From Methylocystis sp. ATCC 49242 (GTDB lineage Bacteria > Pseudomonadota > Alphaproteobacteria > Rhizobiales > Beijerinckiaceae), in contig NZ_KE124774.1 in assembly GCF_000188155.2 (NCBI RefSeq), positions 1,028,736 to 1,092,735 on the forward strand: a stretch of 64,000 nucleotides of DNA, written 5' to 3'. Shown one piece after another: positions 1 through 64,000 of the stretch. The notes beneath the pieces were generated by a model. It was not told the origin of the DNA, did no database searches, and saw only the letters and a list, made by a program, of their open reading frames with translations. A program made the translations under genes and the position numbers. Positions within the stretch are counted from its first letter, which is position 1; every line of letters begins with the position of its first letter.

Positions 1-32
1 GATGGAGGGAAGGTAGCGACTGCCGAACGAGC

Positions 33-68
33 CGCCTGTGTGACGACACACGCGTCTATGCGACGAAT
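33..68. repeat. 36-bp near copy of the flank of the CRISPR-like repeat at 1894-1929
   Basis: This stretch repeats bases 1894-1929 with about 32 of 36 identities. In the second location it forms the distal half of a degenerate CRISPR-like repeat and its flank. Here the proximal half of the repeat is not recognisable. It may mark the ruined end of an array lying left of the window, or a segmental duplication. No cas gene is visible nearby. Confidence 0.5.
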
Positions 69-71
69 TCC

Positions 72-149
72 TGAACTGATGGGGTGGATGCCCCCTCCGC
101 CCAGCGTCGTAAGATGCTGGGCGGAGGGGGCATCCACCCCATCAGTTCA
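72..149. repeat. Perfect 34-bp inverted repeat with 10-base loop
   Basis: Arms 72-105 and 116-149 are perfect reverse complements, separated by ten bases. The outer ends read TGAACTG...CAGTTCA, which resembles an IS3-family terminus, and the right arm directly abuts and truncates the IS3 orfA fragment. It could be two copies of one IS end facing each other, or a foldback mini-element. There is no T-run, so a simple terminator is less likely. Confidence 0.85.
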
Positions 150-359
150 CAGCCGCTCGAGTTCCTGTTGTTCCGGCTTCTGCTGGCCATGGCCGGGGAA
201 GGCCTGCGCAGGATCCGCCGTCAATTCCCGAACCCAGCGTCGCAACACATTCTCATGCACATCCAGATCGCGACAGGCCTGCGCAACGGTGACGCTGCGC
301 TCCTTTACGAGCCGAACCGCCTCAACCTTGAATTCCCGACTGAATATCCGTCTCGCCAT
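150..359 (-). pseudogene. IS3-family transposase OrfA, C-terminally truncated
   Basis: The 70-residue fragment begins MARRIFSREFKVEAVRL and has the IS3 OrfA helix-turn-helix core (VTVAQACRDLDVHENVLRRW). The protein is cut at QQELERL, just where the usual leucine-zipper linker to OrfB would start, because the palindrome at 72-149 supplies a stop. No OrfB (DDE integrase) remains. The presumed outer IS end, TGAGCTGCTGCCGG on the minus strand, lies at about 420, so the relic would span roughly 72-420. It abuts the 3' end of the next gene (stop codon at 424-426). It is non-functional alone. Confidence 0.75.
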
Positions 360-423
360 AACCGACCTCCGGCCTTATGAAACACCGTTTCTCGGCGTCC
401 ACGAAACCGGCAGCAGCTCATCA

Positions 424-1164
424 TCAAGAAGACAAACGCCAGCGTGCCCTATCAGTCGAACGCGATCTGATGTCGTTGCCACTTACTCCTAATTCTTCGC
501 TCTGTCGGCGGGTAGCGTGGCGCGGATCGAATAAGACAAGTTCTGTCTCAAATCGAGAGACATATGCGCCGGCGACGTTTTTCTTTTTGATATGGGCGGC
601 AATGATTATCGGCGACTTGTTTCGGATACCACGATGTCCTTGCGCAAAGGTTTCAGCGACCTCCTTATCGACCGTCCATGATAACCCGAGAGGAGCACAG
701 CGGTCTTGCCCACGAAAAGCTATAATCTCTTCTGGTAGCTCATCATAAAAATCGCGATCCTTTAAGTCATCTATGTGGTCGGCGCGCCAATCACTCCGAA
801 TGCTCCGAAGCAATTTGGCGAATTTATAATGAGGGATTGCGTCGAAGGAGTTCCAGAAATAATGGAAATGTTCCCACACAAATCGAGGTCGACTATCGAA
901 TTCAGAACATACCGCTAAGAACTCGTGCGGGCGTTGCGCAGAACCGAAAGTGAAGAGATAGGCCGCAAATACGTCTCGCACGCGCTCTTTTCCCGCGCTT
1001 TCGTAAACAAGATCGCAAAGATCAGAAAATAGCTTACGACGCCTTTCATTCAGATCGTTCCTACATTCAAGCATATAGCGACGGGTATTGTTGTCCATCA
1101 CAACACGGCTGTGATCAGCGTCAACGATATTCATTTCAAGCATACCTAAGTTAACCTTTCCCAT
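424..1164 (-). CDS. Hypothetical protein, possible ADP-ribosyltransferase-like fold
   Basis: A 246-residue soluble protein with no signal peptide or membrane segment. The C-terminal half (about residues 145-215) reads EEIIAFRGQD, then GLSWTVDKEVAETFA, then a beta-rich stretch ending SRFETELVLFDP. The spacing of an early R, a middle S-W-T and a late E resembles the R-S-E layout of some ADP-ribosyltransferase-fold proteins; this is pattern recognition, not a search result. The N-terminal 140 residues are helical and unrecognised. The start is uncertain: 1164 lacks a clear ribosome site, and an ATG at about 1143 is possible. Lower GC than the core genes and its place beside an IS relic suggest transfer. 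It could be an orphan toxin-like effector. Confidence 0.6.
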   Translation of the reverse strand: MGKVNLGMLEMNIVDADHSRVVMDNNTRRYMLECRNDLNERRRKLFSDLCDLVYESAGKERVRDVFAAYLFTFGSAQRPHEFLAVCSEFDSRPRFVWEHFHYFWNSFDAIPHYKFAKLLRSIRSDWRADHIDDLKDRDFYDELPEEIIAFRGQDRCAPLGLSWTVDKEVAETFAQGHRGIRNKSPIIIAAHIKKKNVAGAYVSRFETELVLFDPRHATRRQSEELGVSGNDIRSRSTDRARWRLSS

Positions 1165-1459
1165 TTGAAAAAGCCACGCTCATGCCGCAGGGAACTATGC
1201 TTGCGGCGATCTGCGCCGGTGATTACCGCTCGCAGACGACTTCTAACTCACCCCAAGACGATGACCGTTTTGCGCTCTACGCTGAACGACGGGTGCACTC
1301 AGAATGAGCGGCTATGCTAAAGACCGTTAGGTGCTGCCGTTGCTCTTCGATCTCCTCTTCGCGCGGATCGTTGTCTTTCACTTCAAGCTCGACAACGCGC
1401 GCCTTCAGCTTCCGATTCTCGACTTTCAAATCTGCGATGCGTGCGGGGGATAGTTGATC
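1165..1459. other. No firm gene; weak coiled-coil-like reading on minus strand
   Basis: No convincing gene is seen. On the minus strand about 1288-1450 reads as an E/K-rich coiled-coil-like peptide (for example VENRKLKARVVELEV) without a clear start or ribosome site. It may be a relic. Confidence 0.3.
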
Positions 1460-1723
1460 ATGGATTCTACCTCAGTCCGCGATATCGCCGCTCTCCTTGC
1501 CGACAGGGGTGTTGAATATGATCTCTATAGCGTCAAGCGCGCGAATCGCTCGAAAATATTTTTGAGATATTGCGTTGATGGACCCTTGAAAAATGACGCC
1601 CGCGTCGCCAACGCACTGCGTGAGCGTTTTCGTTCGAAAATATTAAGTATTTCCTCCGACGACATTGTCGTTACTCATCACGTTCGACACTCCCGTGTTC
1701 GGGCGGATTCTTTCTCGAACTGA
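1460..1723 (+). CDS. Small hypothetical protein
   Basis: An 87-residue reading frame beginning MDSTSVRDIAALLADRGV, with a charged C-terminus. An upstream TTG at 1454 is in frame, but ATG at 1460 is preferred. A GGGGGA stretch 10-15 bases upstream could serve as ribosome site. The composition (alpha/beta pattern, many R and D) looks protein-like, but I recognise no family. It lies between a defence-like gene and the CRISPR relic. Confidence 0.4.
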   Translation: MDSTSVRDIAALLADRGVEYDLYSVKRANRSKIFLRYCVDGPLKNDARVANALRERFRSKILSISSDDIVVTHHVRHSRVRADSFSN

Positions 1724-1821
1724 AGAACCAAGGTGGGCGGCGCCGACGCGCGGCGTCCGATAATTCCAAACGACCTTTTTCTTCTTCGGCTGCGCGGCGA
1801 TCGAATCTCCGCGTCGTTGCT

Positions 1822-1911
1822 TAGTTCATCCCCGCGTGTGCGAGGAACGCGCCCAGGCGTCATTTGCGCGCTAGCGCAGCGTCGGTTCATCCCCGCCTGT
1901 GTGACGACACA
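1822..1911 (+). CRISPR. Two-repeat relic of a type I-E-like CRISPR
   Basis: Repeat 1 (1822-1850) and repeat 2 (1883-1911) share GTTCATCCCCGC and TGTG cores and start exactly 61 bases apart. That gives a 29-base repeat and a 32-base spacer (1851-1882), the geometry of type I-E arrays. The repeats match at about 20 of 29 positions; the second is degenerate at its 3' half, as terminal repeats often are. The core resembles the known I-E repeat class with GTTCATCCCCGCG and GCGGGGAAC halves. No third repeat is found 61 bases either side and no cas genes are in the window. Confidence 0.5.
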
Positions 1912-2475
1912 CACGTCAATACGACGGATGCCGACCCTTCCGGGGCAAGCATGTTCGATGAGATCAGCGAGTTTGGCGCCGTTAAACCTGATGTCTATTG
2001 AACCTCACACTTGTTGTTATGAGGGCTAAGCCCCCGTTCGAACGCAGTCCGCGTAACTAACTGCGGCGGGACAGGTGGACGGGATCGGAGCCGGCGGCAT
2101 TCCCGAGCCCAGCCTCCATCCCTCCCGAGGCATGGGGTCTTTCCTAGGACTTCGCTATCTTGCGACCCATTGAGTGCAGGACTGTTCCCATCTGGCGCCG
2201 CTACCCCGCCCAACATGGCGCGGATAAAAATCCCGGCGCCGGCTGTTACCCCCTCCCCTTTTCATGAGCCGGGGCGCCGGCGCCATTCCGCTCCTCACAT
2301 CATCGTTCCCCAATGCCGGAAACCGCCTCGCCAAAGGCAATATCAAGTTTCCTCGCGAAATTTCAAAACCTTTCCACAATGAATGACCCGACAAAATAAC
2401 GAATTTACCAGCAATGTTCCGATGACTATCTGCTATATTAGCTTATGTAGTTACACAGCAACGGAGATATTTACT
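1912..2475. other. Gene-poor stretch before the split regulator
   Basis: Short open frames on both strands lack ribosome sites and coding character. It holds the flank shared with bases 33-68 and the upstream region of the XRE-like gene at 2476. Nothing else is supported. Confidence 0.5.
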
Positions 2476-2635
2476 ATGACTACTTCACCCCGCCCGTTTT
2501 ACAATAGCGAACCAGCCCGGATCATCCGTGACCGTCTCGTCGCGCTACACCAAATGAAAAACGCTGAACAGATTGGGAAGGAAATCGGTTACCGAGATGG
2601 AAAAGTCGTGCGCAGCTTCGCCGAGGGAGCACTAA

Positions 2636-3570
2636 GTGTCCGTCCTGAAAGATGTTGAATCGAATGAATCTGTTGTGATGGATGGGAGGCGGTCTGATTC
2701 GTAGGAGGCCGTCGATGTGGACGAAGGCAAACCGGGCGAAATACAATCGCGACAGGTTACGTTATCCGAGTGATGTGACGGACGAGGAGTGGGGGCATGT
2801 GGCGCCGCTTATTCCTCCGGCCAAGCGTGGCGGGCGCAAGCGTGAAGTGGACATGCGGGCGGTGTTCAACGCCATCATGTATGTGCTGAGCACGGGATGC
2901 CAATGGCGGTACATTCCCAAGGATTTTCCCCCGAAGAGCACAGTGTATCGTTATTTTTGCGATTGGGCCTGGTGCGGCGTTCTGGATCGCATGCACGACG
3001 CGCTCTACGTCATGTGTCGCGAACGAGCGGAACGAGAGGCGAGCCCCACCGCGGCGATCATCGATAGTCAGAGCGTGAAGAGCGCGGAAAAAGGGGGGCG
3101 CGCATTGATCCGCATGGCTATGACGCCGGCAAAAAGATCAAAGGCAAGAAACGCCACGTACTCGTCGATACGCAAGGTTTGTTGATGGGCGCCGTCGTTC
3201 ACGGCGCCGACATTCAGGACCGAGACGGCGGCGTCTTGCTGCTTTCGACGTTGCATGGGCGGTTTCCCTTTCTTGAAAAGCTGTTGGCTGACAGCGCCTA
3301 TCAGGGACCGATCTTCGCCGACGCAACGGGCAAAATCCTACCGTGTCTCAAAATCGAGATTATAAAACGATCCGATCAGGCGAAGGGCTTCGTGAAATTG
3401 CCCATGCGCTGGATCGTCGAAAGATCAATCGCCTGGCTAAACCGCTGTAGAAGACTGGCCAAGGATTGGGAAAACCTCAATATCACAGCGCTCGTGTTCC
3501 TGCGTTTCGCGTCGATTCGGCTCATGCTACGAAAGCTCTGCAATTGTTGACTAACTTCTGGGACGGACTC
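2636..3570 (+). mobile_element. IS5-family insertion sequence (IS427/IS1031-like), 935 bp
   Basis: The ends are GTGTCCGTCC and GGACGGACTC (imperfect inverted repeats) flanked by a TAA duplication at 2633-2635 and 3571-3573, fitting a TNA target. A related element with the same end pattern and TNA duplication lies at 59477-60410. It interrupts the XRE-like gene. Confidence 0.9.
2715..3550 (+). CDS. IS5-family transposase made by -1 frameshift
   Basis: Frame A (2715-3185) starts MWTKANRAKYNRDRLRYPSD after a GGAGG site. It carries the helical DUF4096-type N-terminus and the first catalytic aspartate (AIIDSQS). Frame B ends at 3550 and carries GADIQDRDGG (second D) and RWIVERSIAWL (E). Slipping back one base on the A5G6 tract near 3090 fuses them as ...GYDAGKKIKGKKRH..., giving an ordinary DDE transposase of about 277 residues. 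The homologous element at 59477 has the same arrangement, so this is probably programmed frameshifting rather than decay. Catalyses cut-and-paste or copy transposition of its own element. Confidence 0.85.
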
Positions 3571-3731
3571 TAAGAGTTCCAATTGATAAGGCTCTTCCAC
3601 TTTCACGCGCTCTGGAAATCGATCCGGCGCTGTTTCTCACTCTCGTGTTCCGTTGTTGGGGCCTTGAATTCGACGGAATTCAGCTTGTCAACGATCCGGC
3701 TCCGCCTAACGGTAATCCAACGCGGACATAA

Positions 3732-4302
3732 AACTGACTTTCGAACAATTCGAGATGCACTGGTCGATCGTCCATCCAACGAGAGGACGATCACTTTCTG
3801 TTCCGCCAGGCTCCACCGCATCAGTCAAAGAGATTTCGTCGCCCATATCAGGCGCCGCGTGCGCCCTGCGGCGCATCCCATGCGGCGTGGCTTCCTACCC
3901 CACGGGCGCCGCATTCGTGACCACCCCCATCCGTGGCTTTCGTTCCTCCGCCCGGTCGTGGCGGCTTTTCTGACTATGCCGCGCGTCGTGTTGCGAGGGG
4001 TTAGCTGTGAATCGGCGTCCAACACTGACCCCACCTCCTTCTGTTATAAGAGGCTGAAATCAAATAATGTCTCGCCCCTAGCGGGGGGGCAGGATTGAAC
4101 GCCGATCACTTTGTCTGAAAATCGGGAAAAGTCACGCCAGATCAGTCTGTTGGGTCAAGTCTCCAAGGGGTCATTTTTGGACGCCGAGTCACAGCCGATT
4201 TATCATATAGCGAAAAAAGAACGGATCTGTATGGGAACATGCGTGATCCAAAATTACCCTCGACCACCGCTGATTTAAGTCGAGTAGTATCGGGATTTTT
4301 GA
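3732..4302. other. Gene-poor stretch downstream of zorD
   Basis: Several overlapping short frames are present (for example 3755-3973), none with a ribosome site or recognisable sequence. This is the 3' flank of the minus-strand Zorya operon. No clear terminator hairpin with a T-run was found. Confidence 0.5.
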
Positions 4303-7300
4303 TCACTCCAGTGGCACAGAACCATCTGATGCGATTTTTGGACGAGGGATTCCGTCCCGCTCGAAAAGGGCGGATACAGTGGAGATAATTGGATCGTCGG
4401 CGCTTCTGGATTCCTCCGCACTCAATAATTTCTGCAGTTCGGCTACGTCTCCGTCCGTGTCGCCCATCGGCCAAAGGGCCGAGCTGGCTAGCTTGCGCTT
4501 ACGCTGCATGAGGCTTTGCAGCAGACAGTCGAACGAGTTCTCACGGTAGCCCGGATGTATCGCCATCGGTAAGTGGATGCTGACGGGGCGCGTCTGCCCG
4601 AGACGATGAACGCGATCGTTGCACTGTTCCTCGACCGCCGGATTCCACCACCGTGAAAGATGGATCACGTGGGTGGCGGCGGTGAGCGTGAGGCCCACGC
4701 CGGCGGCCTTGGGACCGAGAACGAGAATATCAAACCCTCGGTCTTCTTCCAGATGCTGCTGAAAGCGGTTAACGATCGCCTGCCGCTTCGGGATGGGCGT
4801 GTCACCATTGATGAGATCGATGCGGCTCAAACCGAACTCGGCGCGGGCGAGCTCGATAAATCGGTGTTGCATCTGGCGGTGCTCGATGAAAACCAGCGCG
4901 CGCTCGCCCTTCGCCGCAATGCGCCTAAGAATTTCGAAAGTAGCAGACAGACGGGCCGAGGCGCCGATGTAATCGGCGTCACAGGCCTTCGCATCTAGGC
5001 TTGGATGCACGGACACGGAGCGGATGTGATGCAGCGTTTTCAAGGCTGCTCCCAGGCCGCCCCGTGCGAGCTTGAGCCGCGCGTCATCGTAGGCGGAGGC
5101 CTGACCGGCTGGCATGAGGCGCGGGTGGAGACGCCGGGTTTTCTCCGGCAGGTCCCACGCCACCTGATCTTTCGTGCGGCGAAGCGCGAGCGCTGGACGT
5201 CCGTTCGATGGCTTGAAGACGCGGCCATGCAGCTCCGCCATGTTGCTGCTATCCGGTTCGCCGTAGCGGCTTCTGAATTCTTTGAGACTTCCGAGCAAGC
5301 CGGGCGCGAGCTGCTCCATGACGGCCCAGAGATCGACCGCGCTGTTTTCGATCGGCGTGCCCGTCAAGCCGATGCGAAAGTCAGCGTTCATGAACAAGGC
5401 GGATTGGGAGCGTAGGGCGGCTGGATTCTTGAGCGTTTGAATCTCGTCGAACACGAGGGCGCTGAAACGGATACGGCCGAGCGAATGCTGATAGTTGGTA
5501 AGGGTCGTGTAAGTCGTCAACAGCCAGAAGCGGTGGGCGCGACCTTCTCGCAGGGCTTCTGTCAAGAAACCAAGATCGAGCTTGATTTCGCCGCTGTCGA
5601 TATCGCGACCGGATTTTCCTGTGAGCTTCCGGCTTGAAATGGCGCTGCCATAGAGGCGAATTAGATGGCCGAGGCCCGGCTCCTGGACATGCCGCGCCAC
5701 CTCCTGTTCCCAGTTTTCGAGCAGTGACGTCGGCGCCACAATGAGCACAGGACCACTTTGGGGCGCTTTTTCCTGCGCTAGGTGGGATTTCAGCCAGACC
5801 AGAAACGCAATCGTTTGAAGCGTCTTTCCAAGCCCTTGCTCATCGGCGTTGAGCACGCCGGGAAGGCCCGCTCGCCACGCCGCTACCTGCCAGTCGAAGC
5901 TCTCCAACTGATGGGGCTTCAACGACGTGCGGATCGTATCCGGCAGGACCGCCGGAACGCGCGCCTCACGCGGCTGGAATTTCGTCGACCACTCTATGTC
6001 GTCGAAGTTTTTCTTGCCGTCGAGGACGTGCGGGCCGCTGCGTTCGGCTTCACGGGCTTCGACCTTCGCTTCCGTTCGCGCCTCGAGATGAGCGTCGATT
6101 GTCGCCACCATCTCTGGTTTCGCCGGCAGCTTGAGGTCATCCAAAGGGACAGACTCCTGTCCCTGCTCGATGGCCTCTTCCACATCCTTTCGAAGGCTCT
6201 CCAGCTCGGCGGCGGAACGCGCACCAAGCGCCGCCGCGACCTGTCGAGCGAAATGCTCCGGCAGCCAAGTCGTCCCGCTGCTTTGGAAGTCGCCGAGGTC
6301 CGGCTTTTCAAAGACCTTGACGCCTGTCACCCGCTCGGAGAATTCCTTCGTTTCGATGAACACCGGGCCTGCGGTGTTCTCGATCACTTCCTCTTCCGCT
6401 TCAGGGCTGAGATTCTCGAGGCGGCCATCCTTGCGAAGGGCCGCTTCTATGGCTTCGGTGATGCGGGGGCGAGGGTTTCTGATGAAGGCAGCGCGTTCGG
6501 CCCGAGATGCGCGCTGCATCTCGGCCAAGACATCGAGCGCCGGTAACGCGGAGCGTTCGAGGACGAGGAAACTGCCCGACCCCAACCGATAGGCTGGCGA
6601 CGCGCCGCGCTCACGAACCTTTTTTTGAAAACCCCTCAGCTCCTCGCCACTGAGCTCACTGTCGCTCTCAGAGACTTCTGCGTGTTCTGCGGCATCCGCC
6701 AGTCGACGCCCGGAGAAAGGCAACACTTCGAAGTCGTCGCCCTCTTTGTTCGCCGCTATCGACAGGCGGTCCGCCACCCGCACCTGCAGGCTGGACAGGA
6801 AATCGGTCATCGAGATTCTGGCGGCGTTGCTGCTATCAGCGATATGAACGCCGGGATCGAGCGCTTGCCGGAACCGCGAGAGAGCGCCCCAATGGTCAAT
6901 GTCGCTGCCGCCCGGCCGGAACGTTTCGGCGACCTCGATCGCCTCCATGATCCACAATGGCAAACGCCGTGGCCCGCTCGAGGTTTCGAGGATGGCGCCG
7001 GTCCTGTGCGGCAGCTGCCGCTGTCCGTTCTTGAACCATTCGGCTTTGAGGCGAAAGTTCGGAGACCCCACGAGTCCCTCTGCGTCCGTTTTCAGGGTGA
7101 GGTCGACGAGCGGCGGCAGGCCGAGGATCTGCGCGGTTTCGCCTGGCAGAGCCGCGGCGAGGCGATGGGAAAGGCGGATGTGGTCGGCGACGATCTCCAG
7201 CTCCTCGCCCGCCTCCTCGGCGAGAGCGCGCAGATCCGCAAGCGCAATGATGAGATCGCGGTCGGCGGGCGGCAGATGTTCGAGGTCGCGCTTTTTGGCG

Positions 7301-7386
7301 CGTTTTATCAGGCGCTGCAGAAGGCCGTCGGCTGTCCGCTCGAGGGTGAGGTGGATGGCCTGCTGATCGAAGTGAAAGTCGAACAT
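4303..7386 (-). CDS. zorD: ZorD, SNF2-family helicase/nuclease of type I Zorya
   Basis: A 1027-residue protein. The N-terminal 480 residues are accessory, typical of the ZorD/DISARM-like SNF2 branch. The SF2 helicase core follows: Walker A DEQGLGKT near residue 520, APTSLLENW, the DEAH-box variant FDEIQTLKN near 646, LTGTPIENS, and motif VI DRVHRLGQTRP near 930. Known ZorD proteins act as DNA translocase/nucleases that attack phage DNA after the ZorAB motor senses infection. It is the last gene of zorABCD, nine bases after zorC. I cannot place a separate nuclease motif with certainty. The core looks intact, so it should be active. Confidence 0.9.
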   Translation of the reverse strand: MFDFHFDQQAIHLTLERTADGLLQRLIKRAKKRDLEHLPPADRDLIIALADLRALAEEAGEELEIVADHIRLSHRLAAALPGETAQILGLPPLVDLTLKTDAEGLVGSPNFRLKAEWFKNGQRQLPHRTGAILETSSGPRRLPLWIMEAIEVAETFRPGGSDIDHWGALSRFRQALDPGVHIADSSNAARISMTDFLSSLQVRVADRLSIAANKEGDDFEVLPFSGRRLADAAEHAEVSESDSELSGEELRGFQKKVRERGASPAYRLGSGSFLVLERSALPALDVLAEMQRASRAERAAFIRNPRPRITEAIEAALRKDGRLENLSPEAEEEVIENTAGPVFIETKEFSERVTGVKVFEKPDLGDFQSSGTTWLPEHFARQVAAALGARSAAELESLRKDVEEAIEQGQESVPLDDLKLPAKPEMVATIDAHLEARTEAKVEAREAERSGPHVLDGKKNFDDIEWSTKFQPREARVPAVLPDTIRTSLKPHQLESFDWQVAAWRAGLPGVLNADEQGLGKTLQTIAFLVWLKSHLAQEKAPQSGPVLIVAPTSLLENWEQEVARHVQEPGLGHLIRLYGSAISSRKLTGKSGRDIDSGEIKLDLGFLTEALREGRAHRFWLLTTYTTLTNYQHSLGRIRFSALVFDEIQTLKNPAALRSQSALFMNADFRIGLTGTPIENSAVDLWAVMEQLAPGLLGSLKEFRSRYGEPDSSNMAELHGRVFKPSNGRPALALRRTKDQVAWDLPEKTRRLHPRLMPAGQASAYDDARLKLARGGLGAALKTLHHIRSVSVHPSLDAKACDADYIGASARLSATFEILRRIAAKGERALVFIEHRQMQHRFIELARAEFGLSRIDLINGDTPIPKRQAIVNRFQQHLEEDRGFDILVLGPKAAGVGLTLTAATHVIHLSRWWNPAVEEQCNDRVHRLGQTRPVSIHLPMAIHPGYRENSFDCLLQSLMQRKRKLASSALWPMGDTDGDVAELQKLLSAEESRSADDPIISTVSALFERDGIPRPKIASDGSVPLE

Positions 7387-7395
7387 AGGGGCGTC

Positions 7396-8718
7396 TCAAA
7401 TGTTTTCTTTGACCCAGTCTTGCCAGTTTCCCCAATGACGCTTGGCGGCGTCACTTTTCTTTCGAATATCGTCGCAATCATATCCGCGGTTATGTCCCGT
7501 CTGATAGAGTTTCGGCGTATGAGGGTTCCCGCTTTTGAAAATGTGGACTTTGTAATCATGTGATCCTTCGACCACAATCCTGTTTCCGATTTGCATGATT
7601 AGAAGCGATGTGTCTTTCCGATGCCCTCCAGCGACTTGGCGCCCATATTGTAGTGTGTTGACGCCACCTTTGGCTTTGAGCTGGCTATCCGCGAAATCGG
7701 ATGCTTTTGCGCCAAAGGCGACCCAGGCGGCGTCGATACGTTTTTCCTCGTAAAGCGACAGCCATAATTCACGACGGGGCGCCCACATGTTCGTCTTGTC
7801 CACGACCGACAAAACATCCAGGAAGAAGCGGATGTTTTCCCCCGTCAGCCATCTCATCAACACCGCCAGGTGATCGGGCAGAACGCCAGCCCACGCGCCG
7901 CCGCCACTCACGCGCGGATCGCCATATAGGCCCAATAAGGACTCGGTGATAAATGTCAGCTCGCTTTGAGGCGGGGTCTGCTTCAGCCACGGGCTGAGCA
8001 CCGCCGTTATCGCTTCACCCGCGCCAGACATTCTTGCCCGTTGCCCTCCGGGCTTGAGCCAGTTGAAAAGCTTTTCCAGGCCGGCTCTGCTTTTCAGCTC
8101 GGGCCGCATGATCTCGACAAAGGCCAGATGCGCGTAGTCCATCAGGCCGGGTGCGTGAGGAGTCCTGATGCCGATCGCCTTCAGTTCAGTCCAGCAATCG
8201 ACCATGTTTCTCATTTTCGCGGCGATTGCGTCGGGTGCCCGGACCGGGTCGAGAAGCTCGGGAATGTTTTGGAGAAGCTGATGCCCCTGAGGGCCGATTC
8301 TGGGCCAAGCGCTGATCAGCGCCGACGCCAGGGAGCGCGTGTGTGTTGCGCCGGGTTGGTAAGACCCGAGATATACCGATAGCATCGAGACAAGAAAGGA
8401 ACGGCGCGTCGAGGCATCGATTTCATCGTAGTAGAACTGGCGCAATTTGGCGAGATCGAGCCGCTCCCGTCGTTGCTCGTCGAAGAGCGCCCGGGCGGCA
8501 GAGGTCACGAAAGACATCCACGTGTCGTCCCATGCGTTCGCCTCCAGACGACGGAGCATCTCCTGAACGAGGCGTTCGCGGTCTTCTTCGTTTGGCATGG
8601 CGACGACATCCGGCCAGCGGTTGAGGATGGCGTTCTTCCGCGTTTCTATGCTCTTGAGATCAGGGAGCGTCGGCGCATTGAAGCGCACCAGTTTCTCCAG
8701 GATCGACGCGAGGCTCAT
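7396..8718 (-). CDS. zorC: ZorC, EH-signature protein of type I Zorya
   Basis: A 440-residue soluble, mostly helical protein. The C-terminal quarter holds the EH-signature pattern: LLIMQIGNRIVVEGSH near residue 375, then LYQTGHNRGYD and KRHWGNWQDWV. ZorC is known to work with ZorD downstream of the ZorAB membrane motor in type I systems; DNA binding has been proposed for it. It overlaps zorB by four bases (8715-8718), so translation is probably coupled. ZorC with an SNF2-type ZorD identifies the system as type I; type II would carry ZorE instead. Confidence 0.88.
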   Translation of the reverse strand: MSLASILEKLVRFNAPTLPDLKSIETRKNAILNRWPDVVAMPNEEDRERLVQEMLRRLEANAWDDTWMSFVTSAARALFDEQRRERLDLAKLRQFYYDEIDASTRRSFLVSMLSVYLGSYQPGATHTRSLASALISAWPRIGPQGHQLLQNIPELLDPVRAPDAIAAKMRNMVDCWTELKAIGIRTPHAPGLMDYAHLAFVEIMRPELKSRAGLEKLFNWLKPGGQRARMSGAGEAITAVLSPWLKQTPPQSELTFITESLLGLYGDPRVSGGGAWAGVLPDHLAVLMRWLTGENIRFFLDVLSVVDKTNMWAPRRELWLSLYEEKRIDAAWVAFGAKASDFADSQLKAKGGVNTLQYGRQVAGGHRKDTSLLIMQIGNRIVVEGSHDYKVHIFKSGNPHTPKLYQTGHNRGYDCDDIRKKSDAAKRHWGNWQDWVKENI

Positions 8719-9581
8719 CGTGAGCCCGCCCCAGTGACCCCACTGCGCAAATCGTTTTGGACTTTGCTGATCTCTTCCAGCGTCCCCGGCGTAAACATGA
8801 TGATCCGAAGGTCTATTCGACGGTTGGTGGCCTTCCCTTCTTGGGTGGCGTTATCCGCCACAGGGCGCATTCTGCCGTATCCGGCCACGGACAGGACCGG
8901 TTGTGCACGATCATTGCGAAAGTCGACCAGAGCCGGCTCGTGCTTCGTCATCGCGAAAAAGGTCTCGTTAGCACGATTGGTGGATAACGTGATGTTGCTA
9001 TTGTCCTGTCCGTCGGAATCCGTATGCCCTTCTACCAATACAGCTTCGATGACCGCGCCCGCGGCATTACAGCGGCTGTTCCAGGAAGAACGGGGTCCGA
9101 GCGTATAACAGGGCAGCACTTCGCCGAGGCGGGTGGCGATGCTTTCCACGATGCGCCGCTTGTCGGGCCGGAGCTCGCTCGACCCCGTCTTGAAGAGGCC
9201 GTCACCCTTGAACCTCAGAGCGTCCATCTCCTCGCTGATCACGACTTGAAGGTCAGGAAAGTCGGCTTTCAGCTTCGACTGAAGGTCTTTGAGAATACGC
9301 TCTCGCTGGTTCGCCACGGCGGCGAGATACGTCTCGACCGGGCGGTTCGCGAGCCGTTTCAATTGTTCCCTTAGCTCTCGCACTTCTTTTTCAAGCTTGT
9401 CTCGCTCACGAACGATGCTCTCGTATTCCTTGCGCGACACTTTGTCGGGGTCGCGAAACTGGGAGGCAAAGAAGGCAAGGAGGATCATAACGATGAAGAG
9501 GAAACTTACCGTCATGTCCGTCATGGACACGAAAACGGACTCTTCTTCGTCCTCATGATGGCGCCGCGGCCCCCCCCTCAA
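8715..9581 (-). CDS. zorB: ZorB, MotB-like stator subunit of Zorya
   Basis: A 288-residue inner-membrane protein with a short cytoplasmic N-terminus rich in H, E and D. One membrane helix begins at SMTDMTVSFLFIVMILLAF; D22 sits where MotB/ZorB proteins carry the ion-conducting aspartate. A coiled-coil periplasmic linker follows (about 50-95), and an OmpA/MotB peptidoglycan-binding domain ends with EGHTDSDGQ, LSTNRANE and NRRIDLRI. With ZorA it forms an ion-driven motor anchored to peptidoglycan. It overlaps zorA and zorC by four bases each, a tight operon. Confidence 0.92.
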   Translation of the reverse strand: MRGGPRRHHEDEEESVFVSMTDMTVSFLFIVMILLAFFASQFRDPDKVSRKEYESIVRERDKLEKEVRELREQLKRLANRPVETYLAAVANQRERILKDLQSKLKADFPDLQVVISEEMDALRFKGDGLFKTGSSELRPDKRRIVESIATRLGEVLPCYTLGPRSSWNSRCNAAGAVIEAVLVEGHTDSDGQDNSNITLSTNRANETFFAMTKHEPALVDFRNDRAQPVLSVAGYGRMRPVADNATQEGKATNRRIDLRIIMFTPGTLEEISKVQNDLRSGVTGAGSR

Positions 9582-11647
9582 AACCTTCTCCTGCGCTCAG
9601 GCGTGAACTGTTCGGCTTGCTCGACGATGGTTCGCAAAGTGTCCAGGGCTGGAGCCAATTCTTCCTGCATTCTGCGAACATGGCCATGAAGGCTATCCAC
9701 AGTGACCGCGACCTGGCCTGTATATTTTTCGAAGGCTTCCCCGAGTTTCTCGTCAAGGTCATCGAGACGATCGCCCTGTTCTCTTATCCGGGCTTCTTGC
9801 GCCTTCATTCGATCCAGCATGTCGCTCAGGCCCTTGAGCGAGGTCTCGATTGCTCTCGCGTGACCCCCTAGCATTTCCTGCGCCGCCGCCAGAGTCTGCG
9901 CCGCGCTTTGTGCGGTCGCCTCAGAGGAGCGCACGACCGTATTGGCCGCATGGGCGGTGCTCTCTTTCAAATGCGTCATCGTGGCCTCAAGGCGCTCGTT
10001 TGCGGAGCTGATCGGGGCGACGGCGGCGGCGAGGTCTTGCGACGCCGACTTGAAGCTGCTCGCAGCCCGCTCGCTGGCTTCGGCCCCGACACGAACGCCA
10101 TCAGAGAGGCGTCGCATGCCGGTCGCGCCTTCGGAAAGGCTGTCAACCATGGTGCCGAGCTGCTGCGCGATCCGGTCGAGCGGCGCAAGAAGCTCCTGTC
10201 CGGCTTTCTCGGCGAGCTGTTCCGTGCGCTCCGAGATTTCCTTGGTCGTTCGGTCGACCGCCTGGAGCACTGCGACGCCGGCAGATCCGATCGCCCCGGC
10301 GGCGTTGGCGCCCTCGGCCGCGATTTGACCGGCCACGGCAGCGCGTCCCTCTCTGGATGCCTCCTCGATTTCCTTGCGGAAACCCTCGGCTGCCTGTCGC
10401 ATTTCCGCCGCAGCCGCGCTTAGCGCGCGAGCGCCCTCGCCAGTGTTGTCTCGAATGCCCTCCAACGTCTGGTTCATGACGGAAAGCAACTGCTCCGCGC
10501 CCTGCGTAAAGGCGCCGGAAGCGGTCTGAGCGGTGGCGCCCATGCCGTTGCGGAGATCCTCCACCGCTTGGGTAAGGCGGGTTACGGCCGCGTCTATCTC
10601 TGTGCCGACGCGTCCTGAGCTCTGATCCATCCTCTCCGACAGCGCCGCGATGCGGTCTCCCGCCTTGACGAGGCTTTCGCTGGCCGTGGCCAAAGCGTGC
10701 CCGACGTCGTCGGAGAAGCGCTCCGAGAGGCTTTTCACCATCTCGTCCATTCCATCAGCGCCGGCCTGGCCGACCTGCTGCATGAGCGGCGCCATCACTG
10801 ACGTGATGGAGGTCGATATCGCGGCCGGCAGCTCCTCCCGCAGAGGGCGACCCAACTCCGCCACGAGTTCAAGGCCAATCATGCGAAAGTGCTCGCGCTG
10901 TTCGCGCGTCGCCGCCAACTGCTCGACGGCTAGATATTCGAGGCTGATGAAGGTCAGGCGCGTCTCAATCGTGGCGCAGAGCTGATGGATCTCCTTCTCT
11001 GTGCGCGACATGCCGCGCCGAAGCACAATCGTAAACACGATCGAGCAGAGCAGTCCCGTAAGCGACATGATGAACTTGGCGGACGCGATGGTCAGGAGGA
11101 TCTGGAGCGAGTCCTGGACCTTGTCCCCGCGGAAGTCCATGGAGCTCAGGGCGGAAATGAGGCCTAGAAACGTAAGGAAAAGACCGACGCTGACGAAGAT
11201 GCCGGGAACGATGCGCCAGCTGCCGGCGCCAAATCGCAAATCGTCCGGGTTGAAGAAAACAGCCGGGCGGACCGAGTTTCGTAGCGTAATGGATTCATTC
11301 TCGTAATGCGGGACGAGAGTCTCCCTATATTCGCGCCACGCCGTCGCCAGATGCGCGCGCGCCTCTCCCTGCGCCTCGCTTTCGATTTTGTGGTCGAGAC
11401 CGCTGATGGCCTCCGCAAAGGCGGCGTGGTCAGGGGTCTCATCGATCAATCCGCGCAGCCAACGTATGGCATTTCGCCTCGAGGCCGTGGCGCGATGGAA
11501 TACAATAACAGCCGCGCCGAGTGCGCCGAGGAGCAAAAGAGTTACAAGACCCGGGGCCGCCGGGAATTTCAAGGTAGACGCGAAGAACAGCACCAAATCG
11601 CGGACGTAAATACCAACCAGCGAAAAAAGGCCAACCACGGTTCCCAT
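9578..11647 (-). CDS. zorA: ZorA, MotA-like motor subunit with long coiled-coil tail
   Basis: A start at 11647 (MGTVVGLFSLVGIYVRDL) gives 689 residues; the longer frame lacks a ribosome site. Membrane helices lie at about residues 8-25, 30-50, 128-150 (IVPGIFVSVGLFLTFLGL) and 167-190. A cytoplasmic tail of more than 400 residues follows, with alanine/glutamate-rich repeats, apolipoprotein-like, as in known ZorA. In characterised Zorya this tail forms a long intracellular shaft linking envelope sensing to ZorC/ZorD. It is the first gene of the zor operon, with its own sigma-70-like promoter proposed upstream. About 175 bases separate it from the co-oriented lipoprotein gene. Confidence 0.92.
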   Translation of the reverse strand: MGTVVGLFSLVGIYVRDLVLFFASTLKFPAAPGLVTLLLLGALGAAVIVFHRATASRRNAIRWLRGLIDETPDHAAFAEAISGLDHKIESEAQGEARAHLATAWREYRETLVPHYENESITLRNSVRPAVFFNPDDLRFGAGSWRIVPGIFVSVGLFLTFLGLISALSSMDFRGDKVQDSLQILLTIASAKFIMSLTGLLCSIVFTIVLRRGMSRTEKEIHQLCATIETRLTFISLEYLAVEQLAATREQREHFRMIGLELVAELGRPLREELPAAISTSITSVMAPLMQQVGQAGADGMDEMVKSLSERFSDDVGHALATASESLVKAGDRIAALSERMDQSSGRVGTEIDAAVTRLTQAVEDLRNGMGATAQTASGAFTQGAEQLLSVMNQTLEGIRDNTGEGARALSAAAAEMRQAAEGFRKEIEEASREGRAAVAGQIAAEGANAAGAIGSAGVAVLQAVDRTTKEISERTEQLAEKAGQELLAPLDRIAQQLGTMVDSLSEGATGMRRLSDGVRVGAEASERAASSFKSASQDLAAAVAPISSANERLEATMTHLKESTAHAANTVVRSSEATAQSAAQTLAAAQEMLGGHARAIETSLKGLSDMLDRMKAQEARIREQGDRLDDLDEKLGEAFEKYTGQVAVTVDSLHGHVRRMQEELAPALDTLRTIVEQAEQFTPERRRRF

Positions 11648-11702
11648 CTTCGACTTCGCCCTAACTGCCGATTTAATAACCACTAACTTCGCAAGCTTGG
11701 TC

Positions 11703-11732
11703 GTTATACTCCCGCGTGCGTGACAGTTGCAA
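11703..11732 (-). promoter_or_regulatory. Possible sigma-70 promoter of zorA
   Basis: On the minus strand TTGCAA (11732-11727) and TATAAC (11708-11703) are 18 bases apart, about 55 bases upstream of the chosen zorA start. This would allow Zorya expression independent of the sigma-54 promoter further upstream. Motif match only. Confidence 0.4.
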
Positions 11733-11821
11733 CAGGTGACCCGTGCACGCTTGCCTGGATGGCTCGCCAAGGCTTCGCACGCGGGTCCACTCGGTGGCAG
11801 GTTTCTCGCCTGCGTCTGGTG

Positions 11822-12247
11822 TCAGCGGCTTCGTCGCTTTTGCGCGACCGAAGGCGCGCTGCAGGAACCATCAGGCATCATCAGAATGTCGGCTTGCGGC
11901 GCGTATTGGTTCATTGCGCCGGTGGCGGCGTCGACGCCCAACCCGACAACCCCGCCAACCACGATATTGCCCGCCGTCATGCCGTCCATGCTGGACGCAA
12001 GCATGCCGTTTCCTTCGCTATAGCATTCCTTGCTGCAGCGAACCGACACGGCGCTGGCGCCCTTGGCGAGCGTGACGACACCCGGCGTCGTGACCATCTG
12101 TCTGCCGACCGAAGGAGAGGTCAAGGTGCACGTTGCGCCCGGCGCGCCGGGCGTGTTGATGGCGACGGCCTGCGTCGTCCCGCGCGTCATCGTCGCACAA
12201 CCAGCCAAGCCAATGAGAGCGGCGCAGGTCATCAGATATTTCAGCAT
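11822..12247 (-). CDS. Small envelope lipoprotein with glycine zipper (copy 1)
   Basis: A start at 12247 after AAAGGAAA gives 141 residues. The signal peptide MLKYLMTCAALIGLAGCATM ends in a lipobox LAGC, so the mature protein is a lipoprotein. The middle is beta-rich with TPGAPGATCTL and SVRCSKECY. A glycine-zipper helix NIVVGGVVGLGVDAATGA follows near residue 100. The family is common in proteobacteria and has no firm function. A closely similar copy is at 30733-31155, also beside a CARF-like sigma-54 activator. It lies between a VIT-like gene and zorA, all on the minus strand, so one transcript is possible. Confidence 0.8.
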   Translation of the reverse strand: MLKYLMTCAALIGLAGCATMTRGTTQAVAINTPGAPGATCTLTSPSVGRQMVTTPGVVTLAKGASAVSVRCSKECYSEGNGMLASSMDGMTAGNIVVGGVVGLGVDAATGAMNQYAPQADILMMPDGSCSAPSVAQKRRSR

Positions 12248-12327
12248 CGTCAAGTTTCCTTTTCTTTTTGTCCAAATCGTATCGGCCGATCACCCGGAAG
12301 CGCGGCTTCTAGTCGTCAAGGGCCGCC

Positions 12328-12975
12328 TCAAAGGTTCAAAAACCCTGTCTGAGCGTCGGGAAAAATCAGCTCGAGCGGTTCATCGGCGGCGACGATGACC
12401 GGCGCGTCCCCGACGGGGCGGCCGTGAAGCAGGGCGAGACCGCTCTGCGGCGAGACGAGGAGAACCGCGATCGCCCGCTCTTCCGGGATTGGGACGGTCT
12501 TCAGCGTTCCCATCAGAAAGACATCCGCGAAAGCCATCGGAATTGGCAGACGCGGCGACTCGCCCGAGAATGAAAGCTGCGCGAGGATCCTGGCCTCTAT
12601 CTGCACTTCGTTCGCCAGCGGAATGGAGCGCAGCGTTACGACATGCGCGCCGCGCTGCAGCGGCATGTATGAAACGCGCATGGGCTTGCGGGCTTTTTCG
12701 GGGGTTTCAAGCGCCAGAACGAAGTCATTCTTGCCGATGCGAGCGCTTGGGCCCCACATGATGGCGCCGGGAGGAGACAGAAGGGTCAGCACTACGTTGA
12801 TGGGCGCAGCCTCGAAACTGCGGAAAAAGCGCGTGAGGGTGATGCTCGCAAAGCCATCGCGCACCCATGAAATCTCGATGCGTCGCGCAATCGCCAGTTC
12901 GATGGCTGATCCATCAGCGCAAAACCCGACCACTGCGTCTCGAAGAGTGGGGTCCGAATGATGAACGCGGGTCAT
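12328..12975 (-). CDS. Protein resembling a VIT (vault/inter-alpha-trypsin) domain
   Basis: Start 12975 (MTRVHHSDPTLRD) follows AGAGGG at reasonable spacing and gives 215 residues; a longer in-frame start at 13044 is possible. Residues about 25-150 show the VIT-like pattern: IEISWVRDGFASITLTRFFR, then FEAAPINVVLTLLSPPGA, ARIGKNDFVLALETPEKARK, and later TLRSIPLANEVQIEARI followed by a proline-rich strand. VIT domains usually precede a vWA domain; no vWA is present here, so it may be a stand-alone or shortened form. This family call is my reading of the pattern. A strong sigma-54 motif lies upstream at 13171-13184 on the same strand, divergent from the activator at 13343. Confidence 0.5.
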   Translation of the reverse strand: MTRVHHSDPTLRDAVVGFCADGSAIELAIARRIEISWVRDGFASITLTRFFRSFEAAPINVVLTLLSPPGAIMWGPSARIGKNDFVLALETPEKARKPMRVSYMPLQRGAHVVTLRSIPLANEVQIEARILAQLSFSGESPRLPIPMAFADVFLMGTLKTVPIPEERAIAVLLVSPQSGLALLHGRPVGDAPVIVAADEPLELIFPDAQTGFLNL

Positions 12976-13170
12976 TTGGTGAAGTGCCCTCTGAAAGAAA
13001 AAAGCGCGCGCCGAAACGGACGGCGTTTCCGCGTGAGATGGCATCAAGGGATGACGGCGCGCCGGGATCGGGCGCGCCGCGGGGATGATCGGACGGTCCG
13101 GCGCCCCCTCAGGCGTGGGGCCTGTCCGGGATAGGAGGGGGATGGTGAAACGGCGACATGTCCTGCCGGG

Positions 13171-13184
13171 GCAATGTGCGTGCC
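13171..13184 (-). promoter_or_regulatory. Sigma-54 (-24/-12) promoter facing the VIT-like gene
   Basis: On the minus strand the motif reads GGCACGCACATTGC. It matches the consensus GGCACG-N4-TTGC at every fixed position, with GG and GC at the required spacing. The predicted start is near 13159, about 185 bases before ATG 12975. The divergent gene 160 bases away encodes a sigma-54 activator, the usual arrangement. Confidence 0.75.
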
Positions 13185-13342
13185 GGCGGGCGAAACGGCG
13201 TCGCGTTTGGCGCCGCCGGGTTAGCAAGTCGCTGATCTATAAGCGAGATACGATGCCACAGGCGGCGCGCCGGCTCCCGGCCGACGCTGCGCCTATGATA
13301 ACGTTTCTTGTGAAACCACAAATGATCTTATAAGCCAGCGGC

Positions 13343-14881
13343 GTGCGTATGCTCGTCTCATGGCTCGGAACGGCCGATCTCAAAGCTCCAGAGGCGGTTG
13401 ACAGGGCGGATATCGGTCCCGTCGCCTCGACGCTCGCAGCGCGCACCTTCGACCGCGTTCTGCTGCTCGCGGATCAGAACCCCAAAAGCGTGCGGCGCTA
13501 TGAGAGCTGGCTGCGCACAAATCTCGCGAGCAAAAAGGGGCTCGCATTGTCCGTCGCGCGCGTGGACATCACCAACCCGACAAATTTCGAGCAGATCTAT
13601 TCCGCCGTCACGCAATGCCTTGATCACGAACTGAGGGCGCTTGAGGAAAGGCCTGCGCTTTCCTTCAATCTAAGCTCCGGCACGCCGGCGATGGCCGCGA
13701 CATGGGTCGTGCTGGGCAAGACCAAATATCGGGCCGAGCTGCTGCAATCGTCCCGCCAGACAGGCGTCGAGACCGCTTCGGTTCCTTTCGATATTTCGCT
13801 CTCGCCCGAGTTCGTCACGGACGTTCTGCGCGGCCCCGATCGGCAACTCGAAAAGTTGAGCGGCGGCGCGTCGGATGCAGGCTCGAAATTCGGCGACATC
13901 ATCTATCGCGGCCCGGCGATGCGGCGGCTGATCGAGAGGGCGTCCAAAGCCGCGCCGCGCTCCGTGCCCGTCCTCATCGAGGGAGAGTCGGGAACCGGCA
14001 AGGAACTGCTTGCGCGCGCCATTCATGCGGCCAGCCCGCGCCGTCGAAAGCCGCTGGAGGTGGTGAATTGCGGAGCCATCCCCCCGGAGCTGGCGGAGTC
14101 GGCGCTCTTCGGCCACGTGAAGGGCGCCTTCACGGGCGCCGTGCGCGACCAAGTGGGGCATTTCGAGGCCGCGCATGGCGGCGCTCTGTTCCTCGACGAA
14201 GTGGGCGAATTACCGCTGCTCGCACAGGTCAAATTGCTGCGGGCGATACAGGAGGGCGAAATCCGCCGCGTGGGCGACGATAGGACGCTTCAGGTCGATG
14301 TCCGCATCATCGCGGCCACCAATCGCCAGCTTGCGGCTGAAGTCGCCGCCGGGCGCTTTCGGGAAGATCTCTTCTACCGTCTCGCCGTTCTGATCCTGCG
14401 CGCGCCGCCCTTGCGGGAGCGCGAGGGCGATTTGGAGCCGCTGATCGACGGACGGCTCGCGCGCATCAATGCACAGAGCGCGAAGGAGCCGGGATTTTCG
14501 CCGCGCCGGATCTCCCCGGAGGCGAAGGCGATGCTCATGCGCCACGGCTGGCCGGGCAATGTGCGCGAGCTGGAGAACACCTTGCGCCGCGCGGCTGTCT
14601 GGTGCGACGGCGAGATCATGGAAGCCGCTGACATCGCCGACGCCCTCTTGCCGCGAGCTACGCCCGCCGCCGACGCCGTGCTTGGGCGGCCGCTGGAAGC
14701 AGGCGTCGATCTGCCGGAGCTGCTGGCGGAAGTGGCGCGGCATTATCTCTCCCGCGCCATGTCGGCCTGCAATGGCAACAAGTCTCGCGCCGCCGAGCTG
14801 GTCGGTCTCGCCAGCTATCAGACGCTCACCAACTGGCTCGAAAAATACGACGTCACGGAGCCCCGCTCCCGCGAGGCTTGA
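13343..14881 (+). CDS. Sigma-54-dependent activator with CARF-like sensor domain (copy 1)
   Basis: A 512-residue protein. The N-terminal 165 residues form a Rossmann-like CARF-type domain: MRMLVSWLGTADL, FDRVLLLADQ, then the ligand-loop-like [20 protein letters not shown]. The sigma-54 AAA+ domain follows with Walker A GESGTGKE near residue 217, GAFTGA near 263, LFLDEVGEL and the R-finger region. A Fis-type HTH ([20 protein letters not shown]) ends the protein. It has RtcR-like architecture, but no rtcBA genes are nearby. By family knowledge it should activate a sigma-54 promoter when the sensor binds a ligand, perhaps a cyclic oligonucleotide or modified nucleotide. The GTG start aligns with the ATG of the second copy (27155-28672). 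Confidence 0.88.
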   Translation: MRMLVSWLGTADLKAPEAVDRADIGPVASTLAARTFDRVLLLADQNPKSVRRYESWLRTNLASKKGLALSVARVDITNPTNFEQIYSAVTQCLDHELRALEERPALSFNLSSGTPAMAATWVVLGKTKYRAELLQSSRQTGVETASVPFDISLSPEFVTDVLRGPDRQLEKLSGGASDAGSKFGDIIYRGPAMRRLIERASKAAPRSVPVLIEGESGTGKELLARAIHAASPRRRKPLEVVNCGAIPPELAESALFGHVKGAFTGAVRDQVGHFEAAHGGALFLDEVGELPLLAQVKLLRAIQEGEIRRVGDDRTLQVDVRIIAATNRQLAAEVAAGRFREDLFYRLAVLILRAPPLREREGDLEPLIDGRLARINAQSAKEPGFSPRRISPEAKAMLMRHGWPGNVRELENTLRRAAVWCDGEIMEAADIADALLPRATPAADAVLGRPLEAGVDLPELLAEVARHYLSRAMSACNGNKSRAAELVGLASYQTLTNWLEKYDVTEPRSREA

Positions 14882-14903
14882 ATCCCGCAACCGCGCTGGC
14901 GGG

Positions 14904-15791
14904 CTAAGGGCAGCGAGGGGCTTTTCGTAAGTTTACGGAGTAAGCGTAGGGATCGGAGCGCTCGATCAAGACCTCGTCTCCCGGCTCCGCGCCACTGCGC
15001 GCGAAAAAGTCCTTTATCTGCCCGCGTGCGTTGCGGAAGAAATAATGAGCTGACCGGCCTTCGCGCGCGTGAATGTCGGGACCGGCGATGTCGGTGATCA
15101 CGGCAGGACCATTCGCGAAAGTTACTTTCATCATCTGCCGCGCCAACTGGCTTTTGTCCGATCCGCCAATGCACTCTTCCGGGAAGAAGGGCAGCACCGT
15201 CCGAAGGTAAAAATGATTGTTCGTGATGTTGCCTGACGAGATCGGGATGATGCAGCGATTGCCCTCGATCCTGCCGCTGATCTTCGCGCGGGCGCCCTGC
15301 CCGGCCATCGTGGCGGCGGCTTCGGCGCGGCTGGGCGCGGGCGTTCGCGGCGCTTGTGAGGGTGCTTCGATCGCAGAACCGAGGTCGGTTTGAGAAGCTG
15401 CATCGCCGACGCAGCCTGCTTCCACTTTCGCGGATACGGCGGGGGCGAGCGTCACCCAGATCACGGCGCCCTGAGGGTGTTCATAGGGAACAGGCGTAGC
15501 GAGCGGGCGGGCGTTTCTAAGCACCCAGGGATGACGCCAGCCATCGGCGAAGGCCGTCGCCTGCCGGTGCGGTGGAATGCGGTGGCGATCTTCGGCGGCG
15601 GCGTAGGCTTCGGGCGTGTCGAGCGGCGGCAACGTGTCGATCACCTCGGCAGTTCCCACCACCTGCCCGCTCCCCTTGCGGATGAGCGCGATTCGGCCGC
15701 GCAGGCGACAGGCGGTCTTGCGCATTTCCCATGTTTTTCGTCCGGTGAGAACTTCGGTGATCCAGGGTTCGTCGATGATCAGCGCCTTCAT
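14904..15791 (-). CDS. ASCH-domain protein with C-terminal B3-like barrel
   Basis: A start at 15791 after AAGGAAAC gives 295 residues. Residues 1-110 form an ASCH/PUA-like domain (MKALIIDEPWITEVLTGRKT, WEMRKTACRLRGRIALI, VVGTAEVIDTLP), a fold that binds RNA or modified bases. A low-complexity linker (about 125-165) leads to a barrel (NITNNHFYLRTVLPFFP, HYFFRNARGQIKDFF, EPGDEVLIERSDPYAYSV) resembling B3/EcoRII-N effector domains that bind DNA. It is convergent with the sigma-54 activator and downstream of the GmrSD/HsdS genes on the same strand. The combination suggests a reader of modified nucleic acid, possibly a specificity partner of the GmrSD-like nuclease; this is inference. Confidence 0.7.
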   Translation of the reverse strand: MKALIIDEPWITEVLTGRKTWEMRKTACRLRGRIALIRKGSGQVVGTAEVIDTLPPLDTPEAYAAAEDRHRIPPHRQATAFADGWRHPWVLRNARPLATPVPYEHPQGAVIWVTLAPAVSAKVEAGCVGDAASQTDLGSAIEAPSQAPRTPAPSRAEAAATMAGQGARAKISGRIEGNRCIIPISSGNITNNHFYLRTVLPFFPEECIGGSDKSQLARQMMKVTFANGPAVITDIAGPDIHAREGRSAHYFFRNARGQIKDFFARSGAEPGDEVLIERSDPYAYSVNLRKAPRCP

Positions 15792-15927
15792 GCTGTTTCC
15801 TTCTTCCTGCGCGTTCTCTTCGCCGCCCGCCGCGCCGCCTCGATGCCTTCCAGCAGTTTTGACGCTGGCTATCAGACCATGAGCAACCGGTTCCAAAGAC
15901 AGGCCTGCTCGATGACCGAAGGCGCCG

Positions 15928-17733
15928 TCAGCTACCGAAAAACCTGACCGACTCTGTGTCGATCTTCTTGCCCATTGCCGCACCGATGATCGAGCACAAG
16001 GCCTTCCCGCGCGCCTCGAAAAAAGCCTTGAAATCGTCGCCGCGCAGCGTCTGGGGGTCGATCCGATGACTGGCGATCAATGCGTCCATGTCGCAATCAG
16101 CAAGCCCGACCTGCCGATGATTTTGAAGCGCGCGCAGGTAATGCGACGGCGCGTTTCCGCCAATCATACGGTTGGCTTTATAGGAGATTGGCGTCTTGTT
16201 CACGATGCTGTCGTAGACGGCCGGGCGAATGCCCCTTTCCTCGCACCAAGCCTTCGGGAAGATGTGGTGGATGTCCAACGCGACTTCCTCGGCTTCCAGA
16301 TCCCGAATGCTCGCCTTCCAGAAAAAGTCTTTCGACCCTTCGCGTTGGATGAGGACATTCAGGCCCTTGTAGGCGGCGGACAAGCGCGAGCGCAGGCTGT
16401 TCAGGCGGCCAGGCTGGAAGTTCGCCTCGGTCACGGTGCGGGGCTCGTCGCCGCCGTCGATCCAACGCAGGATTTCCTCGATGTCGTTTGCGATACGGGT
16501 TTCCACCGCGCCGCCATAGAGTTCGCCGAAGACGCCGCACCAAAACCACCGGCTGAGCTTTTCGTAGATTCTGGGCTCCAACCAGCGCTCTTGCAGATGC
16601 GCCATGACGGCGGCCAGCGGCACGACCTGCGTGCGATAGGGCAAGTCGCGCGTCGTGAGCACGAGTTCCTTGCGCAGGAAGCGCGCGGCGGTCTTGAAGC
16701 CGGCCTCGACCTTGTCCGCCCATTTGCGGTAGGTCGGCAAACTCATGTTCAGGATCGTCGCGCGTTTGGCGCTGACGGCCGAGACGAGCTTGCCTGTCTT
16801 GCCCGCCACGAGATCGGCAAGGCGGTTTTCGTGGGTGTGCAGCAGCGCCACGGCCTGCAAGAAGTCGGTCGGTTCGATCGAGGCGAGATTGTCGTCCTGG
16901 CAAATTCGCTGGCTCCGGCCTTCGACGCCGCGCAGGGCGCTGCCGAACCAGTCATCGCGCAGATTGAAATTGTCGGCGGCGAAGGACGCCGTGACGAGTT
17001 CGAAGACCGACAGCGCCACGCCGCCCGTATTGACCTTTTCGAAGACGAGGCAGACCGCCTCCTTGCTCGTCTCCTTGGCGAGCTTGATCGCGGGCAGCTG
17101 ATAGGCGCGGAACCTGTCGGAGACCTTTTCCCGGAAATCCATGAAGCGGAAGAATTTGTCCCGGTCGATCTCGCTCAGCGCCCGTTCCCATTCGCGCGTG
17201 TCGAGAAGCTCGTTGCAGGGGAAGCAGAAGGCCCGGCATTCCTTCTCGCGGCTGGACAGGTCGAGGTCGATCTTCCGGTCGAAATCGCTCTTGACCTTCT
17301 TGTCGGCGGGCACGGCGAAAAATGCGTCTTCGAGCGTATCGTCGGAGAGGGCCTTGTCGATATCGACATAATAAAAAAGCTCGACCTGTTTTCCCTTGGC
17401 GTCGAAGGTTTTCACTGGCCCGGGTTGTTTTAGAACCTGTGTCAGCGTCGTCAGGCGTTGTTGGCCGTCGAGGATCAGAAGCTCGGGCCAGGGGATCGCG
17501 CCGCGAAAGGTCACGCCTTCCACCGGCCGCGTCTGGAAGCGGGCTTCGCCGCCGGTTTCCAGCAACATAACCGCGCCGACGGGAAAGGTGCGCGCGATGG
17601 AGACCAGCAGCGAGCGGACGTGCTCATCGTCCCAGACCCATCCGCGCTGGAAATCCGGCAATTGAACCTTGCCCGCGGTAATGTCTTCGAGGATTTGCGG
17701 CAAAGCGATTTTGGTGGAATCAAAAGTGCTCAT
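15928..17733 (-). CDS. GmrSD-type DUF262/HNH restriction protein
   Basis: A 601-residue fusion. The N-terminal DUF262 (GmrS, ParB-like) domain shows VQLPDFQRGWVWDDEHV near residue 25 and LLILDGQQRLTTLTQ near 88. The C-terminal DUF1524-type HNH nuclease domain shows EVALDIHHIFPKAWCEERG near 490 and an N-rich NKTPISYKANRMIGG segment. Related proteins are type IV enzymes that cut DNA with glucosylated cytosines, and BrxU-like proteins. The start codon overlaps the hsdS stop by four bases, so it is translationally coupled to the type I R-M operon. This would add modified-phage targeting to ordinary restriction. Confidence 0.85.
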   Translation of the reverse strand: MSTFDSTKIALPQILEDITAGKVQLPDFQRGWVWDDEHVRSLLVSIARTFPVGAVMLLETGGEARFQTRPVEGVTFRGAIPWPELLILDGQQRLTTLTQVLKQPGPVKTFDAKGKQVELFYYVDIDKALSDDTLEDAFFAVPADKKVKSDFDRKIDLDLSSREKECRAFCFPCNELLDTREWERALSEIDRDKFFRFMDFREKVSDRFRAYQLPAIKLAKETSKEAVCLVFEKVNTGGVALSVFELVTASFAADNFNLRDDWFGSALRGVEGRSQRICQDDNLASIEPTDFLQAVALLHTHENRLADLVAGKTGKLVSAVSAKRATILNMSLPTYRKWADKVEAGFKTAARFLRKELVLTTRDLPYRTQVVPLAAVMAHLQERWLEPRIYEKLSRWFWCGVFGELYGGAVETRIANDIEEILRWIDGGDEPRTVTEANFQPGRLNSLRSRLSAAYKGLNVLIQREGSKDFFWKASIRDLEAEEVALDIHHIFPKAWCEERGIRPAVYDSIVNKTPISYKANRMIGGNAPSHYLRALQNHRQVGLADCDMDALIASHRIDPQTLRGDDFKAFFEARGKALCSIIGAAMGKKIDTESVRFFGS

Positions 17734-19178
17734 GGCGTCTTTTCTTTGGTCTTGCGGGTTCTCTTGGCTTTGGGCGCGGCGGCGCGCGCCGACTGGATGC
17801 GCGCCAGAAGCTCCGACGCCGGTTCGTCATCGGGGTCCTGCGGCACGAGCTCGCCGCGAAAAGCTTTGGACAATAGCGCCTGATCCAGCCGGTCCAGCAG
17901 TTTCGACGCCGACGCCGCCTCGGCGGCGATGCGGTCGATTTTGGCGAAGGCGGATTCGATGCGATGGAAAATTTCGCACATCTCGTCTGGACTAGCCAAA
18001 GGCAATGGCAAAGCCCTTATCTTTGACATGCTTATTGACGCCAAATTTGTGGTCTGCTTACCTTGGTCCAAGAAATAATCCTGACCGAACGCGTTTGCAT
18101 AAATGGAAATGAATTTCGGTTCAATTTTTCCTGAGCGCAGTCGTAATCTAAAAACATGATTTTGATGGATGCAGCCCGCAATTTGGCCTTCCCAGACCCA
18201 TCCTCGCCCCAATTTGTCGCGGTCGCCGCCTTCATTCATGAGAATATCGCCGGCTTTAAGTTCAAGGCTTCTCGCCTCGTCCGGAGTAACTAAGACCGTC
18301 TTAATTTGATCAAGTGTCAGCCACCCTCTCTGAACATTAGCAACACGAAGATATGGCTTCTCAACCAATTCCACGTCCTGGGATCGTTTTTTGCCGAGCG
18401 CCAATCCGCCCTTCACTTCGCAAATCTCGCCAGCGAGAACCCAAGCCCACCCTCGAGGTAACGGCACTGAACTGGAGATCGCATCTACTCCGATTTCGTC
18501 AAGCAGAGCAGAGACGCTCTTTTCGCTGTTATGCAGTCTCCAATCAGCTGTTAATTCCCCACTGAACGCCTTCGCCAAAATCGCCTGCTTAGCGCGGGCG
18601 ACGAGGGCGGGGATGCGGTCGAGATCGGCGCGGGCGCGTTTGCTGCTCGCGTCCAGCGCATTAAGTTTGACGACGATCCGGCGTTGTTCAGCGAGAGGGG
18701 GCGTGGGGATGTTCAACGCCTTCAATCGCCCGCCAGAAATCCTTTGCCGAGTAGTTCCGCTGGTTTCGGTTAATATAGAGGCTCGCACGTCTGGGCTATT
18801 CATTATGAAAGCAAGCCAAGCCGGGATGGAAAGTGCACTGTCTGACCGCCAAAGCATAACGTCAACAACAGTAACAGCCGACTGTCCAAGTCCGGGGAAG
18901 ACACAGGCTCGCCCGATCGGATCTGGCATTCGCGCTATCAGGACGTCGCCTTTTTCGAGGAAGGAGCACCGAAGCTCCAAGGCTTTGTCGCTTGTAAGGA
19001 AACGTTCTGATCTGTCGCGAAACTCATTTACGCCGACATCAGCCAGCTGGATTAGCCGCACTTCGCCATTTGGATCCTGATCCTTGGACTCGACCCAATC
19101 ACCGTCAGTAACGAGACCCTCAGGTCCGGCCAACTTCTCGAGAGGAATTTCAATCCACCCCTGGGGCAAATCGCTCAT
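17730..19178 (-). CDS. hsdS: Type I restriction-modification specificity subunit HsdS
   Basis: A 482-residue protein with two target-recognition domains (about 1-165 and 230-400). They are separated by paired conserved helices, with the repeat theme PPLAEQRRIVVKLNALDA / RARADLDRIPALVARAKQAI and, at the end, RIESAFAKIDRIAAEAA / KLLDRLDQALLSKAFRGELV. It sets the DNA target of the HsdM2S methylase and HsdR2M2S nuclease. It overlaps hsdM and the GmrSD gene by four bases at each end. The first recognition half has lower GC than the flanking helices, as expected for swapped recognition domains. Confidence 0.92.
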   Translation of the reverse strand: MSDLPQGWIEIPLEKLAGPEGLVTDGDWVESKDQDPNGEVRLIQLADVGVNEFRDRSERFLTSDKALELRCSFLEKGDVLIARMPDPIGRACVFPGLGQSAVTVVDVMLWRSDSALSIPAWLAFIMNSPDVRASILTETSGTTRQRISGGRLKALNIPTPPLAEQRRIVVKLNALDASSKRARADLDRIPALVARAKQAILAKAFSGELTADWRLHNSEKSVSALLDEIGVDAISSSVPLPRGWAWVLAGEICEVKGGLALGKKRSQDVELVEKPYLRVANVQRGWLTLDQIKTVLVTPDEARSLELKAGDILMNEGGDRDKLGRGWVWEGQIAGCIHQNHVFRLRLRSGKIEPKFISIYANAFGQDYFLDQGKQTTNLASISMSKIRALPLPLASPDEMCEIFHRIESAFAKIDRIAAEAASASKLLDRLDQALLSKAFRGELVPQDPDDEPASELLARIQSARAAAPKAKRTRKTKEKTP

Positions 19179-20638
19179 TCGGCCGCCTCCGCATCAACAG
19201 CGGAGCTATCCTCCAACTCTTCCGCCAGCGTCTCAATCTCGCCCAACGCACTCTTGAGATGCCCCAGAATGGCGGCGATCAATTCTTCCGGTTCGCTCAG
19301 CGAATCCTCGGCGTCCGCTGACGTATCCCGCAGCCAGCTAATGTCCAGATTGTCGCCCCTCGCCGCGATCTCCTCGCGCGTGAAACGGCGAAAGCGGCCC
19401 TCCTCACCTTCGTCGTTGCGTTTGGCGCGGCCATTCGGATCGGCGCCAAAGGCGCGCTCGAAATCGGCGAAATGTTCCGGCGTCAAAGGGCTGGTCTTGC
19501 CGAAGGCCGGCATATTGGCGCGCAGATCGTAAATCCAGACCTTTTTCGTCTGGCCGCTGTCGGCCTCGCCCTTGCTGAAGAAGATGACATTGGTCTTGAC
19601 GCCCTGCGCGTAAAAAATGCCAGTCGGCAGGCGCAGGATGGTGTGCAAGTTGCAGTAATCCATCAGCATGCGGCGCAATTCGCGCCCGCGCCCGTCCTCG
19701 AAGAGCACATTATCCGGCACAACGACGGCCGCGCGCCCGCCGGGCTTCAGCGTGCGGATGCAATGTTCCACGAAAGGAAGCTGATAGGAGGAGACCGTGG
19801 CAGTGACGGTGATATCGTCGCGCGAGGGCTTGCCGCCCGCGGGGCCGAAAGGCGGATTGGTGAGGATCACATCGGCCTTGTTCATCGCAGCGCCGGCGGG
19901 CGAGAGCGTGTCGCCAAGCTCTATGTGCCAACTGTCGACGCCATGCAGAAAGAGGTTCATCAGCAGCAGGCGATAGACACCCTCGACATTCTCCATGCCC
20001 TGCAGCGCATGCTTGAGCTGGAATTCCTGCGCCTTTGGCGCAAGGTCGAAAAAGTCGTCGGTCTTCGCCCGCATGTAACGATTGGCGGCGATGAGAAAAC
20101 CGCCGGTGCCGGCGGCGGGGTCCTGGATGATTTCGCCTGGCTGCGGCGCGAGCAGGCGCACCAGCAATTCGATCAGCACGCGCGGGGTAAAATACTGGCC
20201 GGCGCCGCGCTTGGTCTCTTCGGCGTTCTTCTGCAACAACCCTTCATAGAGATCGCCGAAGGAGTCGCGCTCCTCCGTGAACCAGTGGAGGTCGTCGATA
20301 GCCCCGATGAGCTTGTCCAGGTTGACCGGCTCGCGAATGAAGGTCGCGGCGTTGGCGAATATGGCCTGGACGGCGCGGTCGCGCTTCTGCTGCGGATCGC
20401 CGAGATCGGCGAGGATTTTACGATAGAGTGCGAGACGCCTGACGCCTTCTTCCGCGATCAGATCGCCCCAGCGCGCGCCTTGCGGAATCTTGCCTTCCTC
20501 ACGCTTCTGCTCGGCCATCATCTTGAGGAACAGCAGATAGGTCAGCTCGGTGACATATTGCTGGTAGGTGACGCCGTCCTTGCGCAGCACGGCGCAGAGC
20601 CGCCAAAGCTTGTTGACGAGGTCGGAAGAGGGATTCAT
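19175..20638 (-). CDS. hsdM: Type I R-M methyltransferase subunit HsdM
   Basis: A 487-residue N6-adenine methyltransferase. It has a helical HsdM N-terminal domain (about 1-130), SAM-binding IIQDPAAGTGGFLIAAN near residue 176, and the catalytic TNPPFGPAGGK near 261. A C-terminal helical tail ends in an acidic stretch. It methylates the host sites recognised by HsdS and joins HsdR to form the nuclease. It lies 20 bases after hsdR and overlaps hsdS by four bases. Motifs are intact. Confidence 0.95.
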   Translation of the reverse strand: MNPSSDLVNKLWRLCAVLRKDGVTYQQYVTELTYLLFLKMMAEQKREEGKIPQGARWGDLIAEEGVRRLALYRKILADLGDPQQKRDRAVQAIFANAATFIREPVNLDKLIGAIDDLHWFTEERDSFGDLYEGLLQKNAEETKRGAGQYFTPRVLIELLVRLLAPQPGEIIQDPAAGTGGFLIAANRYMRAKTDDFFDLAPKAQEFQLKHALQGMENVEGVYRLLLMNLFLHGVDSWHIELGDTLSPAGAAMNKADVILTNPPFGPAGGKPSRDDITVTATVSSYQLPFVEHCIRTLKPGGRAAVVVPDNVLFEDGRGRELRRMLMDYCNLHTILRLPTGIFYAQGVKTNVIFFSKGEADSGQTKKVWIYDLRANMPAFGKTSPLTPEHFADFERAFGADPNGRAKRNDEGEEGRFRRFTREEIAARGDNLDISWLRDTSADAEDSLSEPEELIAAILGHLKSALGEIETLAEELEDSSAVDAEAAE

Positions 20639-20658
20639 GAACGCTCCGAATCGGCCGG

Positions 20659-23600
20659 CTAGCTCGCGCGGCCCCAGATAGCTTCGTTAAGGTCCGCCAG
20701 CACGTCCCGCAAGCGGTGGTCGAATTCGGCGTCGATCTTCTCGAAGCCGCCCTGCGCGGCGAAGGCCGGCTCCGCCAATATCGCGGGGTCGCCGACGGGT
20801 TGATCTTTCAACACCCGGCCAATGCGGCGCAGCCATTGCTTTTGTTTCGGCGTCCAGTTTTTCGACGCTTCGATCCTCGTGAGGGCGTTTTCGACGCGGG
20901 TCGCGTAGGGCGTGAGCGGCTCGCCCAAAGCCGCCTGGCGGACGAATCCGATGATATGGGCGGCAATGTCGGCGTTGCGGACGCGGCCATAGGCGCGGCG
21001 GAGTTTCGCTTCGGAAAAACCGTGGTCGTCCAGTTCGGCCGCGAGCTCCTTGAGCTCCTTGCGCGTGAGTTCTCGCGGCTTTTGCGTGACGGCGATCAGA
21101 GCCGACGACGCGTTTATGTTGTCACGGATGAAGCGCTCGAAGGCGGAAATATAGTCCTCCGGGCTGGCGGCTCCTTCAAAGACGTCGTCGATCGAAACCA
21201 GTTCGTCTGGATGAGTGGAGATGAAGACGCCCTGATCCCGCGGCGCGGGCTTGACGCTACTGGTGATTACGAGAGCCGCGGACTGGCTCTGTAACCAGGG
21301 CGCGACCTCATGCACGGGTGCGCCCCGGAGCTGCGCAATAAAAGCCTCGGGCGTGAGCCCGGCGGCGCGTTCGAAAGCCTCGCGCTGAGGCTGTGAGAAA
21401 TGTTTGATGGCGCGGCTCAGGCGGACGACGATCTGATCGCGAACGAACGCCCGGTCCTCGTCTGTCGGAGCACGCAGGAAATCCGAGACCAGCGTTTCAA
21501 GCGGAATGGTCGCGTCCACCACCACCGGGCGCATGTCGGTGACCGCTTGCAGATTGGCGTAAATGTCCACGGCGTCGAAGATTTTGAAAATTTCCTTGCC
21601 GATGTGGTCCGCGCGGCGGGTGGCGCGGCCGATCATCTGGTCATAGAGAATGCGACTGTTGACCCGGCGAACGAAAACGAGATTGCAGATTTCGGGAACG
21701 TCTATTCCCGTGGTCAGCAGATCGACCGTGACGACATATTTGGGACGCGGATTGTTCCTGAAGGCGCGGATCAGATCGGTCGGCCGGTCGACTTTTCCAG
21801 TGATTTTCTGCACCAGATCATGCGGCTGGGGCCCGTATTCAGCCTCGAGCGCCTTGCGGAGCTGATCGACGAGCGTATCGGCGTGATCATCGCGCGCGGC
21901 GAAAAGGAGGGTTTTGCCCGGAGCATTGGGCGGGATTTCGGCGGCGACCGTTTCCGCGACGATGCGGTTGAATTCGACGGAATAGACCTTTTTGTTGAAT
22001 TCCTGAATTTCGAAATCGACCTGATCCGGCGTTTGGAAAAGGTCGATCTGGCCGGTGCGCGGGTCGATGATTTCAACCTCGTCGCCGGGTGCGAAAGTGA
22101 TTCCAGCCAGTGCCAGAGCCGTCTTGATCCGGCGCGGCGGCGCGTGATCGATGAGATAGCCGTCCACCACCGCCTGGCGGTAAGAATAGCGAAAGACCGG
22201 CGCCCCGAAGATTTCAGCCGTATGCAGGGCCGGGGTGGCGGTCAGAGCGATCTTCGTTGCATCGAAGTAATCGAGCACACGGCGATATTTTGAGAGGTAG
22301 TCCTCAAGCGAACGGAATTCGAGGTCTTCCTCGCGCAGTTCGGCGTCGAGCGTATAGCCGCGATGCGCCTCGTCCACGACGATACAATCATATGTTCCGG
22401 GGGTCGGTTTTTCGGCCTCGCCTTCCGCGACAAGGACGCGCTTGACCATCGCCTGAACGGTCGCGACGTGGACGCGGTCTTCTTTGTCAGGCAGCTTCTT
22501 GTCCATAGCGGCAACGTTGTAGCTTTCGGAAAATTTCAGCAGTCCTTCCAGCTCGGTGTTGTCCAACGCCTGCAGCGTTTGTTCGCCGAGCGCATTGCGA
22601 TCCACCAGGAACAGGATGCGCCGGAAACGTTTGTGCTTTAGCAGGCGATACATCAGGGCGATGCAGGTGCGGGTCTTCCCCGTGCCGGTCGCCATGGCGA
22701 TGAGAATCTCTCGCTGGTCTCTCTGGACAGCGCCTTCGATGGCGTTGATCGCTTCCTGCTGATAGGGGCGTAAACCGGCGTAATCGAAAGGCTCCTCTGC
22801 GAGGCCCGCGCCATCCGTGGACTGGGCCAGCTTGTCGCGCAAATCCTGGGGGCTGAACCAGTCGCTGAGAGCAATGGGAATATTGGTTTCGCGCCGCGCA
22901 TCTCGGAACCAGATGCCCGACTTGGTCAGCATTTGTTTGACGTATGGCCGGCCGTTGGTCGCGAAAAGAAAAGGGACGCCTCCTAGCGCAACACCCGCCA
23001 GGGTGCGAGGCAGTCGCTGATCGCCCTCAAGCTTCACACCCTCGGCGTAGCGAGTTGTCTGAATTAGCACGGCCGGCACGTCGGTGCTGGCGCGTTTGGC
23101 CTCGACCAAGCCGACACAACGGCCGTCGAGAAAAAGGGCGTAATCGACAGGGCCGGCGTTCGTCGGCCATTCAGCAATGGCGATGGCCGGGGCCTGATCC
23201 GGCCGACTTCCGGCGCTATGGCGCAGCCGGGCCGAATCGACGCTCCAGCCAGCGGCGGCGAGTTTGGCGTCAATCATGACGCGGGTGTCCGCCTCGTCCA
23301 GCTCAATATTCGCGTCGGCTATTTCCGCCGCTTGGGCGAGTTCCGCAGTTAGCGTTGGCGCTCGGCCCGCCGCTTCAGCGCGTAATTGATCGAGCTGGCG
23401 TTGGACGGCGTCGCGAGCTGAAGCCTCTTGCGCCGCCAGTTGCTCCCATTGAGCGCGTTCGTCGGCTTGGCGCTTGGCGAGAGCTTCGGCATCGAGCCTG
23501 GCGAGCGCCGCTTCCTCAGCCTCGCGTTGGGCTTTTTGCACGGCGCTCTCGGTTTCCGCCAGTTTGGCGCGCAGGCGGTCAAGCTCTCTCGCCAAAGTGG

Positions 23601-24039
23601 TGGTCGCGTCCTTGGGCCGGGTTGGCGGATAAAAAGGCCCGGGATTGACGTTTCGATCTGGTCCGTAAGCGCGCATGAACCAGGCGCCGAGCTGTTGCGC
23701 GAGTTTCAGGCCGGCGAGGGCCTGTTCCGGCGTGCCGCTATTTTCATGAACAGCTAAATTTCCGACCTTGCGAAAGAAATGAAAAACATCCGCGGCTTGG
23801 CGGGGGAGCAGGCCTTCCTGTCGTAACACCCGCAACATTTCATCAAAATTAGCCCGGCGGTCGATTCCCAAACCGTTTCGGGCGGCGAGCGCTTTCGCCA
23901 TATGTTCGGCGAACTGGCGCAACTTGCCGAGCGCGGTTGGCGCATCTTCGTGAAAAGCCCATTCCGCGAGCGCGCCCAAACGAGCTAGCTCGGGGTCAAA
24001 TGAGATCAGAAAGACGAAATTTCGAGAGCTCGGACTCAC
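20659..24039 (-). CDS. hsdR: Type I restriction endonuclease subunit HsdR
   Basis: A 1126-residue protein starting at a GTG. Residues about 1-130 resemble a DUF4145-type domain, followed by a long coiled coil (145-225). A PD-(D/E)XK nuclease core (VDYALFLDGRCVGLVEAKR near 295-313) precedes SF2 translocase motifs: MATGTGKTRT near 452, VVDEAHRG near 555, ALTATPALHT and VDLLTTGIDVPEI. The C-terminal helical domain binds the methylase. It translocates DNA with ATP and cuts unmethylated foreign DNA. It is the first gene of the hsdRMS-GmrSD operon. The EcoKI-like (type IA) layout includes the N-terminal DUF4145 and coiled coil. Confidence 0.95.
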   Translation of the reverse strand: MSPSSRNFVFLISFDPELARLGALAEWAFHEDAPTALGKLRQFAEHMAKALAARNGLGIDRRANFDEMLRVLRQEGLLPRQAADVFHFFRKVGNLAVHENSGTPEQALAGLKLAQQLGAWFMRAYGPDRNVNPGPFYPPTRPKDATTTLARELDRLRAKLAETESAVQKAQREAEEAALARLDAEALAKRQADERAQWEQLAAQEASARDAVQRQLDQLRAEAAGRAPTLTAELAQAAEIADANIELDEADTRVMIDAKLAAAGWSVDSARLRHSAGSRPDQAPAIAIAEWPTNAGPVDYALFLDGRCVGLVEAKRASTDVPAVLIQTTRYAEGVKLEGDQRLPRTLAGVALGGVPFLFATNGRPYVKQMLTKSGIWFRDARRETNIPIALSDWFSPQDLRDKLAQSTDGAGLAEEPFDYAGLRPYQQEAINAIEGAVQRDQREILIAMATGTGKTRTCIALMYRLLKHKRFRRILFLVDRNALGEQTLQALDNTELEGLLKFSESYNVAAMDKKLPDKEDRVHVATVQAMVKRVLVAEGEAEKPTPGTYDCIVVDEAHRGYTLDAELREEDLEFRSLEDYLSKYRRVLDYFDATKIALTATPALHTAEIFGAPVFRYSYRQAVVDGYLIDHAPPRRIKTALALAGITFAPGDEVEIIDPRTGQIDLFQTPDQVDFEIQEFNKKVYSVEFNRIVAETVAAEIPPNAPGKTLLFAARDDHADTLVDQLRKALEAEYGPQPHDLVQKITGKVDRPTDLIRAFRNNPRPKYVVTVDLLTTGIDVPEICNLVFVRRVNSRILYDQMIGRATRRADHIGKEIFKIFDAVDIYANLQAVTDMRPVVVDATIPLETLVSDFLRAPTDEDRAFVRDQIVVRLSRAIKHFSQPQREAFERAAGLTPEAFIAQLRGAPVHEVAPWLQSQSAALVITSSVKPAPRDQGVFISTHPDELVSIDDVFEGAASPEDYISAFERFIRDNINASSALIAVTQKPRELTRKELKELAAELDDHGFSEAKLRRAYGRVRNADIAAHIIGFVRQAALGEPLTPYATRVENALTRIEASKNWTPKQKQWLRRIGRVLKDQPVGDPAILAEPAFAAQGGFEKIDAEFDHRLRDVLADLNEAIWGRAS

Positions 24040-24881
24040 GGCGCGACAGTCTATGAATCAAGACCTTGTCATTATGTGGCAAGCCGCTGATCGAGGCAAT
24101 TTATGGGAGCGCCGACGGCTCTGAATGCACAACGTCCGGCCAGATCGACTGCCCACCGAACGAAAGGGCTGATGATCAAGGATTTCCTATGCTCTGTTTT
24201 TTCCCATCCCTTGCAAGCCTCGCTCCGTTAGACGCTTACCGTTCGACTATCTAATGGAACGAAAACGGGCTGAGATATCGGCAGCCACTATCCAAGAAAG
24301 ATCCAGAAACTTGGATTGCGTGCTCGTCGCCATTCAAAAAACATTTTGGCATCTCTATATAATCAAAAATAAAAGATCTATTGAAATAGGTTGATTTGAA
24401 CAGTCAGTTCTTACATATTTTTGTATGCATTATCGACTTATAGCATTTTTGAATATGAGGCGAACATTTTGTATGCGCAAACGCATCTAAATGCCGATTC
24501 TATCAATGGTTGCACGGATTGCGATTCCGTCAATAGCTAAAAATAAATTGACAGTTGGTTATTTTATTTGAAGAATGCACTTGCAGATTCGCTCGTGTCG
24601 AGATGTCCGCCGTCCAGTTTTTCCCGGGATTGTTCCTCTTTCTCAGGTATTCTCGTAGATGGATCGCTCAACCTCTTGTCGGCGGCGGGGATGGAACCGC
24701 GCGACGATTAGAACATCTCCGGAGGGGCTTTTGTATCGCCGCCTACCCTGCTGTTTCGGCCATCTACTTGCCCCGAATTCTCACTGCGCTTCCATTGAGA
24801 TGGTATTTGCGTCCTAAACGACCGGACCATCAAACTCACCCGCCCTCTTGTCGGGGCAGTAATACTAAAGAGGAGAACTGG
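24040..24881. other. AT-rich gene-free gap upstream of hsdR
   Basis: Bases about 24,300-24,580 are strikingly AT-rich against the GC-rich surroundings. Frames on either strand lack ribosome sites and coding character. The region should hold the hsdR promoter (minus strand) and the promoter of the gene at 24882. A TTGACA at 24548-24553 with AAGAAT 17 bases later is a weak plus-strand candidate. Confidence 0.5.
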
Positions 24882-25142
24882 ATGACCGATACGCCGCGAA
24901 GGAACCCGTCTCCTTGGGCGTCGCAGCCGACCGAGGTTCCCGAAAAACCCAACGAGCCGACCGACAACGCCCCGAAGAAATGGGCGGACTTCAATTTCAA
25001 GGTCGATGATGACTTTCGCGCCTTTTTCGCCATCGAGGCGCGAATGCGGCGCATGAGCAATATCGCGCTGCTGAAGACGGCGCTGAAACACTATCTCGAC
25101 ACTTACGGCTCCAAAGCTGATCCGGAGCGCAAGATCCTCTGA
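24882..25142 (+). CDS. Small protein with possible ribbon-helix-helix-like C-terminus
   Basis: 86 residues; AGAGGAGAA lies just upstream of ATG 24882, a strong ribosome site that decides this start over longer frames. The N-terminal 40 residues are proline-rich and disordered (PSPWASQPTEVPEKPNEP). The rest (KKWADFNFKVDDDFRAFFAI, then NIALLKTALKHYLDTYGS) has a strand followed by two helices, like RHH/partition-type DNA-binding proteins. Function unknown. It could be a plasmid- or island-derived regulator. No partner toxin is seen. Confidence 0.6.
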   Translation: MTDTPRRNPSPWASQPTEVPEKPNEPTDNAPKKWADFNFKVDDDFRAFFAIEARMRRMSNIALLKTALKHYLDTYGSKADPERKIL

Positions 25143-25160
25143 ATTTGATGGCTGGGACGG

Positions 25161-25520
25161 TTAATCATCCGAGTTGAAGGCTTGAGAGTAATCGTTGCGC
25201 CCCAGTGCACTCGGGCCTTTTTCGCTTAAACAGCCCCCCGTAAGAATGCTCGGACGATGCTGCCTGGCCGAACAGAAATTGTCGGGTATTTTATTGAAAA
25301 GGTGTGGGATATCGTCCGCCCTCGTGTCGACCCGCTCGACAACGTGCTCGTCACCTGCATCAACGAAAAGGCCAAATCCAGGATCTTGATCGGAGCCAAC
25401 CGAAGTTGCCCCTGCGGCCAAGCCGAGCGCGCCAAATGTGATTATGCTCGCGCACGCGACGGCGCGGTGGATGAAGATGCCGTCAGGCTTGTCGAACCCC
25501 CCCGACGCGATTACCTCCAG
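25161..25520 (-). pseudogene. Possible small secreted-protein gene with its 5' end displaced by IS66
   Basis: On the minus strand a coding-like stretch of about 110 codons ends at 25161. It includes a hydrophobic segment ASIITFGALGLAAGATSVGS and a polar tail ending NDYSQAFNSDD. No normal start is found. The IS66 element sits just upstream, and its duplicated target contains CTGGAGG, which could have been the ribosome site. I do not recognise the family; it may not be a real gene. Confidence 0.3.
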
Positions 25521-26943
25521 GTAATTACCCACCCCCATTTTCATCGCGCCTTTCTGGGGTGGGGTCCGGATTTCCGCGTCCCCCTTGCCACGGACTCGGA
25601 TCTCTGAATCCATGTGCTCATGGATCGCACTGATTTGCAGCGCCTGAGTAAGGACGAGTTGATTGAGCTGGTGCTCCAGCTTCAACGACCGGATAAAACG
25701 TCGCGCAATTCGTCGAAGCCTCCCTCCACCGACAAGAAAGAGAAACGCGAGAACTCCCGTCCTGGCGGGGCGAAGGTCGGGCATGAGCCGCACAATCGTC
25801 GGCTGGCCGACAATCCCGACGAGTTCCGCGACCACAGACCAACTCGTTGCGACCGATGCGGCGGGTCTGTGTCGCCGGACGCCGACATGGAGTTGATTGG
25901 CGAATATGACGAGATCGAGATTCCGCCGGTCAAGCCTTATGTCGTCCGCCACCGACGCTTCGCCTGCCGCTGTGCGCATTGCGGGGTGGGCGTCAAGGCT
26001 CCGGTGCCCGCCGTCGCCACGACGACGCCATTTGGACGGCGCATTCATGCGCTGGCGATTTATTTGAAGGGCTTTCAGGCGCTTTCCTATGAGCGTCTGC
26101 GCTTCCTGTTCCGCGACGCCTTTGGCCTGATCGTCAGCGAGGGCGCGCTCATGAACATGTTCATCCGCTCCCATGCGGGGTTCAAGATCGAGGCGGATAA
26201 GGCGAAGGCCATTCTTCGCGAGGCCAAAATCGTCGCCAGCGACGAAACCGGCGTGCGGATCGAGGGGACCAACTCCTACCATTGGGTCTTTCACTGCAAG
26301 GATGCGGTGGTGCATCAGCCCGACTATTCGCGCGCCGCCCGTGTCGTGGAAGAGACGATGAGCGACCATGTTCCAAAGGTATGGCTCTCGGATCGTTATA
26401 GCGCGCAGCAAAAGCATGGCGCTGCGCATCAAACCTGTCTGGCGCATCTAGCGCGCGACACGGCCTTTGCGCTGGAGCATGGATCGGACGATCTGCCCCT
26501 GCGGTTCAAGCTGTGGTTTGGCAAGGCCTTCGATCTGGCCCGAGATATCGCCAGTTTCAAAGCCTCGACGATCGCCAGCAAAAAGCGCGCGCTTGAAAAG
26601 CACCTTGCGATTCTTCTTGCCGCCGCGACAGGATGCGATCTCGCTCGCGAGTTGCAGGCCAAAATCAGGCGAGCGCAAAATCAGCTTCTGACCTTTTGCG
26701 ACTATCCCGGCGAGGTCGAGGCCACCAACAACGGTTCCGAACGAAAGCTCAGGCCCAGCGTGATCCAGCGAAAAGTTACCAACGGCTACCGCGCCATGTG
26801 GGCCGCAAAGGCTGAGGCTGACGTGCGCACAACCGTAGACACCGCAAGGCTCAATGGCGCAAACCCCTTCCAGACAATCCTCGACACCCTGGCGTGAATC
26901 TGCGGCAAAAACTGCGCCCTAAAAAATGGGGGTGGGTAATTGC
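25521..26943 (+). mobile_element. IS66-family insertion sequence, single-gene type
   Basis: The ends are G(T/C)AATTACCCACCCCCATTTT in inverted orientation: left at 25521-25541, right as its complement at about 26923-26943. It holds one transposase gene and none of the TnpA/TnpB accessory genes of classical IS66, as in the ISBst12-like group. Confidence 0.85.
25620..26897 (+). CDS. IS66-family transposase (TnpC-like)
   Basis: About 425 residues. An N-terminal leucine-rich segment (LSKDELIELVLQLQR) and a linker KTSRNSSKPPSTDKKEKREN typical of IS66 are followed by a zinc finger (RCDRCGG ... CRCAHCG). The DDE catalytic core shows VASDETGVRIEG, VWLSDRYSAQ and the closing EVEATNNGSERKLRP. It catalyses movement of its own element. 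Intact, with ATG 25620 preferred over GTG 25614. Confidence 0.92.
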   Translation: MDRTDLQRLSKDELIELVLQLQRPDKTSRNSSKPPSTDKKEKRENSRPGGAKVGHEPHNRRLADNPDEFRDHRPTRCDRCGGSVSPDADMELIGEYDEIEIPPVKPYVVRHRRFACRCAHCGVGVKAPVPAVATTTPFGRRIHALAIYLKGFQALSYERLRFLFRDAFGLIVSEGALMNMFIRSHAGFKIEADKAKAILREAKIVASDETGVRIEGTNSYHWVFHCKDAVVHQPDYSRAARVVEETMSDHVPKVWLSDRYSAQQKHGAAHQTCLAHLARDTAFALEHGSDDLPLRFKLWFGKAFDLARDIASFKASTIASKKRALEKHLAILLAAATGCDLARELQAKIRRAQNQLLTFCDYPGEVEATNNGSERKLRPSVIQRKVTNGYRAMWAAKAEADVRTTVDTARLNGANPFQTILDTLA

Positions 26944-26955
26944 GATTACCTCCAG

Positions 26956-27154
26956 AGCAACAAAATCGACACGTCAATTCCCTGCACGTTCGTAACGGCG
27001 GACGACTCTTGTGAAAGAGCATCACAGCTGGAGCTCCGACAAGAAACTGGCGAGACAGAGGCGTTTCTAACGCCGGCGAGGCCGCTGATCGCAGCCGTTT
27101 GCACCCACTATGTTCCTTTTTTTGGCGAGCGTTATCCGCACGATTGACGACCAA
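26956..27154. other. Short gap between IS66 and the second sigma-54 activator
   Basis: No gene or clear terminator seen. It continues the sequence interrupted by IS66. Confidence 0.4.
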
Positions 27155-28672
27155 TTATGCAAGACCGTATTTATCCAGCCAGTTCGAAAGTGTCTGATAG
27201 CTGGCGAGTCCCAGCATTCCCGCCGCCCGCGTCTTGTTCCCACGCGCTTCTTCCATGGCTCGGCTCAGATAGTGCCGCGCCACCTCGGCCAGCAGCTCTT
27301 GCAAATCGATACCCTGCTCCAACGGCCGGTCGAGCACATTGTCGCAGTTGGACTGCGCCCGCGGAAGCAATGCGTCGGCGATATCGGCCTCTTGGATCGT
27401 CTCGCCGTCGCTCCAGACGACCGCGCGGCGCAGCGTGTTCTCCAATTCGCGGATATTGCCAGGCCAACGTTGCCGTCTCAACAGGCTCTTTGCGCTGGGA
27501 GTTATCTTCCGAGATGCAAAGCCCGGCTCCTTGCCGCTTTGCTGATTTATCCGCTCCAGTAAACCATCGATGAGGGCGTCGAGATCGCCCTCTCGCTCAC
27601 GTAAGGGTGGCGCCCGCAGGACTAGGACAGCCAAGCGGTAAAATAGGTCCTCTCGAAACCGACCGGCCGCGACCTCTGTGACAAGCTCCAGGTTCGTCGC
27701 AGCAATGATGCGAACATCAACCTGAAGATTTTTTTCGCCACCGACCCGACGGATCTCTCCCTCCTGTATGGCCCGCAAAAGTTTCACCTGGGCAGGAAGT
27801 GGCAACTCCCCGACCTCGTCCAGAAAAAGCGTTCCGCCATGCGCGGCTTCGAAATGGCCGACATGATCGCTAATCGCGCCGGTAAACGCGCCTTTCACAT
27901 GGCCGAAAAGTTCCGACTCCACCAGTTCGGAGGGAATGGCGCCGCAGTTGACGACCTCAAACGACTTGCTCCTGCGAGCGCTGGCTTGATGGATGGCGCG
28001 GGCGAGAAGCTCCTTTCCGGTGCCCGATTCCCCTTCAATGAGAATCGGCACTGATCGCGGCGCCGTTTTGGCTGCGCGCGCGATCAATCGCTGCATCGCC
28101 GGACCTCGGTAGATGATATCCCCGAATTTCGAACGTTCGTCCACGGCGCCGGCGCTTAATCTTTCGAGTCGCCGATCCGGCAGGTGCAGCGCGTCGGTCA
28201 CAAATTCGGGAGAGAGCGAAATATCGAAAGGAACGGAGGCTGTTTCCACACCCTTTTGACGGGAGGCTTGCAGGAGTTCCGCTCGGTATTTGGTTTTTCC
28301 CAGGATCACCCAGGTCGCAGCCATCGCAGGTGTGCCGGAACTGAGATTGAAAGACAGTTGCGGCTTCATTGCGAGATGTTTCAGCTCTTGATCGAGATTA
28401 TTGGTGACGGCCGTATAAATCTCTTCAAAATTCGTTGGGCTGGTTAATTCCACCCGGACCATGGCCAATTCAAAGCGTTTTTTCCCTCCTACCCTCGCGC
28501 GCAGCCAGCTCTCATATTTTCTGACGCGCCTTCGATCCTGATCCGCAAGCAGGAGCGCGCGGTCAAAGACGCGATCCTCCAACGTGTGGGCGACCGGCCC
28601 TAAATCTGTCTTATCTTCGGCGTCAGGCGCTTTCAGGTCCGCACTGCCCAGCCACGACACAAAAATCCGCAT
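27155..28672 (-). CDS. Sigma-54-dependent activator with CARF-like sensor domain (copy 2)
   Basis: 505 residues with the same architecture as the protein at 13343-14881 and high similarity along the whole length. The sensor begins [13 protein letters not shown] and has [20 protein letters not shown]. The AAA+ domain has [14 protein letters not shown] and LFLDEVGEL, and the Fis-type HTH reads [20 protein letters not shown]. It is divergent from the sigma-54 promoter at 29709, but an IS5-family element now separates them. The upstream region is AT-rich. All key motifs are kept, so the protein is probably functional, though its upstream sites may be too far from the promoter. Confidence 0.88.
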
Positions 28673-28716
28673 ATGATCAATATATAAAATTTTTTATGCA
28701 TGGACAAGAAATCTAG

Positions 28717-29579
28717 AGGGTGTTATGCACCTTGGATCATGAAATCTGCTGCGCGCTTGAGCATGAGACATGCGAAGGCGACGACGTGGAGTCCTGCGAG
28801 GGTCTGAGCATAGCGCTCGTAGTCTTTGACGAGCCGCCTGCATCGCGTCGCCCAGGCGAATGAACGCTCGACCACCCAGCGCTTGGGCAGCAACACGAAG
28901 CCCTTCTTCGCTTCGGCAAGTTTGACGACGCACAGTTCGGCGCCTTGCGCCTTCGCCGCCTCGGACGCCTTTTCGCCGGTGTAGCCCTGATCGACATAAA
29001 CGAGTTCGACGCTTTCGCCTGTCACATCCTGCACGGCTGCGATGAGCTTGCCGACCTCGGCGCGGTCATCGACATTCGCCGGCGTGACATGCAACGCCAG
29101 CAAATGGCCCAATGTGTCGACTGCCATGTGCAGCTTCGAGCCGCGCTTTCGCTTCGCGCCGTCATAGCCCGCTCGTGGGCCGCTCTCAGGGGTCGAGCGC
29201 AAGGTGCGGCTGTCGATGATCGCCGCCGTCGGCTCCGCCGCCCGCCCGGAAGCGACGCGCAACTGGGCGCGCAGATCCTGCGCAAGCGCCTCGAACACGC
29301 CCGCCGACAGCCAGCGCTGCGATTGCTGATACACGGCGAACCATGGCGGCAGATCGTTGGGCATGGCGCGCCAGGCGATGCCGTAGCGCAGCACGTAACG
29401 CAGGCCGTTGAACAGCTCGCGCAGCGAATGTTGACGCTGCGGCGCGCCTTCGTCCATGAGCGTCAGATAAGGCGCAACCAGCGACCATTCTTCGTCGCTG
29501 ACGTCAGACGGATAAGGTTTGCGAATCGGAGACATCCGATTCTACTAAGACAATCAATCACCAAAGTACATAACACCCT
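28717..29579 (-). mobile_element. IS5-family insertion sequence, 863 bp (copy 1)
   Basis: Ends AGGGTGTTATG(C/T)AC in inverted orientation, flanked by CTAG duplications at 28713-28716 and 29580-29583. A second copy (59385-61185, interrupted) is almost identical. This copy is inserted 45 bases upstream of the second sigma-54 activator. Confidence 0.92.
28723..29535 (-). CDS. IS5-family transposase
   Basis: 270 residues beginning MSPIRKPYPSDVSDEEWSLV. The N-terminal DUF4096-like helical domain is followed by the DDE core: AAIIDSRTLRST, THVTPANVDDRAEV in the loose D2 region, and the E motif RWVVERSFAWATRCRRLV. A single open frame without frameshift, intact. Protein sequence is identical to the surviving part of the copy at 60411-61141, although ten silent base differences cluster between 28903 and 28957. 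Confidence 0.92.
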   Translation of the reverse strand: MSPIRKPYPSDVSDEEWSLVAPYLTLMDEGAPQRQHSLRELFNGLRYVLRYGIAWRAMPNDLPPWFAVYQQSQRWLSAGVFEALAQDLRAQLRVASGRAAEPTAAIIDSRTLRSTPESGPRAGYDGAKRKRGSKLHMAVDTLGHLLALHVTPANVDDRAEVGKLIAAVQDVTGESVELVYVDQGYTGEKASEAAKAQGAELCVVKLAEAKKGFVLLPKRWVVERSFAWATRCRRLVKDYERYAQTLAGLHVVAFACLMLKRAADFMIQGA

Positions 29580-29583
29580 CTAG

Positions 29584-30044
29584 CGAAATAATCCCCGCCT
29601 GTTGGAGCCGCTTGAGCCGGGCGATGCCCCGCTTCGTATCTGTTCATCGCGTTAAAACAATAGGTTAATGCTAACACAATCTCCAGTGCCGCCAGCAGGG
29701 GGATCACAGGCACGATCATTGCGCATTCGTCGACATGAAAAACGAAACGAATGTCTTCGAGGCGCGACTTTGGCAAGGCCGCACCGCATTTCTCGCCGCC
29801 AAACAGGCGATGGCTGAATGGGCGTCAAACCCTCCTGCAGTTGGCTTTGACCGTGCTGCAAATTTCCGCGCGTCGCCTCCCGCTACAACCACACAAGGTG
29901 CCAGCTGCGTTCGGTGAAGCGCCACGATCCGCGATCAAATCTCGTCGACAAGCCGCAGCGACGGCATTGCGGAGAGGGAATAACTCCTCGCTGAAACGAC
30001 GTTTTCAGCGAACCATGTCCACACACTAATTGGAGGTTCAACGG
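29584..30044. other. Leader region downstream of IS5, before the coupled small genes
   Basis: Holds the sigma-54 motif at 29709-29722 and about 310 bases of untranslated sequence. Short frames here (such as one from 29735) lack ribosome sites. Nothing else is recognised. Confidence 0.45.
29709..29722 (+). promoter_or_regulatory. Sigma-54 (-24/-12) promoter facing 30045 and the lipoprotein
   Basis: Reads GGCACGATCATTGC, an exact GGCACG-N4-TTGC match with correct GG/GC spacing. It is divergent from the second CARF-like activator, as the motif at 13171-13184 is from the first. Predicted start near 29734. Confidence 0.75.
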
Positions 30045-30443
30045 ATGAATGACGAATTTGAGATCCCGACCGCACCTGAAGGGCTCGCTGACTTCTGGAT
30101 CGCTTTAATGGAGGACGGCTGCGATATGCGGCATGTCCATAAGATGCTCAAGCGTATCGAAACAGAGCGAGCAGCGGCTACTGCCGCCGCCGCACGCATG
30201 TTCTTCCAACATGATTCGAATAAGCCTCTATCGCTTGTGGAACTGCTCGATGGGTTGCGTGAATTGCGGCGGCAGGCGTTGACGCTTGAACTGGCGATTA
30301 TCGGCGCATGCGGCGAGTCTCGGCTTGGCGATTGCGGCGAGACATTATCGGATCGAGCCAGAGAGCTATGCCGAGGAGTAGAGCGCTTTGAGCGCGCTTT
30401 CAGCGCTGAATTGCAAATGGTCAGCGAGAGAGAACAGCAATGA
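30045..30443 (+). CDS. Small helical hypothetical protein in a sigma-54-preceded operon
   Basis: 132 residues; TGGAGG lies upstream of ATG 30045, which fixes the start. The sequence is helical and charged (HKMLKRIETERAAATAAAA, LVELLDGLRELRRQALTLEL, ELCRGVERFERAFSAEL), with three cysteines and no membrane segment or signal peptide. No family recognised. Its last bases overlap the next gene (ATGA at 30440), so the two are translated together. Confidence 0.65.
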   Translation: MNDEFEIPTAPEGLADFWIALMEDGCDMRHVHKMLKRIETERAAATAAAARMFFQHDSNKPLSLVELLDGLRELRRQALTLELAIIGACGESRLGDCGETLSDRARELCRGVERFERAFSAELQMVSEREQQ

Positions 30444-30649
30444 CGCGTAATGCGATCGAACTCACAAACCTCGCGATCGATCTACAGCCGCAGGAACCGG
30501 ACGATTACTGGGAGCGGCTCCTCCATCTCCTCGACGAGGGCGACGTCATCGGTGATATGCGGCAGCTCCAAACCGAAGTGTTCCAAGAGAAAATCCGGAG
30601 ATTTGAAGGCACGTCGAACGTAAGGAAAGAGGGCCGGCGACGATCCTGA
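30440..30649 (+). CDS. Small acidic hypothetical protein, coupled to 30045
   Basis: 69 residues, starting at the ATG that overlaps the previous stop (ATGA). The sequence includes NLAIDLQPQEPDDYWERLLH and MRQLQTEVFQEKIRRF; acidic then basic, soluble. No family recognised. Probably works with the preceding protein. Confidence 0.6.
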   Translation: MTRNAIELTNLAIDLQPQEPDDYWERLLHLLDEGDVIGDMRQLQTEVFQEKIRRFEGTSNVRKEGRRRS

Positions 30650-30732
30650 AACCGAAGCGGTCCTTTATCCGCGCCCCTGTCGATTTTGATCTATCCGCTA
30701 ATTGAAAAGCAAGCACATGGAGGAAATATAGC

Positions 30733-31155
30733 GTGAAAATACAACTCTTGGCTTACGCGGCAACGATTGGGTTAACTGGCTGCGCGACAATCACCCGCGG
30801 AACCACTCAAACCGTCTCGATCAATACGCCGGGCGCACCCGGCGCCGTATGCACGCTCACTTCGGCGTCTATCGGTTCGCAGACGATCACAACTCCAGGC
30901 GTCATAACGCTCGCGAAGGGGGCGAGCGCGATATCTATTCGGTGCAGCAAGGAATGTTACAATGACGGCACGGGCGTTCTTGCATCGAGTATGGACGGTA
31001 TGGCGGCTGGCAATGTCGTTGTTGGCGGCGTCATCGGGCTCGGCGTCGACGCCGCCACTGGCGCTATGAACCAGTATGCTCCACAGGCCGACATCATCAT
31101 GGCGCCGGATGGCTCCTGCGCTATGTCGTCGACTTCAAGACGAAACGCGCGTTAG
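30733..31155 (+). CDS. Small envelope lipoprotein with glycine zipper (copy 2)
   Basis: 140 residues from a GTG at 30733 with GGAGGAAAT upstream. The signal peptide MKIQLLAYAATIGLTGCATI has lipobox LTGC. The mature part matches the lipoprotein at 11822-12247 closely: TPGAPGAVCTL, SIRCSKECYN, the zipper NVVVGGVIGLGVDAATGA, and NQYAPQADII. It follows the two coupled small genes and the sigma-54 promoter. The repeated link of this lipoprotein to the CARF-like activator supports a functional tie, perhaps an envelope effector. Confidence 0.8.
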   Translation: MKIQLLAYAATIGLTGCATITRGTTQTVSINTPGAPGAVCTLTSASIGSQTITTPGVITLAKGASAISIRCSKECYNDGTGVLASSMDGMAAGNVVVGGVIGLGVDAATGAMNQYAPQADIIMAPDGSCAMSSTSRRNAR

Positions 31156-31408
31156 TAGGGCGAAACGCGGAAAGTCGAGAAGAAGGGCCTAACATTAGAG
31201 TGAGGCGCTTCTCGGTTCAGCGCATTATGGTGGTCCTGGTAAGATTTATTGCGACCGCGGCGTTGGCTCAGAATGCGCTTTCAGATTCCAGGCCGCTCTA
31301 TGAAACTCGTAAAAACGGAGCGACGCATGCGTGACTACCCTTCCGTGTAGCGGAAGTCGCCGGCCTTCTGTCGACATGCTAAACTTCAGTGCAATCGCAT
31401 CAACACAT

Positions 31409-31650
31409 TTATGTGCTCGATCTTGCGACACTCTCGAAAAGCGCCGTCGCATCGTCGGCGCTTTCCGGCGGCGTCAGCATGTCGCGCGACAGGGCCCGCT
31501 TGCGTTCGAGCAGATCATGCAGCTTAATGTCGAAGGATTGATCCTCGAATTCTGGATGAACCGCGAACGGAATGTGAATGAAAACATCCTTACTCGCGCC
31601 GAGCCGATGAGGGCGCGAAACGGCCCCGTCCAAAGAATACGGTTGGAGAA
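31409..31650 (-). pseudogene. C-terminal relic of an SNF2-family helicase
   Basis: About 75 codons remain, starting around RPHRLGASKDVFIHIPFAVH and continuing HPEFEDQSFD, LLERKRALSRDML. This matches motif VI and the following tail of the ZorD/DISARM-type SNF2 branch; ZorD here has DRVHRLGQTRPVSIHLPMAI, then HPGYRENSFD and QRKRKL. The upstream part is lost and the IS481 relic begins at about 31690. Orientation is opposite to the neighbouring lipoprotein. It shows that another defence helicase once stood here. Confidence 0.65.
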
Positions 31651-31689
31651 ATGACCCGACACCATGCCGCTCCCAAGGTCGCGCTAGCT

Positions 31690-32475
31690 GTGAGTTTGCA
31701 ATTGGTTGTCCATCCGGACCGGAGCGAGGAAAGTGGAGTTGCGAAGCTTCACCTTTCACCGGAGCCTCGGATGAACACCCATAAGAATGCCCGTTTGACG
31801 CCGCTTGGTCGAGCGAAACTGGCGCGTCGTGTCCTGGAGCGAGGCAAGCCGGTCGCCAAGGTCGCTCGCGACTTCCACGTTTACATCAAGGACTGCTCGA
31901 AAATCGGTGGAACGGAGCCGAGAGGCGCGCGCGGAGCCGCTTTGCGATCGGTCATCGCGGCCGCGCCGCCTGCGTAAACCCACGCCACAAACCGTAATCG
32001 ACGATATTGTTCGGCTACGCCGCCATCGCTTCACCGGAAAGCATGTCGCCAAGGTTGCGGGCGTCAGCGCGGCGACAGTGAGCCGCGTGCTCAAACGCGC
32101 CGGTCTCAACCGCTTGCGCAATCTCGAGCCAGCCGAGCCGGTCAAACGCTACGAGCGCCAGAACCCCGGCGAGATTATCCACATCGACATCAAGAAACTC
32201 GGGCGCTTCGAGCGGGTCGGCCACCGGATCACCGGCGATCGCACCGGCCAGAGCAAGAGCCGCGGCGTCGGCTGGGAGTTCGTCCATGTCTGCGTCGACG
32301 ACGCCTCGAGAGTGGCTTTCACGCAGATCAAGCCGGACGAAAAGGCCGCCAGCGCTGTCGACTTTCTGAAGGCGGCGGTCGCCTACTACAAGAGCATTGG
32401 TGTCACGGTCGCCCGCGTCATGAATCTCCCGCATCGGCCTGACCGGCGACAACCTGTTGACGCTCCACAACTAGT
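31690..32475 (+). pseudogene. IS481-family element relic, frameshifted and internally deleted
   Basis: The presumed left end TGTGAGTTTGCAATTGG lies at 31690. The transposase starts MNTHKNARLTPLGRAKLARR at 31771, shifts frame near 31900, continues RPRRLRKPTPQTVIDDIVRL ... GEIIHIDIKKLGRFERVGHR ... WEFVHVCVDDASRVAFTQI, and breaks at ITVAR-type motif GVTVARVM. The final ISRIGLTGDNLLTLHN follows in another frame, so roughly 120 codons with the last catalytic residue are missing. It is inactive. Confidence 0.8.
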
Positions 32476-32479
32476 TCAG

Positions 32480-33752
32480 CGATATCCGTGGCCCCCCATG
32501 GATTAACTCTTGGATGAAGCGCTACCTGCACATTTTTGCAGACCCTCCCCGAGACCATGGGACTCGCGCCCGCGGGGCATATACGCGGGGAGTAACGTCT
32601 TTTGATACAATGATTTACAGATGGGGAATCGGTGGTGTCTGGCCACACATAACGATATATTTGTATGTTTATATCTAATCGGGAAAAGATTTGCGATGTG
32701 ATGGCGATGAGAGAACCAGCGGTCTCGCCGCACCGCTTTTTCGTCCATTTCCGGCGTATCAGGCGCTTCTATACGCACCCGACACTCTCAGGCCCGCGAC
32801 GTCTGCTCACCGGCTCCTCCTGCGAACCGACACCACTCACCGGCTTTCTTGAGGCTCGCCACTAGCGTTCACTGCGGTTCACTATCTCTCCGGCGTCTCT
32901 GGGAGCCATCTTCTCGTGTCTGTTTCCGGTGTCGAATCTTCTAGCTCTGTCTCATGCGCCGAGGATTCGCAGAGAAGCTTGCTGGTGCGTCCTTTTGAGA
33001 TTGAAAGCTGTCGGTTGTGCTGTCTCGTCGTTTCGCGCACCGGTGCGCTTTATAAGCGCTTCTCTTGAAGATGGCGGAGAATTTTGATGCCGGAGCCATG
33101 TCCGTGTGCGTTTCCGGGACCGCGAAAGCGAAATATATGCTAATATTAAGAATTTATAAGTTTATATTATATTCGCTTTCGCGGACGCGGATTTCACGTT
33201 CCGGCGGTCTCTGTTCCGGTCCATGATGAGCTTGGTTCTCACAGATTTAAGAATCTGAGAATCTAGGTTCCGGCGTCATCTTGTTCCCGTCCTCTTTTGG
33301 TCAGTCTCTTGGAGATCCCGGTCGTCTCGTTCCGGGTCCGCGCAAGCAGTCTCGGCTCGCTCTCATGTTGACGAAAATTTTTTCTGGGAGATTGTGGCGA
33401 AAAAGCGCCAAAACAGTCTTAAATCGGGGTTTTGGTGCTCATACTGGACTTACGATGTATAAAACGGGCTGAAATGGGCGTGTTTCGCGTTTACGTGGAA
33501 ATTGACGCGCGGTTGACGAATCTCCGGCTACGTTTGAGGCTGTAAACGTTGTGGAAAGCTGAAAATGGGTTTCCTCACCTGCTCGTTCGCCTGTTCATTA
33601 GATTGGTGGCAGACTCAAACAGTAATGCTCCAAGGCGAACCAATTAGATTCGGTGTCCGCTATGGACCTGATGTCGTCCGCTTTGATCACCCAACGGCGC
33701 GACGGCTATCCGATCATAATGAATCATAGCCGGATGTGGCGAAGTAATTCCC
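32480..33752. other. 1.2-kb gene-poor stretch
   Basis: No frame here has a ribosome site or recognisable product. Composition alternates between T/C-rich tracts (32,760-33,060) and AT-rich tracts. An inverted repeat around an AT-rich core lies at 33120-33184. It sits between the IS481 relic and the resolvase/HTH pair and may be a recombination or replication region of a mobile unit. Confidence 0.5.
33120..33184. repeat. 13-bp inverted repeat flanking a 39-base AT-rich core
   Basis: CCGCGAAAGCGAA (33120-33132) and TTCGCTTTCGCGG (33172-33184) are perfect inverse copies around an almost pure A/T core. This could be a protein-binding or unwinding site. The resolvase gene lies about 1.1 kb to the right. 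Confidence 0.7.
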
Positions 33753-34284
33753 TCATTCGTCGGACATGCCGCTTCGCATGGCTTCTGCAACCGCCGCCAG
33801 CGCAGTGGCGGTGCGCGCCGCGATACATCGTAGGATCGACTTGAACTTCGAGACTTCGTCCCCCTGCCGCGCCGCTGGGTCGTCGAACGAAATTTCGGCT
33901 CGATGATCCGATGACGCAGGCTTCGGTGATTACTAGCGCCGTATCGATGTCTCGATCGCCCTGATCCATGTCGCGATGGTCGGTCTCCTTATCCGCCGGA
34001 ACACTCACCCATGATTTTCCAAACAGGTTCTGAGACATGATAAGGTGCTGAATCTTGCCGGCGTCGGCGAATGTCTCGGCGCGGATTTCAGCGGCGAACG
34101 TCGCGGCTTTCGAGCCTTTCGTGACGCCTTCCCGCTTAAACAGATATAGCAGCGCCCGAGGCGAACAATCGAAGCGCCCCGCAAGGTCTTCGATTGTCGA
34201 TGATCCTGCCTCCCATAGCGCCACCGCCTCTGCGCGTTCGTTGTCTGTTAGACGCTTATAAGCGCGCGGCTCATACCTGGACAT
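33753..34284 (-). pseudogene. HTH protein next to resolvase, probably frameshifted
   Basis: The N-terminal part MSRYEPRAYKRLTDNERAEA ... TIEDLAGRFDCSPRALLYLF is a homeodomain-like HTH of a type found in phage and mobile-element proteins. It overlaps the resolvase 3' end by 14 bases. Near 33,900 coding character passes to another frame, which reads EISFDDPAARQGDEVSKFKS ... AVAEAMRSGMSDE and stops at 33753. A one-base change would join them into about 175 residues. It may be a partner of the resolvase or a small-terminase-like protein; function unknown. Confidence 0.5.
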
Positions 34285-34876
34285 TGCCGCCGCCTTTCTG
34301 CGGAAGGCTTGCCTTGATCCGCTGGATGTTTCGCCTGACCGTATTAAACTTCATGGCAAGTTGGTTTACCGGCATGCCGGCAGCGAGAAGCCGCATGATC
34401 TCTTCGCGTTGATTTTCGTCGAAAGCAGGCGGTCGACCGGGCTTCTTGCCTTCGGCGCGGGCGCGGACAAGGCCAGCTTGGGTGCGCTCGATAAGCAAGT
34501 CGCGCTCGAACTCTGCGACGGCGGCGATGACGCCCATGGTCATCTTTCCAGCCGGCGAAGTCAGGTCGACGCCCCCTAGGGCCAAGCAATAGACGCGGAC
34601 GCCACGCACCGCGAGAGCCTCAACGGTCTGGCGAACGTCAATGACGTTGCGGCCGAGACGATCGAGCTTGGTCACGACAAGCACGTCGCCATGTTCCAGT
34701 CGGTCCTGAACCTTAGCGAAACCGTTGCGTTTTGACGCCTGCACACCGCCGCTGACCGTCTCGGTAATGATCCGATGCGGCTCGACCTTGAAGCCCGCCG
34801 CCTCAATCTCGCGAATCTGATTGTCGACAGTCTGATCGGCCGTCGAAACGCGGCAATAGGCGAAAATGCGAGACAT
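34271..34876 (-). CDS. Serine recombinase (resolvase/invertase family)
   Basis: 201 residues from ATG 34876. The catalytic domain begins MSRIFAYCRVSTADQTVDNQ, with the catalytic serine in the YCRVSTADQ motif. It continues VVTKLDRLGRNVIDVRQTV and FERDLLIERTQAGL. A C-terminal HTH (KPGRPPAFDENQREEIMRLL ... MPVNQLAMKFNTVRRNIQRI) binds the crossover site. It resolves cointegrates or inverts DNA of its parent element. The AT-rich upstream stretch with palindrome GCGCATGCGC (34915-34924) may be part of its site or promoter. Intact. Confidence 0.9.
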   Translation of the reverse strand: MSRIFAYCRVSTADQTVDNQIREIEAAGFKVEPHRIITETVSGGVQASKRNGFAKVQDRLEHGDVLVVTKLDRLGRNVIDVRQTVEALAVRGVRVYCLALGGVDLTSPAGKMTMGVIAAVAEFERDLLIERTQAGLVRARAEGKKPGRPPAFDENQREEIMRLLAAGMPVNQLAMKFNTVRRNIQRIKASLPQKGGGNVQV

Positions 34877-35081
34877 GGCGGCCTCCAAGAGCGCGATTTA
34901 TAGCATATAATTACGCGCATGCGCTAAATGTGCCAAGAGCTATATTTTACGCCCGTTGTGCAGAGGGGGCGCTTAAACGATCGTTTTCGCGCAGCGCTGT
35001 TAGGAGCGCCTCCCGGATCGCGCCGGCCTCTAAAACTTTGTAAGGGTGATGCTCGGTAAAAATTTTGGGCTTTGGAGACGC

Positions 35082-35933
35082 ATGGTCTATTTTTGCGAGA
35101 AGTGCCGGACAGAACTTCGACCGAACGAGCGAGCCTGTTCGGCTTGTGGAAGGGATGCGGGTTTCCCGAATGTCAGAGCAGCAAATTCGCCGGAAGAACG
35201 GGCGGCGTTGGATGGACGCTTCAAAGAGGCGCAAGCCTCAGCGGTCGCCAAGGGGACTACAATAGAACTGGATGCATTTGTAAGAGAAGTCAGCCGTTCC
35301 CGTGCCGTCATGAACCGCTCGCTTGGGGCTCTAAGCAACTGGATCGAGGGACCGACCCCTCTTTTCTGCTCTTTCCATCGCCAAGTTGAGATCATGGGGC
35401 GGACCCCGAACGAAACGAATTATGATCAGCAGAGAGTAGCAGCGGAAGCCGCAATTAATCCTTTTTGCTACGCAGAAATCGGCTATGCGGCCCTCAGTTT
35501 GGACGAAACGGGGCTCGCTCTATACGGACCTTATACCGTGATTCTCAAAGACCTAACCATCGAGGATCGAAGCTCCGTATTTGAAGAGAACCCGTTTGAG
35601 TTCAACCAAAAGCATCACGTTATAGCAGGCCAAAGTCCTCCCCTTGGCTACCGCGCGCCCTGGGCGGAGCGAGGGCGTCTCGCCGGTGCAAAGCTACAGC
35701 GTAAACTCGAACGAGGTATGCAACCTATCGCCTTCCCCGCTGTTCTTATGGAGGAACGACGTGAGGAGCCGGACTGTGATTATATTGAGGTTCATATCTA
35801 CGGTTCGGTAAGCCGGCTGTGTATAGAGAAGGTTATTGGCCCGAAACCTGCTAATCGCGCTGAAGTGGCTTTGTGGCGTCGAACAGTCCGCACTCTGGAA
35901 AAGGCGGGTGTGGTCGTGGAGGAAGCTCCATGA
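35082..35933 (+). CDS. Zinc-ribbon protein of an unknown two-gene operon
   Basis: ATG 35082, with TTTGGAGA upstream, gives 283 residues. The first 22 residues form a zinc ribbon: CEKC then CSAC spaced 12 residues apart (FCEKCRTELRPNERACSACG). The remaining 260 residues are mixed alpha/beta, including LDAFVREVSRSRAVMNRSLG and IEVHIYGSVSRLCIEKVIGP; no family recognised and no membrane segment. Its TGA overlaps the start of the TPR gene, so the two are coupled. Lower GC than core genes and a neighbouring resolvase suggest transfer. A nucleic-acid or protein adaptor role is possible but not shown. Confidence 0.7.
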   Translation: MVYFCEKCRTELRPNERACSACGRDAGFPNVRAANSPEERAALDGRFKEAQASAVAKGTTIELDAFVREVSRSRAVMNRSLGALSNWIEGPTPLFCSFHRQVEIMGRTPNETNYDQQRVAAEAAINPFCYAEIGYAALSLDETGLALYGPYTVILKDLTIEDRSSVFEENPFEFNQKHHVIAGQSPPLGYRAPWAERGRLAGAKLQRKLERGMQPIAFPAVLMEERREEPDCDYIEVHIYGSVSRLCIEKVIGPKPANRAEVALWRRTVRTLEKAGVVVEEAP

Positions 35934-38377
35934 AAGCAATCATTTCTGGAGAGGCTGCTGCTGCAGCGATCCTCGAAAGGGACGTAGAATTCCGCCCAGC
36001 TGGTGGAAAACCTGTTGAGAACCTGCGCCCATACGACGTAAGCCGTGCATTCGATGGTTGTCTTGACCTGCGCTTAGTCGAGGTGAAGGACAAGCAGGAA
36101 GCTGACGCTCTTGTCGAACTGGCTTGGGCGGAGGATAGGGCTCTGCGACTTTTTCTATTTCTGCTCGATTCGGAAGAAGAAGATGATGATCTAAAGGAAT
36201 ATGCAGAGTGTATCGAGGAGTTGATGGAGTATGATGGAGTAACGCCATATTTGGAACGGCGCTTAATAAGTAATACAATTCCCGTTTTAGTTGAGATTAA
36301 TCGCGTTAAGAGAGCGCTTGAGTCAAGCCAAAAAACACTTGCATTGTTTTCTCGTTTAGTTTCATTGCAGATCAGTATTAAGCGGGTGCGTGAGGCATTC
36401 GACCAAGTTGAAGCCGAAGAGTTCGGCGGTCAGTATGAAAAAAATCATTGCCTCGAACTCTTAATAGATGAGGGCCTAATACGCGAGCTCGTGCTTGCTA
36501 TCAACCAGGGTAAGGATATTAACTTTTTGAGGCTCCAGCTTATCTCCAAACATAGGGCCCAATCAAAAGCTATTCTTAAGTTCATGGCTCAGTTGCAGCC
36601 GGCGCTCGACAGAGTGCCTCGATCGCTGCTTCAAGAGCCAGAAACCGACGAAGAATATGAACACGATTCTTTTGGCCTATCCAGAGATGGAGATTTCCAA
36701 GCCTATTCCAGGGTGCGCGCCCAGCAGAAAGGTATAATTGACAGACTGAAGGTGCACGATCTTGGTGCGGCTAAGCGGTTTGCCGACCAGTTGATCGAGG
36801 AACAGCGCCGCGTATCCGATAAAGAGCACATCGCCAAATCACTCTGCCTTCTTGCCCAACAGGCTAAACAATACGAAGCCACAGAGCTGCAGCTTGAATG
36901 GGCGGAGCTTGCAAATGCAATCAATCCCAGCGACCCAATGACGTCCGGCCATCTGGCCGATGCGCTTATCGGCAAGGGAGATTTCGTCGCTGCCTACGAA
37001 GCGATTGACCAAACCGAACGTCGCGGAGACCCACTTTACGCGGCAACATCGCGTGCGCGCATTCGTCGATTAGAAGGGCATTATGCTGAAGCCCACGAGC
37101 TTTATCTCAACGCGGCTCGAGCCCATGATGCTGAAGAAACTGTCGTGCATGCCTGGACAGGCGTCGCCGAGACATTGCGAGACATGGGCCAATACGACCA
37201 GGCACTCTCCCAATATCAAACTCTGGTTAAAAGATGGGAGAACGACGGCGGACTTAGGAGTGGCCTCGCGTCACTCCTGATGGAAACCGGGCAATACCAA
37301 AGTGCCATACGCGAATTCGGCATTGCGTTACAATTTGGTGGAGGCGTTGTAGCGGAAAACGGCCGTGCCACTGCATATAAGTTGGCAGGTAATATCGAGG
37401 AGGCACTTCGCTTATATGATAAGATCCTTGAAGGATCGCCATTTAATTCGGCGACGTTATGCGGACGTGCAGAAGTTTTTCGAGCCAACGACGATTTGAT
37501 TGCGACTTTAGAGGCTTACAAACTCGCCGTCGACAGAGCTCCTCATAGTCCTCGCACGTGGGCCGGCCTAGGTTCCGTATTGGAAGACTTGGGGCGTTAT
37601 GACGAAGCGAGGCAAGCCTATGCGGAGGGAGAGCGGCGGTTTCCGGGCGATGAATTCATTGCAGTTGGGAAGGCGCGCTTGCTTCGACGTGAAAAGAATT
37701 TTGCAGCGGCTCTAACCGCTTTTGAGGAGTTGTCCAGCAAGTTTCCTTTCAATCGCTGGGTTAAGTGGGCTCGGGGGGATGTGCTGCGGCGAATGGGCCA
37801 TACTGACGCGGCTTTACAGTCCATGGAGTCCATTCTTTCGGTTTGGTCAGATTATGCCCCTGCAAAGACTTCCAAAGCGGCCATGTTGATCGAAGCAGGT
37901 CGCCTGGATGAAGCCGCTGCGCTGCTAGACGCTAACGAAGGTCAGCTTACCGATTGGTCCAGATCGGTGCTTCGTGCGGCCGTCTCAAAAGCGCGCAGCG
38001 AGTGGGATGATGCGCTGCTAACGCTCACCAGCAGTTTGAGCAGGGCACGATTACCGCGAGAGCGCCGTTTCATCAAATCGGCTATCGCCGCCTTGGATTT
38101 GCAGGTGGGCCGTCCCCAGGCAGCTGCACTTCTCGCGGAGTCTAAAACTGGAGAGATAACTAACGTCATATGTTTTCATGCACTTGCTGCTGCAGGGAAC
38201 CGGCAAAAGGCAATGAACATGTATAAGCATATTATTCAGAGCGAAGCCGACAATGCATATAGAGGCATCGTTGTAGAAATAGCTCGCAGGTTCCGCATTA
38301 CTCCAGGAACACCATCTCATACGTCCGACTGGATTGCTCAACAGGAAGACAAGGCCTTGCTCCTTGAAGTGAGCTAA
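35930..38377 (+). CDS. Large TPR-repeat protein, partner of the zinc-ribbon gene
   Basis: ATG 35930 overlaps the previous stop (ATGA), giving about 815 residues. The N-terminal 230 residues are non-TPR and acidic (FLLDSEEEDDDLKEYAEC; EINRVKRALESSQKTLALFS) and unrecognised. From about residue 300 to 800 there are at least eight tetratricopeptide repeats, for example LRDMGQYDQALSQYQTLVKR, LMETGQYQSAIREFGIAL, LEDLGRYDEARQAYAEGERR, and LRREKNFAAALTAFEELSSK. No signal peptide or membrane segment, so it is probably a cytoplasmic scaffold or sensor. The pair resembles accessory defence operons in layout, but no effector enzyme is recognised. Confidence 0.75.
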   Translation: MKAIISGEAAAAAILERDVEFRPAGGKPVENLRPYDVSRAFDGCLDLRLVEVKDKQEADALVELAWAEDRALRLFLFLLDSEEEDDDLKEYAECIEELMEYDGVTPYLERRLISNTIPVLVEINRVKRALESSQKTLALFSRLVSLQISIKRVREAFDQVEAEEFGGQYEKNHCLELLIDEGLIRELVLAINQGKDINFLRLQLISKHRAQSKAILKFMAQLQPALDRVPRSLLQEPETDEEYEHDSFGLSRDGDFQAYSRVRAQQKGIIDRLKVHDLGAAKRFADQLIEEQRRVSDKEHIAKSLCLLAQQAKQYEATELQLEWAELANAINPSDPMTSGHLADALIGKGDFVAAYEAIDQTERRGDPLYAATSRARIRRLEGHYAEAHELYLNAARAHDAEETVVHAWTGVAETLRDMGQYDQALSQYQTLVKRWENDGGLRSGLASLLMETGQYQSAIREFGIALQFGGGVVAENGRATAYKLAGNIEEALRLYDKILEGSPFNSATLCGRAEVFRANDDLIATLEAYKLAVDRAPHSPRTWAGLGSVLEDLGRYDEARQAYAEGERRFPGDEFIAVGKARLLRREKNFAAALTAFEELSSKFPFNRWVKWARGDVLRRMGHTDAALQSMESILSVWSDYAPAKTSKAAMLIEAGRLDEAAALLDANEGQLTDWSRSVLRAAVSKARSEWDDALLTLTSSLSRARLPRERRFIKSAIAALDLQVGRPQAAALLAESKTGEITNVICFHALAAAGNRQKAMNMYKHIIQSEADNAYRGIVVEIARRFRITPGTPSHTSDWIAQQEDKALLLEVS

Positions 38378-38474
38378 CATAAAATCACCTGTTTTTCCGC
38401 AGCACGGTCGGATAGCCGAACGGGCGGCAACGATAGTATTGGCTGGAATAGGCCCCCACCTCCTTGGTGGATTT

Positions 38475-38505
38475 ACACGCTGATCCCGCTTGGTAGTCAG
38501 CGTGT
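38475..38505. repeat. Perfect 9-bp hairpin downstream of the TPR gene
   Basis: ACACGCTGA (38475-38483) and TCAGCGTGT (38497-38505) are inverse copies with a 13-base loop. It lies about 100 bases after the TPR stop. There is no T-run, so a terminator role is uncertain. Confidence 0.5.
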
Positions 38506-38927
38506 CGAGCTGCTTAGCCCCCTGGCGACCATCCCAGGAGGGCGATCGTCGTTGGTCAGATCGCAGGCCAAGTCGGCGCGGCGGTCTGTGCTGTAACTCA
38601 CTATCTCGCTGGGCACCCAAAATGTCTCCTAATGTCGGGTCACTGCAGCGACGCGAGGCTTCGAGCTGTGACCGAATCGGGGCGTTCCCTGAGCAGCGCT
38701 CCGTTCCGCCGTCAGCCTAGGCGATAGCTTGGACAGAGGCGTAAGCTGGCGCAAGAAAGATCGGCGAACCCACGAATCGTGCCCCGCTACAATGCTACAA
38801 GACCAGATGACGCACACGGCCAACAGTCTGTTTTAAAAAGCTTTTAATTAGTTCGCTCAGAGTTCAATCCTCTCTTGCAACACGGCGAATGATCGAGCAA
38901 TCCCGCGTGCGGCTGAACGACAAAGAC

Positions 38928-38984
38928 GTGCGGGCGCGCACCAAAAATCCCTTTAGCTTTCAAAGGGGCTTATCGCGCCCGCAC
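38928..38984 (-). terminator. Intrinsic terminator of guaB within a larger palindrome
   Basis: On the minus strand a stem CCCTTT...AAAGGG (38967-38949) is followed by ATTTTT, a standard intrinsic terminator about 80 bases after the guaB stop. Outside it an 11-bp inverted repeat (arms 38928-38938 and 38974-38984) encloses the whole structure. Confidence 0.75.
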
Positions 38985-39044
38985 CTTCACATAAGAAATT
39001 GATTCTAGGGTATATTCTCAGATTTCGCGAGGCCCCCATTCTAG

Positions 39045-40607
<1,563 letters not shown>

Positions 40608-40765
40608 TTAATCCTTGTAAAGGCAAATGCCCCGCCCCGGACCCCCTCGCCTGCGCGAAGCTGGCCGCCTTAATCCCCATTAGGTTTTTGAGCGCATGGG
40701 ATTTTACTCAAGCTTGACAGGTTGCGCGCAAATTACCCTTCGCAAATCGAACGGGGCCATTCGAC

Positions 40766-42805
40766 ATGAAATCATTGATCTGCTCGCTCGCTGGAGACCT
40801 CGTCAGGCGCGCAGAAAATCTTCGGAAATCCCGGTCGGGAACGGCGATGATCGCATTCGGTCTGGCCATGATTCCCGTTACCTTCATGGCTGGAGCCGCG
40901 ATAGATTACGGCCGCGCGACCCTCCTGCGGTCAAGCCTTCAGAAGGCCGCCGACGCTGGCGCGCTCGCCGCTGGCGCACGGACCTCCCTGACCCAACTCG
41001 CACGCGAACAGATCGCCAAAAACGCCGTCCTCGCCAACCTGGGCGCAAAGGCCCGGAACCTCAGCCTGACGATCACCGAAACGGAGCCTTCGGCCGGCGT
41101 CTTTCAGGTTCAGATTCAGGCGTCGATTGCGACCAGCATCATGAAGGTCGCGCGTTTCGACACAATCCCCGTCGTCGTCACCTCCGAAGCCCGAGTGGTC
41201 GGCGGCTCGACCAATCCGATCGAGATCGCCCTCGCGCTGGACAACACTGGCTCCATGCGCGACGACATGCCGGCGCTCAAGCAGGCGGCGAAGACTCTGG
41301 CGCAAAATGTCATGAGCGGCAGTGGCGGGAACGTGAAAGTCAGCGTCGTGCCATATGTCGCCGCAGTCAATCCGGGTCTCACGGATTTGACCCAGGTCGA
41401 CACGGCCGCAGTCGCTCCCGCGACCGGCAACTGGTTCATGTATGGCTGGCTCGGATATGACAAGAACTGCACGCCCTCATGGGGACCTGGCGGCGGCACG
41501 GGGCCCGGCAGCGGCTCGAGCGGCGATACGACCGGCGACGCCCGCGACCTGATTCAGCTTCTCGATCCGTTTCGTCGCATCGCGAGAGAACTCTTCGGCG
41601 TCGGCGCCGCCTACGCGGCCGACGTCACGCCGAATACTGTCCCGCCGTTGCTGCTCCAAGTGCTTCAGTCCAACGTGACGTGGCGACTGTTCTCGGCCCC
41701 CATGGGATTCGGCATCCTGCCCAAATCGTCAACCACGGCGGGCTGTGACTGGGTGACGAACCCCGGCGTCGTCAGCAATTACGAGCTCTTCAAGCGCCTG
41801 CGCGACAACAGCGGCAATGTCGTGCGCTGGAAGGGCTGCGTCGAGGCGCGCGCAAACGCCGTCGAGGTCGCCGCCGCCAATGCGGCCTTCGGACGTTCCT
41901 ACACCACGGGCGTCGACTATGACGTCACCGAGACGCCGCCGGTCGCCGGAGACCCAGCATCCCTGTTCGTTCCCTATTTCTGGCCCGACGAACCCGATTA
42001 CCTGCCGAGCACGGGCGCCTATGCGGCTCCAGGGCCTTATGTTGCCGGCTCGGGCCGGTTCCACAACAATTATCTCGCCGACTTCACGGTCCCGATCTTG
42101 TGGAACTGGGTCGCAAATCCCTGGAACAACGGCCAGAGCATCCTGAAGTATGACGGATCGACGCGGGCGGCGATCATTTCCGAGACCTCGCCCGAGACAT
42201 ATGGCCCCAACGCCTCCTGTCCTGAGCCGTTGACGCGATTGACCAACAATCTGTCGACCGTCACCGCTGCGATCGACTCAATGAACTACTGGTTGAACGG
42301 CGGCACGGTCATCTCCGAGGGACTGATGTGGGCATGGCGCACCCTTTCGCCGCAAAAGCCCTATGCCGATGGCGCCGCCTATACCGATAAGAAGACGAAA
42401 AAAGTGATCGTGCTGATGACGGACGGCGTCAACGGCCTCGCCGACAACGGCAACGCCGCCAGCGCCAACATCTCCGACTATTCCGCTTACGGTTATATGG
42501 GCGCGAGCCGACTGTCCGTGGCCGATGGCGTGACGACCTACGCCGGCCTGCAGACCTTTCTCGACGACCGTCTCAAGAAAGCCTGCGACAACGCCAAGGC
42601 GAAGGGAATCTCGATCTACACGGTAATGTTCAACCACAATGGCTTTTTGAGCGCGACCGAACAGGCCCGCTCGGCCACGCTGCTGAGCTATTGCGCGAGC
42701 AAGCCGGAATACGCCTTCCTCGCAACGGATTCGGCAGCGCTGAACAGCGCTTTCGGGCAGATCGCGTCGTCCGCCGCGGCGTCGCCCCTGCGCCTTACGC
42801 GCTGA
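40766..42805 (+). CDS. TadG-like pilus-assembly protein with vWA domain
   Basis: 679 residues. An N-terminal TadE/TadG-type segment GTAMIAFGLAMIPVTFMAGA (residues 25-50) anchors it in the membrane and is followed by DYGRATLLRSSLQKAADAGA, typical of Flp pilus TadG. A von Willebrand A domain has the metal-binding DNTGSMRDD near residue 158 and LMTDGVNG near 550, with a long low-complexity insert (GGGTGPGSGSSGDTTGD). Such proteins act at the Flp/Tad pilus base or in surface adhesion. No other tad genes are nearby, so it is a solitary member. Confidence 0.85.
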   Translation: MKSLICSLAGDLVRRAENLRKSRSGTAMIAFGLAMIPVTFMAGAAIDYGRATLLRSSLQKAADAGALAAGARTSLTQLAREQIAKNAVLANLGAKARNLSLTITETEPSAGVFQVQIQASIATSIMKVARFDTIPVVVTSEARVVGGSTNPIEIALALDNTGSMRDDMPALKQAAKTLAQNVMSGSGGNVKVSVVPYVAAVNPGLTDLTQVDTAAVAPATGNWFMYGWLGYDKNCTPSWGPGGGTGPGSGSSGDTTGDARDLIQLLDPFRRIARELFGVGAAYAADVTPNTVPPLLLQVLQSNVTWRLFSAPMGFGILPKSSTTAGCDWVTNPGVVSNYELFKRLRDNSGNVVRWKGCVEARANAVEVAAANAAFGRSYTTGVDYDVTETPPVAGDPASLFVPYFWPDEPDYLPSTGAYAAPGPYVAGSGRFHNNYLADFTVPILWNWVANPWNNGQSILKYDGSTRAAIISETSPETYGPNASCPEPLTRLTNNLSTVTAAIDSMNYWLNGGTVISEGLMWAWRTLSPQKPYADGAAYTDKKTKKVIVLMTDGVNGLADNGNAASANISDYSAYGYMGASRLSVADGVTTYAGLQTFLDDRLKKACDNAKAKGISIYTVMFNHNGFLSATEQARSATLLSYCASKPEYAFLATDSAALNSAFGQIASSAAASPLRLTR

Positions 42806-43235
42806 GGGGGGACGGCCGCGTCGCGTCGATCAGCGCGGCCGTGTCGTAATATTCGAAGAACTCGATCGCCTGCCCCTCGGCGTTGAAGCGCCACACGTCG
42901 CATTTCGGCGAGTCGGCGACCTTGCCGGTAGACCTGTTGCGCCACGACGTCCGGCCGATCGCCACGACGCGGTCGCCCTGCGCGACATGATGGTCGACGA
43001 CATAGTCGATCATTTCCCAGTCGCGCGTCAGTTCGCACAGGTAGCTCGCGACTCCCTCACGGGTGTTGCGGGTGCAGGTGAAAGCGAGGGAGTCGGGACG
43101 GCCTTGCGCCAATGAGCCAAAATTCAGTTCGTCCGCGATGAAACCGAGCCAGCAATCGACGCTGCCGGCCTTCGTGTCATGCCATGTCTGGTATGCGTTG
43201 CGTAAAATTGCGACGTTGCGATCCTCGGGCGACAT
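42795..43235 (-). CDS. SnoaL/NTF2-like fold protein
   Basis: 146 residues with the cone-like NTF2 pattern: an N-terminal helix (NVAILRNAYQTWHDTKAGSV), a middle GVASYLCELTRDWEMIDYVV, and strands DRVVAIGRTSWRNR and CDVWRFNAEGQAIEFFEYYD. This fold supports varied roles from ketosteroid-isomerase-like enzymes to ligand-binding; no specific reaction can be named. Its 3' end overlaps the 3' end of the convergent TadG-like gene by 11 bases. Confidence 0.8.
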   Translation of the reverse strand: MSPEDRNVAILRNAYQTWHDTKAGSVDCWLGFIADELNFGSLAQGRPDSLAFTCTRNTREGVASYLCELTRDWEMIDYVVDHHVAQGDRVVAIGRTSWRNRSTGKVADSPKCDVWRFNAEGQAIEFFEYYDTAALIDATRPSPLSA

Positions 43236-43305
43236 TGAAAACTCTCCCGTGCAAATGACAACGGAAGGCTAAAGCGTCTGGAAATCGACGCAAGCGGAAA
43301 AGACT

Positions 43306-45135
43306 TCACAAGGGCGCGCTCGCGCGGTCGGTGTCGAATTGCAGCTTCGCGAGACGCGCATAGAGTCCGCCGGCCGCGCTGAGGCTCGCATGCGTGCCCT
43401 CCTCCACGATGCGCCCATCGTCGAGCACGACGATGCGATCGGCTTCCAGCACAGTCGCGAGACGATGCGCGATCACGATGCTCGTGCGGCCCGACATAAC
43501 GTCGTGCAGCGCAGCCTGCACGGCGGCTTCGTTCTCGGCGTCTAGCGCGGATGTTGCCTCGTCGAGCAGCAGGACGGGCGCGTCGGCGAGAATGGCGCGC
43601 GCGATCGCAAGACGCTGGCGCTGGCCGCCGGAGAGAGTCACCCCGCGCTCGCCAAGCATCGTGTCGTAGCCTTGCGGCAAGGCCACGATGAAGTCGTGCG
43701 CCTGCGCGCGTTTCGCGGCCACGACAATCTCCTCGCGCGCGGCGCCCTCGCGGCCATAGGCGATGTTTTCGGCGGCCGTCAGCCCGAAAATCACCGGGTC
43801 CTGCGGCGCCAGCGCGAAGGCGGCGCGAAGAGCCGCCGGATCGAGCGCGCGAAGGTCCACGCCATCGAGCGTGATCGAACCGGCGTCGACGTCGTAGAAG
43901 CGCAGAAGCAGCGAAAAGAGCGTGGACTTACCCGCGCCGGAAGGCCCCACCAGCGCGACGCGTTCGCCCGGCGTGACCGTCAACGAGAGATCGTTCAGCG
44001 TCGTTATGTCGGGCGCGGTCGGATAGGCGAAGCGCACATGGTCGAAGACGATGCGCCCCCGCCAGCGAGCCGGCGCAGGAGCAGGATCAGGCGGCGCGAC
44101 AATCTTCGGCGCCACGGCGAGAATCTCCGCAATGCGGCCGGCGGCGCCGGCGGCGGCGGTGACCTCGCTCCAGACCTGCGACAGTTCGCCGAGCGAACTC
44201 GCGCCGAGCACCGCATAGAGAACGAATTGCGACAGCAGGCCCGAACTCATGCGGCCCGCCAGCACATCCTGCGCGCCGAGCCACAGCACGGCGACGATGC
44301 TGGCGAAGACGACGAGGATGGCGCCGGCCGTGACGAAGGCGCGCATCTGCGTCGCCGCCTGCGCGGCGTCATAGGCGGTTTCGACCGCGTGTCTGAAGCG
44401 CGCGACGGTGGAAGCCTGCGCGCCATTGGCCTGCATGGCGCGCACGGCCGAAAGATTCTCGCCCGCGTAGGCGGCGGCGTGCGCCAGCGCGTCCTGCGCA
44501 TGGCGGGAGCGGCTGCGCACGGCGCGGCCGGAGGCGATAAGCGGCAAGACGATGACGGGAATCGCCGCCAATGCGAGGCCCGCGAGCTTCGGGCTCGTCG
44601 CGACCATCATCACAACCGCGCCGATGAACATGAAAAAATTGCGCAGCGCGACGGATGCGGAAGAGCCGAACGCCGATTTCAGCAGCGTAGTGTCGGCCGT
44701 CAGTCGCGACAGCAACTCGCCGGTCTTGGCGGTGTCGTAGAAGGCTGCGTCGAGCGACGTGAGATGCTTGAAGAGATCGGCGCGCAGGTCCGCGACGACG
44801 CGCTCGCCGAGCGTCATCACGAAATAATAGCGGGTGGCGGAAGCCGCGGCGAGCGCCGCCGCAACGCCGATCATCGCGCCGAAATAGGCGTTCACCGCGC
44901 CCGCGCTGTCCGCCGAAAAACCGTGGTCGATCATGCCACGCACGGCCAGCGGCAGCGTGAGCGTCGTCCCCGCCGCGACGATGAGCGCCGCGAAAGCGAA
45001 AGCGATCGTCGCCTTGTAGCGCAGCGCGTAAGGCAGCAGGGGCCGCAAGGGAGAAAGCGTGGCGCGGAACCGGTTTTTCGATTCGGCGGAAGGGGATGCG
45101 ACGCCGGCGCGCGAGGCTTCTTTGATTTCGGTCAT
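43306..45135 (-). CDS. ABC exporter, fused permease/ATPase (MsbA-like)
   Basis: 609 residues. An N-terminal six-helix permease (about 35-330; for example ATIAFAFAALIVAAGTTLTL) is fused to an ATPase domain with Walker A GPSGAGKST near residue 400, LSGGQRQRLAIARAI, Walker B VLLLDEATSALD and the switch histidine in IVIAHRLATV. It works as a dimer in the inner membrane, exporting lipid, drug or peptide; the MsbA/HlyB-type heterogeneity prevents naming a substrate. Stands alone on the minus strand. Confidence 0.92.
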   Translation of the reverse strand: MTEIKEASRAGVASPSAESKNRFRATLSPLRPLLPYALRYKATIAFAFAALIVAAGTTLTLPLAVRGMIDHGFSADSAGAVNAYFGAMIGVAAALAAASATRYYFVMTLGERVVADLRADLFKHLTSLDAAFYDTAKTGELLSRLTADTTLLKSAFGSSASVALRNFFMFIGAVVMMVATSPKLAGLALAAIPVIVLPLIASGRAVRSRSRHAQDALAHAAAYAGENLSAVRAMQANGAQASTVARFRHAVETAYDAAQAATQMRAFVTAGAILVVFASIVAVLWLGAQDVLAGRMSSGLLSQFVLYAVLGASSLGELSQVWSEVTAAAGAAGRIAEILAVAPKIVAPPDPAPAPARWRGRIVFDHVRFAYPTAPDITTLNDLSLTVTPGERVALVGPSGAGKSTLFSLLLRFYDVDAGSITLDGVDLRALDPAALRAAFALAPQDPVIFGLTAAENIAYGREGAAREEIVVAAKRAQAHDFIVALPQGYDTMLGERGVTLSGGQRQRLAIARAILADAPVLLLDEATSALDAENEAAVQAALHDVMSGRTSIVIAHRLATVLEADRIVVLDDGRIVEEGTHASLSAAGGLYARLAKLQFDTDRASAPL

Positions 45136-45469
45136 GGGACCTCGGTATAGCGCCCGCCGCGAGGGAAAACGACCCCGCTTCAGGCGCCGCCCTGCGCCCG
45201 CCTATGACAAAAAAAATCGATGACCGAAAAAATTATTTTTCATGACGGCCGGCGGAAAATTGATGCTCCTCAACAGAAGCACAATTATTAACAATAACTT
45301 ATGATGCGCGACATGGTGTCGCACCCATTTCACCGCGACGCTGGACAGCGCCGAAACTTGTGGTAACGTCCCCCTGCGTCGAAATGACGCGGCCCTGAGG
45401 GGCGAAGGAGAATGCGCCACAGAAAAAACGATAAGGCGCAGCTTCGGGAACGAAAGAGGAGTGAAAGAA
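45136..45469. other. Intergenic, divergent promoter region
   Basis: Locally AT-rich (45,200-45,310). It separates the minus-strand exporter from the plus-strand small membrane proteins and must hold both promoters. No gene seen. Confidence 0.5.
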
Positions 45470-45637
45470 ATGGCTGATAAAGAATTCGAAATCACGACGA
45501 ACACCTACATCTTCGCTGGCGTCGGCGCCGTCCTTCTCGGCGGTCTCGCCTCTTTCGCTCTCGGCGGCCTGCCGAACACCATCGCGGCTGGCGTTGTCGG
45601 CGCTCTCGCCGGCGGCTGCCTCGGCCTGTTCTTCTAA
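45470..45637 (+). CDS. 55-residue glycine-zipper membrane protein (first of a tandem pair)
   Basis: ATG 45470 with AGAGGAGTG upstream. A polar head MADKEFEITTNTY is followed by two hydrophobic, glycine-rich helices (FAGVGAVLLGGLASFALGGL and TIAAGVVGALAGGCLGLFF) rich in GxxxG-type packing motifs. It has no cleavable signal, so it probably forms a small inner-membrane hairpin or oligomer. The second copy at 45694 differs at only a few residues (SFALGGLP to AAALGGMQ). Function not recognised. Confidence 0.8.
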   Translation: MADKEFEITTNTYIFAGVGAVLLGGLASFALGGLPNTIAAGVVGALAGGCLGLFF

Positions 45638-45693
45638 TCTAGCTTTCCCGGCCAATCTGGCGCGGTTCTGCGAACGAAACAGGAGTGAAGGTT

Positions 45694-45861
45694 ATGGCTG
45701 ATAAAGAATTCGAAATCACCACAAATACCTACATCTTCGCTGGCGTCGGCGCGGTTCTCCTTGGTGGCTTGGCTGCCGCCGCTCTCGGCGGCATGCAGAA
45801 CACGATCGCGGCAGGTGTTGTCGGCGCTCTCGCCGGCGGCTGCCTCGGCCTGTTCTTCTAG
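45694..45861 (+). CDS. 55-residue glycine-zipper membrane protein (second of the pair)
   Basis: ATG 45694 with ACAGGAGTG upstream. Same length and layout as its neighbour: head MADKEFEITTNTY, helix FAGVGAVLLGGLAAAALGGM, then NTIAAGVVGALAGGCLGLFF. DNA between the copies differs mostly at silent sites, showing selection on the protein. The pair is followed by a strong terminator, so it is a two-cistron transcript. Confidence 0.8.
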   Translation: MADKEFEITTNTYIFAGVGAVLLGGLAAAALGGMQNTIAAGVVGALAGGCLGLFF

Positions 45862-45917
45862 TAAACGATAACCGACGGCTTCCGGGCGTCAAGCCCGGTC
45901 CCGAAGCCAGTCGACAG

Positions 45918-45958
45918 CAGCCAGCATTCGCGCAAGCGATTGCTGGCTGTGTTGTTTT
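45918..45958 (+). terminator. Terminator of the small membrane protein pair
   Basis: A 9-bp stem (45918-45926 with 45941-45949) with a 14-base loop is followed by TGTTGTTTT. Placed 57 bases after the second stop. Confidence 0.75.
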
Positions 45959-45989
45959 CAGACAATGTCTTGACGCAGGGCGCTCGCCC

Positions 45990-47648
45990 TCAGAGCGACG
46001 CCGTGGACGATCCCGCCGGCCACATTTCGCGGGCGCGCTCGCGCAGCACATATTTGCGGATCTTGCCGGTCGAGGTTTTCGGCAGCTCGCAGAACACGAT
46101 GTGACGCGGGCATTTGAAATGCGCGAGATGGGTGCGCGACCAGGCGATCAACTCGTCGGCGGTCGCCTCCGCGCCCGCCTTCAGCTCCACGAAGGCGCAG
46201 GGCGTCTCTCCCCACTTGTCATCCGGCGCGGCGACGACGGCGGCGGCGCTCACCTTCGGGTGCTTGAAGAGAACGTCCTCGACCTCGATCGAAGAGATGT
46301 TCTCGCCGCCGGAAATGATGATGTCCTTGGAACGGTCCTTGAGCTGGATATAGCCGTCCGGATGCATGACGCCGAGATCGCCCGAATGGAACCAGCCGCC
46401 GTGGAAGGCATTCTCGGAGGCGGAGGGGTTCTTGAGATAGCCCTTCATGACGATGTTGCCGCGGAACATCACCTCGCCCATCGTGGCGCCGTCGCGCGGC
46501 ACCGGTTGCATCGTTTCGGGGTCGATCACGTCGATCGCGTCCAGAACCTGATATCGCACGCCCTGGCGCGCCTTCATCTGCGCCTGCCCCGCGTCATCGA
46601 GTTCGTCCCAAGCCTCCTGCCACTCGTTGACCGCGGCGGGACCGTAAGTTTCGGTGAGGCCGTAAAGATGCGTGACCTCGAACCCCGCCGCCTTCATGGC
46701 GGCCAGCACGGCCTGCGGCGGCGGCGCGGCGGCGGTGAAGAATCGCGCGGTCACCGACAGCGGCTTCTTTTCCGATTCGCTCGCGCCCAGGAGCGTCGAC
46801 ATCACGATCGGCGCTCCGCACAGATGCGTGACGCCATGTTCCGCCATCAACTCATACATGTGCCCCGCCCGGACCTGCCGCAGACAGACATGCGTGCCGG
46901 CGGCGACAGACAGCGACCAGGGGAAGCACCAGCCGTTGCAGTGGAACATCGGCAGGGTCCACAGATAGACCGGATGCTGGCCCATATTGCCGGTGAGCAC
47001 ATTGCCGAGCGCCAGCAGATAGGCGCCGCGATGATGATAGACGACGCCCTTGGGGTCCCCGGTCGTGCCCGAGGTGTAATTGAGCGAAATGGCGTCCCAC
47101 TCGTCGCGTGGCGGCTTCCAGTCGTAATTGGGATCGCCCGAGAGGATGAAATCCTCATAGTCGATAGAACCCAACCGCTCGCCCGGCCCGGTATAAACCG
47201 GATCGTCGTAATCGATGATCAGGGGTTTCGTCTTTGCCAGCGCCAACGCCTCGCGGATGACGCCGGAGAATTCGCGGTCGACGATCAGCGCCCTGGCCTC
47301 GGCGTGGTCCAGCGTGAAGGCGAGTATCGCGGCGTCGAGCCGGGTGTTGAGCGTATTCAGCACCGCCCCGGTCATCGGCACGCCATAGTGGCATTCCAGC
47401 ATCGCCGGCGTATTGGCCAGCATTACGGAAACCGTGTCGCCCCGATCAATCCCGGCCTTCTCCAGCGCGCTGGCGAGGCGCCGGCTGCGCGCATAGAAGT
47501 CGCGATAGGTCCGCCGCAGATCGCCATGGACGATCGCCACCCGCTCGGGGAACACCGCCGCCGCGCGCGCCAGAAAAGTCAGCGGCGTGAGCGGCTGGAA
47601 ATTGGCGGGGTTGCGGTCGAGATCGCGGTCATAGGCGGAGGCGGTCAT
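45990..47648 (-). CDS. Acyl-CoA synthetase (AMP-binding, medium/long chain or DmdB-like)
   Basis: ATG 47648 gives 552 residues, the normal length; a longer frame has no ribosome site. It has the adenylation motifs YTSGTTGDPKGVVYHHRGAY near residue 195, LYGLTETYG, the hinge GDLGVMHPDGYIQLKDRSKD, and the closing KTSTGKIRKYVLRE with the catalytic lysine. It activates a carboxylate with ATP to an acyl-adenylate, then to acyl-CoA. The family includes 3-methylmercaptopropionyl-CoA ligase (DmdB) and fatty-acid ligases; substrate cannot be read from sequence alone. Confidence 0.9.
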   Translation of the reverse strand: MTASAYDRDLDRNPANFQPLTPLTFLARAAAVFPERVAIVHGDLRRTYRDFYARSRRLASALEKAGIDRGDTVSVMLANTPAMLECHYGVPMTGAVLNTLNTRLDAAILAFTLDHAEARALIVDREFSGVIREALALAKTKPLIIDYDDPVYTGPGERLGSIDYEDFILSGDPNYDWKPPRDEWDAISLNYTSGTTGDPKGVVYHHRGAYLLALGNVLTGNMGQHPVYLWTLPMFHCNGWCFPWSLSVAAGTHVCLRQVRAGHMYELMAEHGVTHLCGAPIVMSTLLGASESEKKPLSVTARFFTAAAPPPQAVLAAMKAAGFEVTHLYGLTETYGPAAVNEWQEAWDELDDAGQAQMKARQGVRYQVLDAIDVIDPETMQPVPRDGATMGEVMFRGNIVMKGYLKNPSASENAFHGGWFHSGDLGVMHPDGYIQLKDRSKDIIISGGENISSIEVEDVLFKHPKVSAAAVVAAPDDKWGETPCAFVELKAGAEATADELIAWSRTHLAHFKCPRHIVFCELPKTSTGKIRKYVLRERAREMWPAGSSTASL

Positions 47649-47755
47649 GAAAAATGCTCCCGGATGCGCAGAGCGACGAGCGGCAAGAGCGACGCATGCA
47701 AATTCCGGCGAACCTGCAACCCGGGCAAGTTCGCCGGCGTCCCGCGCCTCTCGCG

Positions 47756-48475
47756 TTACTCGCCGAAATCCATGTCTTTCAGGCGACCGAACACGCGGTC
47801 GGCGTCGAAATTGTCCTCGTCCTCCGCGGGCTGGGCCGGCGCCGTCGGCTTGCCGAAGACGTCCTCGGTCGTGACCGGCTCCCGGGCGCCGCTGGTCGTG
47901 ACGCTGGCGGGCATGAGCGTCTGGCCCTGCTCCTCCAGCGCCGCCGGACGGTCCTTGGCTGCGCGATTGACTTCGAAGTCGAGGTCGATTTGCGAGCACA
48001 GGCCGAGCGTCACGGGATCCATCGGCGTCAGCGCGGCGGAGTTCCAGTGCGTGCGCTCGCGAATCGCCTTCAGCGTCGCCTTGGTCGTGCCAACGAGGCG
48101 CATGATCTGCGCGTCCTTCAGCTCCGGATGGTTGCGCACCAGCCAGAGAATGGCGTTCGGCCGGTCCTGACGACGCGAGAGAGGCGTGTAGCGCGGTCCG
48201 CGCGCTTTCTTGACCTCCGGCACGACGACCTTCGAAACCGAGAGGTGCAAATGATAGTTCGGGTCGCGCTCGCCCTTGGCGATCTCGTCGCGGGTCAACT
48301 GTCCCGAGGTGATCGGATCGTGGCCGCGAATGCCCGCCGCCACTTCGCCGTCGGCGATGCCCTTCACCTCGAGCGGGTGGAGTTTGCAGAAGTCGGCGAT
48401 CTGGTCAAAGGTCAACGACGTGTTTTCGACGAGCCAGACAGCCGTCGCCTTCGGCATCAAGGGGGCGTTGCTCAT
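47756..48475 (-). CDS. trcR: TrcR-type cell-cycle transcriptional regulator (DUF1013)
   Basis: ATG 48475 with AGGAGAT upstream gives 239 residues. The conserved DUF1013 region covers nearly the whole first 190: MSNAPLMPKATAVWLVENTS, LTFDQIADFCKLHPLEVKGI, GPRYTPLSRRQDRPNAILWL, and RLVGTTKATLKAIRERTHWN. The C-terminal tail is variable and acidic. Restricted to alphaproteobacteria, where TrcR binds promoters and takes part in cell-cycle transcription. A strong taxonomic marker for this window. Confidence 0.9.
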   Translation of the reverse strand: MSNAPLMPKATAVWLVENTSLTFDQIADFCKLHPLEVKGIADGEVAAGIRGHDPITSGQLTRDEIAKGERDPNYHLHLSVSKVVVPEVKKARGPRYTPLSRRQDRPNAILWLVRNHPELKDAQIMRLVGTTKATLKAIRERTHWNSAALTPMDPVTLGLCSQIDLDFEVNRAAKDRPAALEEQGQTLMPASVTTSGAREPVTTEDVFGKPTAPAQPAEDEDNFDADRVFGRLKDMDFGE

Positions 48476-49023
48476 CTTGCGAAATCTCCTTGGATCGCGG
48501 GCATGGAGGGAGCGTCCGGCGCCGCGCTCTCTCGCGCCGGCGACCCATGAGGGCGAACCGTCCATGATGGGGATACTCGCCTATATACGCTCCATCCGCC
48601 CAAAGCGCAATCAAACTGCTTCAAATTCCGGACCGTCCCGGCCGGGGCCTTGACGCCCGTTCCGCCCAGAAAACCGGAGAGGCGGCCTGTAAGCCGCCCC
48701 GACAAAAAGTTCCGGGCGCTGGCCAGACGCGACCTTCAGCCCCGCTTCGACAGAGCCGAGCCGGGCCTCTCCTTCGATCGCCGCCGCCAGATCGCGGCTA
48801 CGCCGGTCGGCGGGGTCTTTTCGCGCGCCGCGCCGGCGAGGAAGCTGTCCCTTGTTTCGGAAATGGAACGGGAAGGCCCGGAAATGGATTCCGGCCTCTG
48901 TTTTCCTATCAGCGCAGAAAGTCCTAATCGAAACGACATCGCTAACTCCAATAGAGCGTCTTGCGATGTTGCTTTTAAGCGGCATTAACCGCGAAAGACG
49001 TGTGAGGGCGCACACGCGCGCCC
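48476..49023. other. Gene-free region upstream of trcR
   Basis: Open frames here (for example 48650-48988) mirror GC-rich composition and lack ribosome sites. No supported gene; the trcR promoter should lie near 48,500-48,650. Confidence 0.5.
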
Positions 49024-50097
49024 TCACCTCTCCTCCCGCGCGTGAGCGGGGCGCATGAAGCGAAGATGCGCCGGCATCAGTTCGCCGAGCGTGTCGCTGA
49101 CCGCCTTGCCATATTTGTGGAACAGCAGGCCGAAGGCGATCAGCAACACGCCGATGCCGGAGAGCGCAAAGGGAAACAGGATCGAGTCCTTGAAGACGTC
49201 CCACGCCAGATGACCGAGATACATGGTCACGCCCACCGCGCCGAAGACCGCATAGACGCGGCGCATCAGGAACAGGGACAGGACGACGAGCCCGACATTG
49301 ATCGCGCAATACATCGCCTTTCCGAATTCGTCGCCACTGTGTTGCGCCGTCAGTCCGCCCCAGAAGGCCATCAAGCCGAAGAGGTGCAGCCAGAACGCGA
49401 AATCGCCGTTCTTCCAGCGCTTCAGATCGACGAGCCACGCGACGGCGAGAACCAGCAGCCCGAAATACATGCTGACCATCGCGCGCTGCTCCCACGAAAA
49501 CTCCGTGATCCCCATCAACCATGGCGTGAGATCCATGGACATGAACCACAGGCAGAAGGCGATGATCATCACGAGGAAGGGGAAGGGAAAGGCGATCAGC
49601 GCAAGCAGCGCGGCCGCGATCGTCCCCAGCTCCATCGGCAGCCAGCTGGATTTGATCCAGACATAGAACTCACGATAAGAATGGCCGTCGTCCACGGGGC
49701 TATGGCCCCATAACGACTGCAACGCAAAGATCGCCAGCGGCGCCATGCCGACCGCGCAGGTGACGAGCAAGCCGCCCGGGGTGCGCAGATCGCGCCGCCA
49801 GAGATAGGCGCCCGCCAGCGTGAACAGAACGGCGTAGATCACCGCCGTCGTCAGAAGCGCCTTGTCGCCCCACAGGCCGAAGGCCGTGGTCGAGAACATG
49901 CCCATGGCGCCGAGCACGATCAACGCGCCGGCGTACCAAAGCAGGTTCACGAAATCATAGCGCGGGGCCTGATGCGCCGGCGCATGAGCCGACGCACGCG
50001 CGGCCAGAAATCTCAAAAGGCGCTCGAATGTCGCTGCGTCGATGACGCCGGCCTCACGCGCGGCGGCAAGATCGTCGGTGCTGATGCGTGTTTTCAT
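49024..50097 (-). CDS. Polytopic membrane protein, DUF2157-like
   Basis: ATG 50097 with AAGGAGT upstream gives 357 residues. A soluble head of about 50 residues ([20 protein letters not shown]) precedes about ten membrane helices, for example [53 protein letters not shown] and [20 protein letters not shown]. The head resembles the start of DUF2157 proteins. Function unknown. Alone on the minus strand, divergent from purM. Confidence 0.75.
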
Positions 50098-50256
50098 GAC
50101 GCGACTCCTTTGTCGCCGACGATCCCTACACCGGCCGTGTCGAAAAACCGTGCGCGGCCTCACATGAGCGTAACCCACAACGTCTCATTTGACAGCCGCC
50201 GTCGCTTTCGCCCATTTACCGAACACGGGCGGGGAGGCCCGACGGGAAATCTCGCA

Positions 50257-51324
50257 ATGCAAAATAATTCAAAGGGCCTCACCTATGCCGAGGCGGGCGT
50301 CGACATCGACGCGGGCAATCGGCTGGTCGACATGATCCGCCCCGCCGTGCGCGCCACGCGCCGTCCGGGCGCGGATGGTGAAATCGGCGGCTTCGGCGGC
50401 GTGTTCGACCTCAAGGCCGCGGGGTTCAGCGATCCCCTGCTGATCGCAGCCAATGACGGCGTCGGCACCAAGGTGAAGATCGCGATCGAGTCGGGCCTGC
50501 ACGGCACGATCGGAATCGATCTCGTCGCCATGTGCGTCAATGATCTCATCGTGCAAGGCGCCGAGCCGCTGTTCTTTCTCGACTACTACGCCACCGGCAA
50601 GCTCGACACGAAGGTCGCCGCCGCCGTCGTCAAGGGGATCGCCGACGGCTGCCTGATGGCCGGCTGCGCCCTGCTCGGCGGCGAGACCGCCGAAATGCCG
50701 GGCATGTATTCCAAGAGCGATTACGATCTCGCCGGTTTCGCCGTCGGCGCGGTCGAGCGCAAGGGCCTGCTGCCGCGCGACGTTTATCCGGGCGACGTGG
50801 CCTTTGGCCTGCCCTCCTCCGGCGTTCACTCCAACGGCTTCTCGCTGGTGCGACGCATCGTCGATCGCGCCGGCCTCGCCTGGAACGCGACGGCCCCCTT
50901 CGCGCCGGACATGAATCTCGCGCGCGCCCTGCTGGAGCCGACCCGCATCTATGTGAAGCCTGTGCTGGCCGCCATGAAGCGCACGCCGCACATTCGCGCG
51001 CTCGCGCACATCACCGGCGGCGGCTTCCCCGACAATCTCCCGCGCGTGCTGCCCAAGGGCCTCGGCATTTCACTCGACCTCGCGTCTTTCGATGTTCCGC
51101 GCGTTTTCCGCTGGCTCGCCAAGTCCGGCGAGGTGGCCGAAAGTGAGATGCTGCGCACCTTCAACTGCGGCATTGGAATGGTGATCATCGCCGCGGCCGA
51201 TGGCGCGAGCGAGGTCGAGGCGGCCTTGCGCGCAGTCGGCGAGCGGCCGGTGAAGATTGGCGAGATTGTCGAGCCGGAAGAAGGCCAGGAGCGCGTGATC
51301 CTGCGCGGGGCGCTGGGGTTGTGA
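50257..51324 (+). CDS. purM: Phosphoribosylformylglycinamidine cyclo-ligase (AIR synthetase)
   Basis: ATG 50257 ([20 protein letters not shown]) gives 355 residues, the usual PurM length; the in-frame ATG at 50164 adds 31 non-conserved residues. It closes FGAM to aminoimidazole ribotide with ATP in purine synthesis. The signature [10 protein letters not shown] and [42 protein letters not shown] and [14 protein letters not shown] are present. Overlaps purN by four bases, forming the purMN operon. Confidence 0.96.
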
Positions 51325-51962
51325 CACGCCTGCGCACCGCCGTTCTCATCTCCGGCCGCGGCACCAATATGGACGCGCTGATCCTGGCCGCGCGCGCGCA
51401 GGATTACCCCGCCGAAATCGCGCTCGTTCTCTCCAACCGCCCCGACGCGCCGGGGCTGGCGAAAGCGAAAGCCGCCGGGATCGCCGTCGCAGCCGTGGAC
51501 CACAAGATTTACGCGGGGCGCGAGGAATTCGAGCGCTCGCTGCAGGTGGTGCTAGAGACCTACCGGATCGACTTCATCTGTCTTGCGGGTTTCATGCGGC
51601 TGTTCACGCCATGGTTCATCAATCAATGGCGCGGGCGGATGCTCAACATTCACCCCGCCCTGCTGCCCTCCTATCGCGGCCTGCACACGCATGAACGCGC
51701 GCTTGCGGATGGCGTGAAGATCCATGGCTGCACCGTGCATTTCGTCGTGCCGGAGATGGACGAAGGCCCCATCGTCGCGCAGGCCGCGGTGCCCGTTCTC
51801 GATGGCGATACGGCGGAGACGCTCGGCGCGCGCGTCCTTTCACAGGAGCATGTCATCTACCCGCTGGCGCTGCGGCTCGTGACGTCGGGCGCCGTACGGG
51901 TGGAGGGCAATCGCGTGCTGGGGGCTCTGCCCGCGAGCGACGCTGCGCTCGTCGCGCCGTAA
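51321..51962 (+). CDS. purN: Phosphoribosylglycinamide formyltransferase
   Basis: 213 residues starting at a GTG overlapping the purM stop (GTGA). The formyl-transfer fold shows [48 protein letters not shown] and the catalytic N-H-D layout in [20 protein letters not shown] and [12 protein letters not shown]. It transfers formate from 10-formyl-THF to GAR in purine synthesis. Translationally coupled to purM. Confidence 0.96.
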
Positions 51963-52013
51963 GGCGTCCTCCGACGTGAAAGGGCGTTCGTCGCTGCTCA
52001 GGCCGAGCGCGGT

Positions 52014-52730
52014 CTATCTTTTCTTTCTTCCGCCAGCCGAAGCGGGCGGCGCAAGAAGATAGACTCCGCCAAACGACACATTCATGCCGCCGCATCTCTG
52101 ATTATCCGCCGCGAGCATGAAAGGCGGAAGCAAAGTCATTTCGACATGACATTCATCTTCTTCGTCGATGAAAGTGACCCGGTTCCCCGTCGGCGACGCG
52201 GAGCCGGACATTTCGCCGAGATGCGGCCCGCCCGGAGCCGCTTCTTTCGACGGATTGGCGGAAGGCCAGAAAGCCTCGCCTCGGGCGCGCAGCTTGCCGC
52301 CCCTCGCGAGCAGGGAGATGTAGTCATCGCCCTTCCGCCACTTGCCGAGCCACGAGTCGAGAGTCAGCGTCGCGGAAGGCTCGGGAAGAAGCCGGCTCTC
52401 GTGGACATAGCCGGCTGAACCAGCGCTGTCTTTCTGATTACGATAGAAAACGCAGCGATAGGCGCCGAAGGATTGACCCGCGATGACCAGATCGCCGGGA
52501 ATGAGATAGCCGCCGGATCGGCACGCGGCGCTGTCGCCCGGACAGGGAAGCGTGTCCGAAAGCAAAAAGGCCTTATCTTCGCCCGTGATTTTCGACAGGC
52601 TGTATTTGCCGCCGGTCTGGACGAAGGTTCCGTTCCGGCAATCCGGCGGAGCGGCCTGCTCCGCTCGGGTAAGGGAGCACGGAGCGATTGATGCGGCCAG
52701 CAATAAGAAAAGTCCCGAAAGATGCTTCAT
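52014..52730 (-). CDS. Secreted hypothetical protein with SH3-like stretch
   Basis: ATG 52730 gives 238 residues. The signal peptide MKHLSGLFLLLAASIAPCSL ends near residue 24. The mature protein has six or more cysteines likely paired in disulfides. A central SH3-like pattern reads IPGDLVIAGQSFGAYRCVFY and GSAGYVHESRLLP. Similar secreted proteins bind ligands or inhibit lysozyme, but no specific role can be given. Probably periplasmic. Confidence 0.7.
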   Translation of the reverse strand: MKHLSGLFLLLAASIAPCSLTRAEQAAPPDCRNGTFVQTGGKYSLSKITGEDKAFLLSDTLPCPGDSAACRSGGYLIPGDLVIAGQSFGAYRCVFYRNQKDSAGSAGYVHESRLLPEPSATLTLDSWLGKWRKGDDYISLLARGGKLRARGEAFWPSANPSKEAAPGGPHLGEMSGSASPTGNRVTFIDEEDECHVEMTLLPPFMLAADNQRCGGMNVSFGGVYLLAPPASAGGRKKR

Positions 52731-52895
52731 CACGTCTGTCCGTTGCCGAATTTGGGGGCTCGCCGAGCGGGCGGTTTTCAACGTATCGCATTGCGGCGAC
52801 GTCGGGAACGTGAGGAACCGCACAAGGCGCGGACCCTGTGTCGCACAAACATGAAACGCGCGATAACTCCCATGTCTTAATGGAACGGGATCGTC

Positions 52896-53594
52896 ATGAT
52901 CACTCTCTATTGCTTCACGCCCATCGCGGGCCTGCCCGACGCTTCGCCCTTCGTCGTCAAGGCGATGACGCTGCTCAGGATGGCGGGCCTCGACTATGTC
53001 GAAGACCGGAAGGGCTTCGCAAAGGCGCCGAAAGGCAAGCAGCCCTACATCGATGACGGCGGCGTGATCGTCGCTGACTCGACCTTCATCCGCTTTCATC
53101 TCGAAAAGACGCGCGGAATCGACTTCGACGCACATCTCACTGAGGCGCACAAAGCCGTCGGCTGGTGCGTCGAGAAAATGTGCGAGGAACATCTTTACTG
53201 GATCGTCGCGCGGCTCTTCTGGCTCGACGACACCAATTTCGAACGCGGACCCGCGAATTTCTTCAGAGGAATTCCCGCCGTGATCCGGCCTCTCGCGAAA
53301 TGGTACATGCGCCGGCGCATCGCGAAGAATTTATGGACGCAGGGAATCGGCCGACACAGCGTGGCCGAGGTCGATGTCCTTGGCGTGCGCGACATAGAGG
53401 CGCTGGCGACGCTGATCGGGGATCGGCCTTATCTGTTCGGAGAAAATCCCTGCGGCGCGGACGCGACGGTCTTCGCCTTCCTCGCCGCGATCATGGCGCC
53501 GCTGGCTGAATCCCCCATTCGCGACGCGGCGTTGGCGAAGCCAAATCTGGTCGCCTATCGCGACCGGATGATGGCGCGGTATTTCCCGAAATGA
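52896..53594 (+). CDS. Glutathione S-transferase-like protein (FAXC/metaxin type)
   Basis: 232 residues. The thioredoxin-fold N-terminus reads MITLYCFTPIAGLPDASPFV then KGKQPYIDDGGVIVADSTFI. An all-helical C-terminal domain ends with DRPYLFGENPCGADATVFAF and PNLVAYRDRMMARYFP. The C-terminal GADATVFAF pattern is typical of failed-axon-connection-type GSTs. Enzyme activity toward glutathione is not certain. Alone on the plus strand, divergent from the secreted protein. Confidence 0.88.
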   Translation: MITLYCFTPIAGLPDASPFVVKAMTLLRMAGLDYVEDRKGFAKAPKGKQPYIDDGGVIVADSTFIRFHLEKTRGIDFDAHLTEAHKAVGWCVEKMCEEHLYWIVARLFWLDDTNFERGPANFFRGIPAVIRPLAKWYMRRRIAKNLWTQGIGRHSVAEVDVLGVRDIEALATLIGDRPYLFGENPCGADATVFAFLAAIMAPLAESPIRDAALAKPNLVAYRDRMMARYFPK

Positions 53595-53596
53595 AA

Positions 53597-53618
53597 ATGG
53601 CCGGGTCGCCCCGGCCAT
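53597..53618 (+). terminator. GC-rich 9-bp hairpin after the GST gene
   Basis: ATGGCCGGG and CCCGGCCAT with loop TCGC form a perfect stem two bases after the GST stop codon. It has no T-run, so it may also be a REP-like element serving the convergent ndk. Confidence 0.45.
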
Positions 53619-53714
53619 GACACTGCTGACGTCGGGTTATCGCCCCTCGCGCTTCGAGTCCCCTCCACTGGAGCCTCGAAGCATGAGGCGGCTCTCAGTG
53701 ATTTATCGAGAGAC

Positions 53715-54137
53715 TCAGCCGACGATCTCGTTGCCCGAGAAGAACTGCGCGATTTCGACCACGGCGGTCTCCGGCGCGTCGGACCCGTGCACCGAGTTCT
53801 CGCCCACGGAAAGCGCATGCTCCTTGCGGATCGTGCCCGGCGCGGCGTTGGCCGGATTGGTTGCGCCCATCACTTCGCGATAGCGCGCGATGGCGTTCTC
53901 GCCTTCGAGCACCTGCACGACGACCGGCTCGGAGATCATGAAATCGACGAGCTCGCCGAAGAAAGGACGCTCCTTGTGGACCGCATAGAAGGTCTCGGCC
54001 TGCTCACGGGTCATGCGGATGCGCTTCTGCGCCACGATACGCAGGCCCGCGCCCTCGATCAGCGCATTGATCTTGCCGGTGAGGTTGCGCCTGGTCGCGT
54101 CGGGCTTGAGAATTGAGAAAGTGCGTTCGATCGCCAT
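53715..54137 (-). CDS. ndk: Nucleoside diphosphate kinase
   Basis: 140 residues, normal length. It transfers phosphate from ATP to NDPs through a phosphohistidine; the catalytic loop is [20 protein letters not shown] and [12 protein letters not shown], with the active His in the HGSD motif near residue 117. The start [20 protein letters not shown] is the usual conserved opening. Downstream of tpiA on the same strand, separated by about 90 bases. Confidence 0.97.
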
Positions 54138-54227
54138 GGCAGCGCATCGCCTCGTCTGTTGGAGTTTGGGAAAGGTTAAGCGCCGCGCTTATACCGGGGG
54201 CGCCGCGAAGCGGCAAGTCTGGGCGCC

Positions 54228-54980
54228 TTACCGATAAGCGGCGGCGATTGCCATGAAATCCTTCGCGGTCAGGCTCGCGCCGCCGACAAGCGCGCCATCG
54301 ACATTGGCGACGCCCATCAGCTCCCGCGCATTGGCGGGTTTCACCGAGCCGCCGTAGAGGATGCGCACGGTCGCGCTTTTGCCGCGGCCGAGACGCGCCT
54401 CGATGCGCTCGCGCGCGAAGGCGTGCATCTGCGCGACATCGGCGAGCGTCGGGGTCAGTCCCGTGCCGATCGCCCATACGGGCTCATAGGCGACGACGAT
54501 TTGTTCGGGCGCGTCCGCCGGCAAAGAGCCTTCGATTTGCTCGCCGACGACGCCGAGCGCGTCGCCCGCCTCCCGCTCGGCGCGCGTTTCGCCGACGCAG
54601 ATGATCGGCGTAAGCCCCGCTCGCAAGGCCGCCGCGGCCTTCGCCTGCACGATCGCGTCCGTCTCGCCATGGTCCGCGCGCCGTTCGCTGTGGCCCACGA
54701 TGACATAGGAGGCGCCGGCGTCCTTCAGCATCTCGGCTGAAATATCGCCGGTATGGGCGCCATTCTCGGCCGCATGGCAATTCTGCCCGCCGAGCCCCAG
54801 CCCGCCGCGCGAAGCGGCCTCTGCGGCCGGCGCGATCAGCGTCGCCGGCGGACAGACGATCAGCTCCGCGCGCGCCCTCAGCGCTTCATCATAGGCCGCC
54901 CCCATCGCTTTGATTTCGGCGAGCGACGCCCGCAAGCCGTTCATTTTCCAGTTTCCGGCGACGAGCGGGCGGCGGGTCAT
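54228..54980 (-). CDS. tpiA: Triose-phosphate isomerase
   Basis: ATG 54980 with ATGGAGC upstream gives 250 residues; longer in-frame starts add 33 or more residues outside the family. It interconverts DHAP and glyceraldehyde-3-phosphate. Family motifs: VAGNWKMNG, the catalytic histidine in VIVGHSERR, and the catalytic glutamate in [13 protein letters not shown]. The phosphate loop reads [12 protein letters not shown]. Divergent from the arsenic operon. Confidence 0.96.
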
Positions 54981-55086
54981 GTCAAAACGCTCCATGTAAA
55001 GAACGGGCTTTCGTAACAGAGCCTCGGGCGCAGGAGCAATGCGGCGGGCGGGCGCAGCGGTTTCTTCTGTCATAGACATGTCATAA

Positions 55087-55106
55087 ATTTCGATATATCT
55101 GGAAAT
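55087..55106. promoter_or_regulatory. Possible ArsR operator at the start of the ars operon
   Basis: ATTTC (55087-55091) and GAAAT (55102-55106) form an inverted repeat around an AT-rich core, ending one base before arsR ATG 55107. ArsR repressors bind such imperfect palindromes over the promoter. Motif resemblance only; it would leave arsR with a very short or absent leader. Confidence 0.4.
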
Positions 55107-55448
55107 ATGGAATCCGAAAACGCTCTCGCCTGTCTCGCAGCGCTCTCGCAACCGACGCGCCTCGACGCTTTTCGTCTGCTCGTGCGGCATGAGCCCGAGG
55201 GTCTGCCGGCCGGCGAACTGGCGCGCCAACTTGGCGTGCCGCAAAACACCTTATCGGCGCATCTCAACATCCTTTCGCACGCGAGGCTCGTTACGAACGC
55301 CCGAAGCGGCCGCAGCGTCGTTTATCGCGCGGAGCTCTCGCGGCTGAACGCGCTCGTCCGTTTCCTTGTGGAAGATTGTTGCGGCGGCGCGACTTGCGCG
55401 CCTGCTCGAGCGCTTTTCTCCGCCAAATGTGAAGAGACCGAAAGATGA
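55107..55448 (+). CDS. arsR: ArsR-family metalloregulatory repressor
   Basis: 113 residues, a winged helix: [40 protein letters not shown] (recognition helix), and [20 protein letters not shown] (wing). A late cysteine pair [12 protein letters not shown] near residue 90 and a further cysteine near 108 could bind arsenite in the atypical C-terminal site known from some ArsR proteins. It overlaps arsC by four bases and heads the ars operon, so it probably represses it until As(III) binds. Confidence 0.92.
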
Positions 55449-55969
55449 GCGAAAAAATCTACAATGTGCTGTTTCTGTGCACGGGCAACAGCGCCCGGTC
55501 GATCATGGCGGAGGGGATTCTGCGCCGCGACGGCGCCGGGCGCTTCAACGCCTTTTCCGCCGGCAGCCAGCCGAAAGGGGCCGTCAACCCTTACGCGCTG
55601 ACGACGCTCGCGAGCTTCGGCTATCCGGCCGAAGGCTTCAGCTCCAAGAGTTGGGACGCCTTCGCCGGGCCCGGCGCGCCGGAGATCGATTTCGTTTTCA
55701 CCGTCTGCGACAACGCGGCGGGTGAAGCCTGCCCGGTCTGGCCGGGTCAGCCGATGACCGCGCATTGGGGCGTCGAAGACCCCGCCGCAGTGGAAGGGTC
55801 GGACATCGAGAAGCAGCGCGCCTTCGCAACCGCCTTCCGCTACCTGAAAAATCGGATCGACCAGTTCCGCGCCATCCCGCTACATCGGCTCGACAGGCTG
55901 GCGCTCGGGGCGCGGCTGCGCGAGATCGGCGACATGGAAGGCGCAACACATCCACATGTGGGAGCTTGA
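55445..55969 (+). CDS. arsC: Arsenate reductase, low-molecular-weight phosphatase type
   Basis: 174 residues. The P-loop CTGNSARSIMAEG near residue 12 carries the nucleophile cysteine, followed by the redox cysteines in DFVFTVCDNAAGEACPVW, the thioredoxin-coupled ArsC layout. It reduces arsenate to arsenite for export. It overlaps arsR by four bases; acr3 begins 9 bases after its stop. Confidence 0.93.
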   Translation: MSEKIYNVLFLCTGNSARSIMAEGILRRDGAGRFNAFSAGSQPKGAVNPYALTTLASFGYPAEGFSSKSWDAFAGPGAPEIDFVFTVCDNAAGEACPVWPGQPMTAHWGVEDPAAVEGSDIEKQRAFATAFRYLKNRIDQFRAIPLHRLDRLALGARLREIGDMEGATHPHVGA

Positions 55970-55977
55970 GTGATCAC

Positions 55978-57039
55978 ATGACGATTTTCGAACGTTACCT
56001 CACCCTCTGGGTCGCGCTCTGCATCGTTGCGGGCGTGGCGCTCGGCCATTTCCTCCCCGCCGTTTTTCACGTCATCGGCGGCATGGAGGTCGCCAAGGTC
56101 AATATGCCCGTCGCGGCGCTGATCTGGCTGATGATCGTGCCCATGCTGATGAAGATCGACTTCGTGGCGCTGAAGGACGTCGGCCGCCATTGGCGCGGCA
56201 TCGGCGTGACGCTCTTCGTCAATTGGGCGGTGAAGCCCTTCTCCATGGCGCTGCTCGGGTGGATCTTCCTCGGCCATTTCTTTCGGCCCTATTTGCCGGC
56301 CGAACAGATCGATTCCTACATCGCGGGGCTGATCCTGCTCGCCGCGGCGCCCTGCACGGCCATGGTGTTCGTCTGGTCCAATCTGACGAAAGGCGAGCCT
56401 CATTTCACCTTGAGTCAGGTCGCCCTCAATGACGCGATCATGATCGTGGCCTTTGCGCCGATCGTCGGTTTGCTGCTCGGGCTCTCGGCGATCACCGTGC
56501 CGTGGGACACGCTGTTTCTGTCCGTGGCGCTTTATATCGTCGTGCCGGTGATCGTGGCGCAGATCGCGCGCCGGCGTCTGCTCGCTTCGGGCGGCGAGGC
56601 GCGGCTGTCGCAGGCGCTCTCAAAGATCGGACCGCTGTCGCTCATCGCTCTGCTCGCGACGCTGGTGCTGCTGTTCGGTTTTCAGGGCGAGCAGATCATT
56701 CGTCAGCCTGCGATCATCGCCATGCTCGCCGTTCCGATCCTGATACAGGTCTATTTCAACTCCGGGCTCGCCTATGCGCTCAACCGCGTCGCGGGCGAGG
56801 AGCATTGCGTGGCGGGCCCTTCGGCGCTGATCGGCGCCAGCAATTTCTTCGAGCTGGCGGTGGCGGCGGCGATCAGCCTTTTCGGCTTCGACTCCGGAGC
56901 GGCGCTGGCGACAGTCGTGGGTGTGCTCATCGAAGTGCCGGTGATGCTGTCGGTGGTGTGGATCGTGAACCGGAGCAAGGGCTGGTACGAACGGGGCGTC
57001 CCGCAGCCGGCGCAAACGGCCGGAGCGCGGGAAAGCTGA
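55978..57039 (+). CDS. acr3: Arsenite efflux permease of the ACR3 family
   Basis: 353 residues with ten membrane helices. The family signatures are NMPVAALIWLMIVPMLMKID, LAAAPCTAMVFVWSNLTKGE (with the conserved cysteine essential in ACR3) and GASNFFELAVAAAISLFGFD. It exports arsenite using the proton gradient. Third gene of the arsRC-acr3 operon, with the thioredoxin-CcdA-like gene following on the same strand. Confidence 0.95.
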   Translation: MTIFERYLTLWVALCIVAGVALGHFLPAVFHVIGGMEVAKVNMPVAALIWLMIVPMLMKIDFVALKDVGRHWRGIGVTLFVNWAVKPFSMALLGWIFLGHFFRPYLPAEQIDSYIAGLILLAAAPCTAMVFVWSNLTKGEPHFTLSQVALNDAIMIVAFAPIVGLLLGLSAITVPWDTLFLSVALYIVVPVIVAQIARRRLLASGGEARLSQALSKIGPLSLIALLATLVLLFGFQGEQIIRQPAIIAMLAVPILIQVYFNSGLAYALNRVAGEEHCVAGPSALIGASNFFELAVAAAISLFGFDSGAALATVVGVLIEVPVMLSVVWIVNRSKGWYERGVPQPAQTAGARES

Positions 57040-57156
57040 GCCGGGCCCTCCGGCCGGAGCGACAATTTGTAGCCGTGATCGAGCCTTATCGAGGCCTTAC
57101 ATGACCGGCTGTCGCCCGCCCGGACACGGGACGGCCGGCCGGCTCCCCTGCGTCTC

Positions 57157-58557
57157 GTGAGAATCCCGACCTTGTCGCGTTTTCGCATCCTGCTCGCCGT
57201 GGTTCTCGGCGCCGCATTCCTTTCGCTTCAATTCGCGAACTGGACATCTCCCTCGACGCCCGCGCGCGACTGGCGGGACGATGGCCGCCTGCATGTGTTC
57301 TTCTCTCCCGATTGTCCCCATTGTCACGAGGCGATCGACTATCTGAAGACGCAGCCGGGGATCGACTACGTCCTCCACGATATTTCGACGCCGGCGGGAG
57401 AAGCGCTGCTCGTCGATGTCGCAAGGCGCTTCGGCATGACGCGCGTCGCCGTTCCCATGTTCGTTTACGGCGCGCGTTACATGACCGGCTTCGGCTCCGG
57501 AGAAACGACCGGCGCGCAACTCCGCGAGTTGCTCGACGGGCCAAATCCCAAGGGCGCCAGCGCCGATCCCCCGAAAATCACCTTGCCGCTGCTAGGGGAG
57601 ATCGACCCCACTCATCACTCGCTGCTCGCGCTGACCGCGCTGATGGGGCTGTCGGACGGGTTCAATCCCTGCGCGATGTGGGTGCTCGTCTATCTGATCT
57701 CGCTGATCGTCAATCTTCAGGACCGGCGCAAGATCTGGTGGCTCGTAGGGATCTTCGTGGTCTCCTCGGGCATCCTCTATTTTCTCTTCATGACCGCGTG
57801 GCTGAACGCCTTTCTGTTCCTCGGCTATGTGCGTCCGCTCACTCAGGCCATCGCGCTCCTCGCCATCGGTTTCGGCGTGGACCATCTCATCCAGCTCGCG
57901 GTCAATCGTGGCGAGGTGGCTTGTGAAGTGGGCGACATGGAGCAGCGCCGCCGGACGATGGCTTGGGAACGCGAGATCGTCGCGGCGCCGATCGGCGTCG
58001 CCAGCCTTCTTACCGTCGTCGCTCTCGCATTCACGGTGAATGCGATCGAATTCATGTGCTCTGCGGCGCTGCCGGCGATCTATACGCATGTGCTGGCGCT
58101 CACCGGCCTTCCGGCTGCGCTTCATTACGCTTATGTCGCGCTCTACGTGCTCTTCTTCATGCTCGACGATCTCATCATTTTCGGGCTGGCCGCGTTCGCC
58201 GTGCAGAAGATCGTCGACACCCGCTACGCCGCCGTCAGCCGCGCCGTGGGCGGCGTCATCCTCGTGGGGCTCGGGGGCTGGATGCTCGGCGGAGAAGCGG
58301 CTTCGGCGCCCCCGCCGGGCCCGGCGCAGACCGCGCCCCGCGAGGCCCCCGCCCCTTCCCCCGCCCCGGCCGACAAGCCGGAGCCGGCGACCGGCGGCGA
58401 ACAGGCCGCCCCGCTTCCCGCGCCGCGACCGGCGGAGGAAAGCACGCGGCCCGGGGAGGATCGCGGCAGCAAAACTGAAAGCGTCAGGAAGCAGCGAAAG
58501 AAGCAGCGAGAGCGCCCTCGGGGAACAAAAGTTCAGTCCGCGCCCGTTTCGCGCTGA
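57157..58557 (+). CDS. Thioredoxin-fold / CcdA-DsbD-like membrane fusion protein
   Basis: GTG 57157; 466 residues. A signal/anchor helix (FRILLAVVLGAAFLSLQFA) is followed by a periplasmic glutaredoxin/thioredoxin-like domain with the CxxC motif FFSPDCPHCHEAI near residue 50. A six-helix CcdA/DsbD-like domain (about 150-385) has SDGFNPCAMWVLVYLISL and NAIEFMCSAALPAIYT, each with one cysteine of the expected membrane pair. A proline/alanine-rich and then basic tail (390-466) is unusual. It may pass electrons across the membrane, for example to arsenate reduction or periplasmic disulfides. Placed right after acr3, probably co-transcribed. Confidence 0.82.
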   Translation: MRIPTLSRFRILLAVVLGAAFLSLQFANWTSPSTPARDWRDDGRLHVFFSPDCPHCHEAIDYLKTQPGIDYVLHDISTPAGEALLVDVARRFGMTRVAVPMFVYGARYMTGFGSGETTGAQLRELLDGPNPKGASADPPKITLPLLGEIDPTHHSLLALTALMGLSDGFNPCAMWVLVYLISLIVNLQDRRKIWWLVGIFVVSSGILYFLFMTAWLNAFLFLGYVRPLTQAIALLAIGFGVDHLIQLAVNRGEVACEVGDMEQRRRTMAWEREIVAAPIGVASLLTVVALAFTVNAIEFMCSAALPAIYTHVLALTGLPAALHYAYVALYVLFFMLDDLIIFGLAAFAVQKIVDTRYAAVSRAVGGVILVGLGGWMLGGEAASAPPPGPAQTAPREAPAPSPAPADKPEPATGGEQAAPLPAPRPAEESTRPGEDRGSKTESVRKQRKKQRERPRGTKVQSAPVSR

Positions 58558-58949
58558 AGACAGCGACGAAACGCGGGAAGATGGCGCTCCAGCGACGCTT
58601 CCCTGAGACGCTGCATCACCTTGCGCGCCTCCGGATCGCTGATCTGATTCAGCAGCCGATCATACATGGCGGCGTTCTCGATTTCGCCCTGGACCGCAGC
58701 CCGGCAAGCCTCGACGAGCGTTGTCGGGGCGCGAACCTTCCCCGCCCATTTGTCCTGCGGCGGCTCGACTCCAAAACACTCGAACAAACTCAGCAGAGCG
58801 TCGGCGTGCCGCGTCTCCGCCTCGAGAATGTTCACGAATGGACGCACCGGCCCGAAAGCGTCGATCACGCTTCGATAGGTTGCGCGCGAGCGGTATTCCT
58901 CGTCGATCGCTTCTCGCAGCGCATCTATGGTTTTCTGATCGACCGGCAT
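58533..58949 (-). CDS. Ferritin-like protein (DUF2202 type)
   Basis: 138 residues of four-helix-bundle character. Metal-ligand-like patterns EEYRSRATYRSVIDAFG, ILEAETRHADALLSLFE and EIENAAMYDRLL supply paired Glu and a Glu-x-x-His, as in ferritin-like diiron proteins. Function within the DUF2202 group is unknown; stress or metal handling is plausible. Its 3' end overlaps the 3' end of the convergent thioredoxin-CcdA gene by 25 bases. Confidence 0.8.
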   Translation of the reverse strand: MPVDQKTIDALREAIDEEYRSRATYRSVIDAFGPVRPFVNILEAETRHADALLSLFECFGVEPPQDKWAGKVRAPTTLVEACRAAVQGEIENAAMYDRLLNQISDPEARKVMQRLREASLERHLPAFRRCLQRETGAD

Positions 58950-59476
58950 GACGCTGTCCCTCGCAATAATTGATTTCAGAACTTACCTAGCCGCCGTCCT
59001 GGGAAATTGTAGGCGGACGCCGCGCGTCGATTGGCCACATCGCGTCGATTCCAAAACGATTTTCGAGGCTTAGACCCGCCTCGGCAAATCTACCCGCGCG
59101 AATATTCTTGAAACGGGAAAGCGCGGAACCTTTTTTATCGAGGAGCGGAAATTCGACGCTCGGGGCGGGGCGACATTGAGAGGGGCTTTTGCAAATGGTC
59201 ACAGACGAGCAGCTGAGCAATATGCGCGAAGTGGTCGGCGTATTCACCGACGCGGACACGCTTCAGGCGGCGATCGACGAATTGATGTCTTCGGGCTTCG
59301 ACCGTGCTGAGATCAGCCTCCTCGCCGGCGAGAAGGCGGTCGACGAGAAGCTTGGCCACAAATACAAGAAGGTGACTGAACTAGAGGGTGTTATGCACCT
59401 TGGATCATGAAATCTGCTGCGCGCTTGAGCATGAGACATGCGAAGGCGACGACGTGGAGTCCTGCGAGGGTCTGAG

Positions 59477-60410
59477 TGTCGGTCCGAGGACAAGTTGAAT
59501 CGGATGAATCGGTTATGATTCAATGATGCGGCCTGATTCTCGAAGGGGCCGCCGATGTGGACGAATGAAAATCGTGCGCGATACGATCGCAGCAAATTGC
59601 GCTACCCGAGCGACGTGACCGACTCGGAATGGACGCTCGTCGAACCGCTGATCCCACCTGCGAAGCGGGGTGGAGGGAAACGCACGGTCGAGATGCGCGC
59701 GGTTGTGAACGGCTTGATGTATGTGCTCTCGACCGGCTGTCAGTGGCGCGCGATCCCGAAGGATTTGCCGCCCAAGAGCACGGTTTACGGCTATTTCGAT
59801 CTTTGGACATATGACGGGACGCTCGATCGCATCCACCGCGCTCTCTACGTGAAATGCCGCGAAGCGGCGGGGCGCGAGGCCAGCCCGACCGCCGCGGTCA
59901 TCGACAGCCAGAGCGTGAAAGGCGCAGAAAAAGGGGGCGTCGCATCGATCCGCATGGTTACGATGCAGGAAAGAAGATCAAGGGCAAGAAGCGGCATATT
60001 CTCGTCGATACGATAGGGCTGCTGCTTCACGCGCTCGTTCATCCTGCCGACATCCAGGATCGCGACGGCGGCGTTCTCGTCCTGCGCACGATGTTGGGAA
60101 AATTCCCGTTTCTGCAAAAACTGTTCGCGGATGGCGGCTATCAGGGTCCGCAATTCAGGGACGCGCAGAAGAAGGCCTTGCCCTTCGTCGTCACCGAGAT
60201 CGTCAAGCGCTCGGATGCCGCCAAAGGTTTCGAGGTTTTGCCCCGACGCTGGGTCGTCGAAAGAACCTTTTCATGGCTTGGTCGCTGCCGAAGGCTGGCA
60301 AAGGACTTCGAAAACCTCAATTGCAAGGCGCTCGCGTTTCTGCACCTCGCTTCCATCCGCCTGATGCTCAGAAGGCTCTGTAATCAAGAATGAAGTTCAC
60401 GGACAGACTC
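59477..60410 (+). mobile_element. IS5-family element (related to 2636-3570) nested in another IS5
   Basis: 934 bp with ends GTGTCGGTCC and GGACAGACTC, flanked by TGA at 59474-59476 and 60411-60413, again a TNA target. It is a diverged relative of the element at 2636. Confidence 0.9.
59555..60393 (+). CDS. IS5-family transposase made by -1 frameshift (nested element)
   Basis: Frame A (59555-60016) begins MWTNENRARYDRSKLRYPSD and contains AAVIDSQSVKGAEKGG. Frame B ends at 60393 with PADIQDRDGG and RWVVERTFSWLGRC. A one-base backward slip on the A5G5 tract near 59930 joins them as ...RIDPHGYDAGKKIKGKKRH. The same arrangement as in the copy at 2715-3550 indicates programmed frameshifting. All three catalytic acids are present. 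Confidence 0.85.
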
Positions 60411-61141
60411 TGAGCATAGCGCTCGTAGTCTTTGACGAGCCGCCTGCATCGCGTCGCCCAGGCGAATGAACGCTCGACCACCCAGCGCTTGGGCAGCAAC
60501 ACGAAGCCTTTTTTGGCCTCGGCGAGTTTGACGACGCAAAGCTCGGCGCCCTGCGCCTTTGCGGCCTCGGACGCCTTTTCGCCGGTGTAGCCCTGATCGA
60601 CATAAACGAGTTCGACGCTTTCGCCTGTCACATCCTGCACGGCTGCGATGAGCTTGCCGACCTCGGCGCGGTCATCGACATTCGCCGGCGTGACATGCAA
60701 CGCCAGCAAATGGCCCAATGTGTCGACTGCCATGTGCAGCTTCGAGCCGCGCTTTCGCTTCGCGCCGTCATAGCCCGCTCGTGGGCCGCTCTCAGGGGTC
60801 GAGCGCAAGGTGCGGCTGTCGATGATCGCCGCCGTCGGCTCCGCCGCCCGCCCGGAAGCGACGCGCAACTGGGCGCGCAGATCCTGCGCAAGCGCCTCGA
60901 ACACGCCCGCCGACAGCCAGCGCTGCGATTGCTGATACACGGCGAACCATGGCGGCAGATCGTTGGGCATGGCGCGCCAGGCGATGCCGTAGCGCAGCAC
61001 GTAACGCAGGCCGTTGAACAGCTCGCGCAGCGAATGTTGACGCTGCGGCGCGCCTTCGTCCATGAGCGTCAGATAAGGCGCAACCAGCGACCATTCTTCG
61101 TCGCTGACGTCAGACGGATAAGGTTTGCGAATCGGAGACAT
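60411..61141 (-). pseudogene. IS5-family transposase, C-terminus cut off by the nested element
   Basis: Identical in protein to the first 240 or so residues of the copy at 28723-29535, ending at ...LVKDYERYAQ before the inserted element. The missing tail survives at 59399-59476. The DDE motifs including RWVVERSFAW are still present, but the protein now ends with about ten foreign codons. Confidence 0.88.
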
Positions 61142-61598
61142 CCGATTCTACTAAGACAATCAATCACCAAAGTACATAACACCCTCTAGAAGACGACAAG
61201 GAGACGCCGCGCACGCATTACGTTTCGCTCGAATCCATCGGCGCCGCTCAGGGAGCCATAATTGGCGGGCTCGTCTATCTCGGCGCGGCCGCCACGATCA
61301 CGGCGGTCTTCGTTTCGGGCGGAACGGTCGCGACAGCGCTCGGCGCTGCGGCAGTCGCCACCGGAACGTGGGGAATGGTCGGCGCCGCGCTCGCTGAACT
61401 CATCGGTGAGCATCATGCGAAATATCTGGAAGAGCAGCTCGTGCACGGCGGATTGCTGCTATGGGTCCGCACCTGGGACGCCGAGCGAGAGAAGACAGCG
61501 ACCGAGATTCTGAAGAGGCACTCCGGACGCGACGTTCACGCTCACACATTCACGGCGGAGGCCTGACGCACGAAACGGTCATCGGCCCGAACACAAAG

Positions 61599-61638
61599 CC
61601 CCGGCAGCCTTGATGTTGGCAGCCGGGGTTTCTTTTTT
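61599..61638 (+). terminator. Intrinsic terminator of the split membrane gene
   Basis: CCCCGGC (61599-61605) pairs with GCCGGGG (61622-61628), followed by TTTCTTTTTT. It also lies just before the convergent ppk2 stop. Confidence 0.8.
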
Positions 61639-61652
61639 CGAGCCGGCGGATG

Positions 61653-62660
61653 TCAGCTCCGCTTGCGCTTCTTGTCGAGGTCGAGCGACTTGCCGATGAT
61701 ATGCTCGCTGCGGCCGATGACATGGGCGCTCGCGCCGACGATCAGGGGGTCCGGGCCGCGCACGACGCTCGTGTCCTTGTTGGGGTAGTCGAGGCTCGAC
61801 AGGAAGTGCTGCATGCAGTTTAGGCGCGCGCGCTTCTTGTCGTCCGACTTGATGACCACCCATGGCGAGTCCGCTGTGTCGGTAAAGAAGAACATCGCCT
61901 CCTTCGCCTCGGTGTAGTCGTCCCATTTGTCCATGGAGGCGCGGTCGATGGGAGACAGTTTCCACTGCTTCAACGGATCCGTCTCGCGCGCCTTGAAGCG
62001 GCGGGTCTGCTCCTCGCGCGTGACCGAGAACCAGTATTTGTAGAGGCCGATGCCCGAATTGACGAACATGCGCTCGAGCTCGGGGCACTGTCGCATGAAG
62101 TCGAGATATTCATTGGGCGTGCAGAAATTCATCACGCGCTCGACGCCCGCGCGATTGTACCAGGAGCGATCGAAGAACACGATTTCGCCCGCCGATGGCA
62201 AATGATTGATGTAGCGCTGGAAATACCACTGAGTGCGCTCGCGCTCGGAAGGCTTTTCCAGCGCGACGACACGGGCGCCGCGCGGATTGAGATGCTCCAT
62301 GAAACGCTTGATCGTGCCGCCCTTGCCGGCGGCGTCGCGGCCCTCGAACAGCATCACGACGCGCTGGCCGGTCTCCTTGACCCAGTTCTGCGCCTTCAGC
62401 AGCTCCACCTGGAGAGATTCCATATGGGCGAGATAGACCCTGTTGCTCAGCCGGGTCTTGTAGGGGAACTCCCCTGACTCGAAAGCGTGGCGGATCGCGT
62501 CCGAATCGGCGCGGAGCCGGCGCACGTCCTCGCGCGGCGGCTGAACCTGCGGGCGAGCGGCCTTGGTCGCGGTCTCTTCCCCCTCCACCGTCCCGGCGCC
62601 CATTTTTTCGAGCGACTCGACGGCTTCGGCGCTGATGGTGGTGGTGGTGGTGTCGTCCAT
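61653..62660 (-). CDS. ppk2: Polyphosphate kinase 2
   Basis: ATG 62660 with AAGGAGC upstream gives 335 residues. It uses polyphosphate to phosphorylate nucleotides (or the reverse). The core begins about residue 65: Walker A VVMLFEGRDAAGKGGTIKRF near 108, Walker B VFFDRSWYNRAGVERVMNF near 165, and the lid FSVTREEQTRRFKARETDP. A threonine-rich, low-complexity N-terminus (DDTTTTTISAEAVESLEKMG) is unusual. Class I PPK2 by length and motifs. Confidence 0.93.
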   Translation of the reverse strand: MDDTTTTTISAEAVESLEKMGAGTVEGEETATKAARPQVQPPREDVRRLRADSDAIRHAFESGEFPYKTRLSNRVYLAHMESLQVELLKAQNWVKETGQRVVMLFEGRDAAGKGGTIKRFMEHLNPRGARVVALEKPSERERTQWYFQRYINHLPSAGEIVFFDRSWYNRAGVERVMNFCTPNEYLDFMRQCPELERMFVNSGIGLYKYWFSVTREEQTRRFKARETDPLKQWKLSPIDRASMDKWDDYTEAKEAMFFFTDTADSPWVVIKSDDKKRARLNCMQHFLSSLDYPNKDTSVVRGPDPLIVGASAHVIGRSEHIIGKSLDLDKKRKRS

Positions 62661-62884
62661 CAATGCTCCTTACGAGAAATGCGCCCGGGTCGGCTTACTG
62701 ACCTCCCGCGGCCTGAATTCGGCGGCCAAATTGTATCGTCCCGCCTGAGCCCGCAATGACGCATATCGACGCGGCGCGAGGCTGTTCTCCGCGGCTCATT
62801 GCCACGGCCGCCGCCCCTCCCTATAGTCCCGCGCCAAAACGGGGGGCGGGTCAGCCCGAATTACGCACAAGGGAAGCCAAAATC
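62661..62884. other. Divergent promoter region between ppk2 and ppiD-like gene
   Basis: 224 bases with no gene. It should carry promoters in both directions; no motif is convincing by eye. Confidence 0.4.
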
Positions 62885-64000
62885 ATGTTAGAGGGCCTGC
62901 GCGTCGCTTCGCAGAACTGGATCGGCCGCACCATCATGGCGGTGGTGATGGGCGTCATCGTCGTCAGTTTCGCGATCTGGGGCGTCGGCGACGTCTTTCG
63001 CGGCATGACCACCAGCCGGCTGGTGAAGGTCGGCAGCGGCGAGGTGAGCGTCGACTCCTTCCGCAACGCCTACCAGAACGAATTGCGCCGCATCCAGCAG
63101 CGCCTGCGCCGCGCGGTCACCAATCAGGAGGCGCGTCAGGCCGGTCTCGACCTGCAGGTTCTGGAGCGCCTCATCACCGAAGTCGCGCTCGACCAGAAGG
63201 CCCGCCAGCTCGGCCTTGCGTCCAGCGACGAGACGACCCAGCAGCTTCTCGCGAAGGAAAAGGTGCTCCAGGGCCCCGACGGCAAGTTCGACGTCGAGCG
63301 TTTCAAGCAGATCGCCCGCGACGCCGGCTTCACGGAGCGCGGCTTCGTGGCCGACCAGAAGAGCGCCTATCTGCGCAAGCTCCTGACGGACCTGGTGACC
63401 AACGGCGTCGAGCCGCCGCGCCTGATGATCGAGGCGATCCACCGGTTCCGCAACGAATCGCGCACCATCGACTATTTCGTGCTTCCCGTGTCGGCCGCCG
63501 GCCCCGCGTCCACGCCGTCCGACGAGGAGCTGAAGAAATATTTCGACGAGCGCGAGCAGACCTTCCGCGCCAAGGAATATCGCAAGCTGACGGCGCTGGT
63601 CGTCAGCCCGACGAGCGTCGGCAAGCCGGGCGAAGTGACCGAGGACGAGGTCCGCAAGCTTTATGAGGAATCAAAGGCCAGGCGCTTCGGAACGCCCGAA
63701 AAGCGCGACGTGCGCCAAATTGTCCTCAAGACCGACAAGGAAGCCGAGGACGCGCTCGCCAGGCTCAAGGGCGGTATGGACATCGACGCGCTGGCTGCCG
63801 AGCTCAAGCTCAATCCGAAGGACGTGAATCTCGGCTTGGTCGAGCAGCGCGACTTCGGCGACGCCAAGGTCGGCGCGGCCGTCTTCGCCCTCGCCAAGCC
63901 CGGCCTCGCGGAACCGGTGAAGACCGCCTTCGGCACGGTGATTTCGCAGGTGAAGTCGATCGCCCCGGCGGTCTACACCAAGACCTTCGAACAGGCGGCG
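62885..64000 (+). CDS. PpiD/SurA-type peptidyl-prolyl isomerase, 5' part
   Basis: ATG 62885; 372 codons run open to the window edge, so the 3' end is missing. An N-terminal cytoplasmic stub and one membrane helix (TIMAVVMGVIVVSFAIWGVG) are followed by a SurA_N-type chaperone domain (VDSFRNAYQNELRRIQQRLR; FDVERFKQIARDAGFTERGF). A parvulin-like region then starts near residue 255 (RDVRQIVLKTDKEAEDALAR). It assists folding of outer-membrane and periplasmic proteins, anchored in the inner membrane. Alphaproteobacterial PpiD proteins run to about 630 residues. Confidence 0.9.
   Translation, partial: MLEGLRVASQNWIGRTIMAVVMGVIVVSFAIWGVGDVFRGMTTSRLVKVGSGEVSVDSFRNAYQNELRRIQQRLRRAVTNQEARQAGLDLQVLERLITEVALDQKARQLGLASSDETTQQLLAKEKVLQGPDGKFDVERFKQIARDAGFTERGFVADQKSAYLRKLLTDLVTNGVEPPRLMIEAIHRFRNESRTIDYFVLPVSAAGPASTPSDEELKKYFDEREQTFRAKEYRKLTALVVSPTSVGKPGEVTEDEVRKLYEESKARRFGTPEKRDVRQIVLKTDKEAEDALARLKGGMDIDALAAELKLNPKDVNLGLVEQRDFGDAKVGAAVFALAKPGLAEPVKTAFGTVISQVKSIAPAVYTKTFEQAA

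Follow-up and report, generated by a model that had tools for sequence, protein, structure and literature searches.

RtcR, which activates the rtcBA RNA repair genes under sigma-54 control, is built of a CARF domain, an AAA+ domain and an HTH in that order. According to the excerpts of PMC9650030 that were consulted, RtcR is constitutively active when its CARF domain is removed, and oligoadenylates fail to activate it in vitro. RtcR-like CARF-NtrC-AAA-HTH proteins that are unlinked to Rtc are described, in sections of PMC4012209, as often associated with restriction-modification (R-M) systems and as probably activating downstream genes via sigma-54. RtcR homologues also head R-M/CoCoNuT superoperons, for which RNA with a 2′,3′-cyclic phosphate is the proposed signal (parts of PMC11090510).

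The window analysed here, which means the whole 64-kb stretch of DNA, carries an activator with the same domain order and the same predicted sigma-54 control (activator 1; Table 1). By description, it belongs to the same class as the R-M/CoCoNuT-linked RtcR-like activators in the consulted parts of PMC4012209 and PMC11090510. It differs from RtcR in that its likely targets are not rtcBA and its closest model is RtcR_PspF2 of PADLOC, and from Csa3 and Csm6, with which it shares the CARF fold, in having a sigma-54 AAA+ activator output domain. The first-pass annotation of this DNA had proposed that such a sensor may switch on an envelope module and possibly the Zorya defence genes, and knew of no described Zorya locus with this control. 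Within the literature searched, no paper was found that pairs Zorya with RtcR or with sigma54, or that pairs CARF, sigma54 and "type I restriction-modification". For Zorya the statement thus holds as far as this search extends; next to other defence operons, however, CARF-sigma-54 activators have been described (PMC4012209 and PMC11090510, in the sections consulted). The results below concern a familiar class of regulator in a novel context; they strengthen the half of the interpretation that concerns the lipoprotein unit and do not support the half that concerns Zorya.

Table 1. Features of the window discussed in the text (positions in the window; strand as read in the window).
Feature	Position	Strand	Remarks
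zorD	4303-7386	-	SNF2-type helicase ORF after zorC, as expected of ZorD
zorC	7396-8718	-	PADLOC
zorB	8715-9581	-	PADLOC
zorA	9578-11647	-	ORF extends to 11770; probable start ATG 11647, based on the match to the ZorA1 profile; neighbouring gene, probably outside the unit
Lipoprotein gene	11822-12253	-	lipobox-like LIGLAGC by eye; paralogue of 30733-31155
Orphan "VIT-like" gene	12328-12975	-	215 aa; no signal peptide by eye; six database members including itself
Sigma-54 -24/-12 promoter, CGGCACGCACATTGCC	13170-13185	-	motif matrix; conserved in congener alignment
Putative enhancer (UAS), TTTGTGGTTTCACAAGAAA	13304-13322	-	TTGTG-N4-CACAA dyad; conserved in congener G940; related half-site enriched upstream of relatives
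Activator 1	13343-14881	+	512 aa; CARF (residues 1-175), sigma-54 AAA+, Fis-type HTH; RtcR_PspF2 class
Type I R-M operon	14904-24039	-	hsdR (20659-24039), hsdM, hsdS, GmrSD-like, ASCH; between both activators
Activator 2	27155-28672	-	75% identical to activator 1; uninterrupted ORF
IS5-like insertion	28716-29580	+	separates activator 2 from its sigma-54 site; transposase ORF on the minus strand; family by eye
Sigma-54 site of locus 2, AGGCACGATCATTGCG	29708-29723	+	motif matrix, genome-wide pattern count
Likely target genes of locus 2	30030-31155	+	small ORF 30030-30443, lipoprotein 30733-31155

Class of the activator

Activator 1 had been read as a sigma-54 activator with a CARF-type N-terminal domain, and this was confirmed by Pfam, PADLOC, the GAFTGA loop and a structure search. 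Pfam gave a sigma-54 AAA+ domain (PF00158, E 2.1e-67) and an HTH_8 domain (PF02954, E 5.4e-6); an AAA+ domain with GAFTGA and a Fis-type HTH are the marks of a sigma-54 enhancer-binding protein. The top PADLOC model was RtcR_PspF2--CARF_AAA_HTH (PDLC01995, E 1.6e-187), in which profile positions 1-480 of 481 were aligned with residues 1-504, indicating full-length membership of this class. The structure search of the sensor, suggested by the first-pass annotation, showed a CARF fold for residues 1-175, and the Rossmann-like fold together with the conserved GT-containing motif places the domain in the CARF superfamily.

Activator 1 was also considered as an RtcR equivalog and rejected: the NCBIfam RtcR model NF038308 reached 337.6 bits over residues 37-494 against a cut-off of 650, the Pfam RtcR family PF06956 had no match anywhere in the genome, and the divergent genes gave no Pfam match to rtcBA. 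A resident type III CRISPR system is an unlikely source of a cyclic oligoadenylate ligand because the Cas10 palm domain had no match in the genome. A search of the order with PDLC01995 matched 296 of 297 genomes via the common AAA+ domain and could not serve for counting, so the CARF part alone was used for later counts. It was found in 2 of 39 genomes of the genus (the source genome and G940), in 1 of 149 sampled from the family, G940 not being among them, and in 2 of 385 of the class.

The predicted divergent promoter and its putative gene unit

The promoter core (13171-13185, minus strand) reads CGGCACGCACATTGC, and the site is located upstream of activator 1, 158 bp from the start of its ORF, and points away from it. 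With 15.2 bits out of a possible 19.0, it outscored every other sigma-54 match of the window, the site of activator 2 ranking second; these scores rest on a matrix derived from a consensus sequence. The exact pattern GGCACGNNNATTGC occurred three times in the whole genome (4.73 Mb) and not once in a backwards control. The three positions were those at activator 1, at activator 2 and before an ORF that we take to be the ammonium transporter AmtB. AmtB is a classical sigma-54 target, and rpoN was found in the genome. The site had been called a near-perfect -24/-12 motif; the motif itself stood, being the best of the window and rare in the genome, and "near-perfect" was slightly generous (C for T at position 1, and a C after GC). 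Against the promoter reading, a terminator-like hairpin (13025-13009, minus strand) separates the promoter from the VIT-like start; in the scanned stretch three terminator-like sites were found against 2.4 expected by chance. An Rfam scan of 7000-33000 at gathering scores returned no family.

The VIT-like gene likely starts at ATG 12975, matching database record P0001, and not at the upstream ORF start 13227. Its co-orientation was as claimed, and the VIT label is weak and unproven: the protein of the window had no Pfam match at E<=10, and one of five database relatives (P0084) gave PF08487 VIT at a sub-cut-off E of 0.26. A structure predicted without relatives had a pLDDT of 31 and was unusable. 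The activator record P0005 and the VIT-like record P0081 both have a longest contig of 7824 bases, which they may share.

The arrangement was compared with that of the congener G940. Opposite the activator stand a homologue of the VIT-like gene (35% identical), a 94-aa gene and the lipoprotein. The unit is conserved without Zorya, since no Zorya or hsd match was found within the 34 kb examined and the ZorA1 model had no match in the whole G940 genome. In the aligned intergenic DNA, a TATAAGA block, TTT-N-TG-N-T-N2-CACAAGA and CCGGCA-N4-CATTGC were kept and much else had drifted. The -24/-12 site of G940, CGGCATCATCATTGCG, was read by eye and lies below the matrix threshold of 11.5 applied there.

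A like unit is present at a second locus of the window, whose activator and lipoprotein were absent from the first-pass annotation. The two lipoproteins are 73% identical, and the spacing between activator 2 and its site, minus the insertion, is about 168 bp, compared with 158 at locus 1. The gene between promoter and lipoprotein is not alike at the two loci, and no Zorya was found at locus 2. A recent duplication of the activators was rejected because a tree of 71 of 79 relatives chosen by length puts activator 1 in a five-member clade without activator 2 (support 99/93), and the two are not sisters. At the DNA level, the activator pair is a 73%-complementary inverted repeat; the two activator-lipoprotein pairs are inverted and frame the type I R-M operon with arms that are 73-77% complementary.

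Further features were noted in this region. The ASCH-domain gene (14904-15983) has a long C-terminal extension and is the last gene of the R-M operon, next to the GmrSD-like gene (15928-17733). An element with inverted ends (25507-26956; transposase ORF 25614-26897) lies between activator 2 and hsdR, and GCGATTACCTCCAG is repeated on both of its sides, as read by eye. An identical motif match at 29038 and 60644 in the window scan points to a second IS5-like copy, probably at about 60330-61140.

The lipoprotein was found in 13 of 61 relatives, the source genome included, and had no match in phage records. It is also present in the congeners G815, G829 and G835, which have no activator, and three congener regions that carry it (L143-L145) showed no activator, Zorya or nearby sigma-54 motif. 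The lipoprotein may therefore be an older resident adopted by the switch and not a dedicated target. Region L143 of G835 (3125-7951) has the same downstream chromosomal genes as G940, with a homologous small gene and lipoprotein, and an HsdR homologue stands on the side where G940 has its activator and VIT-like gene, forming a natural presence/absence pair. The earlier reading of a CARF-type sensor, a sigma-54 promoter and a divergent lipoprotein unit is thus backed by the structure search, the genome-wide motif count, the paralogous locus and the congener footprint.

Promoter positions in the activator family

The context of the activator was surveyed in 88 loci, comprising the best 80 of 328 from genome_contigs, 7 plasmid loci and 1 further genome locus. 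Because some of these loci are short (as little as 2-5 kb), a missing gene carries little weight there, and the survey covers a minority of the nearest relatives (60-80% identical at the protein level), the others lying on metagenome contigs. Within this set (best 80 of 328 plus 8 others), HsdR and HsdM homologues were each found at 52 loci; the VIT-like gene was found at none, nor was the lipoprotein at any locus outside the genus. Promoters were scored at a family threshold of 12.5 bits or more in 78 loci, since 10 lacked a plus-strand ORF with both motifs required. Among these activators, which are not phylogenetically independent and derive from the same best 80 of 328 plus 8, 44 of the 72 with a complete 3′ flank had a sigma-54 motif between -30 and +60 relative to the stop codon, and 21 of 78 had one on the opposite strand, 40-220 bp upstream. 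Five had both positions and 18 neither, 5 of the latter with an incomplete 3′ flank. Control ORFs from the surveyed loci (300 aa or more) showed the stop-codon motif in 1 of 560 and the divergent motif in 7 of 576 cases, and a mirrored-motif control gave 1 and 0 of 78. TACAAGA was found up to 150 bp upstream of the start in 23 of the 78 (25 occurrences versus 0.8 expected). Both activators of the window are of the divergent type. Neither a mapping of sigma-54 promoters nor the two geometries was found in the excerpts of PMC4012209 or PMC11090510.

Co-oriented hsd genes were present within 3.5 kb at 50 of the 78 loci (from the best 80 of 328 plus 8), so that R-M neighbours dominate the survey, in line with the described R-M-linked RtcR-like activators; in contrast to the latter, the conserved promoter here faces a divergent VIT-like/lipoprotein unit. 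Ten divergent proteins from nine loci with an upstream site were examined with Pfam and PADLOC; three were ARPP-1 and three DUF2130-like (two of those sub-cut-off), indicating that targets vary. The ARPP-1 domain (PF20208) was matched in the divergent genes of L064, L080 and L108 with E values of 1e-100, 4e-102 and 3e-96. On plasmids of Rhodoferax and Polaromonas (L115, L117), the activator precedes a VWA-PP2C-kinase-AAA operon and not R-M genes.

The proposed switch and its neighbours

We consider it likely that activator 1 uses sigma-54 to switch on, in response to a ligand, a small VIT-like/lipoprotein unit that is probably related to the envelope, any function of the two proteins being putative. 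Activator 1 would bind a palindrome of the CACAAGA type immediately before its own gene, with the CARF domain keeping the AAA+ domain off in the resting state. By analogy with RtcR, the ligand would be RNA ends with a 2′,3′-cyclic phosphate, or less likely cyclic oligoadenylate. Its binding would allow assembly of the AAA+ ring, whose GAFTGA loops would engage sigma-54 RNA polymerase, and ATP hydrolysis would open the divergent -24/-12 promoter about 120-135 bp from the palindrome. The transcript would span the VIT-like gene and the lipoprotein, and Zorya would lie outside the switch unit.

The relationship of the type I Zorya genes to the switch was examined from the activator side and from the Zorya side. 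The claim that the lipoprotein and zorABCD are co-oriented was correct, and PADLOC identified ZorA1, ZorB1 and ZorC1 with E values of 2e-288, 2.4e-121 and 4.3e-173. The gap between lipoprotein and zorA is about 175 bp (51 bp to the first start codon of the zorA ORF), and no terminator-like site was found in it on the minus strand; sigma-54 read-through into Zorya is therefore possible. That the sigma-54 transcript continues through zorABCD, the CARF signal arming envelope module and Zorya jointly, is nevertheless doubtful. The unit is conserved without Zorya in the congener, a like unit stands at locus 2, and ZorA, ZorB and ZorC were found at none of the 88 other activator loci (best 80 of 328 plus 8 others). 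ZorA1 was matched once in the source genome and, across the order, in 17 of 397 genomes, the source genome included. In the neighbourhoods of 15 of the other 16 genomes (two regions short; the ZorA fragment of G915 left out), the activator, the VIT-like gene and the lipoprotein were all absent, and none of five viral contigs linked activator and Zorya. A sigma-70-like TTGCAA-N18-TATAAC at 11732-11703, seen by eye and not listed by the stricter rule of the tool, suggests that zorA has its own promoter. Linkage of the activator to zor genes elsewhere, on which the first-pass annotation had staked its proposal, was thus not found, and linkage to lipoproteins held only within the genus. Zorya as the controlled operon is not supported; since a relative has the switch and the two-gene unit without it, Zorya looks like a bystander. 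Most likely it has its own expression, and its location reflects the clustering of defence genes. In one of the 15 loci, from the same family, hsdRMS stands directly before zorA, showing that Zorya can neighbour restriction genes in its own right.

The activators could instead belong to the intervening type I R-M system, with hsdRMS as the true target in trans and the lipoprotein units as older neighbours. The frequency of co-oriented hsd genes in the family (above) favours this reading, as does the closest genome_contigs relative among the best 80 of 328 (L032, Hyphomicrobium), in which the activator is convergent with hsdSMR like activator 1. Activator 2 is moreover co-oriented upstream of hsdR, at a gap of 3.1 kb with a transposase gene; however, the best minus-strand sigma-54 match in between scored 11.1, under the 12.5 of the family. 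As the conserved promoters face the lipoprotein units, and the congener locus has no hsd match in its 34 kb, we regard control of hsdRMS as unlikely. It is very improbable that site and layout are fortuitous, the activator regulating only itself or being silent, as the hairpin after the promoter might suggest, because site and dyad are conserved in the congener where much intervening sequence is not, and the divergent geometry is far more frequent in relatives (from the best 80 of 328 plus 8) than in control ORFs.

In a wider and speculative picture, to which we give little credence, CARF-sigma-54 activators would be a mobile general defence switch with two fixed promoter geometries (at the activator stop codon or divergent from its start), which here captured the VIT-like/lipoprotein unit and arms Zorya by terminator-free read-through, RNA damage in infection raising envelope defence.

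To our knowledge, only a handful of inducing signals have been described for defence operons. Coupling of a CARF sensor to a sigma-54 promoter would provide tight control driven by ATP. The promoter positions in the survey (best 80 of 328 plus 8) indicate the likely target gene of most activators examined, so that the ligand and regulon of CARF-sigma-54 activators become directly testable with reporters. The VIT-like/lipoprotein unit would represent a type of target beyond the restriction genes usually reported.
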